Positions 1 through 64,000 of a stretch of DNA of 64,000 nucleotides are shown piece after piece. The DNA lies in contig JASBSS010000007.1 in NCBI GenBank assembly GCA_030148805.1, forward strand, positions 124,001 to 188,000, read 5' to 3'. Under the pieces are notes generated by a model that saw only the letters and a program-made list of their open reading frames with translations, ran no database searches and was not told where the DNA came from. A program made the position numbers and the translations under genes. The DNA is from Thiogranum sp. (GTDB taxonomy: Bacteria; Pseudomonadota; Gammaproteobacteria; DSM-19610). The stretch's first letter is position 1; the number at the start of each line of letters is the position of its first letter.

Positions 1-90
1 GATTCTGACACCGACACGTGACGCCAAGACCCTTGCTCCAACACCCGTATCTGGCTGCCGAATCACCCTGACATTCCTGGAATCGGAAGG

Positions 91-1044
91 TCAGGCTAGT
101 TGCTCCGTGGCGCCAAACCAGAAAGCCAGATCTTTGTTCAGAAATTCCTCTGCCGTCATGTAGTGGGACCCGTCACAGGAGAAGTTAAGACCGATCATGC
201 CATTTACCAGGTTGATCGAACCCGATCGCAGGTATATCACGTCGTCGGCATAGCGCAATTCCTTCATGTAGTTCAACGCCGCGGCCACCTGCGCCTCCCC
301 GACGAGCGCATTCTCGGGATAGGAACAGCGCGGATAGAGCAGCAGCAACTCCGGATCCAGCAACTGGTCGATACTGTGCAGCCGGTAATTGTAAGGGTCT
401 TTATGTTCCCAAAAGGTGGCTCGCGCACCCGAGAAGTGCAACTTGACATGAAAGACGCCGTGTTGAGTTAACATCTTCTCGACCTGCCTGAGCACTTCGT
501 CAATACGCTCATCCACGAGACTTTGACTGCGCTGTTGTGAAAACAGCGCGGACCGGATCGCGGGGTCGCCCTTGTACTGGCCCCATTTCTCCTGCTGGGG
601 TGCCTGCACCGCTTCGAGATCGAGCGCTTGCAGCTCAAAGTCAGCGATGACGAATCCCAACAACTCGACACCTCTACGCACCGCATGCACCGCCGAGATG
701 CAGGGTTCGTGCGAACATCGACTGATGTAGGCATTCGACAACATGAAGCCCTGGTAGGGCAATGCCCCTTGCAAATAGGGCCTGTTGGTCAAATTTTGTC
801 CTCTGAGCCCGGGATCGATACCGGACGGACCGACATTGGCGGAAAGCTGTAGCCCCTCGGCATCCAGGGCATATAACAAACTGGACGAGGGCAGATGCCG
901 CTGTCCCTCCACCAGACAATGATCCAATCTCCGTGCATCCGGCCACACCGCACTGCAATCCGCCGCCAGCCGTGACAAAGGGTCCGCGACAAGCCCCGCC
1001 AAGAATTCTTTTTTATGCGATACGGCCTCTTTGAACCAACTCAC
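91..1044 (-). CDS. PDC/Cache-type sensor domain protein, no output domain
   Basis: This is a stand-alone protein of about 317 residues resembling the PDC (periplasmic/Cache-like) sensor proteins of sulfur-oxidising gammaproteobacteria. The central part (LLYALDAEGLQLSANV, then NRPYLQGALPYQGFMLSNAYIS and the following LLGFVIADFEL strand) reads like a ligand-binding Cache fold that usually sits in a chemoreceptor or kinase. Here no kinase, GGDEF or MCP output domain follows. I place the start at a GTG at 1044 (VSWFKEAVSHKKEF), because an AAGGTC sequence lies about 7 bases upstream and the frame above it reads as low-quality sequence. The gene is alone on its strand, downstream of dabA. Its role is unknown; it could be an accessory sensor for the signalling genes in this window. 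Confidence 0.6.
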   Translation of the reverse strand: MSWFKEAVSHKKEFLAGLVADPLSRLAADCSAVWPDARRLDHCLVEGQRHLPSSSLLYALDAEGLQLSANVGPSGIDPGLRGQNLTNRPYLQGALPYQGFMLSNAYISRCSHEPCISAVHAVRRGVELLGFVIADFELQALDLEAVQAPQQEKWGQYKGDPAIRSALFSQQRSQSLVDERIDEVLRQVEKMLTQHGVFHVKLHFSGARATFWEHKDPYNYRLHSIDQLLDPELLLLYPRCSYPENALVGEAQVAAALNYMKELRYADDVIYLRSGSINLVNGMIGLNFSCDGSHYMTAEEFLNKDLAFWFGATEQLA

Positions 1045-1432
1045 GTTTGCCGACCTTGAAAGACCAAAATAAGATGGAAAGCAAGATCCAGGCCACCAGC
1101 CAGGAGAACTGTTGGTCACGCCACTGCATGACTCTGAACCACCAAAGTAAGCGCGACGCTTTCGAAGGATCAGGGGGGAAGCGAGGTGGCGGCAGTCGAC
1201 TTCGGTGTTAGCGGCTGCACGCTGGTGCGTGCGCACGCGGGGCTGCACGCAATTGGCGCCGGATATGCCGCCAGGCCATCACCCGTTGTTCGAACCAGGC
1301 AAGCCAGCCAAACCTCGATTGTGCGGCAGGGGCGGTCTTCACCTTGCCCCTACCTTGCTATCGAGGTTGCAAGAAAACCCAAGGATTCATTGCACCGTGC
1401 GGCGTGCAACACCTCGGATTGCCAAGCGTGGA
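1045..1432. other. Gap between the sensor gene and dabA; no gene seen
   Basis: No convincing coding frame was found here. The frames that are open continue as antisense shadows of dabA. No clear hairpin followed by a T-run was seen at the dabA 3' end. Confidence 0.4.
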
Positions 1433-4057
1433 TCAGCTTGCAGGATTACCCGCGACGCCGCTTGCCTGTCGCACCCGAACAGACCCTGGGCAAACCCCGG
1501 CCTCGTCCTCGGCCCCGGGTTTCTGCCAGGGTTCCCAGTGACCGTGCCGCACACGGCGCCACGCCCCGCCCTCGTCATCGATACGAAACAAATGCAACCA
1601 GCCGTTGTCCACCAGTTGGTGCACCAGTTCGTGACGGGCGATGACCTCGTCCATGGCCTCGGCGGGCGCTTCGATGAACACACTCAGGCGCAGCGGTTCG
1701 TGCACCCAGGTCCGGCCATTGTGCAGCGACTGCATGGGCAATCCCACCCGCAGATCGCCGCCATTTCCTTCCAGTACGCCGATGGCGCCGCCGACGATGT
1801 TGTGCAGGACCTTGTTGCCGCTGCCGAAGCGTTGGTGGTCCACCACCGAGCCGTAGTACTGCATGTTGATCCAGTTGGCGACCACCATGGGCGCGGTCAT
1901 GATCAGCTCCAGCACCTTGAACCCGGCATCGCCGCGCCACTGATATTCGTGCAGGAAGGCACGCCCGCCCAGATCCATGTGATGGCTGCGGGAGCGGGGC
2001 GCGGCGATAAACGCGGCGTTGTTGGCCAGCGCCCACTCCGGGCGCACCTGGGACCAGTCGCGGCTGCGATGGCGCACGCGCGCGGCGACTTGCTCGGGCA
2101 TGCCGGCGACGCCAAGCCCGGCGGCGCGCTGCAGGCGCGCCACTTCGCCGGCCTGGTCGAGCCATTGCCGCAGACGCCGCACGTCCTCGGCCAACGTCGG
2201 CGGAACCTGATCCAGGTCGAACAACTCAAGATCATCGGTGCAGGTGTCGTGCAGGCCGGCCACGAACCAGGTGTCTTCCGGCACGACGATACCGCGCTCG
2301 CCCAGGCCACGACGCACGAGCGGGTCGTTCATCAGCGCCGCCACAACCCGCGCGCTGGCCTCACCGGTCTGACCGGCGCAGGCGCCACAATCAAGACTGG
2401 TGGCGTGGGGGTTGTTGACCGTGGTGCTGCCATGGCCGGCCAGCAGGACCAGACGGCCGAAATCGCCGGTGAGGTTCATGGCGCGCAGGATACGCTCGGC
2501 GTGATCGAGCCGATCGGCTTGGGGGATACCGGCCAGGGCGCAGGCACTGGCACCCGCGTCCACGGGTTGCAGTGACGGCGCCAACCTGGCCCGGGTCTTG
2601 GCGTCCAGACCCTGGCTCGAAGGGTCGGGCACCGGCCGCGTCCAGCCAAAGCTGTCAGCCAGCAGTTTCGGCCCATACATGAGCCCGACCGCCTCCACGA
2701 ACGAAAAACAAGAGGATGCCGAAAGCTTGAAATTCTTCCAGACCTTGCTCAACGCCAGCCGTTCGCGCCGCCGCTCGGCGCATGGCTCGCTGGCGTTCGC
2801 ATCACCGCGCTTGACCTGCTCGTGGATACGGTACCCCGGCGTGAAAATCACCGGCACATGGGAGCGCCCCTGGTCCGCGCCGAGCGGCACGTATTCGATG
2901 AAGATGCCGAAAAAGCCGGCGAAGCCGAGGGTCTGCACGCCCGGCGCCACGGTTTCCAACGCGCGCCGGAACACCTCGGAGCGTACGTCGATACAGAACG
3001 CAGCCTGCACGGGCGGCCGGGTGTCAGCGCGCGCGTCTGTCGGTGCCGACGTGGCCAGACCGCGTACCACCTGGCGCTGGAAACCGATCTCCATCGCATT
3101 GAGCACGATGCGGTCGACTTCAGCCGCCGCCTGGCGTTTGGCCGAAGGCGGGCGCATGCCGTCGATGAGCATTTCCCGCCAGCGCTGCACGAACGCCTGT
3201 GACTGCTGCTTGGCGTTGAACAGCAGAACGTCCCACATCAGTCGGATGGCCAACAGGTCGACCGTGACTTCATCGCGCTCACCCGCCAGTTCCGCCTGCC
3301 ACTGCAAATAGCGGGTCCAGGCCGCCCAGCCGCCGATACTCAGCAACGAGGCATGCAGGTAGCGCTCCACCGCGGCCTCGGGGATACCCAATTGCTGGAG
3401 GGCCCAGGCGATGGCCGCGCGCGGATGTTGCGGCAAGGCGGCCACTTCGGCACGAAAGTCGCCCAAGCCCATCATCGCAGGACTGCGGTCGATCCGCGCC
3501 GCCTGAAGCCAGGCGGCGTAGAGCGTGCGATCGCGCCAGGGCATTGGCACCACCGCCTGGCCGAGGTCAAAATAAGCCGCGCAGTGCAGGCTCACGCGTT
3601 CGGTGACGAAGCTGGACCAAAGGCCGCCCTCCACCGCCTGCAGGACTTCACTCACCGGCACCATGCCCATCTTCGGCTGCGGCGCCTCGGTAGCCAAGGC
3701 GCGCTCGACCTCCTCCACCTTCAGATCGCTGCCCGTCAACGCGATGGCCGCCTCCAGGTCTTCGCGCGTGATACGCCCCTTGAGCAGCTGGTCCCGATAA
3801 TACGCCCGCGACATGTAGAGACTGCCGTCGACCACGCGCGCCAACACATCGGAGGCATCCTGAAAGGAATGATCGCGCAAGCCGAAGAACGGATTCACCG
3901 CCACGAAGTGCTTCAGCGGCCACAGCGGCGCGATTCGCGCGCAAGCCGCGTCGATGCGCCGGTTCAGCTCGACGCAGCCCTCCTGAGCGCTATCCTGCTC
4001 GCCAGGCGCCGGCGTCGCGCGACGCGTACTCAGATCGATCGCTTCACTTGAATTCAT
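1433..4057 (-). CDS. dabA: DabA, catalytic-like subunit of DAB inorganic carbon transporter (DUF2309)
   Basis: DabA is the cytoplasmic, beta-carbonic-anhydrase-like subunit of the DAB inorganic-carbon pump. With DabB it converts CO2 vectorially to bicarbonate inside the cell. The protein has 874 residues with the family start ARIAPLWPLKHFVAVNPFFG. Expected zinc/active-site residues are visible: Cys355 and Asp357 in FCIDVRSE, His542 in LAGHGSTT and Cys557 in SLDCGAC. The 15-residue His-to-Cys spacing matches the family. The ATG at 4057 lies inside the 3' end of dabB (14-nt overlap), so the two are translationally coupled; the longer frame upstream only repeats dabB antisense-type sequence. Confidence in the family is high. 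Substrate direction and coupling ion are taken from family knowledge. Confidence 0.93.
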   Translation of the reverse strand: MNSSEAIDLSTRRATPAPGEQDSAQEGCVELNRRIDAACARIAPLWPLKHFVAVNPFFGLRDHSFQDASDVLARVVDGSLYMSRAYYRDQLLKGRITREDLEAAIALTGSDLKVEEVERALATEAPQPKMGMVPVSEVLQAVEGGLWSSFVTERVSLHCAAYFDLGQAVVPMPWRDRTLYAAWLQAARIDRSPAMMGLGDFRAEVAALPQHPRAAIAWALQQLGIPEAAVERYLHASLLSIGGWAAWTRYLQWQAELAGERDEVTVDLLAIRLMWDVLLFNAKQQSQAFVQRWREMLIDGMRPPSAKRQAAAEVDRIVLNAMEIGFQRQVVRGLATSAPTDARADTRPPVQAAFCIDVRSEVFRRALETVAPGVQTLGFAGFFGIFIEYVPLGADQGRSHVPVIFTPGYRIHEQVKRGDANASEPCAERRRERLALSKVWKNFKLSASSCFSFVEAVGLMYGPKLLADSFGWTRPVPDPSSQGLDAKTRARLAPSLQPVDAGASACALAGIPQADRLDHAERILRAMNLTGDFGRLVLLAGHGSTTVNNPHATSLDCGACAGQTGEASARVVAALMNDPLVRRGLGERGIVVPEDTWFVAGLHDTCTDDLELFDLDQVPPTLAEDVRRLRQWLDQAGEVARLQRAAGLGVAGMPEQVAARVRHRSRDWSQVRPEWALANNAAFIAAPRSRSHHMDLGGRAFLHEYQWRGDAGFKVLELIMTAPMVVANWINMQYYGSVVDHQRFGSGNKVLHNIVGGAIGVLEGNGGDLRVGLPMQSLHNGRTWVHEPLRLSVFIEAPAEAMDEVIARHELVHQLVDNGWLHLFRIDDEGGAWRRVRHGHWEPWQKPGAEDEAGVCPGSVRVRQASGVAGNPAS

Positions 4058-5693
4058 GACCCAACTCCGTATAGCGTGAGGTATCCCCGCGGGATGCCGG
4101 CGCCGGGCTGGGCCACAGACGCTGTAGCACGCGGGTGAGGAAGATGTCGATATACAGACCGTTGTAGAGGTGCACATACAGGGCCGAGCGCGCCGCGGAA
4201 CCCGGCGCCTCGCGGAGCAATTGCTGCGCCACCAGCAGCCCGAGAAACACCCCGACCACGGCCAGGCTCAAGGCGCTGTGCAGCGGGCCGGCCAGGGGCG
4301 CCGGCGCCACGCTGCCCGCCAGGGCCAGCTCGAACAGCCTATGCAGAGCGAAGTAACAAGTCGCCACCAACAGGCTGAGCCCGGCGCTGCGCACCGCGAA
4401 GGCGAAGCGGCCGATGGTCGTCGCCTGCAGTATCAACTGACTGATGGCCACTGCGACGATCGCGCCGGCTGCCATCAGCGCCGGGTGGGAGCCGGCCTCC
4501 ACGCCGAAGGCGCCGCCCACGGCCAGCACCGCCAGCGTCGCCGCGACCAAGGCCAGCAACAGCCGTCCCGGCCGGAACCCCTGGTGAGCGAAGCTCACCG
4601 ATGGCGCCCGGAAGGCATCGACACCGCTGCCCGAGGCCAGAAAGGCGTGGGCCTTGTAGAGGGAGTGGGCCACCAGGTGCAACATGGCCAGGCTGTACAG
4701 GCCCAGACCGCATTCCAACAACATGAAGCCCATCTGCGCGGTAGTGGACCAGGCCAGTGAGACCTTGACGCTGGTCTGACTCAACATCACCAGCGAGGCC
4801 AGCGTCAGTGTGATCAAGCCGATCACCGCCAGCAGGGCCAGGGCACCCTCGGAGGCCGACATCACCGGGCTCATGCGCAACACCAGGAAAGCACCGGCAT
4901 TGACGATGCCGGCGTGCAGCAAGGCCGAGACCGGTGTCGGTGCCTCCATCACCTGGATCAGCCAACCATGAAACGGAAACTGCGCGGATTTCAAGGCCGC
5001 GCTGACCACCACCAGGACGGCCGCCCAGTGCAGCGCCGGCGGCAACGGGCCTTGCAGCGCCGCCATGGCGTCGAAGATCTGCTCGAACTCGAGCGTGTGC
5101 AAGCTAGAACCAATGAGGAATATCGCCGCCAACAGGCTGAAGTCACCGATGCGGCTGGCGACGAACTTCTTGTGCGCTGCCAGCACGGCCGCCGGCCGCT
5201 CGGGGTAGAACATCAGCAGCTGATGCAGACACAGACTGGTCGAAATCCACGCCAGACCGAACATCAACAGATTGCCGGAGACGATCAGCGTGAGAATCGC
5301 CGCCAGCGTCAGGCTCAGCCACTGATGGAAGCGGCCCTGGTTGGGCTCGCCATCGAGATAATTGCGCGCATAGCGCGAGACCACCGCGCCGACCAGCGAC
5401 ACCAGCAACAGCATGATCACCGTAATGGCGTTGACATAGACCGCGACCGAGAACGCGCCGAACGGACCCGGCAGCTCCCGCGAATACAGCGTCCACGACT
5501 GCGGTTCTCCGAGCAGGTACAGCCCGGCGGTCGCTACCGCGCACGCCAGGGCCAACCAGGCGGCCGTCCCATTCAAGCGCGCCATAAGCGTCGGATGGGC
5601 ACGCACCAGGGGTGGTGGCAAAAGCCCGACCAGGAGCAGCGTGAGCGGTGCCGCCAGCGCCACCATCGGCGCGAGTTGACTAAGCGCAGCCAT
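4044..5693 (-). CDS. dabB: DabB, membrane subunit of DAB inorganic carbon transporter (NuoL/MrpA-like)
   Basis: This is a 549-residue polytopic protein of the proton-conducting NuoL/ND5 family, which in DAB pumps drives DabA with a cation gradient. It has roughly a dozen hydrophobic segments. The antiporter-type core is clear around SAQFPFHGWLIQVMEAPTPVSALLHAG and the later LVAHSLYKAHAFLASG. The ATG at 5693 was chosen because AGGAGG sits 5-6 bases upstream; the longer frame begins with a TTG and a basic, non-membrane stretch. It is the first gene of the dabB-dabA operon, divergent from a LysR regulator. The DabA partner directly behind it separates it from Complex I or Mrp subunits. Confidence 0.92.
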   Translation of the reverse strand: MAALSQLAPMVALAAPLTLLLVGLLPPPLVRAHPTLMARLNGTAAWLALACAVATAGLYLLGEPQSWTLYSRELPGPFGAFSVAVYVNAITVIMLLLVSLVGAVVSRYARNYLDGEPNQGRFHQWLSLTLAAILTLIVSGNLLMFGLAWISTSLCLHQLLMFYPERPAAVLAAHKKFVASRIGDFSLLAAIFLIGSSLHTLEFEQIFDAMAALQGPLPPALHWAAVLVVVSAALKSAQFPFHGWLIQVMEAPTPVSALLHAGIVNAGAFLVLRMSPVMSASEGALALLAVIGLITLTLASLVMLSQTSVKVSLAWSTTAQMGFMLLECGLGLYSLAMLHLVAHSLYKAHAFLASGSGVDAFRAPSVSFAHQGFRPGRLLLALVAATLAVLAVGGAFGVEAGSHPALMAAGAIVAVAISQLILQATTIGRFAFAVRSAGLSLLVATCYFALHRLFELALAGSVAPAPLAGPLHSALSLAVVGVFLGLLVAQQLLREAPGSAARSALYVHLYNGLYIDIFLTRVLQRLWPSPAPASRGDTSRYTELGHEFK

Positions 5694-5918
5694 GGCGACC
5701 TCCTGTTGTACGGACGAGCCGACACGGGCCCGCCGCGGGCACTGCGCCACCCGCCGGGCTGACGCCGACGCGCGAGTCGTTCCGGGAGCACAGCTCAACC
5801 AACTGATTCAAATATAATTTTTCATCCACAACGACTCTCCTCAAAGCACGAAAACCTGTATTGAGGGGCAGCCTAAGCTAAACGCAAATATATTGATAAT
5901 GAATAGTTCGTATGCTTA

Positions 5919-5938
5919 TCATAGCCATATGGCTATGA
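5919..5938. promoter_or_regulatory. 20-bp perfect palindrome between dabB and the LysR gene
   Basis: TCATAGCCATATGGCTATGA reads the same on both strands and ends 2 bases before the AAGGAG ribosome-binding site of the LysR gene. LysR regulators bind dyads of this kind (T-N11-A type) between divergent genes, so this is a probable operator for autoregulation and control of dabBA. The rest of the 5694-5954 gap is AT-rich and should hold both promoters. A GATAATGAATAG stretch at about 5895-5906 vaguely resembles half a Fur box, but this is weak. Confidence 0.6.
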
Positions 5939-5954
5939 ACAAGGAGAACCCGAG

Positions 5955-6869
5955 ATGGCCGGTATGCACGTCACCTTGCGGCAATTGCAGGTTTTTGAAG
6001 CCGTGGCCCGACTCGGCAGCTTTTCCCGCGCGGCCGAGGAGCTGCACGTCACCCAGCCCACCGTTTCAAAACAGATCCGCCTGCTGAACGAGGCCATCGG
6101 TCTGCCGCTGTTCGAGCAGATCGGCAAGAAGATCTATCTGACCGAGGCCGGCGAGCAGCTTCGCGCCACCTGCGGCGACTGGCTGGACACCTGGGGTCGT
6201 TTCGAACAGTCCATCGCCGACCTCAACGGTCTGCGCCAGGGACGCCTGAAGATCGCCGCGGTGACCACCACCCAGTTCTTCATGCCTCGGGTTCTTGGAC
6301 CCTTCTGCGCTGAATACCCGAACATCGACATCGCCATGGCCGTGATCAACCGCGACAGCCTGTTGGAGCGCCTGTCGCGCAACGAAGACGACTTGTACAT
6401 CATGGGCGTGCCGCCGGATGGGCGCGACATCGTCAGTGAACCCCTGCTGGAAAACCCCTTGGTGATCATCGCCGCGGCCGATCATCCCTTGGCGCGGCGC
6501 AAACGCGTTCCCTTCTCGCAACTGGGCAAGGAAGGCTTCATCCTGCGTGAGCGCGGCTCGGGCACCCGCATTACCATGGAGCGGCTGTTCGCGCAGAAGA
6601 ACACGGCGTTGAACGTGAAGATGGAGCTGGGCAGCAACGAGGCGATCAAACAGGCGGTGGCCGGTGGACTAGGACTCGCCGTGCTCTCGCGCAGCACGCT
6701 GCATCTGAACGCGGCCACGGACGGCCTGGCGGTGCTGGACGTTCAGGGCTTCCCGCTCAAGCGCCATTGGCACGTGGTGCGGCCGCGCGGGAAACAGCTT
6801 TCCGTGGTGGCACGCACCTTTCTGGAGTTCTTGCACAGCCATGCGCAGATGCTGGCGCCCAGGCGCTGA
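5955..6869 (+). CDS. LysR-family regulator divergent from dabBA (CbbR-like)
   Basis: This is a LysR-type regulator of 304 residues. The N-terminal winged helix-turn-helix is at residues 5-65 (LRQLQVFEAVARLGSFSRAA, then VTQPTVSKQIRLLNEAIG). The C-terminal periplasmic-binding-like effector domain starts near residue 90. The sequence has the flavour of CbbR regulators of carbon fixation (PTVSKQI recognition helix, VINRDSLLERLSRNEDDLYIMG). AAGGAG lies 8 bases before the ATG. Its position opposite dabBA suggests that it controls inorganic-carbon uptake, probably in response to a metabolite signalling low CO2. The 3' end stops 3 nt short of the convergent oxygenase gene. Confidence 0.85.
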   Translation: MAGMHVTLRQLQVFEAVARLGSFSRAAEELHVTQPTVSKQIRLLNEAIGLPLFEQIGKKIYLTEAGEQLRATCGDWLDTWGRFEQSIADLNGLRQGRLKIAAVTTTQFFMPRVLGPFCAEYPNIDIAMAVINRDSLLERLSRNEDDLYIMGVPPDGRDIVSEPLLENPLVIIAAADHPLARRKRVPFSQLGKEGFILRERGSGTRITMERLFAQKNTALNVKMELGSNEAIKQAVAGGLGLAVLSRSTLHLNAATDGLAVLDVQGFPLKRHWHVVRPRGKQLSVVARTFLEFLHSHAQMLAPRR

Positions 6870-6872
6870 ATG

Positions 6873-8465
6873 TCAGTTTTCGGCCAGGCCGGGGTGTCGG
6901 CCGAAAAGCATGGTGATATTCATGCGGCTGTTCTCATAGCCCTGTCGGAAACAGAAACGGTCGGAACAGTGGAACATGTTCGAATGGAACATCACCGCCC
7001 GGTTTTCACGGTAGGGGATAATCCGTGTTTGCGCACCTTGTAGGTAATCGTTGATCTGCCGCAGAACCCGAGGATCGTCCTTCTGCGCATTGGTCTTGTA
7101 CCAGTCCCAGTCCAGGGGCTGTTCCCGGTCATAGAGAATCAGTCCGCCATGACCGGGTTGGAGATTCGCTGAATCCGGCGTTATCCAGAAATTGAAGGTG
7201 ACCGCTGCCTGATCCGAATGCGGTCGCACACCATCACCTTCCGGGGCTTGGCGATAGCACCAGATATTCTGCAGATGCAGGGGCCCCAGCACCCCCGGCA
7301 ATTTGCGTTTCAGTTCCGTGGCAATCTGATAAAGAATACTGCAGTTAAACCCTTCCTCCAGATAAGAGGAGACAAAGGTATTGTGACTCTGCCTGAAAAA
7401 GATGGTCGATTCGAGACAAAATTCCCGCAGGCTGGCCAACGCGTCAGCCGTTAGGAAATCGTCGAAAAAGGTCATGCGCCAGGGTGATTCCCGATAGTCC
7501 CGCTCGAGCTTCTCGCCATCGAGGGAAGGATTCACCGCGCTTGCGGAAACCGGCCGGCTGTCGGCATAGTGCAGAGCACGCGTAAGCACAGCCTGCACGC
7601 CCTCGGTTTCGGCACGAGACAGGCTGATTAGCCCGAATGCCCCGGTCTTTCCCGCGTGAGCCTTGAGGATATCGCGATAGGTGTTCGCCAGTCGCGCAAA
7701 ACTGGGATGCAGCCGACCGCGCGCGATCAGATACTCGATGTGCCCGATCAGGTTCTCAAAAAAAAAGGGTGAAGCGGACGCCGGCGCGCCCCCCTTTGCC
7801 AGGGACACCTTCTGCTCGCGGTAGGGACGGGCATCCCACCCCGCCCCGCGCTCTCGAATGAAAAGCCCGGTGAAGATATCCTTTGCCTCGGCAAGCTTGT
7901 CCCGAGCAATCAGCACGAAACCGAGCATCGCGTGCGCCTCGCGCATCCCCGGATGACATTCAATCAGGAGCCTCAGCAGACGTTCCGCCAGGTCGAAGTC
8001 TCCAACATCCCGCAGGGATCGCGCCTGCGCCAGCGTGGCCGGGGCGAAGCGATCGCCCGATTCGAGTACGGTTTTGAATGCACTCAGCGCCTCCCCCGGC
8101 CGACGCAGGGCAAGAAGCACCGTCGCACGTCGGAATTCAGCAGGCGGTAGGCCGGGAGCCAGGGACAAGGCCTGCTGAAACGCCTCCAGCGCCGCCTCCA
8201 GTTCTCCCTGCTGCTGCAAGGCTTGGCCCAGAAACAGATAAAACACTGGCTCGCGGTCATTGATTCTGATGGCGGACCCGATCAGCTTGATGGCTTTCTT
8301 CGGGTCGCCCTGGCGCAACGAGAGCGCTCCCAGCAGATGCAGGGCGTAGGGATGATCCGGCTGTCGCTGGAGGACCTGGCGATAGTAGCCAGCAGCCTCA
8401 TCCAAACGACCGGCCTGGTCGTGTTTTATTCCGGTCTTTATCAGGCTGTCGGCGTCTATCTGCAT
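6873..8465 (-). CDS. TPR-repeat protein with C-terminal 2OG-Fe(II) oxygenase domain
   Basis: This is a two-part protein of 530 residues. Residues 1 to about 210 hold tetratricopeptide repeats (for example AAGYYRQVLQRQPDHPYALH and EAALEAFQQALSLAPGLPP). The C-terminal third, from about residue 330, looks like a 2-oxoglutarate/iron oxygenase: an HSD (HxD) motif in VRPHSDQAAVTFNFWITPD, a distal His region VMFHSNMFHCSD and an Arg in SRMNITMLFGR that would bind 2-oxoglutarate. Proteins of this layout often hydroxylate protein or peptide side chains, with the TPR arch recruiting the partner. No substrate can be read from the context. It is convergent with the LysR gene and appears monocistronic. Confidence 0.78.
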   Translation of the reverse strand: MQIDADSLIKTGIKHDQAGRLDEAAGYYRQVLQRQPDHPYALHLLGALSLRQGDPKKAIKLIGSAIRINDREPVFYLFLGQALQQQGELEAALEAFQQALSLAPGLPPAEFRRATVLLALRRPGEALSAFKTVLESGDRFAPATLAQARSLRDVGDFDLAERLLRLLIECHPGMREAHAMLGFVLIARDKLAEAKDIFTGLFIRERGAGWDARPYREQKVSLAKGGAPASASPFFFENLIGHIEYLIARGRLHPSFARLANTYRDILKAHAGKTGAFGLISLSRAETEGVQAVLTRALHYADSRPVSASAVNPSLDGEKLERDYRESPWRMTFFDDFLTADALASLREFCLESTIFFRQSHNTFVSSYLEEGFNCSILYQIATELKRKLPGVLGPLHLQNIWCYRQAPEGDGVRPHSDQAAVTFNFWITPDSANLQPGHGGLILYDREQPLDWDWYKTNAQKDDPRVLRQINDYLQGAQTRIIPYRENRAVMFHSNMFHCSDRFCFRQGYENSRMNITMLFGRHPGLAEN

Positions 8466-8632
8466 AAGCTTTTGGGGCCACTACAGGTAACAGTTCCAAA
8501 GAATAGGCACCCGGACCCGGAAAACCCAAAAATCTGGAGTTTATTCTAACAACTACCGAAAAGACAGAAAAACAGGAAAGTCGCCAAGCCGTGCGCAGGC
8601 GATAGCTGGAATCCGCGCTATCGATCACAAAC

Positions 8633-9595
8633 TCAGTATACGCACTCCGAGCCACTCCGCTTGCGCGGAAGCAATTGGTAACGATCACCCCTTCCGGAAA
8701 TGCATTCGGATATCGCTGGGGGTCGCTGCTTGCGGGAGGCTCGTTGGGGGCGGAAGTTATATTGTTTCACCTCACTTTCAGAGGTGATGTTAGCTGATAA
8801 TTTTCCTTCCCCCACATCGATTGTGACTCTAGCTGTCGACATCAGACGCTGACTTTCCATTAATCGGCTTTTGACATTATATTTCATAATTCCGGAACCG
8901 GAACCAATGATCTCAACCACACCGGAGCGATCGAACAGCCCATATTTTGACGTGACATCAAATAGAGCCATGTCGCCCTCGACCCCTTTTAGCGTGTAGT
9001 CAAGTTTGGAATCTACTTTTACCGTATGTCCGGGCATAGACAAGTCAAGCTGTACAGGTAGACTGAAATGCTCTCCCACGTTCACCAGACGTTTTGGCAG
9101 TGCCATTTGCGATAGTAGATTTTCGAAAAGCTTGTAATAGGCCACACGTTTTTTTATGCCCAAACCGCTGCCCGATAGTTGAAACAGCTCAACCTTGCCA
9201 TCAGCATCTACAACGCCCTTCAGAGCCATACCGATCATGTCCGCTTTGGAGTCGGTGTTCGTGCCTGCGGGACCTGCCACATACGACTCGGCATCCTCCA
9301 CTCTAAGCACAATCGAGAAACTGCCGTCTTTTCGGGCTAACCCTGTGACCTTCGTAACCCGGAGGGACCGATAAGATGTGGTCTGAAGCGGAAAGCTAAG
9401 CCCTTGTTGTCGATATTCAGCGATTAAATCCTCGCCGCCCTCGACATTCACTAACGCTTCAGCGGTAGCGCTGCTAACTATTCTCACGGCTTTCCCAGGT
9501 TTCTCCGAAAGATCCAGATAAACACCGTTACCCGATACGCATGCTGACTGGGTGCACAATATTAAAGCAACCAACTCCCCCCTTGGTATCTTCAT
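8633..9595 (-). CDS. Secreted protein or lipoprotein of unknown function
   Basis: This is an unrecognised protein of 320 residues. From the ATG at 9595 (AAGGGG about 10 bases upstream) it starts MKIPRGELVALILCTQSACVSG, a short hydrophobic leader ending in a QSAC lipobox-like site. That suggests an exported lipoprotein. The body is rich in beta-strand patterns (SLRVTKVTGLARKDGSFSIV, LSMPGHTVKVDSKLDYTLKG) and has no catalytic motif I know. The last 40 residues are basic and low in order (ASRKQRPP, LPRKRSG) and may be a frame-shifted tail. Flanking genes give no functional hint. Confidence 0.6.
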   Translation of the reverse strand: MKIPRGELVALILCTQSACVSGNGVYLDLSEKPGKAVRIVSSATAEALVNVEGGEDLIAEYRQQGLSFPLQTTSYRSLRVTKVTGLARKDGSFSIVLRVEDAESYVAGPAGTNTDSKADMIGMALKGVVDADGKVELFQLSGSGLGIKKRVAYYKLFENLLSQMALPKRLVNVGEHFSLPVQLDLSMPGHTVKVDSKLDYTLKGVEGDMALFDVTSKYGLFDRSGVVEIIGSGSGIMKYNVKSRLMESQRLMSTARVTIDVGEGKLSANITSESEVKQYNFRPQRASRKQRPPAISECISGRGDRYQLLPRKRSGSECVY

Positions 9596-9930
9596 TTGCC
9601 GACAACCCCTTACTCTCTCTAATAATTGTTCCAATTTGATATAAAATAGGGAGAAACCGTTACAGAAATATGAACGCTTCGTTCCCCGCCGACGATTAAG
9701 TCACTCACGCAGCTCAGCTGCACTCAAAGCCAAGACGTATACCTTCTTAGAGGCATAACGCGTTCACCCGAATAAGCAAACCCAAACAGTGGTCACCGCA
9801 GCCCCGTTGGTGATGTAAAACTCAGCCCCAAACCGTCACTGTGGCTCCCTTATCCGTCGCTAGAACGGCGAAACGGGCTGAACAGCGGTGCTTGATCTGG
9901 GTCGATATTCTCTTTCTTCTTTCTTCTCGC
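9596..9930. other. Gap of about 335 bp holding a kinase-gene remnant
   Basis: No intact gene is present. The half nearest the sensor kinase contains a decayed histidine-kinase ATPase fragment (listed separately). The rest should carry the promoter of the lipoprotein gene. I could not pick a convincing -35/-10 pair. Confidence 0.45.
9805..9909 (-). pseudogene. Remnant of a histidine-kinase ATPase domain
   Basis: Read on the minus strand, this stretch gives QAPLFSPFRRSSDG, a stop codon, then SHSDGLGLSF in the same frame, followed by a shifted frame giving FYITN. The order and spacing match the F/G2-box region of histidine kinases. The closest relative in this window is the GAF kinase at 39142-40350 (QAQLFSPFRR, NSDGLGLGLYIAN). 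The in-frame stop and frameshift show it is dead. It directly follows the stop of an intact PAS kinase, so it may be the leftover end of a second kinase or of a recombined gene. Confidence 0.6.
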
Positions 9931-11517
9931 CTACCCTTTGCCACCGACCCCTTTCTTTCTCTTGGACCTCTTGCTGTTTTTTGAATCCTTTTCATTTTTC
10001 ACAACAGGAAACAGCAGCCGGAAAGCACTTCCCACATTCTGCGTAGACTCGACTACGATATGCCCATTTCGATCATGGACAATACCGTGCACGACGGATA
10101 GCCCCATGCCTGTCCCCTTCACCGGTGTCTTTCCGGAAAAAAATGGATCGAACATGCGTCCCATGACGTCGGGGCCCATCCCTATCCCGGTATCTTTTAC
10201 CGTTAGCTCCACAAACTCGCCTTGCACCTGACGATGACACGAGGAACAGAGGGTATTAACGCCCTGTAGATGACGCAGGTAGATATGTATACGTCCCCGA
10301 CCGGCCATCGCATCGCAAGCATTGATGCAAAGATTTATCATCAGTTGGTACAAGTGTACCGAATCGATCATAACGGCAGGTGTATCGTCTTCAAGCGGCG
10401 CGCTCAGCTCTATGCCGGAAGGTAACGACGATTGCAGCATCTTTATTGTCTCATCGACCAACGATCCGAGCTTGCGCGGCTTAGATTCGCCGTCGGTATC
10501 CCGGCCGAACGCCAGCATCTGCGTCACCAAATCCTGTGCCCGTTCACCGGCACGATAGACCTCTTGCAGATATTCCGCCAGTTTGCCCTCTTTGTCCGTG
10601 ACGAACCGCCGCAGCGCCAGGCCTGTATAGCCGAGAATACTGGCAAGAATATTATTGAAATCATGGGCAATCCCACCGGTCAGGCGGCCGATCGCCTCCA
10701 TTTTCTGCGATTGTTGCACCTGTATCTGCAACTGTTCGCGGTCCTCGGCGGCCTGCTTGCGCGCAGTGATATTCTCCGCGATACCGCTCAAACGGACCAG
10801 TTCGCCGGCGTCGTCATAAATTTTCGTACCGCGGTCGTGAATCCAGCGGACAAGGCCATCGTGGCCTTGTACCCGGTATTCAACGTCGAAAGCATCCCGC
10901 TCCCCGGCAACCCAGGACAAGAAAAGCCGTTCTACCCGAGCGCGATCCTCGGTGTGGACCGCGTGAATCCATAACTCGGGGTTGTTGTAAAGCGCTTGCG
11001 CGGATATTCCCCAAAAACGTTCAAACGCCGGACTGACGTAGAGCACACGTTGCGGGCTGGCCTCCATAAACCAGAAGACCTGGTCAATATTCTCGGCCAA
11101 CTGCCGAAAACGCTCCTCGCTTTCGCGTACCGCCTGTTCCGCTTGCTTGCGCTCTGTGATATCGATGGCGGAACCGACGTAGCCGGCAAACTTCCTGTCG
11201 GACGAATACCAGGGGCGTCCGGTATCCAAGACCCAACGATACTCGCCGTCGAAACGGCGTAGTCGGTATTCGATGGTAAAGGCTTCACCATTGTCAAACG
11301 CCGAGGCGTAGATACTGGCACGGCGCTCGTAGTCGCTCCGATGTACGCCCTCCATCCAGCCGTTGCCCAACTCCTGCTGCAAGGACCGACCAGTGAAAGT
11401 CAGCCATTGCTGGTTAAAATAAAGACACCGTTTATCCTTACCGGACATCCATATCAACTCCGGCAAGCTGTCGACCAGCAAACGGAACCGGCCATCTTCC
11501 ATGGGTATGCTCAGCAA
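9931..11517 (-). CDS. Soluble PAS-PAS sensor histidine kinase
   Basis: This 528-residue kinase has no membrane segments. Two PAS/PAC units lie at about residues 8-125 (ELIWMSGKDKRCLYFNQQWL) and 130-255 (FWFMEASPQRVLYVSPAFERFWG). A HisKA-type dimerisation helix follows with the phospho-acceptor in GGIAHDFNNILASILGY, and then an ATPase domain (INLCINACDAM N box, VKDTGIGMGPD G1, GTGMGLSVVHGIV G2). The C-terminus is a very basic Lys/Ser tail. The HDFNN H-box is typical of NtrB-like and hybrid kinases. The nearest possible partner is the HTH-receiver protein directly upstream. The ligand is unknown; PAS folds can bind heme, flavin or small molecules. Confidence 0.88.
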   Translation of the reverse strand: MLSIPMEDGRFRLLVDSLPELIWMSGKDKRCLYFNQQWLTFTGRSLQQELGNGWMEGVHRSDYERRASIYASAFDNGEAFTIEYRLRRFDGEYRWVLDTGRPWYSSDRKFAGYVGSAIDITERKQAEQAVRESEERFRQLAENIDQVFWFMEASPQRVLYVSPAFERFWGISAQALYNNPELWIHAVHTEDRARVERLFLSWVAGERDAFDVEYRVQGHDGLVRWIHDRGTKIYDDAGELVRLSGIAENITARKQAAEDREQLQIQVQQSQKMEAIGRLTGGIAHDFNNILASILGYTGLALRRFVTDKEGKLAEYLQEVYRAGERAQDLVTQMLAFGRDTDGESKPRKLGSLVDETIKMLQSSLPSGIELSAPLEDDTPAVMIDSVHLYQLMINLCINACDAMAGRGRIHIYLRHLQGVNTLCSSCHRQVQGEFVELTVKDTGIGMGPDVMGRMFDPFFSGKTPVKGTGMGLSVVHGIVHDRNGHIVVESTQNVGSAFRLLFPVVKNEKDSKNSKRSKRKKGVGGKG

Positions 11518-11765
11518 GCTCCCTACTCCTGTGGCTTAATCCCTGTATGTATACGGGCAGGTGAATTACGCACAACCCGTCACGCCGCGGTTATGGTGAT
11601 AGACCTGTTCCGTTTGAAAGAAACAACGCTGGACCTTCACGGGCGGGTGCCACGCCCCGCAATCGAATCACAACTCTGCACTCACTAGCGCGTGGTTCAT
11701 GCATTTTAACCAACTGGAAGCCCTGCTGGCTACTGGGCCGGCGAGATCGAAAGAGCTGTAAAATA

Positions 11766-12359
11766 TTACAGCGTCGAGCAGCTCGGCTGTCGTATTCCTA
11801 TCGCATCTAAAATGGATTCCGGCCCCGATAGCTTGCTCAGACATTTCTCCGCGCCTGCCGCGATAATCAGATCCGCGTTTTCCTGGCTAGGAAAAGCGGT
11901 CATAGCGATTACGCGGATTGCCGAGGTCGCCAGCTCCTCTTTCAGCATCCGACATACCTCGAAGCCGTCCACACCCGGCATCATAAGGTCGAGCAAGACT
12001 ACATGGGCGTGAAAGGTCTCTATTTTGCGGCCCGCTTCGAAACCGTCGCGTGCCGTTTCCACCACTACGTCGCCGGAGAAACCACTCAATAGCTCCACCA
12101 GATACCCGGCGAATTGCTCGTCGTCATCGACGATGAGGACACGGAGTTTCTCTCCAGCCGATGGCTGAAAGGCGAGCTTGTGTTCGCGTGCAAACCGCAA
12201 AACCTCCTGACGCGTGTACCGGCGGTGCCCGCCGGGCGTGGTCATTGCATTGAGCTGTCCCTTCTGCGCCCACTGGCGCACGGTTACCGGGGAAACCATA
12301 AGCAACTCAGCCACCTCATTGGGTGTGAGATAAGTTTTGGTTTTTCCTCTTTGTTTCAT
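11766..12359 (-). CDS. HTH (MerR/excisionase-like)-receiver response regulator, inverted architecture
   Basis: This is a response regulator of about 197 residues with the DNA-binding part first. Residues 8-55 form a MerR/excisionase-type helix-turn-helix (TPNEVAELLMVSPVTVRQWA, then TPGGHRRYTRQEVLRF). The receiver domain follows from about residue 70, with the acidic pair in IVDDDEQ, the phosphorylatable Asp in LLDLMMPGVDG and a conserved Lys in KCLSKL. Classical regulators carry the receiver first. A second protein of the same layout lies at 28581-29186. The ATG at 12359 is preferred because the domain begins right after it. It lies between a PAS kinase and a PP2C phosphatase, so it is likely the DNA-binding output of this signalling block. 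Confidence 0.82.
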   Translation of the reverse strand: MKQRGKTKTYLTPNEVAELLMVSPVTVRQWAQKGQLNAMTTPGGHRRYTRQEVLRFAREHKLAFQPSAGEKLRVLIVDDDEQFAGYLVELLSGFSGDVVVETARDGFEAGRKIETFHAHVVLLDLMMPGVDGFEVCRMLKEELATSAIRVIAMTAFPSQENADLIIAAGAEKCLSKLSGPESILDAIGIRQPSCSTL

Positions 12360-12480
12360 TATTTGACGCCGTTCAGCGCACCGGCCGTCTGCGCGCCCTA
12401 TGACCATTGTGCGAAGTGTAACAAAATTCCGACATCGCCACACGCCTCGGCTCAGACGAAAAAGCTGGCTTCATTCGGCG

Positions 12481-14229
12481 TTACCAGGCATATACGGCTT
12501 CCACAGAATTTCCACTCGCCTCGTACCGTAGTGACTGGCACAGACTTTTCAGCAACGGTATTCCCCGGCCGGCGAATCCGCTGTTGTCGGCCAGATTCGA
12601 TATACTGTTACGGCAGACTGCGTCATAATCGAAGCCCTCGCCACTGTCTTCTAGCCGTATCGTCAGTCGTCCACCTGGGTCAAGAGGGAGGTGGGTCAAC
12701 TCGATGCGCACGCGTCCCTCGCGCAGGGCCATCAGCCGCTTTTCCCGCTCGGCGTAGTAGTGGGCAAAGCCCTCCGGAGAGGACTTTAGCGCTGAATCCA
12801 ACTTCAATACGCCGTGATCCAGCGCATTGCTGAACAGCTCGACCATGACAGTATAAATGGCCTCCCGGTGTTCGTTAAGATCTAGAAATTCCCGCAACTG
12901 AGCGATGGCGAAAGGCACCGGATCGACCGCCTGCAGCCAGGGACCATGAAGTTCCAGCGCCCAGCGCCACGAACCGGCGACCCCCTGAGCACGCGGCTGC
13001 GGCCCCTGGAGGACGTCGTTGCGCAAACGGGCGGTAAGTTCCGGCCGGCAAGGAATGTCGACCAAGGTTATATCGTCATCCTGCGCACGACCTCGACAAA
13101 AATCTTCCAAAGCCTGCGCAAGCGCCGCGAAAACAGCTTTGCCACTACCGGCCTCCTGCACCTCCCGTTCGAGACGGTGCTTGCCAAACATATCCCCGGC
13201 CGGATTACGGGCGTCCAGCACGCCGTCCGATAACAATAGGATATGGTCACCGCTTTCAACCTCCATGCGCTCAAGCCTTAATGCCGGCCCAATTTTTTTC
13301 GTGATTCCCAGCGGGTGATGGCTCGACCCGAGGCAATCGCGAATCGTGCCCAGTTGGTCCAACACAAGCACCTCCGGCATGCCACCGTTCCATACAGCCA
13401 CCGAGCGATGCACCGTGTCTACCGTCAGGAAACAGGCTGCCATGAACATTCCAGTAGGTAGCAGGGTCACCAGTTTGTCGTTGAGCTCCTTGATAATATC
13501 CGTCGCCGCAAACCCTTTTTCAGTCATGGCCCGGAACGCCTCCGATACCGGCAGCGCACCCACGGCGGCTGCCAGACCGTGACCGGTAAAGTCACCCAAC
13601 AGAATATTCAGTTCGCCGGACGGGCGCTGTGCGGTCAAGAGCAGATCGCCATTGAACGTCGTGGCCGGACGCAACAGGGTCCGGATACTCTCCAGCGCAA
13701 CATTTGGCTCCGTGACCGCGGCGGTGAAAATTCGTTCAGCGATTTCCTGCTCACGTTGTAATTGACTATGTAAGGTATTGAGCTCGCGATTTTGCTCCTG
13801 TATTCTTCGATATAAATCGCGGGTACGCTCCGCCGCGAGTGTCTTGGCGCGAAGTACTGTGGGCTCCAATGGCTTGCCCAACACGTCGTCTCCGCCCGCC
13901 TCGATACATTGTGCCAAAGCGCTCTTATCTGTCAGCACGGTTACGAAGATGACTGGCACAAATTCATCACCGGCCAGCGCTTTGATGCGTCGGGTTGCCT
14001 CGTAGCCGTCCAGGACCGGCATCATCACGTCCATGAACACGATGTCAGCACCTTCTTGTTCGAACTTCTCCACACCCTGTTCGCCGTTCTCCGCCGCGAT
14101 CACCTGAAAGCCCTCTTTGATCAATAGGGTTTTCAACAACATTCTGTTGGAGGCCTTATCGTCGATCACCAATGCCGTACCACGTTTCGACTTCAGGCGA
14201 GGATCGTGAAAGTCAGCTAGTGCGTTCAT
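12481..14229 (-). CDS. Receiver-PP2C phosphatase-HATPase protein (HsbR-like partner-switch regulator)
   Basis: This is a 582-residue regulator with three parts. A receiver domain occupies residues about 15-130 (ALVIDDKASNRML, IVFMDVMMPVLDG). A coiled linker (RRIQEQNRELNTLHSQLQREQEI) leads to a SpoIIE-type PP2C phosphatase (GDLLLTAQRPSGELNILLGD, GHGLAAAVGAL, LLLSDGVLDARN). A C-terminal RsbW-like ATPase/kinase domain carries the N box ELFSNALDHGV. It starts 11 nt after the stop of the STAS gene, so the two form an operon. In Pseudomonas the same architecture (HsbR) phosphorylates and dephosphorylates the STAS protein HsbA to set swimming, swarming and biofilm behaviour. The same logic is inferred here. 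Confidence 0.87.
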   Translation of the reverse strand: MNALADFHDPRLKSKRGTALVIDDKASNRMLLKTLLIKEGFQVIAAENGEQGVEKFEQEGADIVFMDVMMPVLDGYEATRRIKALAGDEFVPVIFVTVLTDKSALAQCIEAGGDDVLGKPLEPTVLRAKTLAAERTRDLYRRIQEQNRELNTLHSQLQREQEIAERIFTAAVTEPNVALESIRTLLRPATTFNGDLLLTAQRPSGELNILLGDFTGHGLAAAVGALPVSEAFRAMTEKGFAATDIIKELNDKLVTLLPTGMFMAACFLTVDTVHRSVAVWNGGMPEVLVLDQLGTIRDCLGSSHHPLGITKKIGPALRLERMEVESGDHILLLSDGVLDARNPAGDMFGKHRLEREVQEAGSGKAVFAALAQALEDFCRGRAQDDDITLVDIPCRPELTARLRNDVLQGPQPRAQGVAGSWRWALELHGPWLQAVDPVPFAIAQLREFLDLNEHREAIYTVMVELFSNALDHGVLKLDSALKSSPEGFAHYYAEREKRLMALREGRVRIELTHLPLDPGGRLTIRLEDSGEGFDYDAVCRNSISNLADNSGFAGRGIPLLKSLCQSLRYEASGNSVEAVYAW

Positions 14230-14240
14230 GGCGCCAAGTT

Positions 14241-14552
14241 TCAGGCCGGCAGTATATTGAATAATTTGTCGAAATGAGCAGTCTCCAGGATCTTCATGAT
14301 CTGTTTGGAGGGTTTCTCGACCAAGAGCTTGCTCTTGATTTCGTCGACATAATCGCGCATCAGAAGCAACATCCCCAGAGCAGAACTGTCCATGTATTCG
14401 GCTCTCGATAGATTGATCCGGTAGCATTCACGCCTTTGTTGCTGATGACGATAGGCATTTCGAAATTCCTGCTGCACGCTAAAATCGAAACGCCCACGAA
14501 CAAATATCGTGACCTCTTTACCATCTTTGGATACCTGAGTGGTTACCTTCAC
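14241..14552 (-). CDS. STAS-domain anti-sigma factor antagonist (HsbA-like)
   Basis: This is a 103-residue single STAS domain. The switch serine is in the usual loop (YMDSSALGMLLLMRDY, Ser56 or Ser57). It starts at a GTG with AGGTG a few bases upstream. It is encoded just before the receiver-PP2C-HATPase protein, which carries both a kinase-like and a phosphatase domain and would set its phosphorylation state. Its target (an anti-sigma factor such as FlgM, or a cyclase) is not encoded nearby. Confidence 0.85.
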   Translation of the reverse strand: MKVTTQVSKDGKEVTIFVRGRFDFSVQQEFRNAYRHQQQRRECYRINLSRAEYMDSSALGMLLLMRDYVDEIKSKLLVEKPSKQIMKILETAHFDKLFNILPA

Positions 14553-14599
14553 AGCGCACCTATTTTCATATCAGGGAATTACAGGATCTTTCAACGATT

Positions 14600-15802
14600 T
14601 CAAAACAGCTCAACGCCACCGGCCTGCATGGAAGTCTGATTAACCGCCTTGGCGTTGCCGCTTTTCCAACTGCGGCTTAATTCGTCCAGCCGACCGTGTA
14701 ACTCGCCCATTAATGCGGCGTGCGCTTCCTGATCCACCGACTTCTGGCGCAGGCTTACCAGGATTTCGGACAACTCTGTCAAGCGGTCCATATGCCGGTC
14801 GGCAGCCTGCAAAGACTGCACGACGATGTCCTCGAATTGAAGAGACCGAACGGCGTCGCCCACCGAAGCATCTATCCCTTCGCTCACCTTCGACAGGTCG
14901 GTGATTCGCTGGGAAAGATAACTATTAAACTCATCGGCATCCGCAAACGCCTTGTCCACCCGCTCCTTAATCTGAATGGTTTCATTCATATCGCGAGCCG
15001 CCATCTCGCCAACGGTCAGGCGTACAACCTCGATAGACTGCTTACCGGCGGCGACGCATTCCCTGATTTCGTCATTCATGCTCGCGGATCGATGCGAAAG
15101 CAATCGCACTTCGTCCGCTACTACCGCGAAGCCACGTCCGAACTCACCGGCACGCGCAGCCTCGATCGCCGCGTTCAGCGCCAGTAGATTTGTCTGATCA
15201 GCTATACCTTTTACGTTCTGTAGCAGGCTGAAGATATTATCCATCTGATCCACCATATCATCGATCTTATGTACGGTATGTACGCTCTGCTTGCTGATGT
15301 CGACCAAAGTCGCTATGAATTTCTCCAACAATTCACTGGCTTCGCTCATGAAATTGAGCCGGTCGTCGGTATCGTCCGGGGAATCGACGACACCGGCCTG
15401 TCGGCTGATGATTTCGTGGACCATGTTTTCGTTACTTCGCGTCTGCTCACCCAGGTCTTCGAAGCTGCCAGTGAGTTTTATCACCGCCTCGCTCACCAGT
15501 GCGCGCACGCGCCCGATCTCCTCGTAAACATCCCGGATCTCGCCCTCGAAAAGTTCAGAAATTATCGCCAGAGCCTCACGCCAATCGGCACCCGATTCGC
15601 TCGACCCTTCCACTGGCAGCGCCTGGTTTAGCCGCATTTCAAGTCTTTGCGTTCGACGCATTAGCCAAAATACCGATGGCAGCCAAGCCAGGGAAACCAG
15701 CACCACGCTGGTTGCCGGACTTACCTGGGCGACACCGGTAAATAACACCAGTAGAGTCGCCACCGGCGCGGGAAGGAAACTGAAATAGAATCGCATAGGC
15801 AT
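14600..15802 (-). CDS. Small membrane-anchored methyl-accepting chemotaxis protein
   Basis: This is a 400-residue receptor-like protein. Two close N-terminal membrane helices (about residues 3-28 and 32-48) leave almost no periplasmic loop. The cytoplasmic coiled coil contains the MCP hairpin tip ([34 protein letters not shown]). It has no HAMP, Cache or PAS domain and no CheR-binding C-terminal pentapeptide. The motif [12 protein letters not shown] recurs in short MCP-like proteins that sit beside partner-switch genes. It probably senses membrane state or relays a signal in the adjacent STAS/PP2C pathway rather than classical chemotaxis. Confidence 0.82.
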
Positions 15803-16056
15803 CGTGATTAATCGTTCTAGTCGCTTATATCGGTATTATCGATTTCGGCAAGAGGGGCAGAGAACTTGAGGGCCGACCAGAACGCACACGCCACTAATTC
15901 GAATTAATTCATATTATTTTCATGAAGTTATTACCTTTCTACGACTGTATCGGGAAGCCGCCAGTACCCCGAGAACAGAGAAAGACCGGCGAGAGGGACT
16001 CCCCTGTCCTAAGTGAAACAAGCTAATAACGGGCCCACGGGGTCGATCCCAACGAG

Positions 16057-17163
16057 CTAGACCCCCCCTTGCCTGGCGTGCGTATCTGCCTCGTCACGCG
16101 AGTTGGCCGCTGGGAACGACAGGGTCAATACAGCTCCACCTTGGGCGCCATTGGCCGCACTCACTGCCCCACCATAGTTTTCTACAATCAGCTTGGTCAA
16201 AGCCAGACTGATCCCCAACCCGCGATCATGGTGCTGGATATCAGCGATACCGAACTCCTTGAAATGCGAACCCGCCAAGCTCACGTCGAAACCCGGCCCG
16301 CTATCTTCAAGTTGGATTACGTGATGCTCTTTATCTTCGGATAAAAATTCCCTGATCGCGACACTGCCACCGTCGGGCGAGAATTTGACCGCGTTCTCCA
16401 TCAAAAACACCAGAGCCTTCTGTAAGAGCTGGTAATTTCCGTGAATGCTGAAGTTCTCTTCCTGCTGTACGTTCACGGTAATATCTTTTGAACGGATGTC
16501 TTCGGCCACCAACTGTTGGGCGTCATCGATCAAATCCCGGGAAAAGACTTCGCTGACCGGATATTCCTCCGATTTCTTCAGTGCGCTCAATAACAGAATA
16601 CGATCGATTTTTTCGTGCAGATACCGTCCCGCGTTTAAGATTTCCCGAGTCATCTCCCTATGCTCCTCACTCAAGGCATCATCGTTGAGCAAAGCCGAGG
16701 AGAAGCCGATAATTGCATTCAACGGCGTGCCCGCCTCGTGCGTAATCAGCGAAAGAAAATCTGTCTTAAGACGATCCACCTCTTCAATAGCTTTCAGCTT
16801 GGCGTAGACGTTCACCTTCGCCAACAACTCCATATGGTCGAACGGCTTCGTGATATAGTCGTCCGCACCGGCAGCATAGCCATCGAGGCGCTCCTCGATC
16901 CGTGCTTTCCCTGAAACAAGAATTATCTTGATGTAGCGAAAGCTGTCGTGTTTTCTTATTCGACGACAAACCTCCAGGCCGTCGATACCCGGCATCATGA
17001 CATCGAGCAATACGATATCGGGGCCGAACGAAGATACCTGCTCTAAGGCCGTCTCGCCGTTGGCCGCTACGTCAAGAAGGAACTCATCGGATAGTACTTC
17101 TTCCAGAATTCGTATATTCCGTGCGTCGTCATCAACTATCAGCACTTTTGTTTTGGTACCCAT
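16057..17163 (-). CDS. Receiver-histidine kinase (response regulator with kinase output)
   Basis: This 368-residue cytoplasmic protein has a receiver domain first (VLIVDDDARNIRILEEVL, IVLLDVMMPGIDGLEVC, then YITKPFDHMELLAKV). A HisKA domain follows with the H box FLSLITHEAGTPLNAIIGF, where the usual HE(L/I)RTP is HEAGTP. An ATPase domain completes it (LENAVKFSPDGGSV, LEDSGPGFD, DRGLGISLALTKLI). AGGAG lies about 9 bases before the ATG. It follows the membrane kinase gene by 75 nt and was probably acquired as a pair with it, forming a phosphorelay step. Confidence 0.87.
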   Translation of the reverse strand: MGTKTKVLIVDDDARNIRILEEVLSDEFLLDVAANGETALEQVSSFGPDIVLLDVMMPGIDGLEVCRRIRKHDSFRYIKIILVSGKARIEERLDGYAAGADDYITKPFDHMELLAKVNVYAKLKAIEEVDRLKTDFLSLITHEAGTPLNAIIGFSSALLNDDALSEEHREMTREILNAGRYLHEKIDRILLLSALKKSEEYPVSEVFSRDLIDDAQQLVAEDIRSKDITVNVQQEENFSIHGNYQLLQKALVFLMENAVKFSPDGGSVAIREFLSEDKEHHVIQLEDSGPGFDVSLAGSHFKEFGIADIQHHDRGLGISLALTKLIVENYGGAVSAANGAQGGAVLTLSFPAANSRDEADTHARQGGV

Positions 17164-17238
17164 TCGCCCAACTCCTAGTATCCACCTGATCTGCCCGAGA
17201 ACCCGAAGTCGCGATATCCACGCGGAAACCCTTTCTGC

Positions 17239-18861
17239 TCAGGCAGCTTCCAATGCCGGTATATTAAACGTCATTCTTGTCCCCCCTTCTTCGCGATTTT
17301 CGGCCCGGATCCACCCGTGATGCCCTCTTTCAATTATCTCTTTACAAATGGGCAGGCCCAACCCCGTACCGCCGGCATTGGTTTGTGTCTTGCTACTCTG
17401 AGCAAAAGGGCTGAAGATACTATCGAGTTCGTCCTCCGGTATACCCACCCCCTGGTCTGACACGCTCAAGCTAACGGAATCGTCTTGCATATAACTGACC
17501 TCGACCTCGATGAGCGAATTCTTCGGACTGAACTTGACGGCGTTAGAAACAAGATTCCTAATCACTTGCGCCACCCTGTTTTCGTCAAAAACAATCAATT
17601 TATGAACGTCCATACTGTTAACCACAACTTCAATATTTTTCTCCTCCAACAAGCCCTCGAACTCATTCAAAACGATATGCACCGTATGAAAGATATCGGA
17701 CTTATTATATTCGTAGGTCATCTTTCCCGCGCGCAGCTTTGACAGATCAAGCAGGTCGTTCAGCAATCTCAATAATTGACTGCCGCTGTCGTGTATTTCC
17801 TGAAAGTACTGGTGCAACTTTTCCTTCGACACACGATCCAGCTTTCTCATCCCGAAACTGGCAAAACTGAGAATGCCATGCAAAGGCGTGCGCAGCTCGT
17901 GAGACATGTTTGCCAGAAACGCCGACATCGCGCGTTCGGCGACCAGAGCTGCGTCTCGCGCCTCTATCAAGTCACGCGTCTGCTCGTCCACCATATCCTG
18001 TAGATGATCCCGATACCTAATCAGCTGTTGCTCCGCCTGATTGCGCTCCTCCATCTCCCGCAACAGGGCCGCGTTCTGGTGGTCAAGTCGTGTAGTCCGC
18101 TCACCAAGAACCGACATCATCTTGTTGAATGCCTGACTCATGTTCAACATCTCCTTCGAGCCGCGCAGACTCGAGCGCACGTCGACGGCCCCCTGTTCGG
18201 CCTCCTTCATTAAGAGGGCCAGGTCGTTGAGTGGCCGCGTAACGCGGGCCGTCAGCCACTGCAAGAGGAACAACAGAATCGCGGCGAAAATGAACGCGCT
18301 CGTGAAATTATCGAAAAATATAGACCGTTGCGTTGCGTACAAACCGGACTTATCCAGAACGACGTGCACATACCCGATTAATTTTGGCTCCACTCTATCC
18401 AGTGAAAAGGGTGATTCCTCGTTCTCCTCCTGGCCTGATTCGTACACCGGCGCCAAAAAATGCCAGGCACTGTTCGTTTCATGCGCCAATCCATGATCAG
18501 CGCGCAAGCGGGGTACGGGTGGCGGGACCCAATCTATCGGCTCCCCTTTATCCAACAACAGCGTGCCGGCTTTATCGTAAATCGCCACGTGTTTAACGGC
18601 AGGGAAGCCCAATGTGGTCCTGGCGGCTTCGCGTGCATTCTCACCGTGCCCGTACAGTAATGCCAAGGTGCTCTGACGGGCGAAACTCATCGTAATCTGG
18701 CTACCTTCCTCGATAATCTGTCCAAGAATATTTCTACTTGCCAACCAGCTGTTGGCAAATGCACCTGCCACGGCAAAGCATAGCACCGCAATGGCGACTA
18801 CGAAGATCAGTTGACTTTGAACTCTCCATAATCTTGGCGAGCTGAGTCGCGGCTTATTCAC
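17239..18861 (-). CDS. Membrane sensor histidine kinase with periplasmic domain and HAMP
   Basis: This 540-residue kinase has a first membrane helix at residues 15-40 (LIFVVAIAVLCFAVAGAFA), then a periplasmic domain of about 130 residues. That domain has the sequence LGFPAVKHVAIYDKAGTLLLD, a CHASE8-like, single-Cache pattern. A second helix lies near 185-205 (SAFIFAAILLFLLQW). HAMP, coiled coil, HisKA (ANMSHELRTPLHGILSFAS) and ATPase (NAVKFSPKNSLIEV, VSDQGVGIPEDE, GTGLGLPICKEI) domains follow. It starts at a GTG behind AGGGGAG. The gene for a periplasmic binding protein ends 25 nt upstream, which suggests that the binding protein delivers the ligand to this sensor. Confidence 0.88.
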   Translation of the reverse strand: MNKPRLSSPRLWRVQSQLIFVVAIAVLCFAVAGAFANSWLASRNILGQIIEEGSQITMSFARQSTLALLYGHGENAREAARTTLGFPAVKHVAIYDKAGTLLLDKGEPIDWVPPPVPRLRADHGLAHETNSAWHFLAPVYESGQEENEESPFSLDRVEPKLIGYVHVVLDKSGLYATQRSIFFDNFTSAFIFAAILLFLLQWLTARVTRPLNDLALLMKEAEQGAVDVRSSLRGSKEMLNMSQAFNKMMSVLGERTTRLDHQNAALLREMEERNQAEQQLIRYRDHLQDMVDEQTRDLIEARDAALVAERAMSAFLANMSHELRTPLHGILSFASFGMRKLDRVSKEKLHQYFQEIHDSGSQLLRLLNDLLDLSKLRAGKMTYEYNKSDIFHTVHIVLNEFEGLLEEKNIEVVVNSMDVHKLIVFDENRVAQVIRNLVSNAVKFSPKNSLIEVEVSYMQDDSVSLSVSDQGVGIPEDELDSIFSPFAQSSKTQTNAGGTGLGLPICKEIIERGHHGWIRAENREEGGTRMTFNIPALEAA

Positions 18862-18886
18862 GTTCTCCCCTCATCCAAGCCCGCCG

Positions 18887-19876
18887 CTACTTTGCCGGAA
18901 ACACCAGATCCACGTACGGATCATGGCGCAGATCAATCTCAATACCCAGGCGATTTGCGGTGCGTATGTTCACCGCTGTACCGAGATCCTCGAGCAACGC
19001 GACGCCGCGCGCCCTGCAACCGCCGTCGGCACATTCTCTGACAAGCCGGGCGAGGCGCACTCCCAGTTTTTCGTTATCCGGGTACACGGAAAACAGAACG
19101 CCGTGCTTTACGTGCGTCAACTGATCAGAAAATACAAACAGACGCCGGGCCCAGGCACGCTTGAGTATCAATGTCAGAACAGCACCGGAATCTATCACCG
19201 CAGGATCGCGCAACAGCCAAATCGCCTCGTTAGCGGGATCACTCTCGTTAAGCACGCGTCTGTACAGAACCGCTGCGTCACTCAGATTTCGTGCGGGCAA
19301 GGCCACCAGTTTGATTCCCAAATGGGCGGCCGACCGCTCAGCAACTTCCACCAACCCGGCGCTACGTTCGGGATCAAACACTACTGTCACGGTTTTCACA
19401 GCGGGGAAGAAATGCCGCAGACGGGTAAATAAGCTGGTGGGACTCGGCACAAAACTGATGGTCGGTATAGCGCTGGTCTCGCCCGGCTGCATGAGGACCG
19501 CGCCTGCCGCAACGGGAACCTTCGAAATGAACGGTGATGCGGCGCGTACGCCAGCCCGTCCCAGACCGATGACGCTGTGGCAGCCCGAAAGCGCGACGCC
19601 GGGGTTCGCCGCATCCAATTCCTCCTTGTCAGTGACCGGCAGGCGAAGCACCGCCGAATTTCCGGCGCCTTCTTCGATTCCCGTCATTATTTCTTCCAAT
19701 ACAATACTATAAGGCTCGCGAACTTGCGGGTAGAGTACCGCGATACAGCGCCCTTCGGCCCACGCAGCGGATGACGGATCCGCGCAGGCAACGAGCCAGA
19801 GCCAACAACAGTTCAGTATATACCTCAATCTCAGAATTTCCCGGACATTCAAACACGCGATGAAGGTTCGCACCAC
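18887..19876 (-). CDS. Periplasmic ABC-type substrate-binding protein, signalling context
   Basis: This is a protein of about 329 residues with a signal peptide (ILNCCWLWLVACADPSSAAWA). The fold resembles the ABC_sub_bind family (PF04392): CIAVLYPQVREPYSIVLEEIMTG, PTISFVPSPTSLFTRLRHFFPAVKTVTVVFDPE, then a C-terminal IRTANRLGIEIDL. No permease or ATPase gene is near. The next gene is a membrane histidine kinase in the same operon, so the protein probably works as a periplasmic ligand sensor rather than in transport. The frame opens with a GTG without a strong ribosome-binding site, so the exact start is uncertain; a TTG about 20 codons in is an alternative. Confidence 0.75.
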   Translation of the reverse strand: MVRTFIACLNVREILRLRYILNCCWLWLVACADPSSAAWAEGRCIAVLYPQVREPYSIVLEEIMTGIEEGAGNSAVLRLPVTDKEELDAANPGVALSGCHSVIGLGRAGVRAASPFISKVPVAAGAVLMQPGETSAIPTISFVPSPTSLFTRLRHFFPAVKTVTVVFDPERSAGLVEVAERSAAHLGIKLVALPARNLSDAAVLYRRVLNESDPANEAIWLLRDPAVIDSGAVLTLILKRAWARRLFVFSDQLTHVKHGVLFSVYPDNEKLGVRLARLVRECADGGCRARGVALLEDLGTAVNIRTANRLGIEIDLRHDPYVDLVFPAK

Positions 19877-19935
19877 ACTCGAACGCTGAGCAGGACCCAG
19901 GAACCTCTCTTGCGCGGCAAATCAGGCGATATGCC

Positions 19936-21678
19936 TTACGCCTTCTCTATAAGGAAATCTTCAATAATCAATGCGTCAAGACCGGTCGTATAGAACGTCG
20001 CGATCGCATCTTCCACTGAGTGAATGATGGGTTTTCCCATCACATTGAAACTGGTATTCAAGAGCAGCGGCACACCCGTAATCGCATGAAACGCCCGAAT
20101 CAGGTCGTGATACTTCTTGTTCCACTGCTCCTTAACGGTTTGCAATCTCCCTGTGCCGTCCACATGAACCACTGCCGGGACCTTGTGGCGCACTTCTTCC
20201 CTGAACACAAGCGTTCTCTCCATATAGGGCGATTCCTGATAATTGATAAAGTACTCGTCGCCATAATCATGCAAAATGGATGGCGCAAAAGGCCGGAATT
20301 CCTCGCGGAACTTGACCAACGCGTTGATTCTGTCTTTCATATCGATCGGCCTGGGATCTGCAAGAATAGAACGATTGCCCAGGGCTCGTGGTCCGAACTC
20401 CGCTCGATCCTGAACCCAGCCGATGATTTTCCCCTCGCTCAACAACTGGGCCGCGCGCTCGCACACCCGGCCCGGCAGTTCCTCTAGGTTTTGTATGCGA
20501 CCGAATCGCCGCACGTTATCGATAGTTTCCGTCGACATCCTTGAACCCAAATAGGCGGACTGGAAATCCGGCCGCGGACGGGCCTCCGGGTGATCGTCAT
20601 AGAAGGCCAGAAGCGCCGCGCCAATAGCGTTGCCATCGTCCCCCGGCGCGGAGTAAACATGAAGATTGTCGAATCCAGTCTGATCGAGGATCTTTCCATT
20701 GTAGGCCGAGTTCAAGGCACAGCCGCCACCCAAAACAAGATTCGAGGAGATACCTCGACCATACAAATTGTCCAATAGCTCGGTCATCAATTCAGAAAAG
20801 ACCAGTTGGCCCGTATAGGCTAGATCCGCAACCTCATCGACGGGCGAGCCGGGTTTCCGCGCATACGAAAAAAGCTCGGCAAGGGCCTGCGGCCGGCCGG
20901 CGGGGCACTGCAGCCCCAGGCCTTCGACTTCTATGCAGGCGTGCAACAGTTCATAGATTCTGTCATTACGCTTGCCGTACGGTGCCAGCCCCATGACCTT
21001 CCACTCTTCGCCACGCCAGATATCGAAGCCGCACAGGCCACACAGCAAGCCCCCGTAGAAGACACCCAGGCTGCGGTTCGCGTCGCCATCCAGGGAGCTC
21101 GACTCGACGTGAGCGATTTTTCCGTTCTTATAGGAAAAGAAACTGAGGCTGACACCTTCACCAAAGCCGTCAACGATCGCACACGCCGCGTCGGTGAAGG
21201 GGCTGGTATAACAAGCCGCGGCGGCGTGCGTAAAATGGTGATTGTACGACTTGGTTACGATCTTTTTGTTCAAATTGGACTGGCACCGAAAGGCCAGGTG
21301 CTGGCCCGCCTCCGCTATATTGCCGGATATAAACGAATGCACGTACGAGATTATTCCGACATCCGCCGCCACTGCCGCGGAGGTGGCTTCATTCTCCGCG
21401 CTTTGCAATCGTTGGTTTGCCGCTTTTTCTTCACGTTCAAATATTTCCGGCGCCTTCTTACTCCAGGTTTTCGCCACGAGCAACTCCGCATCGGGCTCGC
21501 AGTAAGCTTCTACCAATCCGTCGATCCTGATCAGGTCGTCCGGCGGTGAATTCAACGCCCGTTTGTTTTGTAGATAACGTTCGGTCGCCTCCGCGAAAAC
21601 GACCTTCCCCGCGGAATCGACAATAGCCAGCGCATTATCGTGGCCCGTACAGGCCAAGCCGATGTAGTTACGTTTCAT
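19936..21678 (-). CDS. NodU/CmcH/TobZ-type O-carbamoyltransferase
   Basis: This 580-residue enzyme belongs to the family that moves a carbamoyl group from carbamoyl phosphate, through carbamoyl-AMP, to a hydroxyl of a natural product. The Kae1-like N-domain begins YIGLACTGHDNALAIVD and has the metal-binding NHHFTHAAAACY motif. GGGCALNSAYNGKIL and RAEFGPRALGNRSILADPR are family hallmarks. The C-terminal part (FREEFRPFAPSIL, PLLLNTSFNVMGKPI) is complete. The ATG at 21678 is preferred to the upstream TTG because the family starts at this point. It is the last enzyme of the six-gene operon, so it likely tailors the operon's product. The acceptor is unknown. Confidence 0.9.
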   Translation of the reverse strand: MKRNYIGLACTGHDNALAIVDSAGKVVFAEATERYLQNKRALNSPPDDLIRIDGLVEAYCEPDAELLVAKTWSKKAPEIFEREEKAANQRLQSAENEATSAAVAADVGIISYVHSFISGNIAEAGQHLAFRCQSNLNKKIVTKSYNHHFTHAAAACYTSPFTDAACAIVDGFGEGVSLSFFSYKNGKIAHVESSSLDGDANRSLGVFYGGLLCGLCGFDIWRGEEWKVMGLAPYGKRNDRIYELLHACIEVEGLGLQCPAGRPQALAELFSYARKPGSPVDEVADLAYTGQLVFSELMTELLDNLYGRGISSNLVLGGGCALNSAYNGKILDQTGFDNLHVYSAPGDDGNAIGAALLAFYDDHPEARPRPDFQSAYLGSRMSTETIDNVRRFGRIQNLEELPGRVCERAAQLLSEGKIIGWVQDRAEFGPRALGNRSILADPRPIDMKDRINALVKFREEFRPFAPSILHDYGDEYFINYQESPYMERTLVFREEVRHKVPAVVHVDGTGRLQTVKEQWNKKYHDLIRAFHAITGVPLLLNTSFNVMGKPIIHSVEDAIATFYTTGLDALIIEDFLIEKA

Positions 21679-21722
21679 AGATTGTCTCGCTCCGTCACAT
21701 GATGCGTCTTCGATAAGGGTGC

Positions 21723-22514
21723 TCAACGGCCTGCGTAGACGGGCAGCCCCCGGGTGCTGTATCCCCCGTCGACGTCGATTACAGCGCCCGTGATAAGCCC
21801 CCCGGCCTCAGAAGCAAGGTAGGCGGCCAGTTTGCCGACGTCGGACGGTTCGCCTATACGGCCCAATGGATGATAGGTCTCGTAAAACGCGTAGCTGTTT
21901 TCGACGACATCCTCGGGCATCCCCATCGCCGCGAAGGCATTCGTCCGGATAAAGCCGGGGTTGATGGCATTCACGCGCACCCCGCCAGGCGCCCATTCGG
22001 CCGATAAGGCCTTGGTCATCTGCACGATGGCGCCTTTGATAATACCGTAAACAGGTAATCCCAATAGCTGTCTGTTCGCGACCGCGGAACCGATGTTGAT
22101 AACGCATCCGCCCTTCTCACGCAGATACGGGTGGGCGGCACGCGCCAGCAGGAATGTATGGGTAATATTCGAGGTGAAAGCCTCTTCGATTTGCTCGTCA
22201 GAGAGAACATCGGCCGGCAACGCGCCACTGATGCTCAGCGCATTGTTTACCAGGACGTCCAGTCGTCCGAAATAGTCTATGGTCGATGTGACCAGATCCC
22301 GGGCGCCACCGCGCTGTTCCAAGTTGAACTCCACACCGAGCGCCTCCCCACCCAGCGCCTTGATATCTTCGGCCGCCTCCTTCGCATCCGCCGCCTGTCG
22401 GCTGGTGACAACCACGCTGAACCCTGATGTTGCCAGTTCGCGCGCGATACTCCGACCAATCCCTTTGGTCGAACCGGTCACAACTGCGACCTTGTTTCCA
22501 TGTTCCTCAGTCAT
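21723..22514 (-). CDS. Short-chain dehydrogenase/reductase (SDR)
   Basis: This is a classical SDR of 263 residues. It has the cofactor motif TGSTKGIGRS, the catalytic Ser in INIGSAVANRQ and the catalytic Tyr-Lys pair in PVYGIIKGA. The structural NNAG motif is changed to NNAL. The C-terminal ITGAVIDVDGGYST is typical. The ATG at 22514 has AAGG about 8 bases upstream; the longer frame reads through the TonB gene's 3' end. Arg/Ser residues after the second strand (VVTSRQAA) suggest NADPH use. Within the operon it would reduce a keto group formed by the upstream condensing enzymes, before carbamoylation. Confidence 0.9.
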   Translation of the reverse strand: MTEEHGNKVAVVTGSTKGIGRSIARELATSGFSVVVTSRQAADAKEAAEDIKALGGEALGVEFNLEQRGGARDLVTSTIDYFGRLDVLVNNALSISGALPADVLSDEQIEEAFTSNITHTFLLARAAHPYLREKGGCVINIGSAVANRQLLGLPVYGIIKGAIVQMTKALSAEWAPGGVRVNAINPGFIRTNAFAAMGMPEDVVENSYAFYETYHPLGRIGEPSDVGKLAAYLASEAGGLITGAVIDVDGGYSTRGLPVYAGR

Positions 22515-22566
22515 AATAGAACCTTCATCAAGAGCGCCCCGCCTGGGCGGTTCAAGGGACGGCGTC

Positions 22567-24753
22567 TTAGAACAGATACCTGAGCTCCCCGAGGAAATGT
22601 CGTCCGGCAAGAGGGAGATCGTTGGGTATCGACGCCGTGGGAATACCTGAAAGACTCGGCTCGCGCGCATTCGCATCGAACAGATTGCGAGCTATGAATG
22701 CGAGCTCCCAATTATCCTTGATATATTTGCGGCGCAGCACGACATCGACCAGGGTGTAATTGGCAACATCGGAGCGATTGTCACCTGGCGAGCGTTGCCG
22801 ACCTGCCACATAATTGAGCTGTGGCGTAAACTGCCAGTTTGGCAGAAATGTCCACTGCGCCCGTAGATAGATCTGATGACCGGGAGCGTTGCCCGCATCC
22901 TGTCGCGCCCTTGTATCTTCGGATTTCTGGTAGGCGTAGTTCCCAAGTAGACGAAAGTTACGTGCAAGGCGCCATTCAGCCCCTAACTCCAGACCATAAC
23001 CCTTCTGCCTGCCGGTATTCTGCGCTGTCGCGCCCGCGCCGCCAGGAACGAACTGTATGATGTCGCTCCAATTGTAACGAAAAAAGCTAAGATCGAGATC
23101 CAGGTCACCCGTATGGCGGTAGGAAAACGCCAACTCCAGGGTTTCTATGGTTTCCGGGTCTAGATTGGGATTACCGATCGCGGCCGGGTTGTTTTTTAGC
23201 CTCGCCTCGGCGAACGAAGGGGCCCGGAAGGCACGACCATAAAGCAGCTTGGTAGTCAGATCGTAGCTTGTGGACCACACGAGCGCAGCACGTGGATTTA
23301 CCGTATCGCCGAAATCGGAATAATCGTCATAGCGAATACCTGCGGTGATCTCCCAATCGCTGGCAAAACTCCAGACATCCTGTATGAATGCGTAATAGTT
23401 ATCTCGGCCATCCTCGGGAAGGAAAGTAAACGGACTATCGGAACGATCGGTGAGCGTGCCGTCAATGGGCGAAACCGTTCCATCAATCACGCCCGGACCG
23501 AAATTCTGCCGTGCTTTCACCTTAGTTATCTCGCTCACGGCAACGCCCGTACCTACCCGTATCCGGTGGCGCGGGAATCCAGTGTAGAAAGCTGATGTGT
23601 CAAAACGGTAATGGCGCTCGTCCACCCATGGGTTACCAATAAAACCATCGGTAAAAGTAACCAGTCCCACCGTGTTAACCGGGTCGACGTTGCCATCCGA
23701 ACCGATCGGCAGGACGGTTCCCGGCGGAAACAATGTCGCGTTACGATCCACCCTCATGCTGGTTTGAAAAAAGCTCAACTGCGCCTGAATATCGATATTT
23801 TTGGAAAACTCGGCGTTGTGATAACCCAGGTCCAGGTTCCACCGGTCGCTGGAAAAGCGGTTGCCGGGATCGAGCGCCTGCGCGATACCCGCACCGTTTC
23901 CCCAGTTTTGCCGACGCTGAAAGCCCGTACGCAACCGCCAGGGGCCTCGGGCGACGTCCAGGCGCGCATCCAGATTATCGCGTTGCAGGTTGACCGGCCC
24001 GGGCGCCAACGATGCGTTGCTGCCAAATACCGCATCCAAAGCAGTTTGCCCATCGGCATCAATGGTTTCGCTCTGACCATCCGTGGCGTGGTACTCCAAC
24101 GCCAGGGCCACCTCGAAGTCGCCCCAACGGGCGCCGTGCAACGCCCACGCGTCGCGCGTGTCGAAGCTTCCCGCGCGGCCACCGATTTCCGTACCCGCGA
24201 TATCCTGACTGGTTTTGGTGATGATGTTGATCACCCCCGCGAAGGCATCAGCGCCGTAGATCGCTGACCCTGGTCCGCGTATCACCTCGACACGCGCGAT
24301 ATCCTCCACTGGCATACCACCCCATACCTGGGAGCGATTACCAAAATACAAATTGGTAATCGGGATGCCGTTTATCATTACCAGTACCTGGGGGTTGAAG
24401 TCCGAATAGATGCCCCGGATGGTGTAAATCGGACTGTAGCCGGTACTGCTCCTGGCCACATGCAGACCCGGGACCGTTTCCAGTATTTCATCCAGATCGG
24501 TTGCGCCTATCGCTTTTATATCCTCGGCTGTAACTACCGTCGTCACCGCGGGTGCTTTTTCGATGGGCTGCTGGCTTCCCGTTGCGATGCTGATCATCTC
24601 GGTATCGCCATAAAGCATTAGCAGCGCTTCCTCGTCGCGGTCGTCAGACGCCTGCGCCGTTACGGCCATTAACAGAAAACTGAACATCAATGGAACGGCG
24701 ATTCCAGCTAAACGATACCCGGAGGTTTCACTCGGATTTATGCAAATACCCAT
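22567..24753 (-). CDS. TonB-dependent outer-membrane receptor
   Basis: This receptor has 728 residues with a signal peptide (LMFSFLLMAVTAQAS). The N-terminal plug spans residues about 60-180 (VVTAEDIKAIGATDLDEIL, YTIRGIYSDFNPQVLVMING, RVEVIRGPGSAIYGADAFAGVINI). A 22-strand-type barrel follows and ends in a C-terminal aromatic residue (GELRYLF). It resembles the BtuB/ferri-catecholate group in its plug, but the ligand cannot be read. It sits in the middle of a biosynthetic operon, 19 nt after a citrate-synthase-like gene and 52 nt before the SDR. It may therefore take up the operon's own product or its metal complex. Confidence 0.92.
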   Translation of the reverse strand: MGICINPSETSGYRLAGIAVPLMFSFLLMAVTAQASDDRDEEALLMLYGDTEMISIATGSQQPIEKAPAVTTVVTAEDIKAIGATDLDEILETVPGLHVARSSTGYSPIYTIRGIYSDFNPQVLVMINGIPITNLYFGNRSQVWGGMPVEDIARVEVIRGPGSAIYGADAFAGVINIITKTSQDIAGTEIGGRAGSFDTRDAWALHGARWGDFEVALALEYHATDGQSETIDADGQTALDAVFGSNASLAPGPVNLQRDNLDARLDVARGPWRLRTGFQRRQNWGNGAGIAQALDPGNRFSSDRWNLDLGYHNAEFSKNIDIQAQLSFFQTSMRVDRNATLFPPGTVLPIGSDGNVDPVNTVGLVTFTDGFIGNPWVDERHYRFDTSAFYTGFPRHRIRVGTGVAVSEITKVKARQNFGPGVIDGTVSPIDGTLTDRSDSPFTFLPEDGRDNYYAFIQDVWSFASDWEITAGIRYDDYSDFGDTVNPRAALVWSTSYDLTTKLLYGRAFRAPSFAEARLKNNPAAIGNPNLDPETIETLELAFSYRHTGDLDLDLSFFRYNWSDIIQFVPGGAGATAQNTGRQKGYGLELGAEWRLARNFRLLGNYAYQKSEDTRARQDAGNAPGHQIYLRAQWTFLPNWQFTPQLNYVAGRQRSPGDNRSDVANYTLVDVVLRRKYIKDNWELAFIARNLFDANAREPSLSGIPTASIPNDLPLAGRHFLGELRYLF

Positions 24754-24772
24754 TAATGATCCGATAAATTAC

Positions 24773-25606
24773 TCACTGTTTGACTTCGTCCGTCTTCAAC
24801 GAGGATTTCCACTTTCGCCGGGAACATCCCTTGTAATCTATCCGATCGCAACGAAATGGGAAGAATGCCCCCTCCGGCTTATTTAGCGCATCGGCATAAC
24901 AGGGAAACATCCCCGCCGAAAAACACAACACCATAAAGTGGTAATACGCCTGACGGGTCAGACCCTGGTCGGCAGCCAACGCCGCCAGCAGCGCGGCGAT
25001 ATTCATTTTGAAGCGCCATCGGCCTTGCAGAAGCACCCGCTCGATATCGAATGCCAGCTTCACATAGGCTCCACTTCCAAACCCGAGCTCCTCGGCAAGC
25101 GCAAGCATCGGTTTGATGCGTTCATCCGCGTTGATCAGAGGCCGCCCATACCCGGCGATGCCGCGGCAACTCTTCAGTTCGGTTGCAACCACATCTTGTA
25201 GATCGGCACCTCGTTGCAACAACTCTCGCGCGCGAAACAAGAAGTCAATCGAGCGGACTACCGGGCGGCCGCCGTATATCGAGGCCTCCGACGCCATGGT
25301 TGCCGCACCTATCGCCAGCGCCGCGGTGCTTCTGGCGGTCCCGGCCAGCGCGGCGATTCGGTTGTTCCACAGGCGTGGGTCAGGGTAACTGGTACAGATT
25401 GTCCAGATGCCTTCGAATAATCTCAGTTGTTTGTCATCAAACGAGCGGCCGGTAATCCCGTACAGCAACAAGCCCATCCAACTGATGCCGTTGAGTTCAT
25501 TGAACAGATCCTTGCCCCGGAACACAACGCGCTCACCGGGAAACCAGGCTCCCATCCCGGTCACCCATCGGTCCTCGTTATCGAGCAAGGTTTGCTCGCC
25601 GTTCAT
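24773..25606 (-). CDS. Citrate-synthase-like protein, second of a pair, catalytic His positions changed
   Basis: This 277-residue protein has the length and fold pattern of citryl-CoA lyase/citrate synthase small forms. Matching blocks are GISWMGLLLYGITGRSFDDKQLRLF, the run of alanines in AALAGTARSTAALAIGAATM and RGIAGYGRPLINADERIKPM, which corresponds to the GFGHR-Y block of citrate synthase. By eye, the first active-site His position (LHGGAN block) is Tyr111 in IYGGR and the second (GHR) is Arg155. It overlaps the upstream paralogue by 4 nt (ATGA). The two probably form a heteromer. Its reaction is unknown; it may be a binding or catalytic half of a condensing enzyme. Confidence 0.68.
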   Translation of the reverse strand: MNGEQTLLDNEDRWVTGMGAWFPGERVVFRGKDLFNELNGISWMGLLLYGITGRSFDDKQLRLFEGIWTICTSYPDPRLWNNRIAALAGTARSTAALAIGAATMASEASIYGGRPVVRSIDFLFRARELLQRGADLQDVVATELKSCRGIAGYGRPLINADERIKPMLALAEELGFGSGAYVKLAFDIERVLLQGRWRFKMNIAALLAALAADQGLTRQAYYHFMVLCFSAGMFPCYADALNKPEGAFFPFRCDRIDYKGCSRRKWKSSLKTDEVKQ

Positions 25607-26433
25607 CGGCTAGCACGCCCGTCGCCACGGGGGACGGGCCCTGGGTCGTTGATCAGGTCGAGACCGTCCTTGAAAAAAGGATATTTTTTATAACCGTAGC
25701 CCTGTTGCTCCAACGCATGGGCCGCGGCTCCGGGTAGCCGTAGCAACAAACACAACATTTCGCCCTGCGGGGCATCAAAACCAAGATCGACCAGCGCGGC
25801 CGCTGTCACCCCGGTCATCGCCAGCGGCAAGCCGGCGGCACGTTCGAGTTCACCCCGGTGTTGCTGCAACCATGGTAGGTTGTCGCCGTCGCTGCGCACG
25901 GACAGATACTCCAAGCTCCGCCGAACCGGGGTGGCGCAGCTTACACCGCGAGGATCGAATCCCGGCGGATGCTCCGCCGGCGGCCACACGTCGGCTTGTT
26001 CCGCTTCAGGGGTGCGCGACAAGTGCCCTGTCCAGGTGTTCAGATCTCGCCCGCATGCCCGCCAGACATCCATGGCCAAGGCCACTTCGTGGGCACCTCC
26101 CGCCTGGCCCGCGCCCACGGCCAGCGTTGCCGCCAAACAGGCGGCGTGACTGGAACCGCCGACACCGGCGTTCATGGCAGCGCGGACACTGTGATCGCGC
26201 GGGCCCGGATTGGCGATCGCAACGGCGAGCCCCTCAAGCAGTCCCGCCTGACCAGCGCTCGGGGGTTCCAGTTTGAACAACAGGTACAGGTATTCCACCC
26301 AGCTGATCTTACCGAGCAGGTCTCCATACACGTCGAAGCCGGCGCAGTAACAGCTGGCGGCCGCAAATGGGTTGTCCGGTTCCGGCACTTCGTCCCAGAT
26401 GCGGGTACGAATGGTTTCCTTGTCGCTACTCAA
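25603..26433 (-). CDS. Citrate-synthase-like protein, first of a pair
   Basis: This is a 276-residue relative of the previous protein. The shared blocks are LGKISWVEYLYLLFKLEPPSAGQAGLLEG and NAGVGGSSHAACLAATLAVGAGQAGGAHEVALAM, the latter aligning with the HGGAN block of citrate synthases. Here GGAHE at 112-116 replaces HGGANE. The C-terminal GAAAHALEQ matches the citrate synthase GW-AH-LEQ region. Overlaps of 4 nt with the genes on both sides show strict translational coupling with the TPP enzyme and the paralogue. Such enzymes join or split acyl-CoA and keto acids. Which reaction occurs here is inference only. Confidence 0.68.
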   Translation of the reverse strand: MSSDKETIRTRIWDEVPEPDNPFAAASCYCAGFDVYGDLLGKISWVEYLYLLFKLEPPSAGQAGLLEGLAVAIANPGPRDHSVRAAMNAGVGGSSHAACLAATLAVGAGQAGGAHEVALAMDVWRACGRDLNTWTGHLSRTPEAEQADVWPPAEHPPGFDPRGVSCATPVRRSLEYLSVRSDGDNLPWLQQHRGELERAAGLPLAMTGVTAAALVDLGFDAPQGEMLCLLLRLPGAAAHALEQQGYGYKKYPFFKDGLDLINDPGPVPRGDGRASR

Positions 26434-28280
26434 CGCGGGCCTTCCAACACTTTCGCCCGCACACCCATTGGCGGCACTTCTTCCGGGTCGATACGCACGT
26501 CGATAAGGGTCGGACCCGGGCCGGCGATTATCGCCGCGATATCGATCTTTTGTAGGTCCTGCGGCGAATGAACGAGATAGGCTTTAGCGCCCAGCGCTTC
26601 GGCGTAGGCACAGTAGTCGATTTCAGGCAGCTCAAAGCCGACGGGCTCGGCCTTCGTCAGGCGCTGGCCGTGCTTGACCATGCCCAAGGCGCTGTCGTTG
26701 AGGACTACAAAAATCACCGGCAGGCGCTCCTGAATGGCGACGGTGATTTCCTGACCGTTCATCAACAGACTGCCGTCTCCGGTAATGCACACCACCGGCC
26801 CCCCGTGTTTACCCAAGGCCGTGCCAATCGCCGCACCCAGCGCCCAGCCCATGGCGGCGAAGTCCAGACTGGCACGAAACAATCCGGCATTGGTACGGCG
26901 TTTCCCCCCCATGCGCCGATCGCGCGGATGCAGATAATGGATCGCCCATGCGACGCTGTTCCCGGTGTCAGCCAGGAAACAGGTGTTCGCCGGAAACAGA
27001 CGCGTCAGCTCCCGCATGAGACGTTGGGGCTTGATGGGGGCGGTGTCGTCATAACACTTGCTTTCGGCGTCAAGCTCGAAACGCGGTTTTGGCTCTGCCC
27101 ACGCCCGTGATCCGGCGCCACCAGGCCACGGCAGGCCGCCCATGCGCCTGGCATTAACAGACGCCTGCCCTATGCCTGTCGCGGCGCGGGCGTGCAGCTC
27201 TTCGATCACATATTGAAAAATATTGTTGATCCGTCCAAGGACGTGCAGCCTGGCCATGGGCGAGCCGGAGAAATTCCCTTCTATCGAGTCGACGTGTATC
27301 AAGCGGTTGTTGAGTAACGCGCCGCCGTCCCAACCGTTACTTGCCCATTCGCCAAGGCGGGTTCCAATGACCACGACGGTATCGACGTCCGGCTCTAATA
27401 GCGCCGCCCGGGCGCCCTGATGGCCGGCAAAGCCGAATACTCCGCGAAACAGGGGGTGATTGGCATTGACCAGGCCCTTGCCCTGCGGCGTTGTGACAAT
27501 AACCGCGTTGATAGCCACCGCCAGCTCGAGAATCGTGCCGATGGCCTCACTACAACCTCCACCGACAACCAATACCACCTTGGTGGCGTCGGCGACATAG
27601 TTGCACAAAGTCGCCACGGCGGCGATATCCACCAACGAAGGTTGATGCAGGAGTGCCTCAAGATCATAGGAACGCTTCGCTACCGGGGCCGGTTTACGCA
27701 GGAGGTCAACGGGGATGCTCAGATGAGCCGGACCACGCTCGGCTTGACAGGCGGCGCGAACCGCCGAGGCCAGTTTGTGTTCGAACTGATCGACATGCGA
27801 AACCAGAGTATTGTAACGCGTGCAGTACTGAAACATGCCTACGGTATTGACCCCGGTACAGGAAGAGTCCTGAAACGCATCCCGGCCGAAGTTCGTCATC
27901 GCCGTCTGCGCGGTGATGACCAGCAGCGGAACGTGGTTCGCATAAGCGCTGGAGATACCGGTAATCAGGTTGGTGGCGCCCGGACCGGTGGTGGCGCAAC
28001 AGACGCCGAGCGTACCGGTCTGGCGCGCATAGCCGTCAGCCATGAACGCGGCGCCGCTCTCATGGCGAGCGACCACCGCTCGCGGGCCACCGCGCCGCTC
28101 ACTGCGAGCCAGCGCATTGTATAGCGGCTCTATCGCGCCACCGGGAACGCCGAACACGAAGCCCGCGCCCAAGTCTTCGAGATAGCCCACCAGCAGGTCG
28201 CCGATCTCTGGCCCGCACTCCTTTTTATTTGGATACCGATCGAGGGAAAGAGTGGAGTGCTGGGGAGTCTCTACGCTCAT
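26430..28280 (-). CDS. TPP-dependent acetolactate-synthase-like enzyme
   Basis: This is a full-length TPP enzyme of 616 residues. The N-terminal pyrimidine-binding domain has the catalytic Glu in VVARHESGAAFMADGYAR and GPGATNLITGISSAYANHVPLL. A NAD/FAD-like middle domain follows, and the C-terminal pyrophosphate domain carries GDGSLLMNGQEITVAIQERLPVIFVVLND. NFGRDAFQD and GPAHLSIPVDLL are as in acetohydroxyacid synthases and relatives such as sulfoacetaldehyde acetyltransferase. No small regulatory subunit is nearby, and a catabolic or biosynthetic role in this operon fits better than branched-chain amino-acid synthesis. It is the first gene, 109 nt from the promoter. Confidence 0.88.
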   Translation of the reverse strand: MSVETPQHSTLSLDRYPNKKECGPEIGDLLVGYLEDLGAGFVFGVPGGAIEPLYNALARSERRGGPRAVVARHESGAAFMADGYARQTGTLGVCCATTGPGATNLITGISSAYANHVPLLVITAQTAMTNFGRDAFQDSSCTGVNTVGMFQYCTRYNTLVSHVDQFEHKLASAVRAACQAERGPAHLSIPVDLLRKPAPVAKRSYDLEALLHQPSLVDIAAVATLCNYVADATKVVLVVGGGCSEAIGTILELAVAINAVIVTTPQGKGLVNANHPLFRGVFGFAGHQGARAALLEPDVDTVVVIGTRLGEWASNGWDGGALLNNRLIHVDSIEGNFSGSPMARLHVLGRINNIFQYVIEELHARAATGIGQASVNARRMGGLPWPGGAGSRAWAEPKPRFELDAESKCYDDTAPIKPQRLMRELTRLFPANTCFLADTGNSVAWAIHYLHPRDRRMGGKRRTNAGLFRASLDFAAMGWALGAAIGTALGKHGGPVVCITGDGSLLMNGQEITVAIQERLPVIFVVLNDSALGMVKHGQRLTKAEPVGFELPEIDYCAYAEALGAKAYLVHSPQDLQKIDIAAIIAGPGPTLIDVRIDPEEVPPMGVRAKVLEGPR

Positions 28281-28388
28281 AAGTCCTTAATTCAACTGCC
28301 TATCCCAGTCGTCCATCTTTCCCTGGACTCTTGTCACGGCGAAGTGTCACTTGACGCCATTGTAATAATTATCACATCGTATTCTACG

Positions 28389-28417
28389 TTTATATCGCTT
28401 TATTCGATTTTGGTCAA
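28389..28417 (-). promoter_or_regulatory. Sigma-70-type promoter of the TPP/citrate-synthase-like/carbamoyltransferase operon
   Basis: On the minus strand TTGACC is followed, after 17 bases, by TATAAA, close to the consensus. It is the only such match seen in the 300-bp gap before the TPP gene. The leader to the start codon would be about 100 nt. Confidence 0.65.
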
Positions 28418-28426
28418 ATCTGACCA
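28411..28426. promoter_or_regulatory. Operator-like palindrome over the -35 box
   Basis: TGGTCAAATCTGACCA is an inverted repeat with 6-bp arms and a 4-base spacer. It covers the -35 element of the operon promoter, so a bound protein would block polymerase. The regulator is not identified; the two HTH-receiver proteins of this window are candidates. Confidence 0.55.
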
Positions 28427-28544
28427 GACTAGAGTTCGTCGGCCAGGTCGTTGGGACACGCGCCCGAGATATTCCGCCCTCCGCCTCGCGTACGATCGGC
28501 AAGAACTCATGCTGTCAGAGATCTAGCGGCTGCCGATAAACTTA

Positions 28545-28572
28545 CGCCACCGGCGCCTGCGCTAGGGTGGCG
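28545..28572 (-). terminator. Candidate terminator after the HTH-receiver gene
   Basis: An inverted repeat CGCCACC ... GGTGGCG (7-bp arms) starts 9 nt beyond the stop at 28581. The T-run after it on the minus strand is poor, so it may only slow polymerase or protect the 3' end. Confidence 0.35.
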
Positions 28573-28580
28573 CTGGACGG

Positions 28581-29186
28581 CTATTTTTTACCCGACGCCG
28601 ACACCGGTATGGCGTCGATGTGTTCACGCACTATCACCTCAAGCACGTCGAAAGGAATCGGTTTTTGAAAAAGCCGCAGACCGGTGACCGGTGTGCCTCG
28701 AGCCCTTATTTCCTCCTCTGTCAACGCGCTGACAACCAGAATCAGGCATTTTTTCAGCTCAGGCATACCTTTCAGGGCTTTGATCATCTGAAATCCATCC
28801 ATCCCCGGCATCATCAAGTCGGTGATAACAACGTCGGGCAGGTACCGGCCTATCTGGATCAGGCCCTCGAACCCGTCCCTCGCGCACACCAGCTGGATGG
28901 GTAGTTCGCGCGCTGCAAACTGCGCCTGATAAAGCTTGAGCAGGCCCTCATCGTCCTCTACCACCACCGCCGTCACCCGGTCATCGGATGGGGACTCGTC
29001 AACTGCAGCATGTTGCTGATTCAACAAGTAATCCACGGAACGCCGGGTGATTCGTCGGTGCCCGCCGCCGGTTTTCCAGGCACGCAACAAGCCACTTTCG
29101 GTCCATAGCTGAACGGTGCTGAGCGCCACGCCCAGCAACTTCGCCGCCTCGCTGCTGGTCAGGAATTCGCTGTTTTTCGCTGTCAT
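28581..29186 (-). CDS. HTH (MerR/excisionase-like)-receiver response regulator, second copy
   Basis: This 201-residue protein has the same unusual order as the one at 11766-12359. The N-terminal helix-turn-helix (TSSEAAKLLGVALSTVQLWT, then TGGGHRRITRRSVDYLL) is followed by a receiver domain. The receiver has the acidic pair in VVVEDDEGLLKLY, the phospho-acceptor in VVITDLMMPGMDGFQMIK and the conserved Lys in LFQKPIPFD. It is the last gene of the chemotaxis operon, 41 nt after cheB. That suggests the che phosphorelay also has a transcriptional branch, with CheA or another kinase as the phospho-donor. Confidence 0.82.
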   Translation of the reverse strand: MTAKNSEFLTSSEAAKLLGVALSTVQLWTESGLLRAWKTGGGHRRITRRSVDYLLNQQHAAVDESPSDDRVTAVVVEDDEGLLKLYQAQFAARELPIQLVCARDGFEGLIQIGRYLPDVVITDLMMPGMDGFQMIKALKGMPELKKCLILVVSALTEEEIRARGTPVTGLRLFQKPIPFDVLEVIVREHIDAIPVSASGKK

Positions 29187-29227
29187 TTCTTCTACCCCCC
29201 TCTGGGAGCATCATAAGACAGGGATTC

Positions 29228-30307
29228 TCATCCTTCCAAGGCTTTATGGATTTTTCTCGCCACCGCGCGCAACGGGACGATGTCGTCCACGCAGCCGCGT
29301 GACACCGCCTCGCCCGGCATACCCCAAACGACACTGGTTTTCTCATCCTGCGCGATGGTATGGGCGCCAGCCTGTTTCATCTCCAGCATTCCTCTGGCGC
29401 CGTCATCGCCCATACCGGTCAAAATGACGCCTATCGCATTGGGGCCGATGTTCTGCGCCACGGAACGAAACATGACATCGACGCTAGGCCGGTGACGATT
29501 AACCGCCGGTCCGTCACTGAGCTTGCAGCGAAACCGTGCCCCATCGCGGACAACCAGAAGATGTCGGTTACCAGGCGCGATGTATACATGGCCCGGCACG
29601 ATCTGTTCACCATCCCTGGCCTCGCTGACAGTCATCGGCGAACAGCGGTTCATCCGCTCGGAGAACGGTTTACTGAATGCCTCCGGGATATGCTGTGTTA
29701 TTACCATAGCCGGGCTATCGGCTGGCATCACTTCGAGGACTTCCCGAATGGCCTCCGTACCACCGGTTGAAGCTCCTAAGGCGATAAGTTTGTCGGTCGT
29801 CCGGTAGTGCCTCGTCTTGATCGCCGGCAGGACAGCGTCGGCGCTCTGCCGCTCGCTTATGGTGGTCAACGCACGCACCCGCGCTTTGGCAGCCGCCCTA
29901 ACCTTGGCTATCACTTCATCAGCGTAATGACTAAAGGTGTGCGCAATGTCCACCGTAGGCTTGGCGATCACGTCGACAGCACCCAGCTCCAGAGCATCAA
30001 GCGTAATTTCGCTACCCTTCTGCGTCAGGGTAGATACCATCACCACCGGCATTGGGCGCAATCGCATCAGATTGCGTAAAAAGGTCACCCCGTCCATGCG
30101 TGGCATTTCCACATCCAGGGTCAGCACATCTGGCTTGAGCTGCTTTATCTTCTCACGCGCCACCAATGGGTCCTGGGCCGTACCCACAACCTGAATGTCA
30201 GGGTCCTGCTCGAGCATTTCCGTGAGCATAGAGCGGATCAACGCCGAGTCGTCCACCACCAGCACGCGGATTCTGTTGTTCTGCCTGGCTTGTGTCGATT
30301 GCAACAT
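29228..30307 (-). CDS. cheB: CheB, chemoreceptor glutamate methylesterase/glutamine deamidase
   Basis: CheB removes methyl groups from chemoreceptor glutamates and deamidates glutamines. It acts after phosphorylation by CheA. The receiver domain covers residues 12-130 ([14 protein letters not shown], Asp65 in [12 protein letters not shown]). The esterase domain from about residue 170 has the Ser-His-Asp triad in [21 protein letters not shown] and [11 protein letters not shown]. It lies in the order cheR-cheD-cheB. The receptor with a CheR/CheB-tether motif is encoded four genes upstream. Confidence 0.95.
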
Positions 30308-30319
30308 ACAGTAGGTTTC

Positions 30320-30961
30320 CTAGAACAGCTCGATGACGCCTTCGATATGGGTATGTGTAATTTCCTGCTGGTAGGCCTGTTCCTGCTTGATGACCTCCTT
30401 ATTACCCATCTTCTTGACTCTCACTTTGCCCGAGGCCGGAAAATACACCACGCGTCGCGGCCAGGTGCCGCCCAAATCCTCGCCGCTGATGTCGAAACCC
30501 TCATTGTGCAGGTAATCCTTCACGAAACGAATATTCTTGCCGCCGATATCGGTGCTCATGTTCGCCAGTACGCGGCCGCCGCCGGTGAGCTTTACTTCGA
30601 GATTTTCGCGCCGACCTCCGGCCTTGATAATTTCGTTGATAAGCTGCTCCATGGCAAAAGAACCATAGCGCGCGGCCTCGGTCAGGTCACCAGCGTGTAC
30701 CTCGGAGTTCTTACCGGCTTCCGGCAACATAAAATGATTCATACCGCCGATGCCGAATATACGATCGCGGATACAGGCCGATACGCAGGAGCCCAATGAG
30801 GTAATCACCGCTTCGTCGGACCGGGTGACGTAAAATTCGCCCGGCAGTATTTTTGCCGCGAAGTGGCGCAGCGAGTTATCCCAGTAACGGCGGATATGCT
30901 CGAACCCCCTCAACGCCGAGGGCTGTATATGGCCTTCAGGCGCCTTGACCAAACCTCTCAT
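30320..30961 (-). CDS. cheD: CheD, chemoreceptor glutamine deamidase
   Basis: CheD deamidates receptor glutamines and in some species interacts with a CheC-type phosphatase. This 213-residue protein has the catalytic Cys in LGSCVSACIRD with a His in GGMNHFMLPEA. It also has the family's KLTGGGRVLANMSTDIGGKNIRFVKDYL block. No cheC or cheX gene is seen here. It is flanked closely by cheR (12 nt) and cheB (12 nt). Confidence 0.95.
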   Translation of the reverse strand: MRGLVKAPEGHIQPSALRGFEHIRRYWDNSLRHFAAKILPGEFYVTRSDEAVITSLGSCVSACIRDRIFGIGGMNHFMLPEAGKNSEVHAGDLTEAARYGSFAMEQLINEIIKAGGRRENLEVKLTGGGRVLANMSTDIGGKNIRFVKDYLHNEGFDISGEDLGGTWPRRVVYFPASGKVRVKKMGNKEVIKQEQAYQQEITHTHIEGVIELF

Positions 30962-30973
30962 CGTCGACCTCGC

Positions 30974-31840
30974 TCAGCCCAGCTTACGGTACATTGTTTG
31001 ACCGATCAGCTCGAAACGATCGGACAATTTATGCATGTTCTCAGAGTGCCCGATGAACAGATAGCCGCCGGTGTGTAGAATGTCGGCATAACGGTCGAAC
31101 AGTTTCCGCTGGGTCGCCTTATCGAAGTAGATCACCACGTTGCGGCAGAAAATCAAATCGAAACTGCCCGTCATGGGCCAATCCTGCATCAGATTGAGTT
31201 GCTTGAAAGTAATCAGTGACTGCAAGGCAGGATCGACCCGCACCTGTTCTCCCGCGCCCGCCCCAACCGAGTGGAACCACTTATCGGCGCGCCTGCGTGG
31301 CATGCCCTCAATCCGTTGCGCTGCATAGCGTCCGCGCCTGGCCGATTCAACCACATTGGAATCCAGATCCGTAGCCAGAATTTTCAGATCCCAGTTTTGC
31401 AGCGACGGCATCGTCTCCTTGACCGTCATGGCGATCGAATACGGCTCCTCTCCGGTGGAACACCCGGCCGACCAGAACCGGATGCGGCGATCGGCGACAT
31501 GTCGCCGCATGGTCTCCGGCAACACCGTTTTCGCCAGATAGTCAAAATGATGTGGCTCGCGGAAAAATGCCGTCAGATTGGTCGTCAGGGCGTTGATGAA
31601 CTGGACCAGTTCAGGCCCGGCATCCGGCGACTCCAGGTACTCCAGGTAAGTGGAAAAATCACAAAACCGATGGGCACGCAGCCGCCGTGAAAGCCGACCG
31701 TAAACCAGGTCCCGCTTGCCTTCGTTAAGCGAAATTCCAGCCTGCTCGTATAATTTTTTCCGCACCGACTGAAAATCGCGGTCGGTAAAATGGAATTCGC
31801 GCTCTCGGTCTGTTTCTGATTTGGCCAACATACGAATCAC
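30974..31840 (-). CDS. cheR: CheR, chemoreceptor methyltransferase
   Basis: CheR adds methyl groups from S-adenosylmethionine to receptor glutamates. The 288-residue protein has the N-terminal helical domain and the Rossmann domain with RIRFWSAGCSTGEEPYSIAMTV, ILATDLDSNVVESARRGRY and DLIFCRNVVIYFD. The frame opens with GTG at 31840 behind GGAAG; an in-frame ATG at 31831 is an alternative. It comes directly after the globin chemoreceptor, whose C-terminus carries a CheR-binding pentapeptide. Confidence 0.94.
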   Translation of the reverse strand: MIRMLAKSETDREREFHFTDRDFQSVRKKLYEQAGISLNEGKRDLVYGRLSRRLRAHRFCDFSTYLEYLESPDAGPELVQFINALTTNLTAFFREPHHFDYLAKTVLPETMRRHVADRRIRFWSAGCSTGEEPYSIAMTVKETMPSLQNWDLKILATDLDSNVVESARRGRYAAQRIEGMPRRRADKWFHSVGAGAGEQVRVDPALQSLITFKQLNLMQDWPMTGSFDLIFCRNVVIYFDKATQRKLFDRYADILHTGGYLFIGHSENMHKLSDRFELIGQTMYRKLG

Positions 31841-31984
31841 TGCTTCCCATGCGGGGTGTGGCCCCGGAAAATCACAACCGCCACGTTCGCAGATGCCTTG
31901 CCGCGGCGTCGCACGTGCCGATACAAAAGCCCGCAGCCGTAAGAAGCCAGGGCGGAGTACGACGTCCGCCCTGGGATACTCAGG

Positions 31985-34900
31985 TTAGAATTCCTGCCAT
32001 TCGTCCGCGTCGCCTTTGACTTCAGCGGCGCGCCGCTGCCGAGCCGGCCTGGCGGCCGGGGCCCGCGCGCCCGCCGCGACAGGAGCCGGCGCCGCACCGG
32101 CGGCCACTGGCTTGACCTGCCCTTCGTCCTCACCGACGTTGAAGAAGCCCATGAGACTCAACATGCCCTGCGCCTGTTCGTCCATCGACTCACTGGCCGC
32201 AGCTGCTTCTTCCACCAGCGCCGCATTCTGTTGGGTAACCTCGTCCAGTTGAGTCACGGCCTTGTTGACCTGATCGATACCGGCGGACTGTTCTTCGCTG
32301 GCGGCGGCGATCTCGGCGATGATATCGGACACCTTCTTGACCGAATTAACGATTTCCTCCAGCGTCTTACCCGATTCGTCCACCAAGCGACTACCTTCGT
32401 CAACTTTGTCGACGCTGTCCTTGATCAGGTTCTTGATTTCCTTGGCTGCGCCCGCGCTACGCTGGGCCAGGTTACGGACTTCGGCGGCCACAACCGCGAA
32501 ACCCCGACCCTGTTCCCCCGCGCGCGCCGCTTCCACGGCGGCATTCAGAGCCAACAGGTTGGTTTGGAAAGCAATCTCGTCGATCACGCCGATGATGTCG
32601 GCGATCTCTTTACTGGAGTCATTAATCGCCGCCATGGCCGAAACCGCCTTGCCGACCACGTCGCCGCCCTTCTCGGCCTGCTCGCGAGCCCCTGCGGCCA
32701 ATTGATTGGCCTGGCGGGCATTATCCGCGTTCTGACGTACGGTGCTGGTCATCTGTTCCATGCTGGATGCGGTTTCTTCCAGACTGGAGGCCATCTCCTC
32801 GGTACGCTGACTGAGGTCGGCGTTGCCGCGCGAGAGTTCACCGGCGGAACTGCCGATGCTGTCGGCGCTGTTACGGATGTCCGCGACGATCCGCCTTAAA
32901 TCGCTGATAGTCCCGTTGATGGAATCCTTCAACAAAGCGAAATCGCCGCTGTAATCGCCCTGCATAACCTCAGAAAGGTCTCCCCTGGACATCAGGTCCA
33001 TCATTCGGGTCGTCTCTTTGAGCACGGTCTCGACAGTCTGCTGCAATTGTTTTTCCGCAGAAATATCGGTGGCGTACTTCACCACCTTATAAGGTTTCTG
33101 GTTCAAGTCCAGGATCGGATTATAGGAAGCCTGAATCCAAACCTCTCTGCCACCTTTACCAATGCGTTTGTACTCTCCGGTATCGAATTCGGCCCGGTTG
33201 AGTTTCTCCCAGAACATCTTATATTCCGCCGACGCCGCGTAACCGGGTTCAGCAAACATACTGTGGTGCCTACCCTGAATCTCGTCCAGACTGTAACCCA
33301 TCGTGGCCAGGAAATTTTCATTGGCGTTGATAATCGTACCGTCCATATTGAATTCGATCACCGCCTGCGATTTACTGATGGCCGCGATCTGCCCTGAGTA
33401 ATCAGCGTTCAGCAATTTCTGTTCGGTCACCTCGCTTGCATATTTAACGACTTTGAAGGGCTTGCCATTGACATCGAGGATCGGGTTATAGGAGGCCTGT
33501 ATCCAGATTTCCCTCCCCCCCTTGGCGATGCGCTTGTACTCACCGGCGTCGAACTCTCCCCGGTTTAATTTTCCCCATAATTCCCGGTACTCGCTGGAGG
33601 CGGCGTAAGCGGCCGGGACAAATAGACTATGATGCTTACCCTTGATTTCCTCCAGCGAGTAACCCATGGTAGCAAGAAAATTCTCATTGGCATCGACAAT
33701 CGTACCGTCCATCTCGAATTCAATGACGGCTTGCGACTTGCTGATGGCGCTGATCTGGCCGCCGAAATCCAAGGCGTTACGCCGATCCTGGGTAACATCA
33801 GCCCACTCAAGATTGTTCCCCACGTAATTGCCCTCGGCGTCGAAAATTCCCGTGACATTCAAACTCACCGTGAGAGGACCCAGCTGAATGTCGGTCTCGT
33901 AGGGAAGGTTGGACGGGTCGGCGAGCAACTGGCGCTGGTGCGCCGGGTTCTTATGGAACACGTCGATACAGGTGCCTAGGAGCTTTTCTTCGTCCGCAGA
34001 AAACCCGGGATACAACTGTTTCAATATCTGTTCATGGGTTTTCAACAATTCGAGCGTAGACTGATTCACATAGGTGATTTTCAGATCGCGATCGATCATC
34101 ATCATCGCCGTTCGAGTACTGTGGATCGCTCCCTGCAGGCGCGCCACGTCATTTTCCTTGGCCCGTTGCCCGGTAACGTCCGACCACTCCAGGGTATTAC
34201 CGACGTATTCGCCTGCGTCATCTATAATGGCGGTGACGTTCAGCGAGAATTTCAACGGTCCGACGCTGATATCCGTTTGATAAGGCAAATTGGATGGATC
34301 GGAAAGCAGCTGACGCTGGTGGCGTGGATTGGAATGAAACTGATCGATACAGGAGCCAACCAGCTCATCCGCGTTGAACCCCGGGAATACCTCACGCAAC
34401 GTCGCCTCGTGTTTCTGCAACAGCGTCTGTGTCGCCGCATTAACGTAAGTGACGGTGAAATCCCTGTCCACCATCATGATGGCGGTCATCGCCCCCCCGA
34501 TGGCTCCGCGCAATCTGGCGAGTTCCGCCAAGGCGCTGTCTTCGACACCCTGCTGTACTACCTTTGTGTTCGTGACCATATCCGTCTCCATTGTTCCAGC
34601 TTTAATCATTACCGCAGTGACTTCAGTCAAAGTCTCGGTCCAAGCGTGTCGTACATCATCGGTCCAGGCATCTCCCGCAAACTCCGCCATCACATCCAGC
34701 AGGGTTGCGGACACCGCAGCATAATGTTCGACTTGCGTACCGTAGCCCCGGTGCCTGCGTCCCAAGTCCGTCAAAGCTTTCTCCAGCTTGTCCGGTCTGC
34801 GTAGACTATTGACCACCAATTTCAGGGCGGCCAGCAACTTCTTCCGCTGATCGTCCATATCCGAATCTTCAAACAGCGGTTTCACGGCGGGAAAGCGCGC

Positions 34901-35134
34901 GAACAACTCGTCGTAGAAGCGTGCAACCAGATCCTCTGACCGTGCAGAGAGCAGCGCAAAGGAATTTTCCAGCAGCGCGATTCGCGCCTCGGTCGCCGCC
35001 TGTTGCGGTGTATTTTTCGTATCCGACGCCCGCCTGGAACTCTTCTTTCTACGGTTCGTAGTGGTCCGTCTTTCCAGACCCTTGAGTTCCGGTGAATCCG
35101 TCCCCCGAGGTTTCTTGGCTGTTCGCGTAGTCAT
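31985..35134 (-). CDS. Soluble globin-PAS4 chemoreceptor (oxygen/redox sensing MCP)
   Basis: This is a 1049-residue receptor with no membrane segments. Residues about 48-180 form a globin domain with Tyr74 (B10) in [18 protein letters not shown], Gln96 (E7 position) and His128 as likely proximal heme ligand in GRRHRGYG. Four PAS domains follow, in two pairs of near-duplicates (about 205-325 with 330-450, and 455-570 with 575-695). A HAMP-like stretch and an MCP signalling domain ([20 protein letters not shown]) come next. A flexible Ala/Pro linker ends in EWQEF, a CheR/CheB tether of the xWxxF type. AGGAT lies just before the ATG. Aerotaxis or NO sensing is inferred from the globin. Confidence 0.9.
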
Positions 35135-35317
35135 AATCTATCCTGCCCATGCCAGTCCGCTGAGTATCCATATAACGAGGGAATAAGCTTCCCCAGACCC
35201 TTTCCGTGCCGTACCATCCCCGCGATGACTCTTCTCGTCAATCCACGCTGGCTCACTCATCTGCGTCCCCTTCCAACATTTGCTTGAAGAACCCCGTGGT
35301 AGACATGCGAATTTCAT

Positions 35318-35842
35318 CTAATCCAGAGCGCCGTTTATATCAGCCAGCTCGCGGCTATTCAGCAGATGATCGATATCGAGCAGGATCACCATCTTCTCCT
35401 GAACCGTCGCAATGGAGCTTACGGATTCCGCCACCAACGAATTACCGTTACTCTGAATCTGTCTCAGATCCTCTTCCTGAATGTTGTACACGTCCGATAC
35501 CGCGTCGACCACGATTCCCATTATGCATTCGTTATCCTCGCCCCGGACGCGCAGCACGATGACGACCGTGGTAGGCCCGTATTCCAGTTTTTCCATACAA
35601 AACCGGCTACGCAGATCGACGATAGGCACGATGGCGCCACGTAGGTTGATAACCCCTTGCATATAGTCCGGGGTATTGGGGATAGGCGTTACTTTATCCC
35701 AGCCCTTGATTTCCTGGACGCGCAGGATGTCAACACCATATTCCTCGCCGGCCAGCATAAAGGTGAGGTACTGGTTATCATCAGTCATCCCGATTTGGGT
35801 GGTGGCAGTTATTACTTCCTGTTCTTCCTGTACTGCTTTCAT
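35318..35842 (-). CDS. cheW: CheW, chemotaxis coupling protein
   Basis: CheW links chemoreceptors to CheA. The single CheW domain has FMLAGEEYGVDILRVQEI, PIPNTPDYMQGVINLRGAIVPIVDLR and VVDAVSDVYNI. I chose the ATG at 35842 because GAGGTG lies about 6 bases upstream and it begins 10 nt after the cheA stop; the longer GTG form would overlap cheA. The protein is 174 residues long. Confidence 0.94.
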   Translation of the reverse strand: MKAVQEEQEVITATTQIGMTDDNQYLTFMLAGEEYGVDILRVQEIKGWDKVTPIPNTPDYMQGVINLRGAIVPIVDLRSRFCMEKLEYGPTTVVIVLRVRGEDNECIMGIVVDAVSDVYNIQEEDLRQIQSNGNSLVAESVSSIATVQEKMVILLDIDHLLNSRELADINGALD

Positions 35843-35852
35843 ACCGTTCACC

Positions 35853-37910
35853 TCATGCAGCGCGTTCACGATTCCGGGGCGGCTGAGAAGCCGGACCGCG
35901 GTTGCTCATACTGATCAAACCACCGACATCGAGAATCAACGCAACCATGCCGTCGCCGAGTATGGTGGCTCCGGACAAACCCGCTACGCGCCGGAAATTT
36001 GTCTCCAGACTCTTGATTACGACTTGCTGCTGCCCGAGCAGCTCGTCGACCAATATGCCGACTTTCCGACCGTCGTGCTCCACTATGACCAGGAGGGCGT
36101 CCTGCAAGCTGGTATTACTTGGCTGCAGGTCGAACAGCTCGTACAAGCGCACGATCGGTACATAGTCGTCGCGCAGCCGATACATCTCGACACTGCCCGC
36201 GATCGCGTTTACCTTGTTCACGTCTATCTGCAGGGATTCGACGATGGAGACTAAGGGTATGATGAATATCTCATCGCTGACTTTGAGCAGTTGTCCGTCG
36301 AGAATAGCCAGCGTGAGCGGCAAACGGATGGTGAACTTAGATCCCTGATCCCGTTCCGATCGGACTTCGATGCTACCCCCTAAATCCTTGATATTGCGGC
36401 GCACCACGTCCATCCCCACCCCACGCCCGGAAACGTCGCTGACCGTTTCCGCCGTTGAAAATCCCGGCTCGAATATCAACTGCAGCGTCTCCTCATGGGA
36501 CAGCGTTTCGCCCTCCCCGACCAGCCCACGCTGCCGCGCTTTGGAAAGTATTTTATCCGTCGGCAATCCGCCGCCGTCGTCGGAAATCTCGATAATGATA
36601 TGTCCGCCCTGATGATAGGCGTTCAGGTGTACGACACCGGTCTCGGGCTTTCCTTTGGCCGCGCGCTCGTCGGGCATCTCGATACCGTGATCGAGCGAGT
36701 TACGCACCAGATGTACGAGCGGATCACCGATCTTTTCCATCACTGTCTTATCCAGTTCCGTGCTTTCGCCGGAAATCTTTAGATCGATTTTCTTGCCCAG
36801 CTTGGCAGACAGATCGTGCACCAACCGCGGGAAGCGATTAAAAGAGAAGCTGATAGGCAACATGCGGATACGCATGACGCTTTCCTGAAGATCACGGGTG
36901 TTACGTTCCAATTGGCTGAGCCCATCGCGTAGCTTTTCGATCATGCCGGAATCGAACTCTTCGACTTCGGTACCGAATTGCCCCAGCATGGACTGGGTGA
37001 TCACCAGCTCACCCACCATATTGATAATCTCGTCAATTTTATTAATGCTGACGCGGATTGAAGTATCGGCCGCGGCCGTGGTTCGACGATCCGTCTTGCG
37101 CCGATCGTCACCGGAACGGCGATCCTCATCGGACCCACCTGCCAGCGGTGCCGCGGCGGGCGCCTTCGGCGTGTCGGCCGACTGCGGCAGCGGGCTTTCT
37201 TGTCTGGCACCGAGCGCCTCGACAACCAGGTCGCAGTCGCCATCGACCCATTCGAAAATCTCGTCGATCTGCTCACGGGAAATGTCGCCGGAAAGGGTAA
37301 TGGTCCAGGCCAAATAACAGGTTTCTGCATCGTAGACCTCAGCGCGCGGTACCGCCGAGGTATCCACTTCCACCGTCATCTCGCCCAAGGCGGCGAGTTC
37401 ACGGAACATGCGTACCGGGTCATTTCCCGTTTTCAGCAGATCCGGATAAGGGCGGAATTGGATACGCCAGGCACTCCGGCTGTCGGCCTCCGTCTGTGAT
37501 GAAACTGGTGATCGCCCGACCTCGCCATCGAGCAGGCCTTCCAATTGCGCCTGCATGGTCGCCGCGCGATCGGGGTCGAACTCTCTGCCGTCGCGTGCGG
37601 CCTCCAACATGTCGCGCAATACATCGCCGGACTGCAATAACAGGGTCAGCGCCGGTTTGCTGACGCTGCGTTCGCCCTCGCGCATTTCATCCAGCAGGGT
37701 TTCCATCACATGGGTAAAACTGGCGATGGCGGTGAACCCGAAGGTCCCACTCCCCCCCTTGATGGAATGTGCCGCGCGGAAGATCAGATGGATCAGCTCA
37801 GGATCGTCGGAACCTTGGCTCAGACCCAGCAACGCGGATTCCATGAGGTCAAGCCCCTCGAAACTTTCTTCAAAGAAGACCTGGTGGAACTGGCTGATGT
37901 CGATACTCAT
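35853..37910 (-). CDS. cheA: CheA, chemotaxis histidine kinase
   Basis: This is a 685-residue CheA. The HPt domain carries His48 in RAAHSIKGGSGTFGF. A middle section includes a P2-like region and an acidic/basic linker (SDEDRRSGDDRRKTDRRTT). The dimerisation domain (INMVGELVITQSMLG), the ATPase domain (LVHLVRNSLDHGIEMPDERAAKG, SDDGGGLPTDKI, SGRGVGMDVVRRNI) and the C-terminal CheW-like regulatory domain complete it. It phosphorylates CheY and CheB. The cheY gene ends 5 nt upstream. Confidence 0.95.
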   Translation of the reverse strand: MSIDISQFHQVFFEESFEGLDLMESALLGLSQGSDDPELIHLIFRAAHSIKGGSGTFGFTAIASFTHVMETLLDEMREGERSVSKPALTLLLQSGDVLRDMLEAARDGREFDPDRAATMQAQLEGLLDGEVGRSPVSSQTEADSRSAWRIQFRPYPDLLKTGNDPVRMFRELAALGEMTVEVDTSAVPRAEVYDAETCYLAWTITLSGDISREQIDEIFEWVDGDCDLVVEALGARQESPLPQSADTPKAPAAAPLAGGSDEDRRSGDDRRKTDRRTTAAADTSIRVSINKIDEIINMVGELVITQSMLGQFGTEVEEFDSGMIEKLRDGLSQLERNTRDLQESVMRIRMLPISFSFNRFPRLVHDLSAKLGKKIDLKISGESTELDKTVMEKIGDPLVHLVRNSLDHGIEMPDERAAKGKPETGVVHLNAYHQGGHIIIEISDDGGGLPTDKILSKARQRGLVGEGETLSHEETLQLIFEPGFSTAETVSDVSGRGVGMDVVRRNIKDLGGSIEVRSERDQGSKFTIRLPLTLAILDGQLLKVSDEIFIIPLVSIVESLQIDVNKVNAIAGSVEMYRLRDDYVPIVRLYELFDLQPSNTSLQDALLVIVEHDGRKVGILVDELLGQQQVVIKSLETNFRRVAGLSGATILGDGMVALILDVGGLISMSNRGPASQPPRNRERAA

Positions 37911-37915
37911 CGCGC

Positions 37916-38278
37916 TTACCCTAGCACTCGTTTGACCGTCGCCAGCAGCTGATCGGGATTGAACGGTTTAACAATCCATCCCGTGGCGCCGGCCGATTTG
38001 CCTTCCTGCTTTTTGTCCGCGCTGGACTCGGTGGTCAGCATCAGCAATGGAGTAAACTTGTACGCGGGAAGCGTTCGGAGTTGCTTGATCAGCGTGATAC
38101 CGTCCATCTTCGGCATGTTGACGTCGGATATGACCAGACTGAATTTAGCCTTTTTGGCCAGCTCCAATGCCTGTGCGCCATCCGCCGCCTCGGTGACTTC
38201 ATGACCCGCCTGCTTGAGCGTGAAACTCACCATCTGGCGCATTGAATTGGAGTCATCGACTGCCAGTATTGTTGCCAT
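37916..38278 (-). CDS. cheY: CheY, chemotaxis response regulator
   Basis: This is a 120-residue single receiver domain. It has ILAVDDSNSMRQMVSFTL, phospho-acceptor Asp52 in VISDVNMPKMDG, Thr in MLTTESS and Lys in WIVKPFNPDQL. The ATG at 38278 has GGAC 5 bases upstream; a TTG three codons earlier is less likely. It is the direct output of the downstream cheA, presumably acting on the flagellar switch (no flagellar genes are in the window). Confidence 0.93.
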   Translation of the reverse strand: MATILAVDDSNSMRQMVSFTLKQAGHEVTEAADGAQALELAKKAKFSLVISDVNMPKMDGITLIKQLRTLPAYKFTPLLMLTTESSADKKQEGKSAGATGWIVKPFNPDQLLATVKRVLG

Positions 38279-38325
38279 ATCGTCCAACCCTCACTCAAAA
38301 CAATCCAAAATTCGATCCTTGAGCC

Positions 38326-38637
38326 TCAAGCCTCGGCCGTGAGTGCAAGACACTCGGTCATCCCCAGCAGCGCCACGGATTCCTTCAGCTGGGGGGTAAC
38401 CCCATGCCAGCGCAACCTGTTACCCGCCTCTGACAGCGCACGCTGAACGACCAGCAAGGCCTGGATCCCCGCGGTGTCAATACGCGCCACCGAGGCCGCA
38501 TCCAAGCTGACGTCACCGCCTCGGTCGATCCGGTCTAGGAGCAAGCGAAAATATTCGAACGCTTCAGCAATGCAAAATTCTTCAGGTAATTCAATATGTT
38601 GATTGTTGTATTCATTATCCTGCCCATCCTCGTCCAT
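38326..38637 (-). CDS. STAS-domain protein at the head of the che operon
   Basis: This is a 103-residue STAS domain with a Thr in the place of the switch Ser (ARIDTAGIQALLVVQRAL). GGGAGC lies 6 bases upstream of the ATG. Similar small STAS proteins precede cheY-cheA in many proteobacterial che operons. Their partner is often unclear, and no anti-sigma kinase gene is adjacent. The acidic N-terminus (DEDGQDNEYNNQ) is not part of the domain. Confidence 0.8.
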   Translation of the reverse strand: MDEDGQDNEYNNQHIELPEEFCIAEAFEYFRLLLDRIDRGGDVSLDAASVARIDTAGIQALLVVQRALSEAGNRLRWHGVTPQLKESVALLGMTECLALTAEA

Positions 38638-39141
38638 GCCTTGCTCCCTGTCGCTATCCGCTCAAATTTATCGATTTAATCAATTTCGTCGTTTTTTGCT
38701 TTTAGCGTCACCGCGTCCTTTTGCTTGAGACAATCTTTTTTCCACCCCCTCTGGGTGGCCCAGCGACCTACCGCCAATCGACCGGTGAACCCACCTTTCA
38801 CCTGCCTCCGGGACGCTGGAAAAACCAGCCGGTGTGATCTTAGGCGCCGATACGCCTTGCCGTGGCAACAGGCCAGCAGGCTTTTGGGATGGGGTCCGTG
38901 GCCGGACAGAGGAGCGCGGCGAACCGGCTTCTCATGGGCGTCATGAGTGGTTACCGGATCAGGTAATTTCGGTGTAAATCAGGATAAGAACGTTGCCGAC
39001 ACCGCAGGGTAGGACACCCCACGACCGCCGATCGGGTTCAGGTGGACTACAAGCGAAGTTCGGCCGACTTATGGCCTGCGCCGTCCTCGGCTACGGCTGG
39101 CTACATTTGGTGGTGAACCGGCTGAGTCGCGTTGGGAGGCC
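38638..39141. other. 504-bp gap between the kinase gene and the che operon
   Basis: No convincing gene is seen. A 62-codon frame (38680-38868, minus) has no recognisable features. The che operon promoter should lie here. A sigma-28-like AAAA ... AATCGATAA pair can be read about 40-65 bases before the STAS start, but it is two bases off consensus. A CCACCC/GGGTGG hairpin at about 38743-38760 lacks a T-run on the useful side. Confidence 0.4.
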
Positions 39142-40350
39142 TTACCTGCATTCTCGATTGGAAACGCAACGGGGCGACTGGAACAGCGCCTGCCGCGACT
39201 CCATGACCAATGGCAAGTGCACCGAAAATTCGGTGCCATCTACGGCCGCGGAGCGAACACGGATCTGGCCACCATGGGCGTGGACAATCTCGTTGGCGAT
39301 ATACAAACCCAGCCCCAAACCGTCGCTATTTCCGCGCTGGGCATCTTTCGTGCGGCGAAAAGGACTGAACAGCTGTGCCTGCTCTTGCTCGGGCACCGGC
39401 GGGCCGAAGTTGTGCACCTTGATGATGGCGCAATCATCCCGGTCGGCGACGGAAATCCGGATCGGCTTGCTCGTATCGCCATGCTGCAGCGCGTTACCGA
39501 GGAGGTTGTAGATGACCTGATCGATGCGCTGACGATCCCAGCGCCCGATCAGAGCACCCTCGGCCTCGGAGCGAAACTGGGCGCGCGGATGGGTCACTGC
39601 CAGGTCGGTTATGGCCTGGCGCGCGGCGTCACACAGATCCATGTCCTGCGGATGCAGCGGGATGCCACCCCCAAGCCGGCTGCGGGTAAAATCCAGCAAT
39701 TGGGAAATCATGTTGCTCATCTGCGCGGCACTGTGTTCGATACGCCCGGCCAGCTCGGAGATTGCGGGGTCCGCGGTATCTTTGGCAAGCAAAACCTGCG
39801 CGCTGATCTTCACCACCTGCAACGGACTGCGTAGATCGTGACCGACAATGCCGAGCAGCCGTTCGCGGAACAAGGCGGCCTGGTCCAGGCGCGACTTTTC
39901 CAGCGCGACGGCGACCTGATCGGCCATCGCGGACAGGAACCATTCCTCTTCTTCAAAGCTACAACCATTGTCCTGCCGCACCAGGCCCAGAACGCCGAAT
40001 ACTTTCCCCGAAACCACCAATGGCACCGCCAGAAAATCACCCAGCCGATTCCCCAGCAGGGCCTCAAGCTGCACGTCCAGCGGCTCGGCGTCGACGCAGG
40101 TGCGCGCCTTCAGGCCCTCGGCGGCGCAGCCGTACTCAGCCTGCAAGGACCAGCGACCGTCTTCGTCGCAGCAAAACAGCGCGCTTTGGGAGGCGCCCAG
40201 CAGGTCCGCGGCTCGCGTCACCGCCAAGCTGAGCACGCCCTCCATCGACAAGGCGGAGGTCAGCGCGCGCGAGACTTCCGTCAGCGCCCGAAAACGGCGT
40301 AGACGTTGCGCGTCGCGCTCGAGGACCGCATGCATATCCTCAAAGCTCAT
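39142..40350 (-). CDS. GAF-domain sensor histidine kinase of the KaiC locus
   Basis: This is a 402-residue cytoplasmic kinase. A GAF domain covers about residues 20-175 (LTSALSMEGVLSLAVTRAADLLGASQSALF, LAVPLVVSGKVFGVLGLV). The HisKA domain has LGIVGHDLRSPLQVVKIS, with GHDLRSP as the H box, and the ATPase domain has LLGNALQHGDTSKP, NFGPPVPEQE, SDGLGLGLYIANEIV. The ATG overlaps the kaiC-like stop by 4 nt. With the receiver gene upstream it makes a compact KaiC-linked two-component set. A decayed relative lies at 9805-9909. Confidence 0.88.
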   Translation of the reverse strand: MSFEDMHAVLERDAQRLRRFRALTEVSRALTSALSMEGVLSLAVTRAADLLGASQSALFCCDEDGRWSLQAEYGCAAEGLKARTCVDAEPLDVQLEALLGNRLGDFLAVPLVVSGKVFGVLGLVRQDNGCSFEEEEWFLSAMADQVAVALEKSRLDQAALFRERLLGIVGHDLRSPLQVVKISAQVLLAKDTADPAISELAGRIEHSAAQMSNMISQLLDFTRSRLGGGIPLHPQDMDLCDAARQAITDLAVTHPRAQFRSEAEGALIGRWDRQRIDQVIYNLLGNALQHGDTSKPIRISVADRDDCAIIKVHNFGPPVPEQEQAQLFSPFRRTKDAQRGNSDGLGLGLYIANEIVHAHGGQIRVRSAAVDGTEFSVHLPLVMESRQALFQSPRCVSNRECR

Positions 40351-41765
40351 GTCACCGTGACTCCATCTACACTGATCTGGAACTGCCGCACCGCCAGATC
40401 GTGGGCAATGCCGCGGGCTTTGGCTATGTGAAGGGTACGCCGCGAACCATGCTCGTCGATCTCCAGGCCCAGCACCACCACCGCGTCGGCAATGGCGCTG
40501 AAGCGCATATCGACAGCGGTCTCTTGCGATGTCTCGTAGGTCAATATACTGGTTACCCCATTGACCACGAAATGTTGCACCAGGGCGTACAGATAGCCAC
40601 GCAGTCGATTCATATCGCTGGTGGCGTTCATGAGATCACCGACGGCGTCGATGACAATGCGCTTGATATTGTGTTCATTTACTTTGCGAAATATACCGAC
40701 GAGGATACTGTCGATTTGCAATTCCACCGCTGAGTGGTACGCGAGGTGCAGTCCCCGCTCGCGCAGGGAGTCGAACCCCTTGCCCAAGTTCTCGAAGGCG
40801 CGCGCAAGCTGGGTGGGATTTTCCTGGAAATTGAGGTACAGACTGGGCTCGCCCGCGAGCACACCGTTGATCGCAAACTGCAGACCGAAGGTCGTCTTCC
40901 CGGCGCCGCTGCGCCCCTCCACAACGACGGTGCTACCGCGCCAGAAGCCACCGCCGATCAGATCGTCGAAGCCCGGGATGCCGGTCGGCACGCGCGACTG
41001 TTCGCGCTGATAGATCACGGCGTCACGGGGGCTCACCAGGCGGGGAAAGACATCGAGTCCGTCGTCGGTGATACGAAAGGCATGCAGCCCTTCGGCGTAG
41101 GAACTGCCGCGCAGCTTCAGCACGCGCAAATAGCGCTCATCGCGCGTCCCGTGTTTCCTGCGCGCCAGCTCGACCATGCCGTCGGCCACGGCGAACTCGG
41201 GAAACACCGGGATCTGATCCTCGCTGTATTCACCCACCAGAAACGCGGTGGTTTCGTACGCGCTGAGGATACCGGAGACTTCATATAACATCCGTCGCAT
41301 GTCCGGCATGGAAGTGGTCAGATCGTGGATCGCCTTGAACGAGTCGATAACGATCATCTTCGGCGACGTTGTCTGGATAACGTCCTTGAGTTTCGGGATC
41401 AGAGCCCCGGGCCCGTGCTCGGCCAGCTCCTCTCCCAGCGAGTCGTAGATCACCGCGCCGGCCAGGAGGGACTCGTCATAGAAACTGAATTGCTGGAGAT
41501 AACGAACGACTTTTTCCAGCGGCTCGGAAAGCGTGCTAAGAAACACAACCGGCCGAGCGTCTTCCTCGGCGTTGGCGAACATCATGCGCTCGGCCAGAAT
41601 CGTTTTGCCGGAACCCGGCTCACCCATGAGAATGTTGATCGAATTGGCGGGGAAGCCCCCGCCCAAAATTTGGTCGAGCTCGCGGTTGCCGGTTTTGATC
41701 CGAGGCAGCTCCGCGGCGTCCGCCGATTCATCGAACTGCGGGTGATCTTCGCCGGGTGTATCCAT
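40347..41765 (-). CDS. KaiC-family double ATPase
   Basis: This is a 472-residue protein of two RecA-like KaiC domains. Walker A motifs are GEPGSGKT (residues 48-55) and EGRSGAGKT (near residue 285). The second domain ends with RGYLYALVQHFVVNGVTSILTYE, then MRFSAIADAVVVLGLEI. This last part aligns with the autophosphorylation loop of cyanobacterial KaiC; the Ser is kept but the neighbouring Thr is Ala. No kaiA or kaiB gene is near. KaiC-like proteins with partner kinases outside cyanobacteria link ATP turnover to two-component signalling. A true clock function cannot be claimed. Confidence 0.87.
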   Translation of the reverse strand: MDTPGEDHPQFDESADAAELPRIKTGNRELDQILGGGFPANSINILMGEPGSGKTILAERMMFANAEEDARPVVFLSTLSEPLEKVVRYLQQFSFYDESLLAGAVIYDSLGEELAEHGPGALIPKLKDVIQTTSPKMIVIDSFKAIHDLTTSMPDMRRMLYEVSGILSAYETTAFLVGEYSEDQIPVFPEFAVADGMVELARRKHGTRDERYLRVLKLRGSSYAEGLHAFRITDDGLDVFPRLVSPRDAVIYQREQSRVPTGIPGFDDLIGGGFWRGSTVVVEGRSGAGKTTFGLQFAINGVLAGEPSLYLNFQENPTQLARAFENLGKGFDSLRERGLHLAYHSAVELQIDSILVGIFRKVNEHNIKRIVIDAVGDLMNATSDMNRLRGYLYALVQHFVVNGVTSILTYETSQETAVDMRFSAIADAVVVLGLEIDEHGSRRTLHIAKARGIAHDLAVRQFQISVDGVTVT

Positions 41766-41774
41766 GATAGATCC

Positions 41775-42209
41775 TCAGGTGGTGGGTTGACGGGCGGCAA
41801 ATACCCCCCTGATGGTGTCCATGTAACGCTGTTCGGCCAGGGGCTTTTTCATAAAGGCGTCAGCGCCGGCTTCGCGGGCCCGAGCAGTCGCGGCCAGCAT
41901 GCTGCACACCAATACGGGGACATGGCTGGTTTTGGAACCGGCTTTCAAGTGGCTGCACAATGCCAGCCCGTCGAGCTTCGGCACCAGGATCTCCGTGACC
42001 ACCAGGTCGGGAACAAGTGCCTCGGCAAGCGCCAGGCCAGCATGGCCGTCGGTGGCGTAATCCACCGAGAACCCTCCGCGGGTGAGAAAATTCAGCTGCA
42101 ACTCGCGCACATGAGGATCCCGCTCGACCACCAGTACGGACCGCCCCTGCGGCACAGCAGTCGGCTGCGAAACTCGGGAAGGAGCAGACGGCTTAGAAAA
42201 GTCGCTCAT
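41775..42209 (-). CDS. Receiver-domain protein with Glu at the phospho-acceptor position
   Basis: This is a 144-residue single receiver domain behind a Pro/Ser-rich 20-residue N-terminus. The usual phosphorylated Asp is Glu73 (VVTEILVPKLDG), and the acidic pair is ERD. The conserved Ser and Lys (VCSML, FMKKPL) remain. Glu at this site often mimics permanent phosphorylation, so the protein may be a fixed adaptor. It ends 9 nt before the kaiC-like gene and is the first gene of the triad. Confidence 0.8.
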   Translation of the reverse strand: MSDFSKPSAPSRVSQPTAVPQGRSVLVVERDPHVRELQLNFLTRGGFSVDYATDGHAGLALAEALVPDLVVTEILVPKLDGLALCSHLKAGSKTSHVPVLVCSMLAATARAREAGADAFMKKPLAEQRYMDTIRGVFAARQPTT

Positions 42210-42397
42210 TGGCGGTCATCATTCATCTATAGCTCTGGCATCTATCGCCTGGGGCTGACCGGCTAAATTCTAAGAAGGCATACGCGACCGCGAATACCAA
42301 AATGCCACACTAGCATGAGGGCAATCTCAAGTCAATGTCACCCCCCGAACCGTGCCCGTCCACTCGGTTATTTCACCTCGCACGACTCGCTGCAAGC

Positions 42398-43198
42398 TCA
42401 ACGCAGTGTCCTTACGACAAGGCTCACTAACGGCAAGAGTCCAAGCACTGACACTACCGTAGCTCCAACCGGCAGATCGGCACTGTAGGCTACCCATAAG
42501 CCGGCGATGGCACCGAGCAAGCCCAGCCCCCACCCCATGAACAAGCTGGTCAATAACGATCGAGCCAACAACGACGCGCTGAATGCCGGGATAATCAAGA
42601 ATGCGAATACCAGCAATACGCCGGCCACGTTGACCGCAAGGGTAATGATCACCGCGAACGAGGCGAAAAACAGGAACTCCCAGAGAAAGCTCGGCTGGCG
42701 TTTGGCTTGTTCGCTAAATGACAGTGGCAAAAAACGCTTGCGGTAAACCAAGTGTAACACGGCAAGCAACGCCGTCACCCCGGCAACGAGTGCGATCTCC
42801 TGCCAACGCACCCAGAGGATATTGCCATTGAACAAGGATTTGAGTTCCTCCATGCCCTGACTGGAGCGGCTGAGGATCACAATGGACAAGGCGGTGGCCA
42901 CCACATAGACACAGCCGATCACGACTTCGCGCGTCGTCTTGCCCGGCAGTCGCCGCAAGCCCGCAAAGGCGAACGCCGCGGCCAGGGTGGCCGCAAACGC
43001 GTATGCCTGCGCGGTCAGGCCATGGGGCTCCTCTCCGAGCAAAAAGGCCAGGCTGACCCCCAGTGCCGCCACCTGGGCCAGCGCCAGATCGACGAAGATG
43101 ATGCCTCGCGCCAGCACGTGCAGCCCCAGATAGGTATGGCTTATGACCATCAAGGCGCTCATGACAAAGGCCGGCAACAAGATCATCCCGGCGTCCAT
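42398..43198 (-). CDS. Metal ABC transporter permease (ZnuB/MntB-like)
   Basis: This is a 266-residue membrane protein with about eight hydrophobic helices, of the ABC-3 family that imports zinc, manganese or iron. Family features include ARGIIFVDLALAQVAALG and NVAGVLLVFAFLIIPAFSASLLA. It starts 1 nt after the stop of the binding-protein gene. No ATP-binding subunit is encoded in the locus, so one must be supplied from elsewhere. The metal is not certain; the binding protein points to the zinc/manganese group. Confidence 0.85.
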   Translation of the reverse strand: MDAGMILLPAFVMSALMVISHTYLGLHVLARGIIFVDLALAQVAALGVSLAFLLGEEPHGLTAQAYAFAATLAAAFAFAGLRRLPGKTTREVVIGCVYVVATALSIVILSRSSQGMEELKSLFNGNILWVRWQEIALVAGVTALLAVLHLVYRKRFLPLSFSEQAKRQPSFLWEFLFFASFAVIITLAVNVAGVLLVFAFLIIPAFSASLLARSLLTSLFMGWGLGLLGAIAGLWVAYSADLPVGATVVSVLGLLPLVSLVVRTLR

Positions 43199-43199
43199 G

Positions 43200-44111
43200 T
43201 CACGGACCTCCCGGGTTGTTAAGCGCCTTCACAATGGCATCGAATAGATCGAAATAGCTATTGATGTCAGGCTGTGCGCCGACGGACTGAGGCAGTACGG
43301 CCACGCGGATACCGGTCTGTTCGTGCAGATAGATCGCCGAGCGACGCTCGTAATACGGTTCCATGATGAGAAGGCCGATGCCGTCGTTTCGGATACGGGT
43401 TATCAGTGCGCTCAGCGACGCCGCACTGGGGGCGATACCGGGCTTGGGTTCCACCTCATCGACGATACGAAAACCGAAGGCATCGGCCAGATAGACAAAG
43501 GACTTGTGATAGGCGATGACGGGTTTGTCGCGCAGGGGTTCCAGCGCGGCCCGCCAGGCCGGCAGCTTGGCCTCCATGGTTTGCCCGAATGCCTTGAGGC
43601 GCTGTTGGTAATCACCCTCATGGGCCGGATCCAGCTCCCCCATGCGGGTGGCGATGGCCTGCGCCATGCGCAACCCGTTACGCGGATCCAGCCAGTAGTG
43701 CGGATTGCCCTTGGCGTGCACATCCCCCATGGCGCGGGACACCGGACCATCGACTTTACCGAGCAGTGATACGGCCGTGGAGAGATCCAGGTAACCCGGG
43801 CTGCCGGGCTGGACCCGGGCATTACGCGCCGCTTGCAGCAAGGGTGGCAACCAGCCGATCTCCATGTCGGCACCGATCACCAGCAACAGATCCGCCCGGG
43901 AAACCTTGTGGATCATGCTGGGCTTGGCGGCAGCGAAGTGGGGATCACGGGTGCCGGGCGTCAGACTCTCTACCTGTACCCGCGCGCCACCGACCGCTGC
44001 GGCAATGGCCGCCACATCCTGGGTGCTCGTGACGACCCGCAACGCGGCGTGAGTGGCGAGCGAAGCGACCAATAACAGCAGCCCGATCGAGATTTTGAAT
44101 AACTTTTCCAT
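43200..44111 (-). CDS. Metal ABC transporter periplasmic binding protein (ZnuA-like)
   Basis: This is a 303-residue cluster A-I binding protein. It has a signal peptide (ISIGLLLLVASLATHA), then the ligand loops with His in GTRDPHFAA, His in GNPHYWLDPRN and His in AYHKSFVYLADAFGF, and an acidic loop MEPYYERRS. It lacks the long His-rich loop of classical ZnuA. The partner permease follows directly and an outer-membrane protein gene precedes it. Zinc is the likeliest substrate, but manganese or iron are possible. Confidence 0.87.
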   Translation of the reverse strand: MEKLFKISIGLLLLVASLATHAALRVVTSTQDVAAIAAAVGGARVQVESLTPGTRDPHFAAAKPSMIHKVSRADLLLVIGADMEIGWLPPLLQAARNARVQPGSPGYLDLSTAVSLLGKVDGPVSRAMGDVHAKGNPHYWLDPRNGLRMAQAIATRMGELDPAHEGDYQQRLKAFGQTMEAKLPAWRAALEPLRDKPVIAYHKSFVYLADAFGFRIVDEVEPKPGIAPSAASLSALITRIRNDGIGLLIMEPYYERRSAIYLHEQTGIRVAVLPQSVGAQPDINSYFDLFDAIVKALNNPGGP

Positions 44112-44120
44112 ACCGTACTC

Positions 44121-45482
44121 CTAGAACATGTGAGCCGCGTGGCTACCAAGATTGAATTCAAATTGGAGCCAAAGGGAATCGGCAATCTCATCGGGCAGGT
44201 GATCCGCCCAGTCGCGGTTGTATTGCAGCCGCACTTTGCTGTATTCGCTGGGATACCAGGTGAGATTCGGCGACAGCCGCTTGCGGGTGTCACGCCAGGG
44301 GTCGGCCGAGGTATCGCCCTCCCCGCTGGCATATTCGGCGCGCAACCCCGCCACCCAACCCGGCTTGAAGCCCCACAGCGCCTGGGTGAACAGACCCCAG
44401 TCCTTGAGGGTTTCACGGCTGGGATCACCCGGATCCCCGGCCTCATACCGGCGTGCCAGGACTTCGCTATGCCAGGAGACGAAAGGGAAACCGCGTTGGC
44501 TCCGGGCGGGCTGCCATTTCAGATACAAATCCGCGCCACCGATAGCGGTATCGGTAGTGGTACCGCTGGCATTCGGCCCCCATAAACCGGAAACACCGAC
44601 GTTCATGCTAACGGTATCCGACACATCGAAACCGTTGAGCCAACGGGCCGTATAGAGCAGGTCACCCAGGTCGCGGGCGTCCCTGTCGATCAGCGTATGG
44701 CCGCCGATGTCCTCTCCCGGCGCGTTGAGGAAACTGGTCACCGTTTCGCCCTTGGGGTTCTGGACACCGAGATACAGCTCCGAATACCAGTCAACAGGCA
44801 TCAACCAGGCAGCGCGCAGACCCTGGCTGCGCAAACCGTCACCGCCAAAAAAACGCGACAAGACGACGGGCTGATCGACGAAGGCCCAGGTATGAGGGTG
44901 CTGAGGGTTCTGGCGGCCGAACTCGGTGAAGTACTGACCGCCCTTGAGTTGCAACCCCCACGGCAAGCTGCGGGTGGTGAAGAAGGCTTCCTCCAGTTCC
45001 ACCACCGTTTCGCCGTCGGCGTCGATCTGGAAGATGACATGGGCCTCGCCATCGAAGTACGGGCCTACGGCACCCCCGATAGACAACTCCACGTTCTGCA
45101 CCGTAAAGCCGTTCTGGTTGGGGTCGTGAGCGCCGGCCTGCAACGCCTCCAGCGCGTCGTTGTCGACACTGGAACCCCCTGCCGCGAACAACCCCGACAG
45201 GCCGATCTGGAAATCGCCACGGGTGACCGCGGGCGACGCCGCTACCGCCGGCGATGTCGCCAACGCTGGCTCATCCGATTTCGCTTCCAGTCCATCCAGA
45301 CGCGCTTCCAGCGCGTCGATCTGCCGTTCATAAGCTTGCTGCTGGCGCTGCAGCTGCTGCTTCATTTCCGTCAACTGCCGCCGCAACGCCTCGCGTTCCT
45401 CCTCGGCCGACGCCGTTTCCGGATAGCACAGCAAGGCGCCAACGATGACGGCAACCCGTTTAACACGAAGATACTGATCCAT
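44121..45482 (-). CDS. Outer-membrane beta-barrel of the metal-uptake locus
   Basis: This is a 453-residue protein. A signal peptide (VAVIVGALLCYPETASA) is followed by a coiled coil (residues about 25-60, EREALRRQLTEMKQQLQRQQQ). A barrel then starts at FQIGLSGLFAAGG and ends in an aromatic C-terminus (AAHMF). The layout matches small outer-membrane proteins that accompany zinc uptake genes; there is no TonB plug. GGAGG lies 7 bases before the ATG at 45482. It probably lets the metal or a metal chelate cross the outer membrane. Confidence 0.75.
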   Translation of the reverse strand: MDQYLRVKRVAVIVGALLCYPETASAEEEREALRRQLTEMKQQLQRQQQAYERQIDALEARLDGLEAKSDEPALATSPAVAASPAVTRGDFQIGLSGLFAAGGSSVDNDALEALQAGAHDPNQNGFTVQNVELSIGGAVGPYFDGEAHVIFQIDADGETVVELEEAFFTTRSLPWGLQLKGGQYFTEFGRQNPQHPHTWAFVDQPVVLSRFFGGDGLRSQGLRAAWLMPVDWYSELYLGVQNPKGETVTSFLNAPGEDIGGHTLIDRDARDLGDLLYTARWLNGFDVSDTVSMNVGVSGLWGPNASGTTTDTAIGGADLYLKWQPARSQRGFPFVSWHSEVLARRYEAGDPGDPSRETLKDWGLFTQALWGFKPGWVAGLRAEYASGEGDTSADPWRDTRKRLSPNLTWYPSEYSKVRLQYNRDWADHLPDEIADSLWLQFEFNLGSHAAHMF

Positions 45483-45577
45483 AATGGACCTCCGTTCTGA
45501 TTCATGGACACATAGCCGCTGACGCCACACAGCAATACGCCGCGCGATTTACGCGTCAGACAGCAACGAGAGATCGA

Positions 45578-45886
45578 TCAGGACAGAGGTGGGGCCCGGG
45601 CCCAGCGGGTGTGGGACGGACGGAATGAAGTATAGTCGGTATCTCCGGCAGGCAGCTGATAGGCGTGGACCTGCGGGGGAGAAGGGACTGAAGGGACGGG
45701 TAGAAAGGCCGCTGGCACGTGATTGACACGACACACCTGGCATTCGCCGTGGCCATCCGGCTCGCCGCCGCCTATATCCATATCGTGCAGAGGGACATGC
45801 GCCGCGGCGAACAGCAGGACGAACACCAACCCCAGTGAAATGAGCCGGTTCACAGCGGTATTCTGATGGCGTACCCGTTGCAACAT
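45578..45886 (-). CDS. Small exported Cys/His protein (DUF2946-like)
   Basis: This is a 102-residue protein with an N-terminal hydrophobic leader (RLISLGLVFVLLFAAAHVPLHD). Next comes a short region with HGECQVCRVNHV that could bind a metal. Such small proteins often accompany metal transport genes. It ends about 95 nt before the outer-membrane protein gene and is probably the first gene of the metal locus. An inverted repeat AGATT-N4-AATCT at 45911-45924 lies just upstream and might be an operator; I do not see a clear Zur box. Confidence 0.6.
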   Translation of the reverse strand: MLQRVRHQNTAVNRLISLGLVFVLLFAAAHVPLHDMDIGGGEPDGHGECQVCRVNHVPAAFLPVPSVPSPPQVHAYQLPAGDTDYTSFRPSHTRWARAPPLS

Positions 45887-46023
45887 ACATCCATAATCTC
45901 ATAAACGCACAGATTATGAAATCTTGTTTTATACCTTGATCGCCCGCGGCTATTGCGCGCGGTTCCCGCTGTAGTGTTGAGCCCCCCTATTCCAATGCAC
46001 TCCTAGAGGCCCACCCTTTCAAC

Positions 46024-46617
46024 TCAGCCCGGCTGCTCGATCAGCACGGCAGTGGAACTGTTGACCAATGCTTTCAACTCCTTCTTGGAAAAACCCGCCT
46101 TCGCCATGGCAATCATGCCGGTGACGAGCGCAATCACATGGTTTGCGATCCCGGGGCAATCGGCAGCGGCGTCCATTTCTCCTTCAACCTGCGCCAGCTT
46201 GAGACGTTCAATAATAATATCTCGCAATTGAAACAGCGCCGAATCCAGCATCTTTTTTGTCTTCACATCATGCTGCTCGCGTTCGAGCAAGGACAACACG
46301 ACCATGCAACCACCGGGATTGGACTTAGCAAAGTGCAAGTGTATGACCTCCTCCAATACCCCGCTCAGCGCCTCTTGCGCTGACTTCGCCCGCACTACCC
46401 GCGCAATGAATCTGGCAAGTACGGTCTGGAAATAGAGCTCGAGCGCTCTTTGAAACAAGGCGCGTTTACTGCCGAAGGCATTATAGATACTGGTCGGATT
46501 GAGCCCCATAGCACGCTCCAAGGCTTTCATCGACGTGGCCGAATAGCCGTTTTCCCAGAACAGCAGCATTGCTGATTCCAGCGCCTTGTCCTCCTGAAAA
46601 CTCTTCGCTCTGGCCAT
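46024..46617 (-). CDS. TetR-family repressor
   Basis: This is a 197-residue repressor. The N-terminal helix-turn-helix (ALESAMLLFWENGYSATSMKALERAMGLNPTSIYNAFGSK) is typical of TetR and AcrR types, followed by an all-helical ligand domain. I start at the ATG at 46617 (MARAKSFQEDKAL), with GGAAG about 9 bases upstream. It is divergent from a cupin gene, and an operator-like inverted repeat lies between them. It probably represses the cupin gene and itself until a small molecule binds. Confidence 0.87.
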   Translation of the reverse strand: MARAKSFQEDKALESAMLLFWENGYSATSMKALERAMGLNPTSIYNAFGSKRALFQRALELYFQTVLARFIARVVRAKSAQEALSGVLEEVIHLHFAKSNPGGCMVVLSLLEREQHDVKTKKMLDSALFQLRDIIIERLKLAQVEGEMDAAADCPGIANHVIALVTGMIAMAKAGFSKKELKALVNSSTAVLIEQPG

Positions 46618-46676
46618 GGTGGTGACTTCCATAAGGTGACGACGAGTCAATATTATAGCATTCACTACAAAAAGTA

Positions 46677-46705
46677 TTGACATCTCGGGCACGCCTCTAT
46701 ATTGT
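46677..46705 (+). promoter_or_regulatory. Promoter of the cupin gene
   Basis: TTGACA at 46677-46682 is followed after 17 bases by TATTGT at 46700-46705 (or TATATT at 46698-46703 with 15 bases). The -10 region lies inside the TetR operator palindrome, which fits repression. Confidence 0.55.
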
Positions 46706-46722
46706 AGTGATCGCTACAATAT
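46699..46722. promoter_or_regulatory. TetR operator: 24-bp near-perfect inverted repeat
   Basis: Arms ATATTGTAG and CTACAATAT enclose a GATC core; 22 of 24 positions are symmetric. It overlaps the -10 box of the cupin promoter. A further half site CACTACAA at 46663-46670 sits nearer the TetR gene and may allow autorepression. Confidence 0.7.
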
Positions 46723-46759
46723 TACGCTCGACCATTTCCCCTTTTCGGAGTGACCGCCT

Positions 46760-47194
46760 ATGAATGCGTACACCAAAGCGACCCTAGGAAAGCTGAGCGA
46801 TCTCGACTCGCACATCTTTGCCCCCAAGGACACACCCATCCATCTCGTCGGCAAAGTATTTCTCGGCGACCTGCTGGGCCTGACCTCGATGGAGGTTTCG
46901 CTGAACAAGGATGCACCAAATACCGGTATCGACTTTTTCCATTCACACAAGAACAATGAAGAGCTGTATATCTTCATTGGAGGCCGGGGCGAAATGATGG
47001 TCGAAAATGACCGCTTCGCCGTCGAGGAAGGGAGCGTGGTTAAAGTGGCCACCGGAGCCAAGCGTGCCTGGTGGAATACCGGTTCAGAGAATCTCTATTA
47101 TGTGGTAGTTCAGGCCCAGACCGGTGGACTAAAAAGCTCCAAATTAGACGATGCGGAAATCATTGAGGAAAAAGTACCGTGGGTGCGAACCTAA
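46760..47194 (+). CDS. Cupin-domain protein under TetR control
   Basis: This is a 144-residue single cupin. The metal-binding motifs are FFHSHKNNEELYIFIGGRGEMMVENDRF and, more weakly, AKRAWWNTGSENLYYVVVQ, where the second motif lacks the usual His. That suggests a binding or signalling role, or an enzyme with an incomplete metal site. Its only clear neighbour is the divergent TetR gene. Substrate unknown. Confidence 0.8.
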   Translation: MNAYTKATLGKLSDLDSHIFAPKDTPIHLVGKVFLGDLLGLTSMEVSLNKDAPNTGIDFFHSHKNNEELYIFIGGRGEMMVENDRFAVEEGSVVKVATGAKRAWWNTGSENLYYVVVQAQTGGLKSSKLDDAEIIEEKVPWVRT

Positions 47195-47328
47195 CCTACA
47201 CGGCAACTTTCGCACGTTTCCCCTATTAATTTAACCGGCTTGGAATGCACGACCCGCAAACAGCGATTCCGCCACGCCACGGCGGCCCGGAAACGCGATT
47301 TCGGTCTTCGCTTCGCCAAGAACGATCG

Positions 47329-47398
47329 CTGAAGTGGCGCGCCACCTGCGCTGAGATGGCGCGCCACCTAGGTCGCGACCTCGAGGCAGTGGCGCCAC
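47329..47398. repeat. Two tandem 22-bp palindrome-centred repeats plus two more palindromes
   Basis: Two 22-bp units lie head to tail (47329-47350 and 47351-47372), each centred on TGGCGCGCCAC. They are followed by the palindromes GGTCGCGACC (47371-47380) and GTGGCGCCAC (47389-47398). The cluster fills the gap between the convergent cupin and multicopper-oxidase genes. It could be a bidirectional terminator, a set of protein-binding sites two helical turns apart, or a repeat-derived element. Confidence 0.65.
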
Positions 47399-47432
47399 AT
47401 TCTCTAGCGACGCCGCCACGATTGATCAGCGA

Positions 47433-48380
47433 TCAGCTTACGTTGATCCGGGTGCGTGCCGTTCCAATCACCGCTCCGGTAACCCAATGCAGATACTCCA
47501 CGGTGACTTCGTACACACCCGCGGTCGTAGGATAGAACATGATGTCATAGCGCTCCGCGGCAGTACTCTTCCACGAGGTCGCCGACACCGCTTTCGGCAA
47601 CGCCCGTCCGTCGGACGCTATCACCTCGCCGCTCAAGCCACCGAAATCGATGCGTTGCGGGGTGTAACCGGCGTTTATATAGCGCACCAATAATGCCTGT
47701 CCGGTGTTCATGTTCACCGCCACACGCGAATCGGTCAGGGCGGAACTGGCTCCGTCAACCCCGGAGATGATGAAATAATCCGGCTGCAGATCGTTCAGGC
47801 CGACGTCGGCGCCGCAGGTGCCGGCATCCCAGTTGAGCGTATGCCACGAGGAGTCGAACTCATCGCACGCCCAGATCGCTTCCACGTCATACAAGGGCGC
47901 ACCCGTGAAGGCGCGCTTGGAACCGTCCGGTGGATCGATGATCAACGCCCCGTACATTCCCATTTCCGCGTGCAGCACCGTGTTGGTGTGACAGTGATAA
48001 AAATACGTGCCTGCGTGGCTGGCTTTCCACTGATAGGTATAGGAGCCGTCGACATCGAACGACGTATGACCCACGCCGTCGTTCTCCGTGCTCGGCTCGA
48101 TACCGTGGTGATGAATGGTGTGCAACCACATCATACCGTTATTGGTGAAGTTGGTATGAACGATCTGCCCCTCTCGCACCCGCATTGGCGGCGACGGAAA
48201 CTGATTGCCCATCATGCCGCCCTGGGTGAAGCCCCACACTTCGATAGTACGGCCATCGTCCATGGTCACCGATCCGTTCATATAGACGCTGCGGTCAAAA
48301 GAGATATCCGGCGTGACCAGACCCGGCGTCGCCGGGGCGCCCGGATAAACATAGCAGGCGTTTCCCATTCCCATTCCCAT
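47433..48380 (-). CDS. Multicopper oxidase subunit with type 1 copper site, no signal peptide
   Basis: This is a 315-residue cupredoxin-fold protein. Copper motifs are WLHTIHHHG (His87, His90-92) and GTYFYHCHTNTVLHAEMGMYGALIID (His129, Cys130, His131, His137 and Met). The Cys supplies a type 1 centre placed in the first domain, as in some two-domain oxidases. The ATG at 48380 has GAGGAG 8 bases upstream; the protein begins MGMGMGNACYV and shows no signal peptide. The gene follows the Tat-signal partner by 14 nt. Export bound to that partner is likely. Confidence 0.82.
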   Translation of the reverse strand: MGMGMGNACYVYPGAPATPGLVTPDISFDRSVYMNGSVTMDDGRTIEVWGFTQGGMMGNQFPSPPMRVREGQIVHTNFTNNGMMWLHTIHHHGIEPSTENDGVGHTSFDVDGSYTYQWKASHAGTYFYHCHTNTVLHAEMGMYGALIIDPPDGSKRAFTGAPLYDVEAIWACDEFDSSWHTLNWDAGTCGADVGLNDLQPDYFIISGVDGASSALTDSRVAVNMNTGQALLVRYINAGYTPQRIDFGGLSGEVIASDGRALPKAVSATSWKSTAAERYDIMFYPTTAGVYEVTVEYLHWVTGAVIGTARTRINVS

Positions 48381-48394
48381 AGTCCCACTCCTCA

Positions 48395-49402
48395 TTACTT
48401 GAATTTGATCGACGTTTGCGCACCGAACTGATACGAGCCGCCACCGGCCGTCTGAGTCTGCTCGTTGTGAAGGTGCATCACGAAATTGCCCGTGCTCACC
48501 GGCGGCCACGCATCCGGCGGCGGATCGAAGGGATAGATGAGATCCACCGAGCCCTTGTTGTTGTCCAGCGACACCACGTCTTTCAGCCAGATATCCGCAA
48601 GCACGGAGCCGTTGCGCTTCAACAGCTCGACATGGTTGGCGTGAAAGTGCATGGAATGGGTGCATAACCCTGCATTCAGCACCCGCACCAGGGTTCGCTC
48701 GCCGACATAACCGGCCAGCGCCGTTCGCGGGTCGTAATAGGAGTTGATCGTCGGGTCGTCGTAACCCGGCGCGCCCGGCGGGCGGGCACTCAGACCGTTG
48801 ATGGTGAAATAGCGCGGCACATAACTGCTCAATGGCGGCGGCATGGCATTGATACGCACGGCCTCGTTCACCGCCGGATCACATTCGTTGTAGACCCAGA
48901 ACAACTGTTTCACAAAAGTCGGACTACCGGCGTACAGCGTGTCGCTGCTGCCGGACGGCATCACCGCCATGGCGCCGTGCAAACCCACAGCACGGTTATA
49001 GGGGGCGTTCAGCTTATCGTAGAACAGATAGGATCCGGCGGTGGCGGCCAGGAAACTCACGGTTTTACTGGTGCCCGCGCTAATCACCCCACTGTCGACA
49101 ACACCGTCAATGACGAAACTGTGATCGCTGCCCAACGTGTTGTTGATGGTGACCGTTACGGTGTCGCCTTCTTGCACAATAAAGGAGCTCGCCGGCACGT
49201 TCAGACCGGTGGCGGAATCACTATAGCCCTTGAAGTAAACGTTCACGCCATCGGGTTGGGTGATATAGCCGTCGGTGATAGTGTAGGTTCTGGCGACGGT
49301 CGCGGCGTGCGCCCGCGGGGTCCAGGTCAGTACAGCCGCGCCGGCCGTGAGAGCGCCAGTGATGCCAGCGGCGCTCGCCTGTAAAAAGGTCCTTCTCTTC
49401 AT
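48395..49402 (-). CDS. Multicopper oxidase partner with Tat signal, type 1 Cys missing
   Basis: This is a 335-residue protein with a clear twin-arginine signal (KRRTFLQASAAG, then a hydrophobic stretch and AHA cleavage site). Two cupredoxin-like domains follow. His-rich copper motifs are THSMHFHANHVELL and VMHLHNEQ, but the second lacks the Cys of the usual HCH. It can therefore contribute to a trinuclear cluster but has no type 1 copper of its own. AGAGAGG lies before the ATG at 49402. Together with the next gene it forms a two-gene oxidase. Substrate (metal ion or phenol) unknown. Confidence 0.82.
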   Translation of the reverse strand: MKRRTFLQASAAGITGALTAGAAVLTWTPRAHAATVARTYTITDGYITQPDGVNVYFKGYSDSATGLNVPASSFIVQEGDTVTVTINNTLGSDHSFVIDGVVDSGVISAGTSKTVSFLAATAGSYLFYDKLNAPYNRAVGLHGAMAVMPSGSSDTLYAGSPTFVKQLFWVYNECDPAVNEAVRINAMPPPLSSYVPRYFTINGLSARPPGAPGYDDPTINSYYDPRTALAGYVGERTLVRVLNAGLCTHSMHFHANHVELLKRNGSVLADIWLKDVVSLDNNKGSVDLIYPFDPPPDAWPPVSTGNFVMHLHNEQTQTAGGGSYQFGAQTSIKFK

Positions 49403-49552
49403 GGTTACCTCTCTAGTGTCATTCTTCGGTGGTAGAGATTTCCGGTCCGGCGGACGCTCCAGACGGAACACGGCGGGTTGCCGCGTCGCAGAGCCAACCG
49501 GACCTGATTAAAACTTCAATCGAAATAAAAGCGATATACGCAAAACCAGTGC

Positions 49553-49918
49553 TTAGACCAGCTGCACACGTTTTGGCGGGGGAAGGACCGGCTTTTGGGT
49601 GAAATCCGCGCAGAAGGTTATGCCAGTCGGTGCGTACGACACCGGACGGACGACAACCACTTGCCTGTGTCCCGACGGGACCGAGTAGAGGCCTAAATGC
49701 ACATTGCGACAAGCACATGCAGCGGCCATCGCGGGGTGGGATTGGCCGTATACGGACGCGCTCGGGCCGTGATGATCACAATCCTCTTCACCGCCGTGCT
49801 GCGCGGCAACCCCCTGCGTAGCAGGACAATCCGGAGGACAGGCGTTGTGACTTAGCGCCCACGCTGACTGACTCACAAGATGGCACATGGCGACACACAA
49901 CGCCATCAAGCGGCGCAT
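49553..49918 (-). CDS. Small secreted Cys/His-rich protein, possibly copper-binding
   Basis: This is a 121-residue protein starting MRRLMALCVAMCHLVSQSAWALS, a signal peptide. The mature part has CPPDCPATQG, HGGEEDCDHHG and ACACRNVHL, all suited to metal binding. I do not recognise a family. It precedes the multicopper-oxidase pair by 150 nt on the same strand and may hand copper to it or protect the periplasm. The ATG at 49918 was chosen to give the signal peptide; the ribosome-binding site is weak. Confidence 0.55.
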   Translation of the reverse strand: MRRLMALCVAMCHLVSQSAWALSHNACPPDCPATQGVAAQHGGEEDCDHHGPSASVYGQSHPAMAAACACRNVHLGLYSVPSGHRQVVVVRPVSYAPTGITFCADFTQKPVLPPPKRVQLV

Positions 49919-50012
49919 GCGCTTACGCGAGTTACGAATCGATATCCAGAACGACGACGGCGACCAGATGAACAGTGATGAAGTCATCCTAATAAAGCGG
50001 GTGGAGAAAATT

Positions 50013-50041
50013 TCCCTATCCCTATCCCTATCCCTATCCCT
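50013..50041. repeat. TCCCTA hexamer microsatellite
   Basis: About 4.8 copies of TCCCTA lie in tandem just upstream of the Cys/His protein gene. Hexamer runs can vary in length by slippage. In this position that could change promoter spacing, but no promoter was identified. Confidence 0.7.
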
Positions 50042-50183
50042 GGACCATTTAGCACTTGATGGGGAGTTTTCTCATCGATGGAGAAAGCTGTCAATATCTA
50101 GAAGTATATCCGAATACACTGAATTTAGGTTCAAGTCCTCATAGCTAAAACCGAAATCAATCGTCGTCGCGTAGCGAGGCAGC

Positions 50184-50202
50184 GCCGCTTTAACCAAGCG
50201 GC
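50184..50202. terminator. Hairpin downstream of the DUF305 gene
   Basis: GCCGCTT and AAGCGGC arms enclose a five-base loop, about 65 nt past the DUF305 stop (minus strand). There is no T-run, so termination is uncertain. Confidence 0.35.
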
Positions 50203-50266
50203 TCGAAAGCGACTTCCACGTCGGATGATCGCGCTTACCGCTTTGAATGAATCCCAGCGGCCATCG

Positions 50267-50773
50267 CTATCCGATCTCCCCATACCAGGCTTTCTGCCAA
50301 TTGATCATGTTGCCGATCTCCTCGGCTTGAGCCTGCATGATCTGGTGGGCCAGTTCACGTATTTCGTCGATTTGGGTTTCCATCGCGGCAACCGAAGCCA
50401 TTTCGATGGCGGAGGCATGATGGGGTATTTGATTCCGGATAAAGGCTTTATCAAACGGATCGGCTTTACCTAGTTCATTATTACTGACCATGCCATGCAT
50501 GCTGCGCTCGTGATCATGCGGCGTATCGGCGACCGCATCGGTGTCGAAATGCCTTGCCTTGATCTGGGAAAGCTTATTGATTTCTTCCGCTTGATCGTCA
50601 ATTATCTTCTCGCCGAAATTTCTGATTTCCGCATGCTCGCCTTTCCGGGTGGCAATCTGGGCCATGCCAATCGCCATCGCGTGGTGGGCGGCCATCATGT
50701 CAATAAATCTCTCGTCCGAGTATTCGCCATCTTCGATGAGCGCCGGCGGCGCGGTGCGATTCTTTCCGTTCAT
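50267..50773 (-). CDS. DUF305 four-helix (ferritin-like) protein, cytoplasmic form
   Basis: This is a 168-residue protein with two repeats of the DUF305 pattern. They are RFIDMMAAHHAMAIGMAQIATRKGEHAEIRNFGEKIIDDQAEEI and AFIRNQIPHHASAIEMASVAAMETQIDEIRELAHQIMQAQAEEI. Each has an HH pair and Met/Glu residues able to bind metal, often copper. There is no signal peptide. AAGGAG lies before the ATG at 50773. It sits near the multicopper-oxidase genes, which supports a metal-handling role. Confidence 0.85.
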   Translation of the reverse strand: MNGKNRTAPPALIEDGEYSDERFIDMMAAHHAMAIGMAQIATRKGEHAEIRNFGEKIIDDQAEEINKLSQIKARHFDTDAVADTPHDHERSMHGMVSNNELGKADPFDKAFIRNQIPHHASAIEMASVAAMETQIDEIRELAHQIMQAQAEEIGNMINWQKAWYGEIG

Positions 50774-51227
50774 GAACGACTCCTTGGCTATTAACTGACC
50801 CCTCTGCACCCACTCCTATCGCCCTAGGGATTACGGGTAACCGCCGAAACTTTGCGCGGGATGGTTGGGTCGTTGAAATCATTCGCCCTGCGGTGGATTT
50901 GGACAAGTGATCACTGGCCCGTGCCCACGTAGGTGCAGGCCTATATTGCCCTATATTAGGTCAACCCGCGCACTGACGGTGCTGAAGACAAAAACCTCTT
51001 TCTGATCCACGCAGTACACCTAGCTTTTCCGCCATGCCCGTCGTGGCTTGTTGCACGCTAGCAACACCTGTTTACCGCACTTAAAGCTTTTTCTCAAACA
51101 GTCGATGTACGCGCTAAGGTACCCGGGGATTTATCGGGGTACGGGCCGGACACTCCTGGTGAAGCCATTAGGCTCAGGCCCGGGATATACATGGAAGGAT
51201 CAGCAATAGTTTCTAAGGAACTCCGAC
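50774..51227. other. Gap before the aer-like gene
   Basis: No gene is seen. A short CCTATATT direct repeat lies at about 50940-50957, and a sigma-28-like promoter for the aer-like gene (listed separately) occupies 51082-51108. Confidence 0.5.
51082..51108 (+). promoter_or_regulatory. Sigma-28 (FliA) promoter of the aer-like gene
   Basis: TAAAGCTT, 11 bases, then GTCGATGT closely follows the flagellar consensus TAAAGTTT-N11-GCCGATAA. It lies about 120 bases upstream of the start codon. Aerotaxis receptors are usually in the FliA regulon. Confidence 0.65.
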
Positions 51228-52796
51228 ATGAAGATAAACTCCCCTGTCAATAATCACGAAATTGATTACCCCAAGGATTACAACATCCTCTCGACCACGA
51301 ATCTCAAGGGCGCGCTCACCTATTGCAATGATGATTTCATCAAGGTGAGCGGCTTCAGCACCGAGGAACTGATCGGACGCAACCACAACATCGTCCGCCA
51401 TCCGGACATGCCGCCGGCGGCTTTCGCGGATCTCTGGGCTCACCTCAAAGGCGACAGACCCTGGATGGGTATTGTCAAGAACCGCTGCAAGGACGGGAGC
51501 TTCTACTGGGTGGACGCCTATGTCACCCCCATCAAGGAAAATGGCCAGACCAGCGAATTCCAGTCGGTGCGCACCAAACCGGAAAGGGACGTGGTGCTGC
51601 GCGCGCAAGCCATTTACCGCCAGCTGATGCAGGGTCGCCCGCCGCTGGCGCTGCGGCTGCCGGCGATCAGCCTGCGCCGCCAATTGATCGGCGGGTTCGC
51701 ACTGGCAGTCGCGCCGCCACTGGTGGCACTCAGCGGCGGCGGCCTGAGCGGCCTCGCCAGCGCAGCGATCGCGCTGAGCCTGGGAGCCTCGGCACTGCTA
51801 CTCTACCGGATATCACGACGGATAGACGCCGGTGCTCGCAGAGCGCGCGAGATTACCGACAACCGCCTGATGCAGCTGATCTACACCGACTCCAGCGACG
51901 AAATCGGGCTGATGAACCTGGCGCTGAAGATGCAGGCCTCGGAACTGCGCGCAGTCATCGGCCGGGTCAACGACTCGAGTCTGGGGCTCAAAGGCTCCGC
52001 CGAGACCCTGGCCAGCAGTCTGGAGCAGACCAACGTGCGCCTGCACCAACAGCAGTCCCAGACCGATCAGGTCGCCACGGCGATGCACGAAATGGCAGCC
52101 ACGGTTCAGGACGTGGCGCGTAACGCCGCCAGCGCCGCCGACGCCACCGTCGAGGCACGGCAATCGGCCGACCAGGGCGGATCGGTGGTCGGTGAAACCA
52201 TTCGCTCGATCCGCGAGGTCGCCGCCGGCGTGGTAAAGGCCTCGGAGGTGATCAACCAACTCAACAGCCACGCCGCCGCCATCGGCAGCGTCGTGGATGT
52301 CATCCGCGGCATCGCCGAGCAGACCAATCTGTTGGCCTTGAACGCCGCCATCGAAGCCGCGCGCGCCGGGGAGCAAGGCCGCGGATTTGCGGTCGTGGCC
52401 GACGAGGTGCGCACCCTGGCCCAACGCACCGCCCAGTCGACCCAGGAAATCCAGGACATGGTGCTGCGTCTGCAGTCCGGTGCCAGCGAAGCGGTCAAGG
52501 CCATGCAGCAGAGCAACGAAAAATCCGAGCTCAGCGTGGAGCGTGCCACCGCCGCGGGGAAAGCCCTGGGAGACATCACCCGGGCAATCGGACGGATCAA
52601 CGACATGAACTCGCAGATTGCGGCTGCCGCCGAAGAACAAAGCAGCGTCGCCGAAGAGATCAATCGTAACGTCGCCACCATCAATGAGCTGGGGCAACAC
52701 ACCGCCGAGGAAGCCTACCGTAACGGCGAGATCAGCCAGGAGTTGATCAACGAAGCGCGGCGACAACAACAGTTGGTGGCGCAGTTTCAGCGCTGA
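51228..52796 (+). CDS. Aer-like PAS chemoreceptor
   Basis: This is a 522-residue receptor. The N-terminal PAS domain ([43 protein letters not shown]) has the signature of Aer, whose FAD senses redox and oxygen. A hydrophobic stretch follows (residues 155-195, [16 protein letters not shown] and [17 protein letters not shown]) that anchors the protein in the membrane. A HAMP-like stretch and the MCP signalling domain ([34 protein letters not shown]) complete it. It has no CheR tether. It is monocistronic, with a sigma-28 promoter and a strong hairpin after the stop. Confidence 0.9.
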
Positions 52797-52798
52797 TC

Positions 52799-52833
52799 GG
52801 CGTCGGCTTTGTTTAGTGCCCGAAGCCGACGCC
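52799..52833 (+). terminator. Terminator of the aer-like gene
   Basis: GGCGTCGGCTT and AAGCCGACGCC make an 11-bp perfect stem with a 13-base loop, starting 2 nt after the stop codon. No long T-run follows. Confidence 0.65.
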
Positions 52834-52922
52834 CAGGCACCCGACACCGCAAGCGCCCGCCCCGCGGCGCAGGGTCGCGCCAGGCTGATGGCCCGTCGGA
52901 CGCCGCCGCCGGCGCACAGGGA

Positions 52923-52957
52923 AGGCCGGCGAACAGATGAGTGGCGCCTGCCGGCCT
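52923..52957 (-). terminator. Inverted repeat after the porin gene
   Basis: AGGCCGGC and GCCGGCCT arms, 19 bases apart, lie about 40 nt beyond the porin stop on the minus strand. Likely a transcript end or stabiliser; no T-run. Confidence 0.4.
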
Positions 52958-52995
52958 CGCCTTGGCCTTCCCCAGGCGATAGGGGCGGTGGCATT

Positions 52996-54141
52996 CTATA
53001 TCTGCAACTGAACTCCCACCGAGAAGAAATTGCCGTCCTGGGCGCCATCGGGGTCGACGTTGCCAAACACCGCGGACAGACGCGCGTTATGACCATCGAT
53101 GATGTAATTCAGACCCGCCTCCCACTTGTCGGTCTCAGCGCCGTTGTCCGGGTCGAGTTTTGAGATTTGCACGTAAGGCTGGAATTTCCCGGGACCGACC
53201 GGCGTGGGAAACAGATAGCCCCCTTGAACGAAGTAGCTGGTCCCCGCCACCAGGCTACCGGTAACCAGGGCGTCATCGGCGTCGAAATCATAGTACGCCC
53301 CCTCGACGGACACGACGCCGGCCTCGCCAAGGTTCTTCTCCATCAGCCCGTCGACATTCCAGCCGAAGAAGTCCGCCGGATTGGCGGCGGTCCCCACCGC
53401 GTCCTTCTGCGATTGGATCACCAATCCCAACGACAGGATATCCTTGGCGCCGTAGTAGGTGCTGCTATTGTAATACCCCGGTTCGGCATCCCAGAAGTTC
53501 AGCGTGAACCTGCCCGCGTACAACAGATTGTCGTCCTTGTTCGCGCCGGTATCGCAGGTGTTTCCGTCGGCACAACCCTGGAATGCGCCGACCTGGTATT
53601 TCAACTGGGTTGCTCCAACCGAGGTGTCACCCCATACGGCAATGCCGTCATCGCGCCCCACCCACAGCGTGGGGTAGGCCTGAACCAGCGGAAAATTCCA
53701 ACTCAACAGATAATAGGGTCCGTCGAGATTGAGACGATCAGTGGGCGGAAGAAAGCGACCGGCCCATAGATTGAATGTCGGCGTGAACTCGAACTGCGCA
53801 ATCACATCGAGCGTCCGAATATCCTCATCGCCTGCCCCATTGTCCTGACGCTCGGTATTGAAGGTGAACTTTATGTTCTTGTGGATCTGACCGTTGACGT
53901 ACAGCCGCATGCTGTTCAACTGAAAGTCCTTGGAATAGTCCGCGCCGCTGGGCGCGGCGTCCTCAACGGCATTGATACTGGTGCGCAGGCCGGTACCGAC
54001 ACTGATCCACTTGTTATCGTCGATCTTCAGGGTGCCTCCCGCTTGCAGGGGAGGCGCTGCCAGCATCAGGCCGCTGAAGGCGCAGACCATGACGGACGAG
54101 GTGATCGGTTTTTTCGTGGGTACTAAGGAATTGATAGGCAT
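52996..54141 (-). CDS. Porin O/P-type outer-membrane channel (FmdC-like, amide porin)
   Basis: This is a 381-residue protein with a signal peptide (VMVCAFSGLMLAAPPLQA). A porin-type barrel follows, with alternating strands (DIRTLDVIAQFEFTPTFNLWAGRFLPP, YVQISKLDPDN) and a C-terminal strand ending VGVQLQI. It resembles porins of the phosphate-selective O/P group that accompany short-chain amide uptake (FmdC of methylotrophs). It is divergent from the sigma-54 activator and next to the amidase and transporter genes. That supports amide or urea entry across the outer membrane. Confidence 0.8.
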   Translation of the reverse strand: MPINSLVPTKKPITSSVMVCAFSGLMLAAPPLQAGGTLKIDDNKWISVGTGLRTSINAVEDAAPSGADYSKDFQLNSMRLYVNGQIHKNIKFTFNTERQDNGAGDEDIRTLDVIAQFEFTPTFNLWAGRFLPPTDRLNLDGPYYLLSWNFPLVQAYPTLWVGRDDGIAVWGDTSVGATQLKYQVGAFQGCADGNTCDTGANKDDNLLYAGRFTLNFWDAEPGYYNSSTYYGAKDILSLGLVIQSQKDAVGTAANPADFFGWNVDGLMEKNLGEAGVVSVEGAYYDFDADDALVTGSLVAGTSYFVQGGYLFPTPVGPGKFQPYVQISKLDPDNGAETDKWEAGLNYIIDGHNARLSAVFGNVDPDGAQDGNFFSVGVQLQI

Positions 54142-54473
54142 TTACGTTCTCCATGCGGGCTCCGGGAAGGCGGCGATATCCCCGCGGCGAAGCGGGTCCT
54201 GTCGTGTATCGCCGCCAGTTGTTTTCGCGATCAGCCTATGAAACGGTCCCTTGCGACGAAATACGTTAGATGCCGTATCCTCCTCCAGGCCGACAGGGCG
54301 GATGTACCAAGTTGGTTCGCGGGAACGGGGGTTGCTCAAGCCACGCACGTGCTTGGTGCGCCGCGTCCGCCGGCCACCCGCTAAACGCCTGTTTTCCGGT
54401 CGCCGACCCTGTAACCGTCGTGGCATATTTGTTGCTGAACTAGCGCCATGTCCGTCCCGACTCCGTTCCGCCA
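54142..54473. other. Gap between porin and activator genes
   Basis: About 330 bp that should hold both promoters. I looked for GG-N10-GC sigma-54 elements on the minus strand and found none convincing, and no copy of the TGACAAT element seen near the transporter operon. No gene is evident. Confidence 0.4.
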
Positions 54474-56099
54474 GTGCGATCACCCAACAACGCTGTGATT
54501 CGAAGCAACGACAACCGGCAGGCACACGGCGCCATTCTCATCGAAGTCGCCAAGCTCATGGCCAAGCAGATGTCCTCGGGCCAGAAGATCATCAACGTAT
54601 TGCATCTGCTTTCCACCTGGGGGAGCCTGTATTACTCACGGATCCTGCTGCCCAACTATCAGACCCGCGAGCTGGAAGTGGCCTATCATCACGACCTACC
54701 TCCGGAGAAGGTGTCCCTGGGCACCTACACGGTGCCATTCGATCAGGGCCTGACCGGTTATGTGTGGAGCAGCGGCCAGGTTGCGATGGTGGCGGACGTC
54801 CTCAGCGAACCGGTCTTTCTCACCCGCATCGCCGAGCCCATCGAGGGCAGCAAACATCTCATCGGCTATATCTCGGTGCCCATCATCTTCGACGGCAAAC
54901 CCATCGGCGTGCTGTCCACCCAGCGACGCGCCAATCCACGCCGCCGTTACGCCGACGACGTCGACCTGCTACGGGTGATCTCCTCGATGATCGGACCGGT
55001 GCTGCAGCAACTGCGCCGACGCGCCGAGAACATCAGTTTTCTACCGGACCGGCTCGATCGGGACAGCGGCCGATTTGTGGCGTTGTGCGAAGCCAACGGC
55101 ATCATCGGCTCCAGCAAGGCGCTGCTGTCAGCCGTCAAGGAAATCGACCAGGTCAAGGACAGCGACGCGCCCATCCTGCTGTTGGGCGAGTCAGGAACGG
55201 GCAAGGAGATGTTCGCCGGCATGGCCCACCGCCAAAGCCGGCGCCGCGACAAACCGTTTGTGTGCATCAACTGCGCCGCCATCCCCGAAGCGCTGCTGGA
55301 ATCGGAGCTGTTCGGGCACGAAAAAGGCAGCTTCACCGGCGCCCACCGGCGCAAACAGGGAAAAATCGAGCAGGCGGACGGCGGCACGCTGTTTCTCGAT
55401 GAAATCGGCGACATGCCGCTGGACCTGCAAGCGAAGCTGTTGCGGGTATTGCAAAACAAGAATATCCAGCCGATCGGGAGCGACCGGGTCCGGCATGTCG
55501 ACTTCCGTCTGATCACCGCCACCCATGTCAATCTGAACGAAGCCGTCCAGGATGGCCGCTTCCGTCTTGACCTGTATTACCGCTTGAACGTGATCCCCAT
55601 CGCACTGCCTGCCCTGCATCAGCGCCAGGAGGACATCCCCCGTCTGACACAGCATTTTCTCAATCACTACAGCCAGGTCTATGACCGCAGCGTCTACTTT
55701 ACCCACGACGTGCTGGAGCGACTGCAGCGCTCCCACTGGCCGGGCAATGTCCGTCAACTGCAGAACGTGGTCGAGCGGGCTGTGCTAAAGGCCGACGGCC
55801 AATGCGTGAGCGTCGAGGAAATCGAGGCCGTTCTGGGCGCCGAAGCGCTCACCACCATCGAAGACCGGAGCCACTCAAGACAAAGCCAGGAAGAACGTTT
55901 CGCGGAAGGCCCCGGCGCGCAACCCGGCGCGGTCGCGACCCGTCACTACCGACGGGTATGTGAAGCCGACCTGAGTGCCATTCATCATGCCTTGAATCGC
56001 ACCTCGGGCAATCAGACCCGGGCGGCCAAACTGCTGGGCCTGACCGCACGCCAGCTTCGCTACCGGCTCAAGAAGCTGGAAAACCCCCACCACGACTGA
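54474..56099 (+). CDS. GAF-AAA+ sigma-54-dependent activator of the amide genes
   Basis: This is a 541-residue enhancer-binding protein. The GAF domain (residues about 20-180) senses a signal. The AAA+ domain has Walker A GESGTGKEMFAG, the sigma-54-contacting loop GHEKGSFTGAHRR (GSFTGA for GAFTGA) and Walker B GGTLFLDEIGDMPL. A C-terminal Fis-type helix-turn-helix (IHHALNRTSGNQTRAAKLLGLTARQLRYRLKKL) binds DNA. The frame starts at GTG 54474, but no good ribosome-binding site is seen, so the true start may be up to 20 codons further in. It is convergent with amiE and likely activates the two sigma-54 promoters at 62.2-62.7 kb. Confidence 0.87.
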   Translation: MRSPNNAVIRSNDNRQAHGAILIEVAKLMAKQMSSGQKIINVLHLLSTWGSLYYSRILLPNYQTRELEVAYHHDLPPEKVSLGTYTVPFDQGLTGYVWSSGQVAMVADVLSEPVFLTRIAEPIEGSKHLIGYISVPIIFDGKPIGVLSTQRRANPRRRYADDVDLLRVISSMIGPVLQQLRRRAENISFLPDRLDRDSGRFVALCEANGIIGSSKALLSAVKEIDQVKDSDAPILLLGESGTGKEMFAGMAHRQSRRRDKPFVCINCAAIPEALLESELFGHEKGSFTGAHRRKQGKIEQADGGTLFLDEIGDMPLDLQAKLLRVLQNKNIQPIGSDRVRHVDFRLITATHVNLNEAVQDGRFRLDLYYRLNVIPIALPALHQRQEDIPRLTQHFLNHYSQVYDRSVYFTHDVLERLQRSHWPGNVRQLQNVVERAVLKADGQCVSVEEIEAVLGAEALTTIEDRSHSRQSQEERFAEGPGAQPGAVATRHYRRVCEADLSAIHHALNRTSGNQTRAAKLLGLTARQLRYRLKKLENPHHD

Positions 56100-56116
56100 C
56101 TGCCCGCGCAGGCCTT

Positions 56117-57142
56117 CTATTCCTCGTTGGGAATACCCGCAATCGCGCACTGTGCCGTCCCCGGCGTCGTGCGGGTGAATTTCTCCACGCTTTCGCGCGC
56201 CGCTTTCGGGTCGGTGACCCAGGTTCGATAGAACTCGTAGGGACACTCAGGTTCGCCGGCGGCATCCTCTCCGGAATTGATCTTTCCGGTATAGCCGCGG
56301 TGGAGCAACTTGAACAGATGGTTCTGCGACTGCCAGTTGCGGCGCGCATCGCGTATTTGCGACAGCGACAACTCCGCGTATTGAATGCCGTATTCCTCTT
56401 CGCCGCATTCGCCGAGCGTGCGGCCGTCGAATCCGATCAGCGCCGAATGCCCGAAATAGGAATAGACACCGTCGAAGCCCGTGGCATTGGCGACTGCGAC
56501 GTAACAATTGTTCATCCAGGCCATCGCCTTGGCGACAAGCACCTGCTGTTCTTTTGCCGGGTACATGTAGCCCTGGCAGCGAACGATCAGCTCCGCGCCT
56601 TTCATGGCGCAGTCCCGCCAGATCTCAGGGTAATTGCCGTCGTCGCAGATGATGAGACTGATTTTCAGACCCTTCGGACCCTCGCTGACATAGGTCTCGC
56701 CCCCGGGATACCAACCTTCGATCGGACACCAGGGCATGATCTTTCGGTATTTCTGTACGATCTCACCCTGATCGTCGATCAGGATCAGCGTGTTGTAGGG
56801 GGCCTTGTCGGGGTGCTGTTCGTGTCTCTCGCCGGTGAGCGAAAACACCCCCCAGGTTTTCGCCTGGCGGCACGCCGCGGCGAATATCTGGGTCTCTTCG
56901 CCCGGAATGGCCGAGGCCGTGGCATACATCTCGTCGGCATCGTACATGATGCCGTGGGTGCTGTACTCGGGGAAAATCACCAGGTCCATTCCGGGCAGCC
57001 CCTGCTTCATGCCCACCACCATATCCGCAATCGCGCGCGCGTTTTGCAGGACTTCGTCCTTAGTATGCAGGCGCGGCATTTTATAGTTCACTACGGCAAC
57101 CCCGACAGCGTCGCTGCTCGAGGAGATATCACCCTGTCTCAT
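56117..57142 (-). CDS. amiE: AmiE, aliphatic amidase
   Basis: AmiE hydrolyses short aliphatic amides (acetamide, propionamide) to the acid and ammonia. The 341-residue protein aligns with the Pseudomonas enzyme from its first residues (start [10 protein letters not shown], then [15 protein letters not shown]). The catalytic triad Glu59, Lys134 and Cys166 is present ([35 protein letters not shown]). Formamidase AmiF is close in sequence, but residue matches favour AmiE. It is the last gene of the urt-type operon, 42 nt after urtE. Confidence 0.95.
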
Positions 57143-57184
57143 CGTTCTTCACCTTCACTCTACGTTTAACAACAGAACACGTGT

Positions 57185-57874
57185 TCATACGGACAAATAG
57201 CGACTGATCTTTTCAGTATCCACGTTCTCCCGCGTGTCCTCATGGATGAAATTCCCCTTGTCGATGACGACAAGGCGATCCGCAATCGCCAGGGTGAAAC
57301 TCAGGACCTGCTCGGAAACCACAATGGTCAGATCGCGCAGCTGGCGGATCTCATTGAGGATGTTGGCTATGTCCTTGATAATCGACGGCTGGATCCCTTC
57401 GGTGGGTTCGTCCAGCAGCAGCACCTTGGGGTTGGTGACCAGGGCGCGCGCTATGGCCAGCTGTTGCTGCTGGCCGCCCGAGAGATTGCCGCCCTTGCGA
57501 TGGCGCATTTCGTGCAACACCGGAAAGAGCGCGAAGATGTCGTCAGGGATTCGTTTCAGTCTGGACACTTCCATGCCCGTCTCGATATTCTCCTGGACGC
57601 TCAGCGTGGGGAATATCATTCGACCCTGCGGCACATAGGCGATACCGCTGGCCACGCGCTGAAAGCTTTCCGCAGCGGTTATATCCTTGCCGTCCACGCG
57701 GATCGTGCCTTCGCCCGTGGGGAGTATCCCGATGAGGGACTTGAACAGTGTGGTCTTCCCCATGCCGTTACGCCCCATGATCGCAAGAATCTCGTTCTTC
57801 CCGGCGTGGATATCGACGCCGTGGATGACTTCACTCTGACCGTAGCTCACATGCAGATTGCTCACTTCCAACAT
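57185..57874 (-). CDS. urtE: UrtE-type ATPase of urea/amide ABC transporter
   Basis: This is a 229-residue ABC ATPase of the branched-chain amino-acid/urea (LivF/UrtE) type. Walker A is GRNGMGKTT, the signature NLSGGQQQQLAIARALV and Walker B VLLLDEPTEG. It starts 21 nt after urtD. The transporter may carry urea, amides or both; the adjacent amidase and formamidase genes, and the lack of urease genes, favour amides. Confidence 0.92.
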   Translation of the reverse strand: MLEVSNLHVSYGQSEVIHGVDIHAGKNEILAIMGRNGMGKTTLFKSLIGILPTGEGTIRVDGKDITAAESFQRVASGIAYVPQGRMIFPTLSVQENIETGMEVSRLKRIPDDIFALFPVLHEMRHRKGGNLSGGQQQQLAIARALVTNPKVLLLDEPTEGIQPSIIKDIANILNEIRQLRDLTIVVSEQVLSFTLAIADRLVVIDKGNFIHEDTRENVDTEKISRYLSV

Positions 57875-57895
57875 GATTTGAATTCCTGTTTTCGC

Positions 57896-58642
57896 TCAGT
57901 GGCCAAGGTAGACTTCAATGACCTTGGGATCCTTCTGCACCTTTTCCATGGCACCCTCGGCCAGGATCCTGCCCTGATGCAGAACGGTGACCCGGTGGGC
58001 GATACGCGCCACGAACTCCATGTCGTGCTCGATAACCAGCACCGAGCGACCGTGGCATATCCGCTGCAACAACTCCGCGGTCTGTTCGCGCTCGCGTACG
58101 CTCATGCCCGCCACCGGCTCGTCGAGCATCAGGAGTTCGGGGTCCTGAATCAGCAGCATGCCGATCTCCAACCACTGCTTCTGCCCATGACTCAGTAGCG
58201 CCGCCTCCTGCTCCAGGTGTTGGTCCAGGAATATTTCCGCGGCGATTTTCCGGATCTGGGTGTCGATCTCGGCAGTCCGCTCGAATGTCAGCGAACCGAA
58301 CACGCCCCGGCCCTTGGGGTAGGAGATCTCCAGATTCTCGAACACCGTCAGGTTCTCGTAGATCGAAGGTGTCTGGAACTTCCGCCCCACGCCGGCGCGC
58401 ACGATCTGGTGCTCGGAAAGTCGGGTCAATTCCGTATTCTTGAACTTGATACTGCCGTCGGTGGCCTTGGTCTTGCCGCAGATCAGATCCAACACCGTGG
58501 TCTTGCCCGCCCCATTGGGGCCGATCACCACGCGCAATTCGTTGCGATCGATGTACATATTCAGATCATCGACCGCCTTGAAACCGTCGAACGAGACCGT
58601 CAGACCCTCGATGGCGAGGGTGAAATCCGTGCCACTGCTCAT
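57896..58642 (-). CDS. urtD: UrtD-type ATPase of urea/amide ABC transporter
   Basis: This is a 248-residue ABC ATPase (LivG/UrtD type). Walker A is GPNGAGKTT, the signature SHGQKQWLEIGMLLIQ and Walker B LLMLDEPVAGM. The ATG at 58642 follows GGGGAG and overlaps the urtC stop by 4 nt, which fixes the start. The longer frame simply repeats urtC sequence. Confidence 0.92.
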   Translation of the reverse strand: MSSGTDFTLAIEGLTVSFDGFKAVDDLNMYIDRNELRVVIGPNGAGKTTVLDLICGKTKATDGSIKFKNTELTRLSEHQIVRAGVGRKFQTPSIYENLTVFENLEISYPKGRGVFGSLTFERTAEIDTQIRKIAAEIFLDQHLEQEAALLSHGQKQWLEIGMLLIQDPELLMLDEPVAGMSVREREQTAELLQRICHGRSVLVIEHDMEFVARIAHRVTVLHQGRILAEGAMEKVQKDPKVIEVYLGH

Positions 58643-59823
58643 AGCGACTCCCCGGCTTGCGACCCGGCGCCTGTCCGGGATCCGGGGCGCAGCGAGCGAA
58701 GTTTCTCCACCAGCGATCTGGCGCAGCCGCGCCCGGACTTGACGCAAGCGGCCAGTTGTTGGCTGTACTTGGCGTAAATTCCCGCCAGCCCATTGGGAAA
58801 GAACATGACCACGGCGATGAACAGCCCACCGATGAGAAACAACCAGAGCGCGGGGAAGGACTCCGAGAACAGGGTCTTGCCGAAGTTGACCAGCAGGGTT
58901 CCATACACCGCGCCGATCAGCGACATCCGCCCGCCCACGGCGGCGAAAATCACCATCTCGATCGACGGCACGATGCCGACGAACGAGGGCGACATGAACC
59001 CCACCTGCAGCGTGAACATCGCGCCGCCGATCGCGGAGATGACCGCCGCCAGACAGAAGACGAAAATCTTGAAGGTGGATACGTCATAGCCCGAGAAACG
59101 CACCCGATCCTCCTTGTCGCGCATGGCCAGCAGCAGCCTGCCGAATTTACTGGTAAGGACGTAGCGCCCCAGCATCACGCAGCCGAGCAGTAGAAAGGCG
59201 TTGACGAAATAGAGCGTGTACTTGGCGCTGTCCTCCCGGATATCCCAGCCATGCAAGGTCCTCAGGTCCGTGATTCCGTTGATTCCGCCGGTATAGCCTT
59301 GCTGGCCAACGATGAGCACCGTCAGGATGAGCGCTATGGCCTGGGTGATGATCGCGAAGTAGACGCCCCCCACCCGTCGCTTGAACATCGCGTATCCGAC
59401 AATGAAGGCGAACACCGTCGGAATGACCAGTATCGCGATCAGGGTAAAGCCGAAACTCTCGAAGGGCTTCCAGAACCAGGGAAGGTGGGTCAGCTGGTTC
59501 CAGTCCATGAAGTCGGGAATACCCGGCGTGGACTGGATCGATGTGTTTTCGGGACTCGACGCCTCCAGCTTCAGGAACATCGCCATGCAATAGCCACCCA
59601 GGCCGAAGAAAATGCCCTGCCCCAGACTCAGAATTCCACCGTACCCCCAAAGCAGCACCAGGCCCACCGCGACAAATGCGTAGGTCAGATACTTGCCCAC
59701 CAGGTTGAGTCGGAACAGATCGAGCGTCAGCGGAAAGACGACGAGAATCACCAGGGCCAGAACCAGCAGGCCGATGGCGCCTTGCTTACCGCCCAGAAGT
59801 TTGTTGTAGAAAAAGCTTTTCAC
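58639..59823 (-). CDS. urtC: UrtC-type permease of urea/amide ABC transporter
   Basis: This is a 394-residue LivM-family permease with about ten membrane helices. Features are YGGILSLGQGIFFGLGGYCMAMFL, the family motif in TLRTLHGWDI-type loop LTVLIVGQQGYTGGINGITDL and RMSLIGAVYGTLLVNFGKTLFSESFP. It starts at GTG 59823. The C-terminal 35 residues are a basic cytoplasmic extension (SGRGCARSLVEKLRSLRPGS). Confidence 0.9.
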   Translation of the reverse strand: MKSFFYNKLLGGKQGAIGLLVLALVILVVFPLTLDLFRLNLVGKYLTYAFVAVGLVLLWGYGGILSLGQGIFFGLGGYCMAMFLKLEASSPENTSIQSTPGIPDFMDWNQLTHLPWFWKPFESFGFTLIAILVIPTVFAFIVGYAMFKRRVGGVYFAIITQAIALILTVLIVGQQGYTGGINGITDLRTLHGWDIREDSAKYTLYFVNAFLLLGCVMLGRYVLTSKFGRLLLAMRDKEDRVRFSGYDVSTFKIFVFCLAAVISAIGGAMFTLQVGFMSPSFVGIVPSIEMVIFAAVGGRMSLIGAVYGTLLVNFGKTLFSESFPALWLFLIGGLFIAVVMFFPNGLAGIYAKYSQQLAACVKSGRGCARSLVEKLRSLRPGSRTGAGSQAGESL

Positions 59824-59845
59824 CGCCGGATACCCCCCCGCCCGC

Positions 59846-60769
59846 TCATTTTCGCACCTTGGTGGAGAACAGCCCTTCGGGACGCAGCATGAGGATCACC
59901 ACAATCGTCAGCAACGTGAACACCTTCGCCATCGAGCCACTGAGGAAGAACTCCATGATGGATTGCGCCTGCGCAATGGAAAACGCCGAGGCGATGGTCC
60001 CGAAAAGACTGGCCGCGCCGCCGAACACCACCACCATGAAGGTATCGACGATATAAAGCGAACCGGTGGTCGGGCCGGTGGAGGCGATGGTGGTGAATGC
60101 CGCGCCGGCAACGCCGGCGATGCCGCAACCCAGCGCGAAGGTCAAGCGGTCCACCTTCTTGGTATTGATACCCACCGCCCCGCTCATGACGCGGTTCTGG
60201 GTGGTCGCTCTGACCCTCAGTCCCCAGCGGGAGCGGAACATCAGGTAGAAGACCCCGCCGGTGACCAGTACCGTGAGCCCGAGAACGAACAGCCCGTTGA
60301 GCGGAATGTCAATCATCTCGGTGGGCTCATAGGAGCCAAGCAGCCAGTCGGGCAACGCCGGGCTGACCTCGCGCGCCCCGAAGATCGTGCGGAACAGCTG
60401 CTGCATGATGAGACTCACGCCCCAGGTGGCCAGCAGCGTATCCAGCGGCCGTTTGTAAAGATGCCGGATCAGCGCGAACTCGAGCAGATAGCCGATGGCA
60501 CCGGCTATGAAAAACGCGGCAATGATGGAAAAGACGAAATAATAGTCGAGAAACCCGGGCAGATAGTTTTGCGTCAGGCTGGAAAAGAAATAGGTCGTGT
60601 AGGCACCGACGGCCATGAACTCGCCGTGGGCCATGTTGATCACCCCCATCTGCCCGAAGATGATCGCCAGACCCAGAGCCATCAGCAGCAGCACGCTGAA
60701 CAGACTGATGCCCGCAAAGCCCTGCATAATCAGAATCGCCTGCAGATCCGCAAATGAATAGCCATCCAT
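59846..60769 (-). CDS. urtB: UrtB-type permease of urea/amide ABC transporter
   Basis: This is a 307-residue LivH-family permease with about eight helices. It has FGQMGVINMAHGEFMAVGAYTTYFF near the start and LGCGIAGVAGAAFTTIASTGPTTG, both conserved in urea/amide and branched-chain amino-acid permeases. It follows urtA after 131 nt that contain a long inverted repeat. GGAG lies 8 bases before the ATG. Confidence 0.91.
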   Translation of the reverse strand: MDGYSFADLQAILIMQGFAGISLFSVLLLMALGLAIIFGQMGVINMAHGEFMAVGAYTTYFFSSLTQNYLPGFLDYYFVFSIIAAFFIAGAIGYLLEFALIRHLYKRPLDTLLATWGVSLIMQQLFRTIFGAREVSPALPDWLLGSYEPTEMIDIPLNGLFVLGLTVLVTGGVFYLMFRSRWGLRVRATTQNRVMSGAVGINTKKVDRLTFALGCGIAGVAGAAFTTIASTGPTTGSLYIVDTFMVVVFGGAASLFGTIASAFSIAQAQSIMEFFLSGSMAKVFTLLTIVVILMLRPEGLFSTKVRK

Positions 60770-60797
60770 ATATTTGACTCCGCCGCTTGATTGTGCG

Positions 60798-60876
60798 GGC
60801 TGTCACGCCCCGCTGGATGATCGTTTCGCGCAGGCAAGGGCCGCGCACTTCCCAGGATGCGAGCGGGGTGACAGCC
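60798..60876 (-). promoter_or_regulatory. Long imperfect hairpin between urtA and urtB
   Basis: Arms at 60798-60814 and 60862-60876 pair over about 15 bp with one bulged base, enclosing 47 bases. A structure here can block 3' exonucleases. It would leave more urtA mRNA than permease mRNA, which is usual for binding-protein genes. Confidence 0.6.
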
Positions 60877-60900
60877 GACACCCCGACGCATCCCCCGCCA

Positions 60901-62148
60901 TCATTGATAGCCTTTCGGGAACGGATTCGGCTCGATCAACCCGGACTCGAACACCACGGTCGCCTGCCCGTCATCACCCCAACGGGCGACGCGCGTCTTA
61001 CTCCAGAGATGATGGTTGGCATGCAGCTTCACGTAGCCTTCCGGCGCGGTGCTAAGCTCGATGTCGCCCTTTTCCGATTCCGCCACGACCTTGTCCACAT
61101 CGAAACTGCCGGCCCTCTCGACCGCCGCCTTCCACAACCACGGACCCAGATACGCCGCCTGGGTGACATCACCGATGACACTGTCGGCGCCCCACTTGGC
61201 CTTGAACGCCTTCACGAAGGCCTTGTTGTTCTCGTTGTCCAGACTCTCGAAATACTTCATTACGGAATAGAAGCCCTTGAGATTCTCGCCGCCGATACCC
61301 AATACTTCGTCCTCGGTGACCGATATCGTCAGCAGGGTCTGTTTCTTGCCGGTGATGCCCGCCGCCTTGAGCTGCTTGAACCAGGCCACGTTGCTGCCAC
61401 CGACCACGGCTGCGTAGATCACATCGGGCTTCTTCAGTCGGATCTTGTTGATGACGGAACCGAAACTGGTATTGCCCAGAGGCTTGTATTCCTCGCCGAC
61501 GACTTTCCCCTTGAGCACGTTTTCTATGTGCTTGCGGGCGATCTTCATCGACGTGCGTGGCCAGATGTAGTCCGAGCCGATCAGGTAGAAGGTCTTGGCG
61601 CCCTTCTCACGCGCGACCCAGTCCAGGCCGGCAAGAATCTGCTGGGTGGCCTCCTGGCCGGTATAAATCACGTTGTGCGACTGCTCCAGGCCTTCATAAA
61701 AGGTCGGGTAGTAGAGCAATCCGTTTTCCTTCTCGAACACCGGCAGGGCGGCTTTGCGGGAAGCCGAGGTCCAGCAACCGAAGACCGCGGCGACCTTGTC
61801 ATTGACCAGCAACTTGCGCGATTTCTCCGCGAAGGTGGGCCAGTCGCTGGCCCCGTCTTCCTGGATGATCTGGATCTTGCGCCCGAGAATCCCCCCCATG
61901 TTGTTGATCTGCTCGATGGCCAGCTTTTCCGCTTCCTGGGCTCCGGTTTCGCTGATCGCCATGGTCCCGGTCAGCGAGTGCAGAATTCCGACCTTGACCG
62001 TGTCATCCGTCACCGCGAGTCCGGTCGTGTTGACTTGCGCCGTCGGCGGCCCCGCCTGCGCGGCACCCACGCCCAGCGTACATAGCGACAGAATAAGCAG
62101 TGAACGTTTTGCGTGTCGCAAAAGCCCCGCGGTGTGTTTCAGATTCAT
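60901..62148 (-). CDS. urtA: UrtA/FmdD-type periplasmic urea or amide binding protein
   Basis: This is a 415-residue binding protein with signal peptide (SLLILSLCTLGVGAAQA). It then has DTVKVGILHSLTGTMAISETGAQEAEKLAIEQINN and AAVFGCWTSASRKAALPVFEKENGLLYYPTFYEG, as in urea and amide binding proteins. The ATG at 62148 has GGGAG upstream; a second ATG 12 bases further up is less good. It is the first gene of a six-gene operon (urtABCDE-amiE) behind a sigma-54 promoter. Whether it prefers urea or short amides is not decidable by eye; FmdD of methylotrophs is equally close in kind. Confidence 0.92.
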   Translation of the reverse strand: MNLKHTAGLLRHAKRSLLILSLCTLGVGAAQAGPPTAQVNTTGLAVTDDTVKVGILHSLTGTMAISETGAQEAEKLAIEQINNMGGILGRKIQIIQEDGASDWPTFAEKSRKLLVNDKVAAVFGCWTSASRKAALPVFEKENGLLYYPTFYEGLEQSHNVIYTGQEATQQILAGLDWVAREKGAKTFYLIGSDYIWPRTSMKIARKHIENVLKGKVVGEEYKPLGNTSFGSVINKIRLKKPDVIYAAVVGGSNVAWFKQLKAAGITGKKQTLLTISVTEDEVLGIGGENLKGFYSVMKYFESLDNENNKAFVKAFKAKWGADSVIGDVTQAAYLGPWLWKAAVERAGSFDVDKVVAESEKGDIELSTAPEGYVKLHANHHLWSKTRVARWGDDGQATVVFESGLIEPNPFPKGYQ

Positions 62149-62256
62149 GATTGCTCCCATATGCCGTTAAGTTGTGGACCGGACGCACCCTGGTCGTCGT
62201 GCTTCGAGGAATAAAACCGCGACAAACCGAACAATGCGGACTACGCGAGGAGCTAG

Positions 62257-62272
62257 TGCAACTAGCATGCCA
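62257..62272 (-). promoter_or_regulatory. Sigma-54 promoter of the urt-amiE operon
   Basis: On the minus strand TGGCATGCTAGTTGCA has the -24 GG and -12 GC at the exact 10-base spacing and matches the TGGCA...TTGCA consensus. It is about 110 bases before urtA. Confidence 0.82.
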
Positions 62273-62440
62273 GTGGGATCTGCTGTCGTATCGGGATCCG
62301 TGTTGCACTCGCGTTGCCGGCGCCGTGACGCCGTCCGATTCCCTCACGGGTCAAGTAAAGCGGACAGTTGCGCTCAGCAATAGCCAGCGGGCGCGCAGAA
62401 CCCGACTTTCCCCCGGTCGCCACCCGACAGTCCGGTGACG

Positions 62441-62494
62441 TGACAATCTCTGACAATGTCACCTGACATTGTCGAGCTCCGGGTCCGATTGTCA
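62441..62494. promoter_or_regulatory. Enhancer-type binding sites for the sigma-54 activator
   Basis: A perfect inverted repeat, GACAATGTCA then CC then TGACATTGTC (62452-62473), is flanked by TGACAAT at 62441-62447 and ATTGTCA at 62488-62494. It lies about 135-185 bases from the formamidase -24 box and 170-235 bases from the urtA -24 box. That is the normal distance for enhancer-bound activators working by DNA looping. Confidence 0.72.
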
Positions 62495-62627
62495 TTTCCC
62501 TGCGGGTACGACTTCAGTCGTCGCAGCCCATTCCCAGGCCAACACCCGAGCGTAAACCATTCTTCAAACCCCGGTCACAGGCACAAATCCCGCCGCCATC
62601 TCGCAACCGCGTTTCGCGGCAATGCGT

Positions 62628-62643
62628 TGGCACACTAACTGCT
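62628..62643 (+). promoter_or_regulatory. Sigma-54 promoter of the formamidase gene
   Basis: TGGCACACTAACTGCT has GG and GC 10 bases apart; only one base in the -12 block differs from TTGC. The fmdA start codon is about 75 bases downstream. Confidence 0.75.
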
Positions 62644-62717
62644 ATACCGCTACTACGCACACACCGCCCGGGTATTTCCAAGGCGGTCCTCGACTGATCT
62701 CACCGCGGAGGTACGCA

Positions 62718-63953
62718 ATGCCACAAAAGCTGATCGAAATCGATTTTTCCAGGACACCGGAGGAACATGACTGCCTGCACAACCGCTGGCACCCGGACAT
62801 CCCCATGTACGCCTGGGTCAAGCCGGGCGAGGATTTCATTCTCGATTGCGTCGACTGGACCGGCGGCCAGATCGACAACAACGATTCGGCCGACGACGTG
62901 CGTGATATCGACCTCACCAAGGTCCACTATCTGAGCGGACCGATCGGTGTGGAAGGGGTGGAACCGGGTGATCTGCTGGTGGTGGATATTCTGGATATCG
63001 GTACGCTCGATCAATTCCAATGGGGATTCAACGGCATGTTCGCCCGCGAGAACGGCGGCGGCTTTCTTACCCAGCACTTTCCCGAGGCGAGAAAGTCCAT
63101 CTGGGATTTCAACGGCATCTATACCTCGTCCCGGCATGTGCCCGGGGTGAGCTTCGCCGGCATCATGCACCCCGGACTGATCGGCTGCCTGCCATCGGCG
63201 GAGTTGCTGTCCGAGTGGAACAAGCGCGAAGCGGCGCTGATTTCCACCGATCCCGAACGGGTCCCGCCGCTGGCCGCGCCTCCCTACGCAGAGACTGCGC
63301 ACATGGGCAAACTCACCGGCGATGCGGCCGCGAGCGCGGCGCGCGAAGCCGCCCGCACGGTACCGCCGCGGGAACACGGCGGCAACTGCGACATCAAGGA
63401 TCTGACCAAGGGTTCACGCGTGTATTTTCCCGTGTATGTCAACGGTGGCGGACTGTCGATGGGCGATCTGCATTTCTCCCAAGGCGACGGCGAGATCACC
63501 TTCTGCGGCGCCATCGAGATGGCCGGCTGGATCCACATACGGGTCAACGTGATCAAGGACGGGGTAGCCAAATACGCGGTCAAAAACCCCATCTTCCAAC
63601 CCAGCCCACTGCAGCCGGAGTACAAGCGACACCTGATATTCGAGGGCATTTCAGTCGATGAAAGCGGGAAGCAGCATTATCTGGACGCCCATGTCTCCTA
63701 CCGCCAGGCCTGCCTCAACGCCATCGAGTACATGAAGAAGTTCGGCTACTCTGGCGCCCAGGCCTACGCCATTCTCGGTACGGCGCCGGTGCAAGGTCAT
63801 ATCAGTGGGATCGTCGACATACCCAACGTCTGCGCCACGCTGTTCCTGCCAACGGAGATCTTCGATTTCGATATCAGCCCCTGTGCCGAGGGTCCGGCCA
63901 AGGCGGTAAACAGCAATGGCGATATCCCCATCTCCTATTGGTCCGACAAGTAG
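62718..63953 (+). CDS. fmdA: Formamidase (FmdA/AmdA family)
   Basis: Formamidase releases ammonia and formate from formamide, and some members also use acetamide. The 411-residue protein starts at ATG 62718 with GGAGGT just upstream. Family features are FLSRTP-type start IDFSRTPEEHDCLHNRWHP, GAIEMAGWIHIRVNV and the central GGNCDIKDLTKGSRVYFPVYVNGGGLSMGDLHFSQGDGE. It is divergent from the transporter-amidase operon and shares its enhancer region. Amides taken up by the Urt-type transporter can thus be hydrolysed by either enzyme. Confidence 0.93.
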   Translation: MPQKLIEIDFSRTPEEHDCLHNRWHPDIPMYAWVKPGEDFILDCVDWTGGQIDNNDSADDVRDIDLTKVHYLSGPIGVEGVEPGDLLVVDILDIGTLDQFQWGFNGMFARENGGGFLTQHFPEARKSIWDFNGIYTSSRHVPGVSFAGIMHPGLIGCLPSAELLSEWNKREAALISTDPERVPPLAAPPYAETAHMGKLTGDAAASAAREAARTVPPREHGGNCDIKDLTKGSRVYFPVYVNGGGLSMGDLHFSQGDGEITFCGAIEMAGWIHIRVNVIKDGVAKYAVKNPIFQPSPLQPEYKRHLIFEGISVDESGKQHYLDAHVSYRQACLNAIEYMKKFGYSGAQAYAILGTAPVQGHISGIVDIPNVCATLFLPTEIFDFDISPCAEGPAKAVNSNGDIPISYWSDK

Positions 63954-63965
63954 TCATCGACAGGG

Positions 63966-63992
63966 CGCGGGGTTTGGCTGCATCACCCCGCG
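63966..63992 (+). terminator. Candidate terminator of fmdA
   Basis: CGCGGGGT and ACCCCGCG form an 8-bp stem with an 11-base loop 12 nt after the stop, followed by a short T-rich run at the window end. Confidence 0.6.
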
Positions 63993-64000
63993 ACCTATTT

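Follow-up and report, generated by a model that had tools for sequence, protein, structure and literature searches.

A conserved gene module combining a TPP enzyme and two proteins of predicted citrate-synthase fold with a TonB receptor and sensor proteins

The operon analysed here consists of nine genes, all on the minus strand, at positions 16057 to 28280 of the window, by which we mean the whole 64,000-nt stretch of DNA under study. In the direction of transcription they encode a TPP (ThDP) carboligase-like enzyme of the acetolactate-synthase superfamily (26430–28280; Pfam TPP_enzyme N, M and C domains); CS1 (25603–26433) and CS2 (24773–25606), two proteins of predicted citryl-CoA-lyase fold without catalytic residues, both recognized by profile matches to the PDB entry 6hxp, AlphaFold models and residue counts; a TonB-dependent receptor with plug and barrel and no STN domain (22567–24753; Pfam); a short-chain dehydrogenase/reductase or SDR (21723–22514; adh_short_C2, E=5.2e-53); a NodU/TobZ-type carbamoyltransferase (19936–21681; Carbam_trans_N and _C domains); an ABC_sub_bind-type periplasmic binding protein (SBP; 18887–19876; PF04392, E=2.4e-9), which is a recurring neighbour; a membrane sensor histidine kinase (HK; 17239–18861) with weak sCache_4 and HAMP matches together with HisKA and HATPase; and, as the last gene of the run, a receiver-histidine kinase assigned by domain match (REC-HK; 16057–17163). 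A further minus-strand gene (28581–29186) encodes, by domain match, an HTH (MerR/HTH_17)-receiver protein that is a candidate response regulator of the operon; an HTH-receiver gene also lies immediately upstream of the TPP gene in two related loci (L011 and L012).

The close packing that the earlier note had reported for the first six genes was confirmed: the TPP and CS1 genes and the CS1 and CS2 genes overlap by 4 nt each, and gaps of 19 and 52 nt separate CS2 from the TonB receptor and the latter from the SDR (ATG at 22514). A 4-nt overlap between the SDR and carbamoyltransferase genes, also claimed, exists only if the latter starts at an alternative TTG at 21726; from its ATG at 21681 the spacing is 41 nt. 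The same note had ended the operon at 19936, but the run continues on the same strand through the SBP, HK and REC-HK genes after gaps of 59, 25 and 75 nt. Two other species of the genus (L134, L135) preserve this arrangement from the SDR gene onwards (SDR-carbamoyltransferase-SBP-HK-REC-HK). This previously missed sensor half, the SBP and the kinases, is the strongest clue to function.

Upstream of the TPP gene the minus strand carries, as read by eye, a promoter-like TTGACC-17-TATAAA (28417–28389) and a perfect TGGTCA-N4-TGACCA palindrome (28411–28426) that overlaps the -35 box, the two together spanning 28389–28426, in agreement with the previous description. A promoter scan returned 8 sites against 7.5 expected in shuffles, which is the level of chance, and it misses this promoter because it demands a T at the last -10 position. 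Allowing up to two mismatches, the palindrome is absent from all 83 remaining upstream regions in the comparison (which counts two genomes twice), and the promoter and palindrome, present in the window and not conserved elsewhere, were discarded as a regulatory signature of the module. Close relatives appear by eye to have a TTTGACCGAATACGAT-like sequence in place of the palindrome. Scored against a simple Fur-box consensus, 21 of 77 TPP upstream regions reach 12–13 of 19, where dinucleotide shuffles predict 13.3 at 12 or more; on the same consensus none of the 77 attains 14 (0.6 expected by chance), and the window's own region scores 11. These regions hold no strong Fur-type site, and the slight excess of mediocre matches hints at most weakly at iron control of the module.

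With its N-terminal, middle and C-terminal TPP domains, the first protein of the operon is a member of the ThDP-dependent enzyme superfamily. Residues E74, G501–S504 and N528–D529 are invariant in all 26 TPP sequences compared; we take E74 to be the conserved catalytic Glu and the GDGS...ND residues to be the ThDP motif. The protein falls short of all 25 NCBIfam cut-offs shown (highest score with TIGR00118, 285.5 against 538.35 bits), and its closest solved relatives are BbmA (E=2.3e-119) and CsmA (E=1.5e-106). G538, also invariant in 26 of 26, aligns with a Gly in both of these and corresponds to the position substituted in the BbmA-G484F complex that has been deposited; the G538/BbmA-G484 pocket presumably sets the size of the acceptor. 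No ACT-type regulatory subunit was detected among the window proteins scanned. In one genome (G056) TPP and CS1 are fused into a single protein of 886 aa, which suggests that TPP, CS1 and CS2 might form a complex. A literature search in a library with few subscription papers and no bioRxiv preprints returned no paper on BbmA/CsmA or their products, and PMC12247030 has no occurrence of 'bbm' or 'csma'.

Profile comparison with 6hxp recovers CS1 with E=1.4e-18 and CS2 with E=3.1e-15, and 6hxp is also the best Foldseek match of both AlphaFold models (CS1, pLDDT 89.0, TM 0.67/0.72; CS2, pLDDT 89.9, TM 0.75/0.81), by which the two proteins are predicted to have the citryl-CoA lyase/citrate synthase fold. 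The best NCBIfam scores of the pair are 54.7 against a cut-off of 261 and 49.3 against 245 bits. At the aligned positions that we take to be the catalytic His/His/Asp of citryl-CoA lyase and citrate synthase, CS1 has the first His in 12 of 90 sequences, the second in none (a His occupies the adjacent column in one) and the Asp in none. In CS2 the second His is replaced by Arg in 86 of 86 sequences and no Asp occurs in the 84 of the 86 that are listed, the first His position being ambiguous in the alignment. The structures solved with substrates or citryl-CoA are, according to their entry titles, D1026A and D541A mutants, which indicates that the Asp matters in the family; we assume that these residues are the Asp of the NVDG motif. 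Having lost most or all of the His/His/Asp set, both proteins are apparently catalytically dead, and acyl transfer or cleavage by the pair, which the earlier note had drawn into its pathway, is unlikely because of this loss. Other positions are strictly maintained, namely R78, W80, N82, R155, D161 and R163 in 86 of 86 CS2 proteins and R79 in 90 of 90 CS1 proteins.

An STN signalling domain of the FecA type was found in none of 20 TonB receptors. For the window receptor NCBIfam ranks the TOL_0244 family first, followed by TonB siderophore, hemin, transferrin-type and B12 receptor models, the latter all below cut-off. The median pairwise identity of the receptors (46%) exceeds that of the SBPs (33%), and among the five core proteins measured conservation is lowest for the SBP. 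No permease or ATPase accompanies the SBP among the 20 window proteins scanned; a single ABC-ATPase-like cluster (no. 23, picked out by eye) occurs in 5 of 80 related loci and never adjoins the SBP gene. The recurring block of these loci contains no transporter gene, exporters included, and for this reason the SBP looks sensory and the enzymes could not easily use an imported ligand. In the window the SBP gene directly adjoins the membrane sensor kinase gene, and the order TPP-CS1-CS2-TonB-SBP-HK without a gap above 2.5 kb is seen in 21 of the 80 loci, with variants in more. The top-ranked NCBIfam model of the window HK is TorS, with LuxQ in fifth place; the HK scores 164.7 bits against a cut-off of 1200 for LuxQ (NF041947) and is likewise far below that of TorS. 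Kinases of three other loci (L044, L058, L015) combine HAMP, HisKA, HATPase, receivers, Hpt, GGDEF and EAL domains, and among the linked sensor proteins scanned c-di-GMP (GGDEF-EAL) is the predominant output.

Related loci share a conserved core that comprises the TPP enzyme, CS1, CS2, the TonB receptor, the SBP and a sensor protein of kinase or GGDEF-EAL type. The 80 loci carry the TPP genes closest to the query out of a set of at least 534, and are not an unbiased sample; they include genomes G013 and G016 (L014, L013), which were also read as L009 and L010. Among the 39 loci in which the TPP gene is flanked on each side by 9 kb or more (41 of the 80 being left out), the CS pair is present in 37 and the whole core, within 12 kb, in 33; two (L057, L089) lack the CS pair and six the whole core, and in L042 and L073 the sensor/output protein comes solely from a GGDEF-EAL cluster without a kinase domain. 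A less biased search of 369 genomes of the class, which are related to each other, was run at thresholds of 1e-150 for TPP, 1e-120 for TonB, 1e-20 for SBP and 1e-50 for CS1, the weaker CS1 matches (8 of 49 genomes) having been dropped before counting. It found TPP in 48, CS1 in 41, TonB in 52, SBP in 48 and all four in 33 genomes, each pair co-occurring at p<1e-31 (TPP/CS1, Fisher p=1.6e-41), values that ignore the kinship of the genomes. TonB and SBP without TPP or CS1 were seen in 5 of the 369, and TPP or CS1 without TonB and SBP in 6; TPP and TonB, found together in 39 genomes, lie no more than 15 kb apart in only 28 of them, in part because the genomes are drafts. Outside the class, G397 and G403 have the same six core genes in a different order. 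The whole core is also found in records not labelled as MAGs, including Methylomonas koyamae, Dechloromonas hankyongensis and Porticoccus sp. W117. Carriage of the module on plasmids or in viral contigs was rejected: CS1 gave only distant plasmid matches (7 records with identities of 30.1% or less, of which five are annotated as citryl-CoA lyase), TPP gave no plasmid match at 1e-60, and the peptide patterns used found no CS2 relative in viral contigs. The module is widespread and, as the literature search with the coverage given above returned no paper describing it, apparently undescribed in that literature; the view of an uncharacterised enzyme set coupled to a TonB receptor stands.

In some lineages TPP-CS1-CS2 is linked to quite different sensors. 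Two loci without TonB (L153, L155) place it beside a Pkinase-AAA-GAF-HisKA_3 protein and a LuxR-type regulator; the L153 kinase has no membrane sensor domain by Pfam, and its L155 counterpart is 51% identical to it over its length. In two further loci without TonB (L031, L045) the neighbours are PAS-GAF hybrid kinases and an HTH-receiver protein. In L057 and L070 a TPP gene without CS has a divergent FIST gene beside it, L070 also with a GGDEF-EAL protein, and TPP genes without CS, TonB, SBP or kinase occur in L023, L028, L033 and L079 among others, some on short contigs. Such TPP-only loci may form a branch with another role.

Of the six families named in the earlier note, TPP, the CS pair and TonB belong to the core and the other two do not: 16 of the 80 loci have a same-strand SDR no further than 12 kb from TPP, and none has the carbamoyltransferase. 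The latter has orthologs of 72–73% identity, in the same gene order, in two genus members with window-type TPP-CS1, its other matches in the genus being 35–37% identical (one piece 48%); it reaches 161.7 against the NodU equivalog cut-off of 1000. A core role for it was discarded on the basis of its absence from the 80 TPP loci, around which the survey beyond the genus was made. In L142 a methyltransferase gene is located between TPP and TonB. The SDR, the carbamoyltransferase and, elsewhere, the methyltransferase are optional accessories rather than steps of a fixed pathway as formerly drawn.

We tentatively favour, with confidence a little short of even, a reading in which the module couples small-molecule synthesis by TPP-CS1-CS2 to the sensing of the product, or a close relative of it, by the TonB receptor, SBP and kinase. 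By carboligation, we infer, the TPP enzyme would join two carbonyl substrates into a small product, with CS1 and CS2, two apparently dead proteins of citrate-synthase fold, probably acting as a heteromer attached to the enzyme that might shape, deliver or control the reaction. Optional tailoring may decorate the product, through the SDR and O-carbamoyltransferase in the window and an SDR or methyltransferase elsewhere. The product would then exit the cell; it or a close relative would cross the outer membrane via the dedicated TonB receptor, the SBP would bind it in the periplasm, and the membrane sensor encoded next to the SBP would report this. Output would usually run through c-di-GMP enzymes (GGDEF-EAL) in other loci; in the window it would run through the receiver-kinase, perhaps together with the HTH-receiver regulator. 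This proposal is favoured by the core linkage, the co-occurrence, the alternative gene order, the TPP-CS1 fusion, the varied sensors beside TPP and TPP-CS, the variable tailoring, the domain composition of the three kinases, the block's lack of transporter genes, the stronger conservation of TonB relative to the SBP and the alignment of G538 with BbmA and CsmA. Against it count the absence of an exporter from the recurring block, the oddity of a TonB receptor for a small diffusible product, the weak conservation of the SBP, the five genomes with TonB and SBP but neither TPP nor CS1, the six with TPP or CS1 but not TonB and SBP, and, among the 39 well-flanked loci, the two without the CS pair and the six without the whole core. 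A further point against it is that the product might be sensed inside the cell in L153 and L155, given the lack of a membrane sensor domain in the L153 kinase.

The same five genomes, and the limited proximity of TPP and TonB (partly an effect of draft assemblies), would fit a reading in which TonB, SBP and kinase detect an outside compound and an intracellular TPP-CS1-CS2 enzyme set is switched on with it, with no self-made signal; TonB receptors, moreover, mostly import environmental compounds. The recurring block, however, has no transporter gene to carry such a compound to the enzymes, other lineages pair TPP-CS with sensors of quite another kind, and the tailoring enzymes vary within the operon, and we regard this alternative as rather unlikely. 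A metallophore pathway, with a siderophore-like chelator produced by the enzymes and re-imported through the TonB receptor, would accommodate the receptor in the operon, the ranking of siderophore, hemin, transferrin-type and B12 models (all below cut-off) next after TOL_0244, and the slight excess of Fur-box scores. It is improbable in light of the missing high-scoring sites, the low score of the window, the lack of any NRPS or NIS-synthetase domain in ten window proteins scanned, the mostly c-di-GMP output and the absence of STN from all 20 receptors. Of the options formerly offered for a secreted product taken back up, the signalling molecule survives, and the siderophore, with neither a strong Fur site nor a transporter in the block, is weak. 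Least probable of all, and very much so, is an active CS1-CS2 heteromer that completes a conventional pathway as a lyase, Claisen-type or otherwise, whose active site has been rearranged: the invariant CS2 and CS1 residues and the first His retained by a minority of CS1 proteins are compatible with it, but the loss of the aligned second His and, in all sequences listed, of the Asp, which is important in the family, argues against it.

A bolder form of the coupling of synthesis to sensing, which we consider possible though doubtful, is an unrecognised signalling class in which a ThDP carboligase with a dead-CS heteromer would make a core signal, SDR, carbamoyltransferase or methyltransferase would create lineage dialects, and TonB re-import would feed a LuxPQ-like sensor and c-di-GMP. 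With the TPP gene in 48 and the four-gene set in 33 of the 369 class genomes, signalling of this kind would introduce a new signal chemistry, give TonB receptors a new job, provide a ThDP enzyme with a pair of pseudoenzymes as partner and connect these, through c-di-GMP, to the control of biofilm and motility; were the module an environmental sensor, it would still be an unnamed, testable sensor-enzyme unit.

Among known systems, LuxS/LuxP-LuxQ (AI-2) and TorT-TorS share with the module a binding-protein gene adjoining a membrane sensor kinase gene, often hybrid, and the SBP-kinase half somewhat resembles LuxP-LuxQ by analogy. The putative synthase is TPP-CS1-CS2 rather than LuxS, the module adds a dedicated TonB receptor and often a GGDEF-EAL output, and the window HK is far under both curated cut-offs; we take the SBP, a PF04392 protein, not to be of the LuxP type. 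IlvB/AlsS and BbmA/CsmA have the ThDP superfamily in common with the window TPP protein, whose partner would be the CS pair. Citryl-CoA lyase and citrate synthase share their predicted fold with CS1 and CS2, whereas the module has two dissimilar subunits with lost catalytic residues and NCBIfam scores below cut-off. In FecA-FecR-FecI, too, a TonB receptor is tied to a regulatory output, but the module receptors lack STN, and the neighbours in the window are an SBP and a sensor kinase instead of sigma and anti-sigma factors.

The earlier note described six coupled genes here, coding for a ThDP carboligase-like enzyme (TPP), paired citrate-synthase-like proteins (CS1 and CS2), a TonB-dependent receptor, a short-chain dehydrogenase (SDR) and a carbamoyltransferase. 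All six, together with their coupling, were recovered. The boundary drawn for the operon has to be moved, as the same strand continues with three further genes, for a PF04392 periplasmic binding protein (SBP), a sensor histidine kinase (HK) and a receiver-kinase (REC-HK). In two genomes of the same genus, G013 and G016, TPP-CS1-CS2 lie on one contig, in G013 along with the TonB receptor, and SDR-carbamoyltransferase-SBP-HK-REC-HK lie on another. Given these three genes and the gene order in the two relatives, the operon most likely extends from 28280 to 16057 as judged from sequence. The source genome (G000) is a 3.78-Mb draft of 38 contigs, with the window on contig 25, and among the matches listed the nearest genes to its TPP in named records are from Thiogranum sp. 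and a Thiohalobacter sp. MAG. Just upstream of the operon is an HTH-receiver regulator (28581-29186), and a regulator of the same type directly precedes TPP in two loci from more distant members of the genus (L011 and L012). A chemotaxis cluster (CheB, CheD, CheR, a globin/PAS-domain MCP and a CheA-like kinase; 29228-37910) is also found directly upstream on the same strand. Directly downstream (12481-15802), 14600-15802 codes for a protein with an MCP domain and 12481-14427 for a SpoIIE-type phosphatase that carries a receiver; in locus L135 an ORF of length similar to the downstream window gene comes after REC-HK.

Scanning genomes with an alignment of TPP recovered at least 534 relatives, of which the loci of the best 80 were all annotated using profiles made from their own gene clusters. 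In the 39 well-flanked loci, which have at least 9 kb on each side of TPP, features were counted within 12 kb: CS1 and CS2 are present in 37, the TonB receptor in 36, the SBP in 34, a sensor/output protein in 34, and the full set in 33. Over the full set of 80, which includes many short loci, the counts are 67 for CS1, 62 for CS2, 58 for TonB and 45 for SBP. A same-strand SDR occurs in 16 of these best 80 and a carbamoyltransferase in none, which does not support the two as core genes. The sensor/output proteins belong to histidine-kinase clusters with two exceptions: in L042 and L073 the match is solely to L042's cluster, a HAMP-PAS-GGDEF-EAL protein devoid of a kinase domain.

As the 80 loci were picked by TPP similarity, we additionally searched 369 genomes spread over the class. 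TPP was detected in 48, CS1 in 41 (E<=1e-50), TonB in 52 and SBP in 48, with all four in 33 genomes and any of them in 62. TPP and CS1 occur together in 39 genomes, while 9 have TPP but no CS1 and 2 have CS1 but no TPP (p=1.6e-41, relatedness ignored); the two lie less than 15 kb apart in 33 of the 39. The module is clearly not confined to this strain, a possibility that the earlier note had raised. In a phylum-wide sample the TPP gene was found at 1e-150 in 10 of 398 genomes, and five loci outside the class were read (L152-L156). L152 and L156, of one family, carry the same six genes rearranged as TonB-CS1-CS2-TPP-SBP-HK. In L153 and L155 TPP-CS1-CS2 precedes a kinase of 1.7 kilo-residues (Pkinase, AAA, GAF and HisKA_3 domains in L153; its L155 counterpart is 51% identical over its length) and a LuxR-type regulator; in L154 the same trio has upstream, on the opposite strand, a 653-residue ORF matching the N-terminal part of this type of kinase. 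That the same gene content recurs in differing orders speaks for genes linked by function, and not by common descent of a single block.

Both CS1 and CS2 have as their best profile match the citryl-CoA lyase 6hxp (E 1.4e-18 and 3.1e-15), which is also the best match of their predicted folds (pLDDT 89.0 and 89.9; TM 0.67/0.72 and 0.75/0.81). When aligned to 6hxp, both have lost the catalytic residues. In CS1 the first His is kept in 12 of 90 sequences, the second in none (one has a His in the adjoining column) and the Asp in none. In CS2 an Arg replaces the second His in 86/86, no Asp is seen among the 84 of 86 listed, and the alignment leaves the position of the first His ambiguous. Other CS2 positions, including R78, W80, N82, R155, D161 and R163, are invariant (86/86); R163 lines up with the arginine in the DPR motif, which in citrate synthase is a substrate-carboxylate ligand. 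Strong selection thus acts on the pair, though probably not for activity as a Claisen enzyme. CS1 matches with one in-frame stop were seen in G063, G075, G211 and G350. A physical complex of the two proteins is suggested by a single natural TPP-CS1 fusion, an uninterrupted 886-residue frame (L136:2276-4933) in G056, a genome of 1.5 Mb. The window TPP enzyme has all three ThDP domains and scores below all 25 of the curated family cut-offs listed. Its nearest solved structures are BbmA and CsmA, for which no account of function was found in the literature searched. G538, invariant as Gly in 26/26, aligns with the position altered in the deposited BbmA-G484F complex and with a Gln in E. coli AHAS I. 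As this position presumably governs acceptor size, judging from work on AHAS, the acceptor may be bulky.

The TonB receptors comprise a plug and a barrel, and the absence of an STN domain in 20/20 makes FecA-type signalling unlikely. The SBP (18887-19876) has an N-terminus that by eye resembles a lipoprotein signal (LVAC), and hence it may be membrane-anchored. A single in-frame TAG lies within the SBP match in three genomes of one genus (G040, G187 and G294). Linked kinases scanned in L044, L058 and L015 combine HAMP, HisKA, HATPase, receiver, Hpt, GGDEF and EAL domains; that of L029 has a receiver and Hpt at its C-terminal end, and that of L156 has HAMP, PAS, HisKA, HATPase and receiver domains. 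PAS/GAF hybrid kinases adjoin TPP or TPP-CS in L031 and L045. In loci lacking the CS pair, FIST sensor proteins are divergent from TPP (L057:7968-9059; L070:5877-7022), followed in L070 by a GAF-PAS-GGDEF-EAL protein. In L142 (9506-10303; G150) the position of the CS pair, between TPP and TonB, is filled by a SAM methyltransferase. The part of L143 that was read has an LCM-type methyltransferase next to a TonB gene, but no TPP. L143:1407-18648 (G303) is mirror-like about its middle, with TonB, SBP, kinase and methyltransferase each present twice at equal lengths, either an assembly artefact or a true inverted duplication.

Signal synthesis coupled to perception would be expected to look like this, with few enzymes, a changing tailoring step and a lasting tie to a sensor: the TPP-CS enzymes would make the signal, with a variable tailoring step, and the persistently linked sensor would perceive it. 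We favour this reading tentatively, at somewhat short of an even chance; it agrees with the signal-like product suspected in the earlier note. Against it are TonB and SBP without either TPP or CS1 in five of the 369 class genomes and the reverse in six, the lack of an exporter in the recurring block, the absence from the L153 kinase of a membrane sensor domain in Pfam, and the faster divergence of the SBP than of the enzymes (median identity 33% vs 43-54%). A sensor of an environmental compound with co-regulated enzymes is a rather unlikely alternative. No permease or ATPase gene adjoins the SBP in the window proteins scanned or in the 80 loci. The recurring block contains no transporter gene, which makes the breakdown of a compound taken up from outside less likely. 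Mediocre Fur-box-like matches are slightly in excess (21/77 upstream regions vs 13.3 expected), which leaves some room for a metallophore pathway; we consider such a pathway improbable, and the siderophore branch of the earlier note is not supported. An active lyase role for the CS pair, in keeping with the acyl transfer or cleavage first suggested, is very improbable, the citryl-CoA-lyase catalytic residues being absent.

The closest working analogy to the module is LuxP-LuxQ, and the combination of a synthase with binding-protein/kinase sensing is already known as a kind. By the tests made the module falls outside the LuxP-LuxQ family, and no description of it was found in the open-access literature searched. 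It differs from LuxP-LuxQ in its synthase and in the addition of a TonB receptor; to our knowledge, what is new is the synthase set, the apparently dead CS1-CS2 pair and the dedicated TonB receptor.
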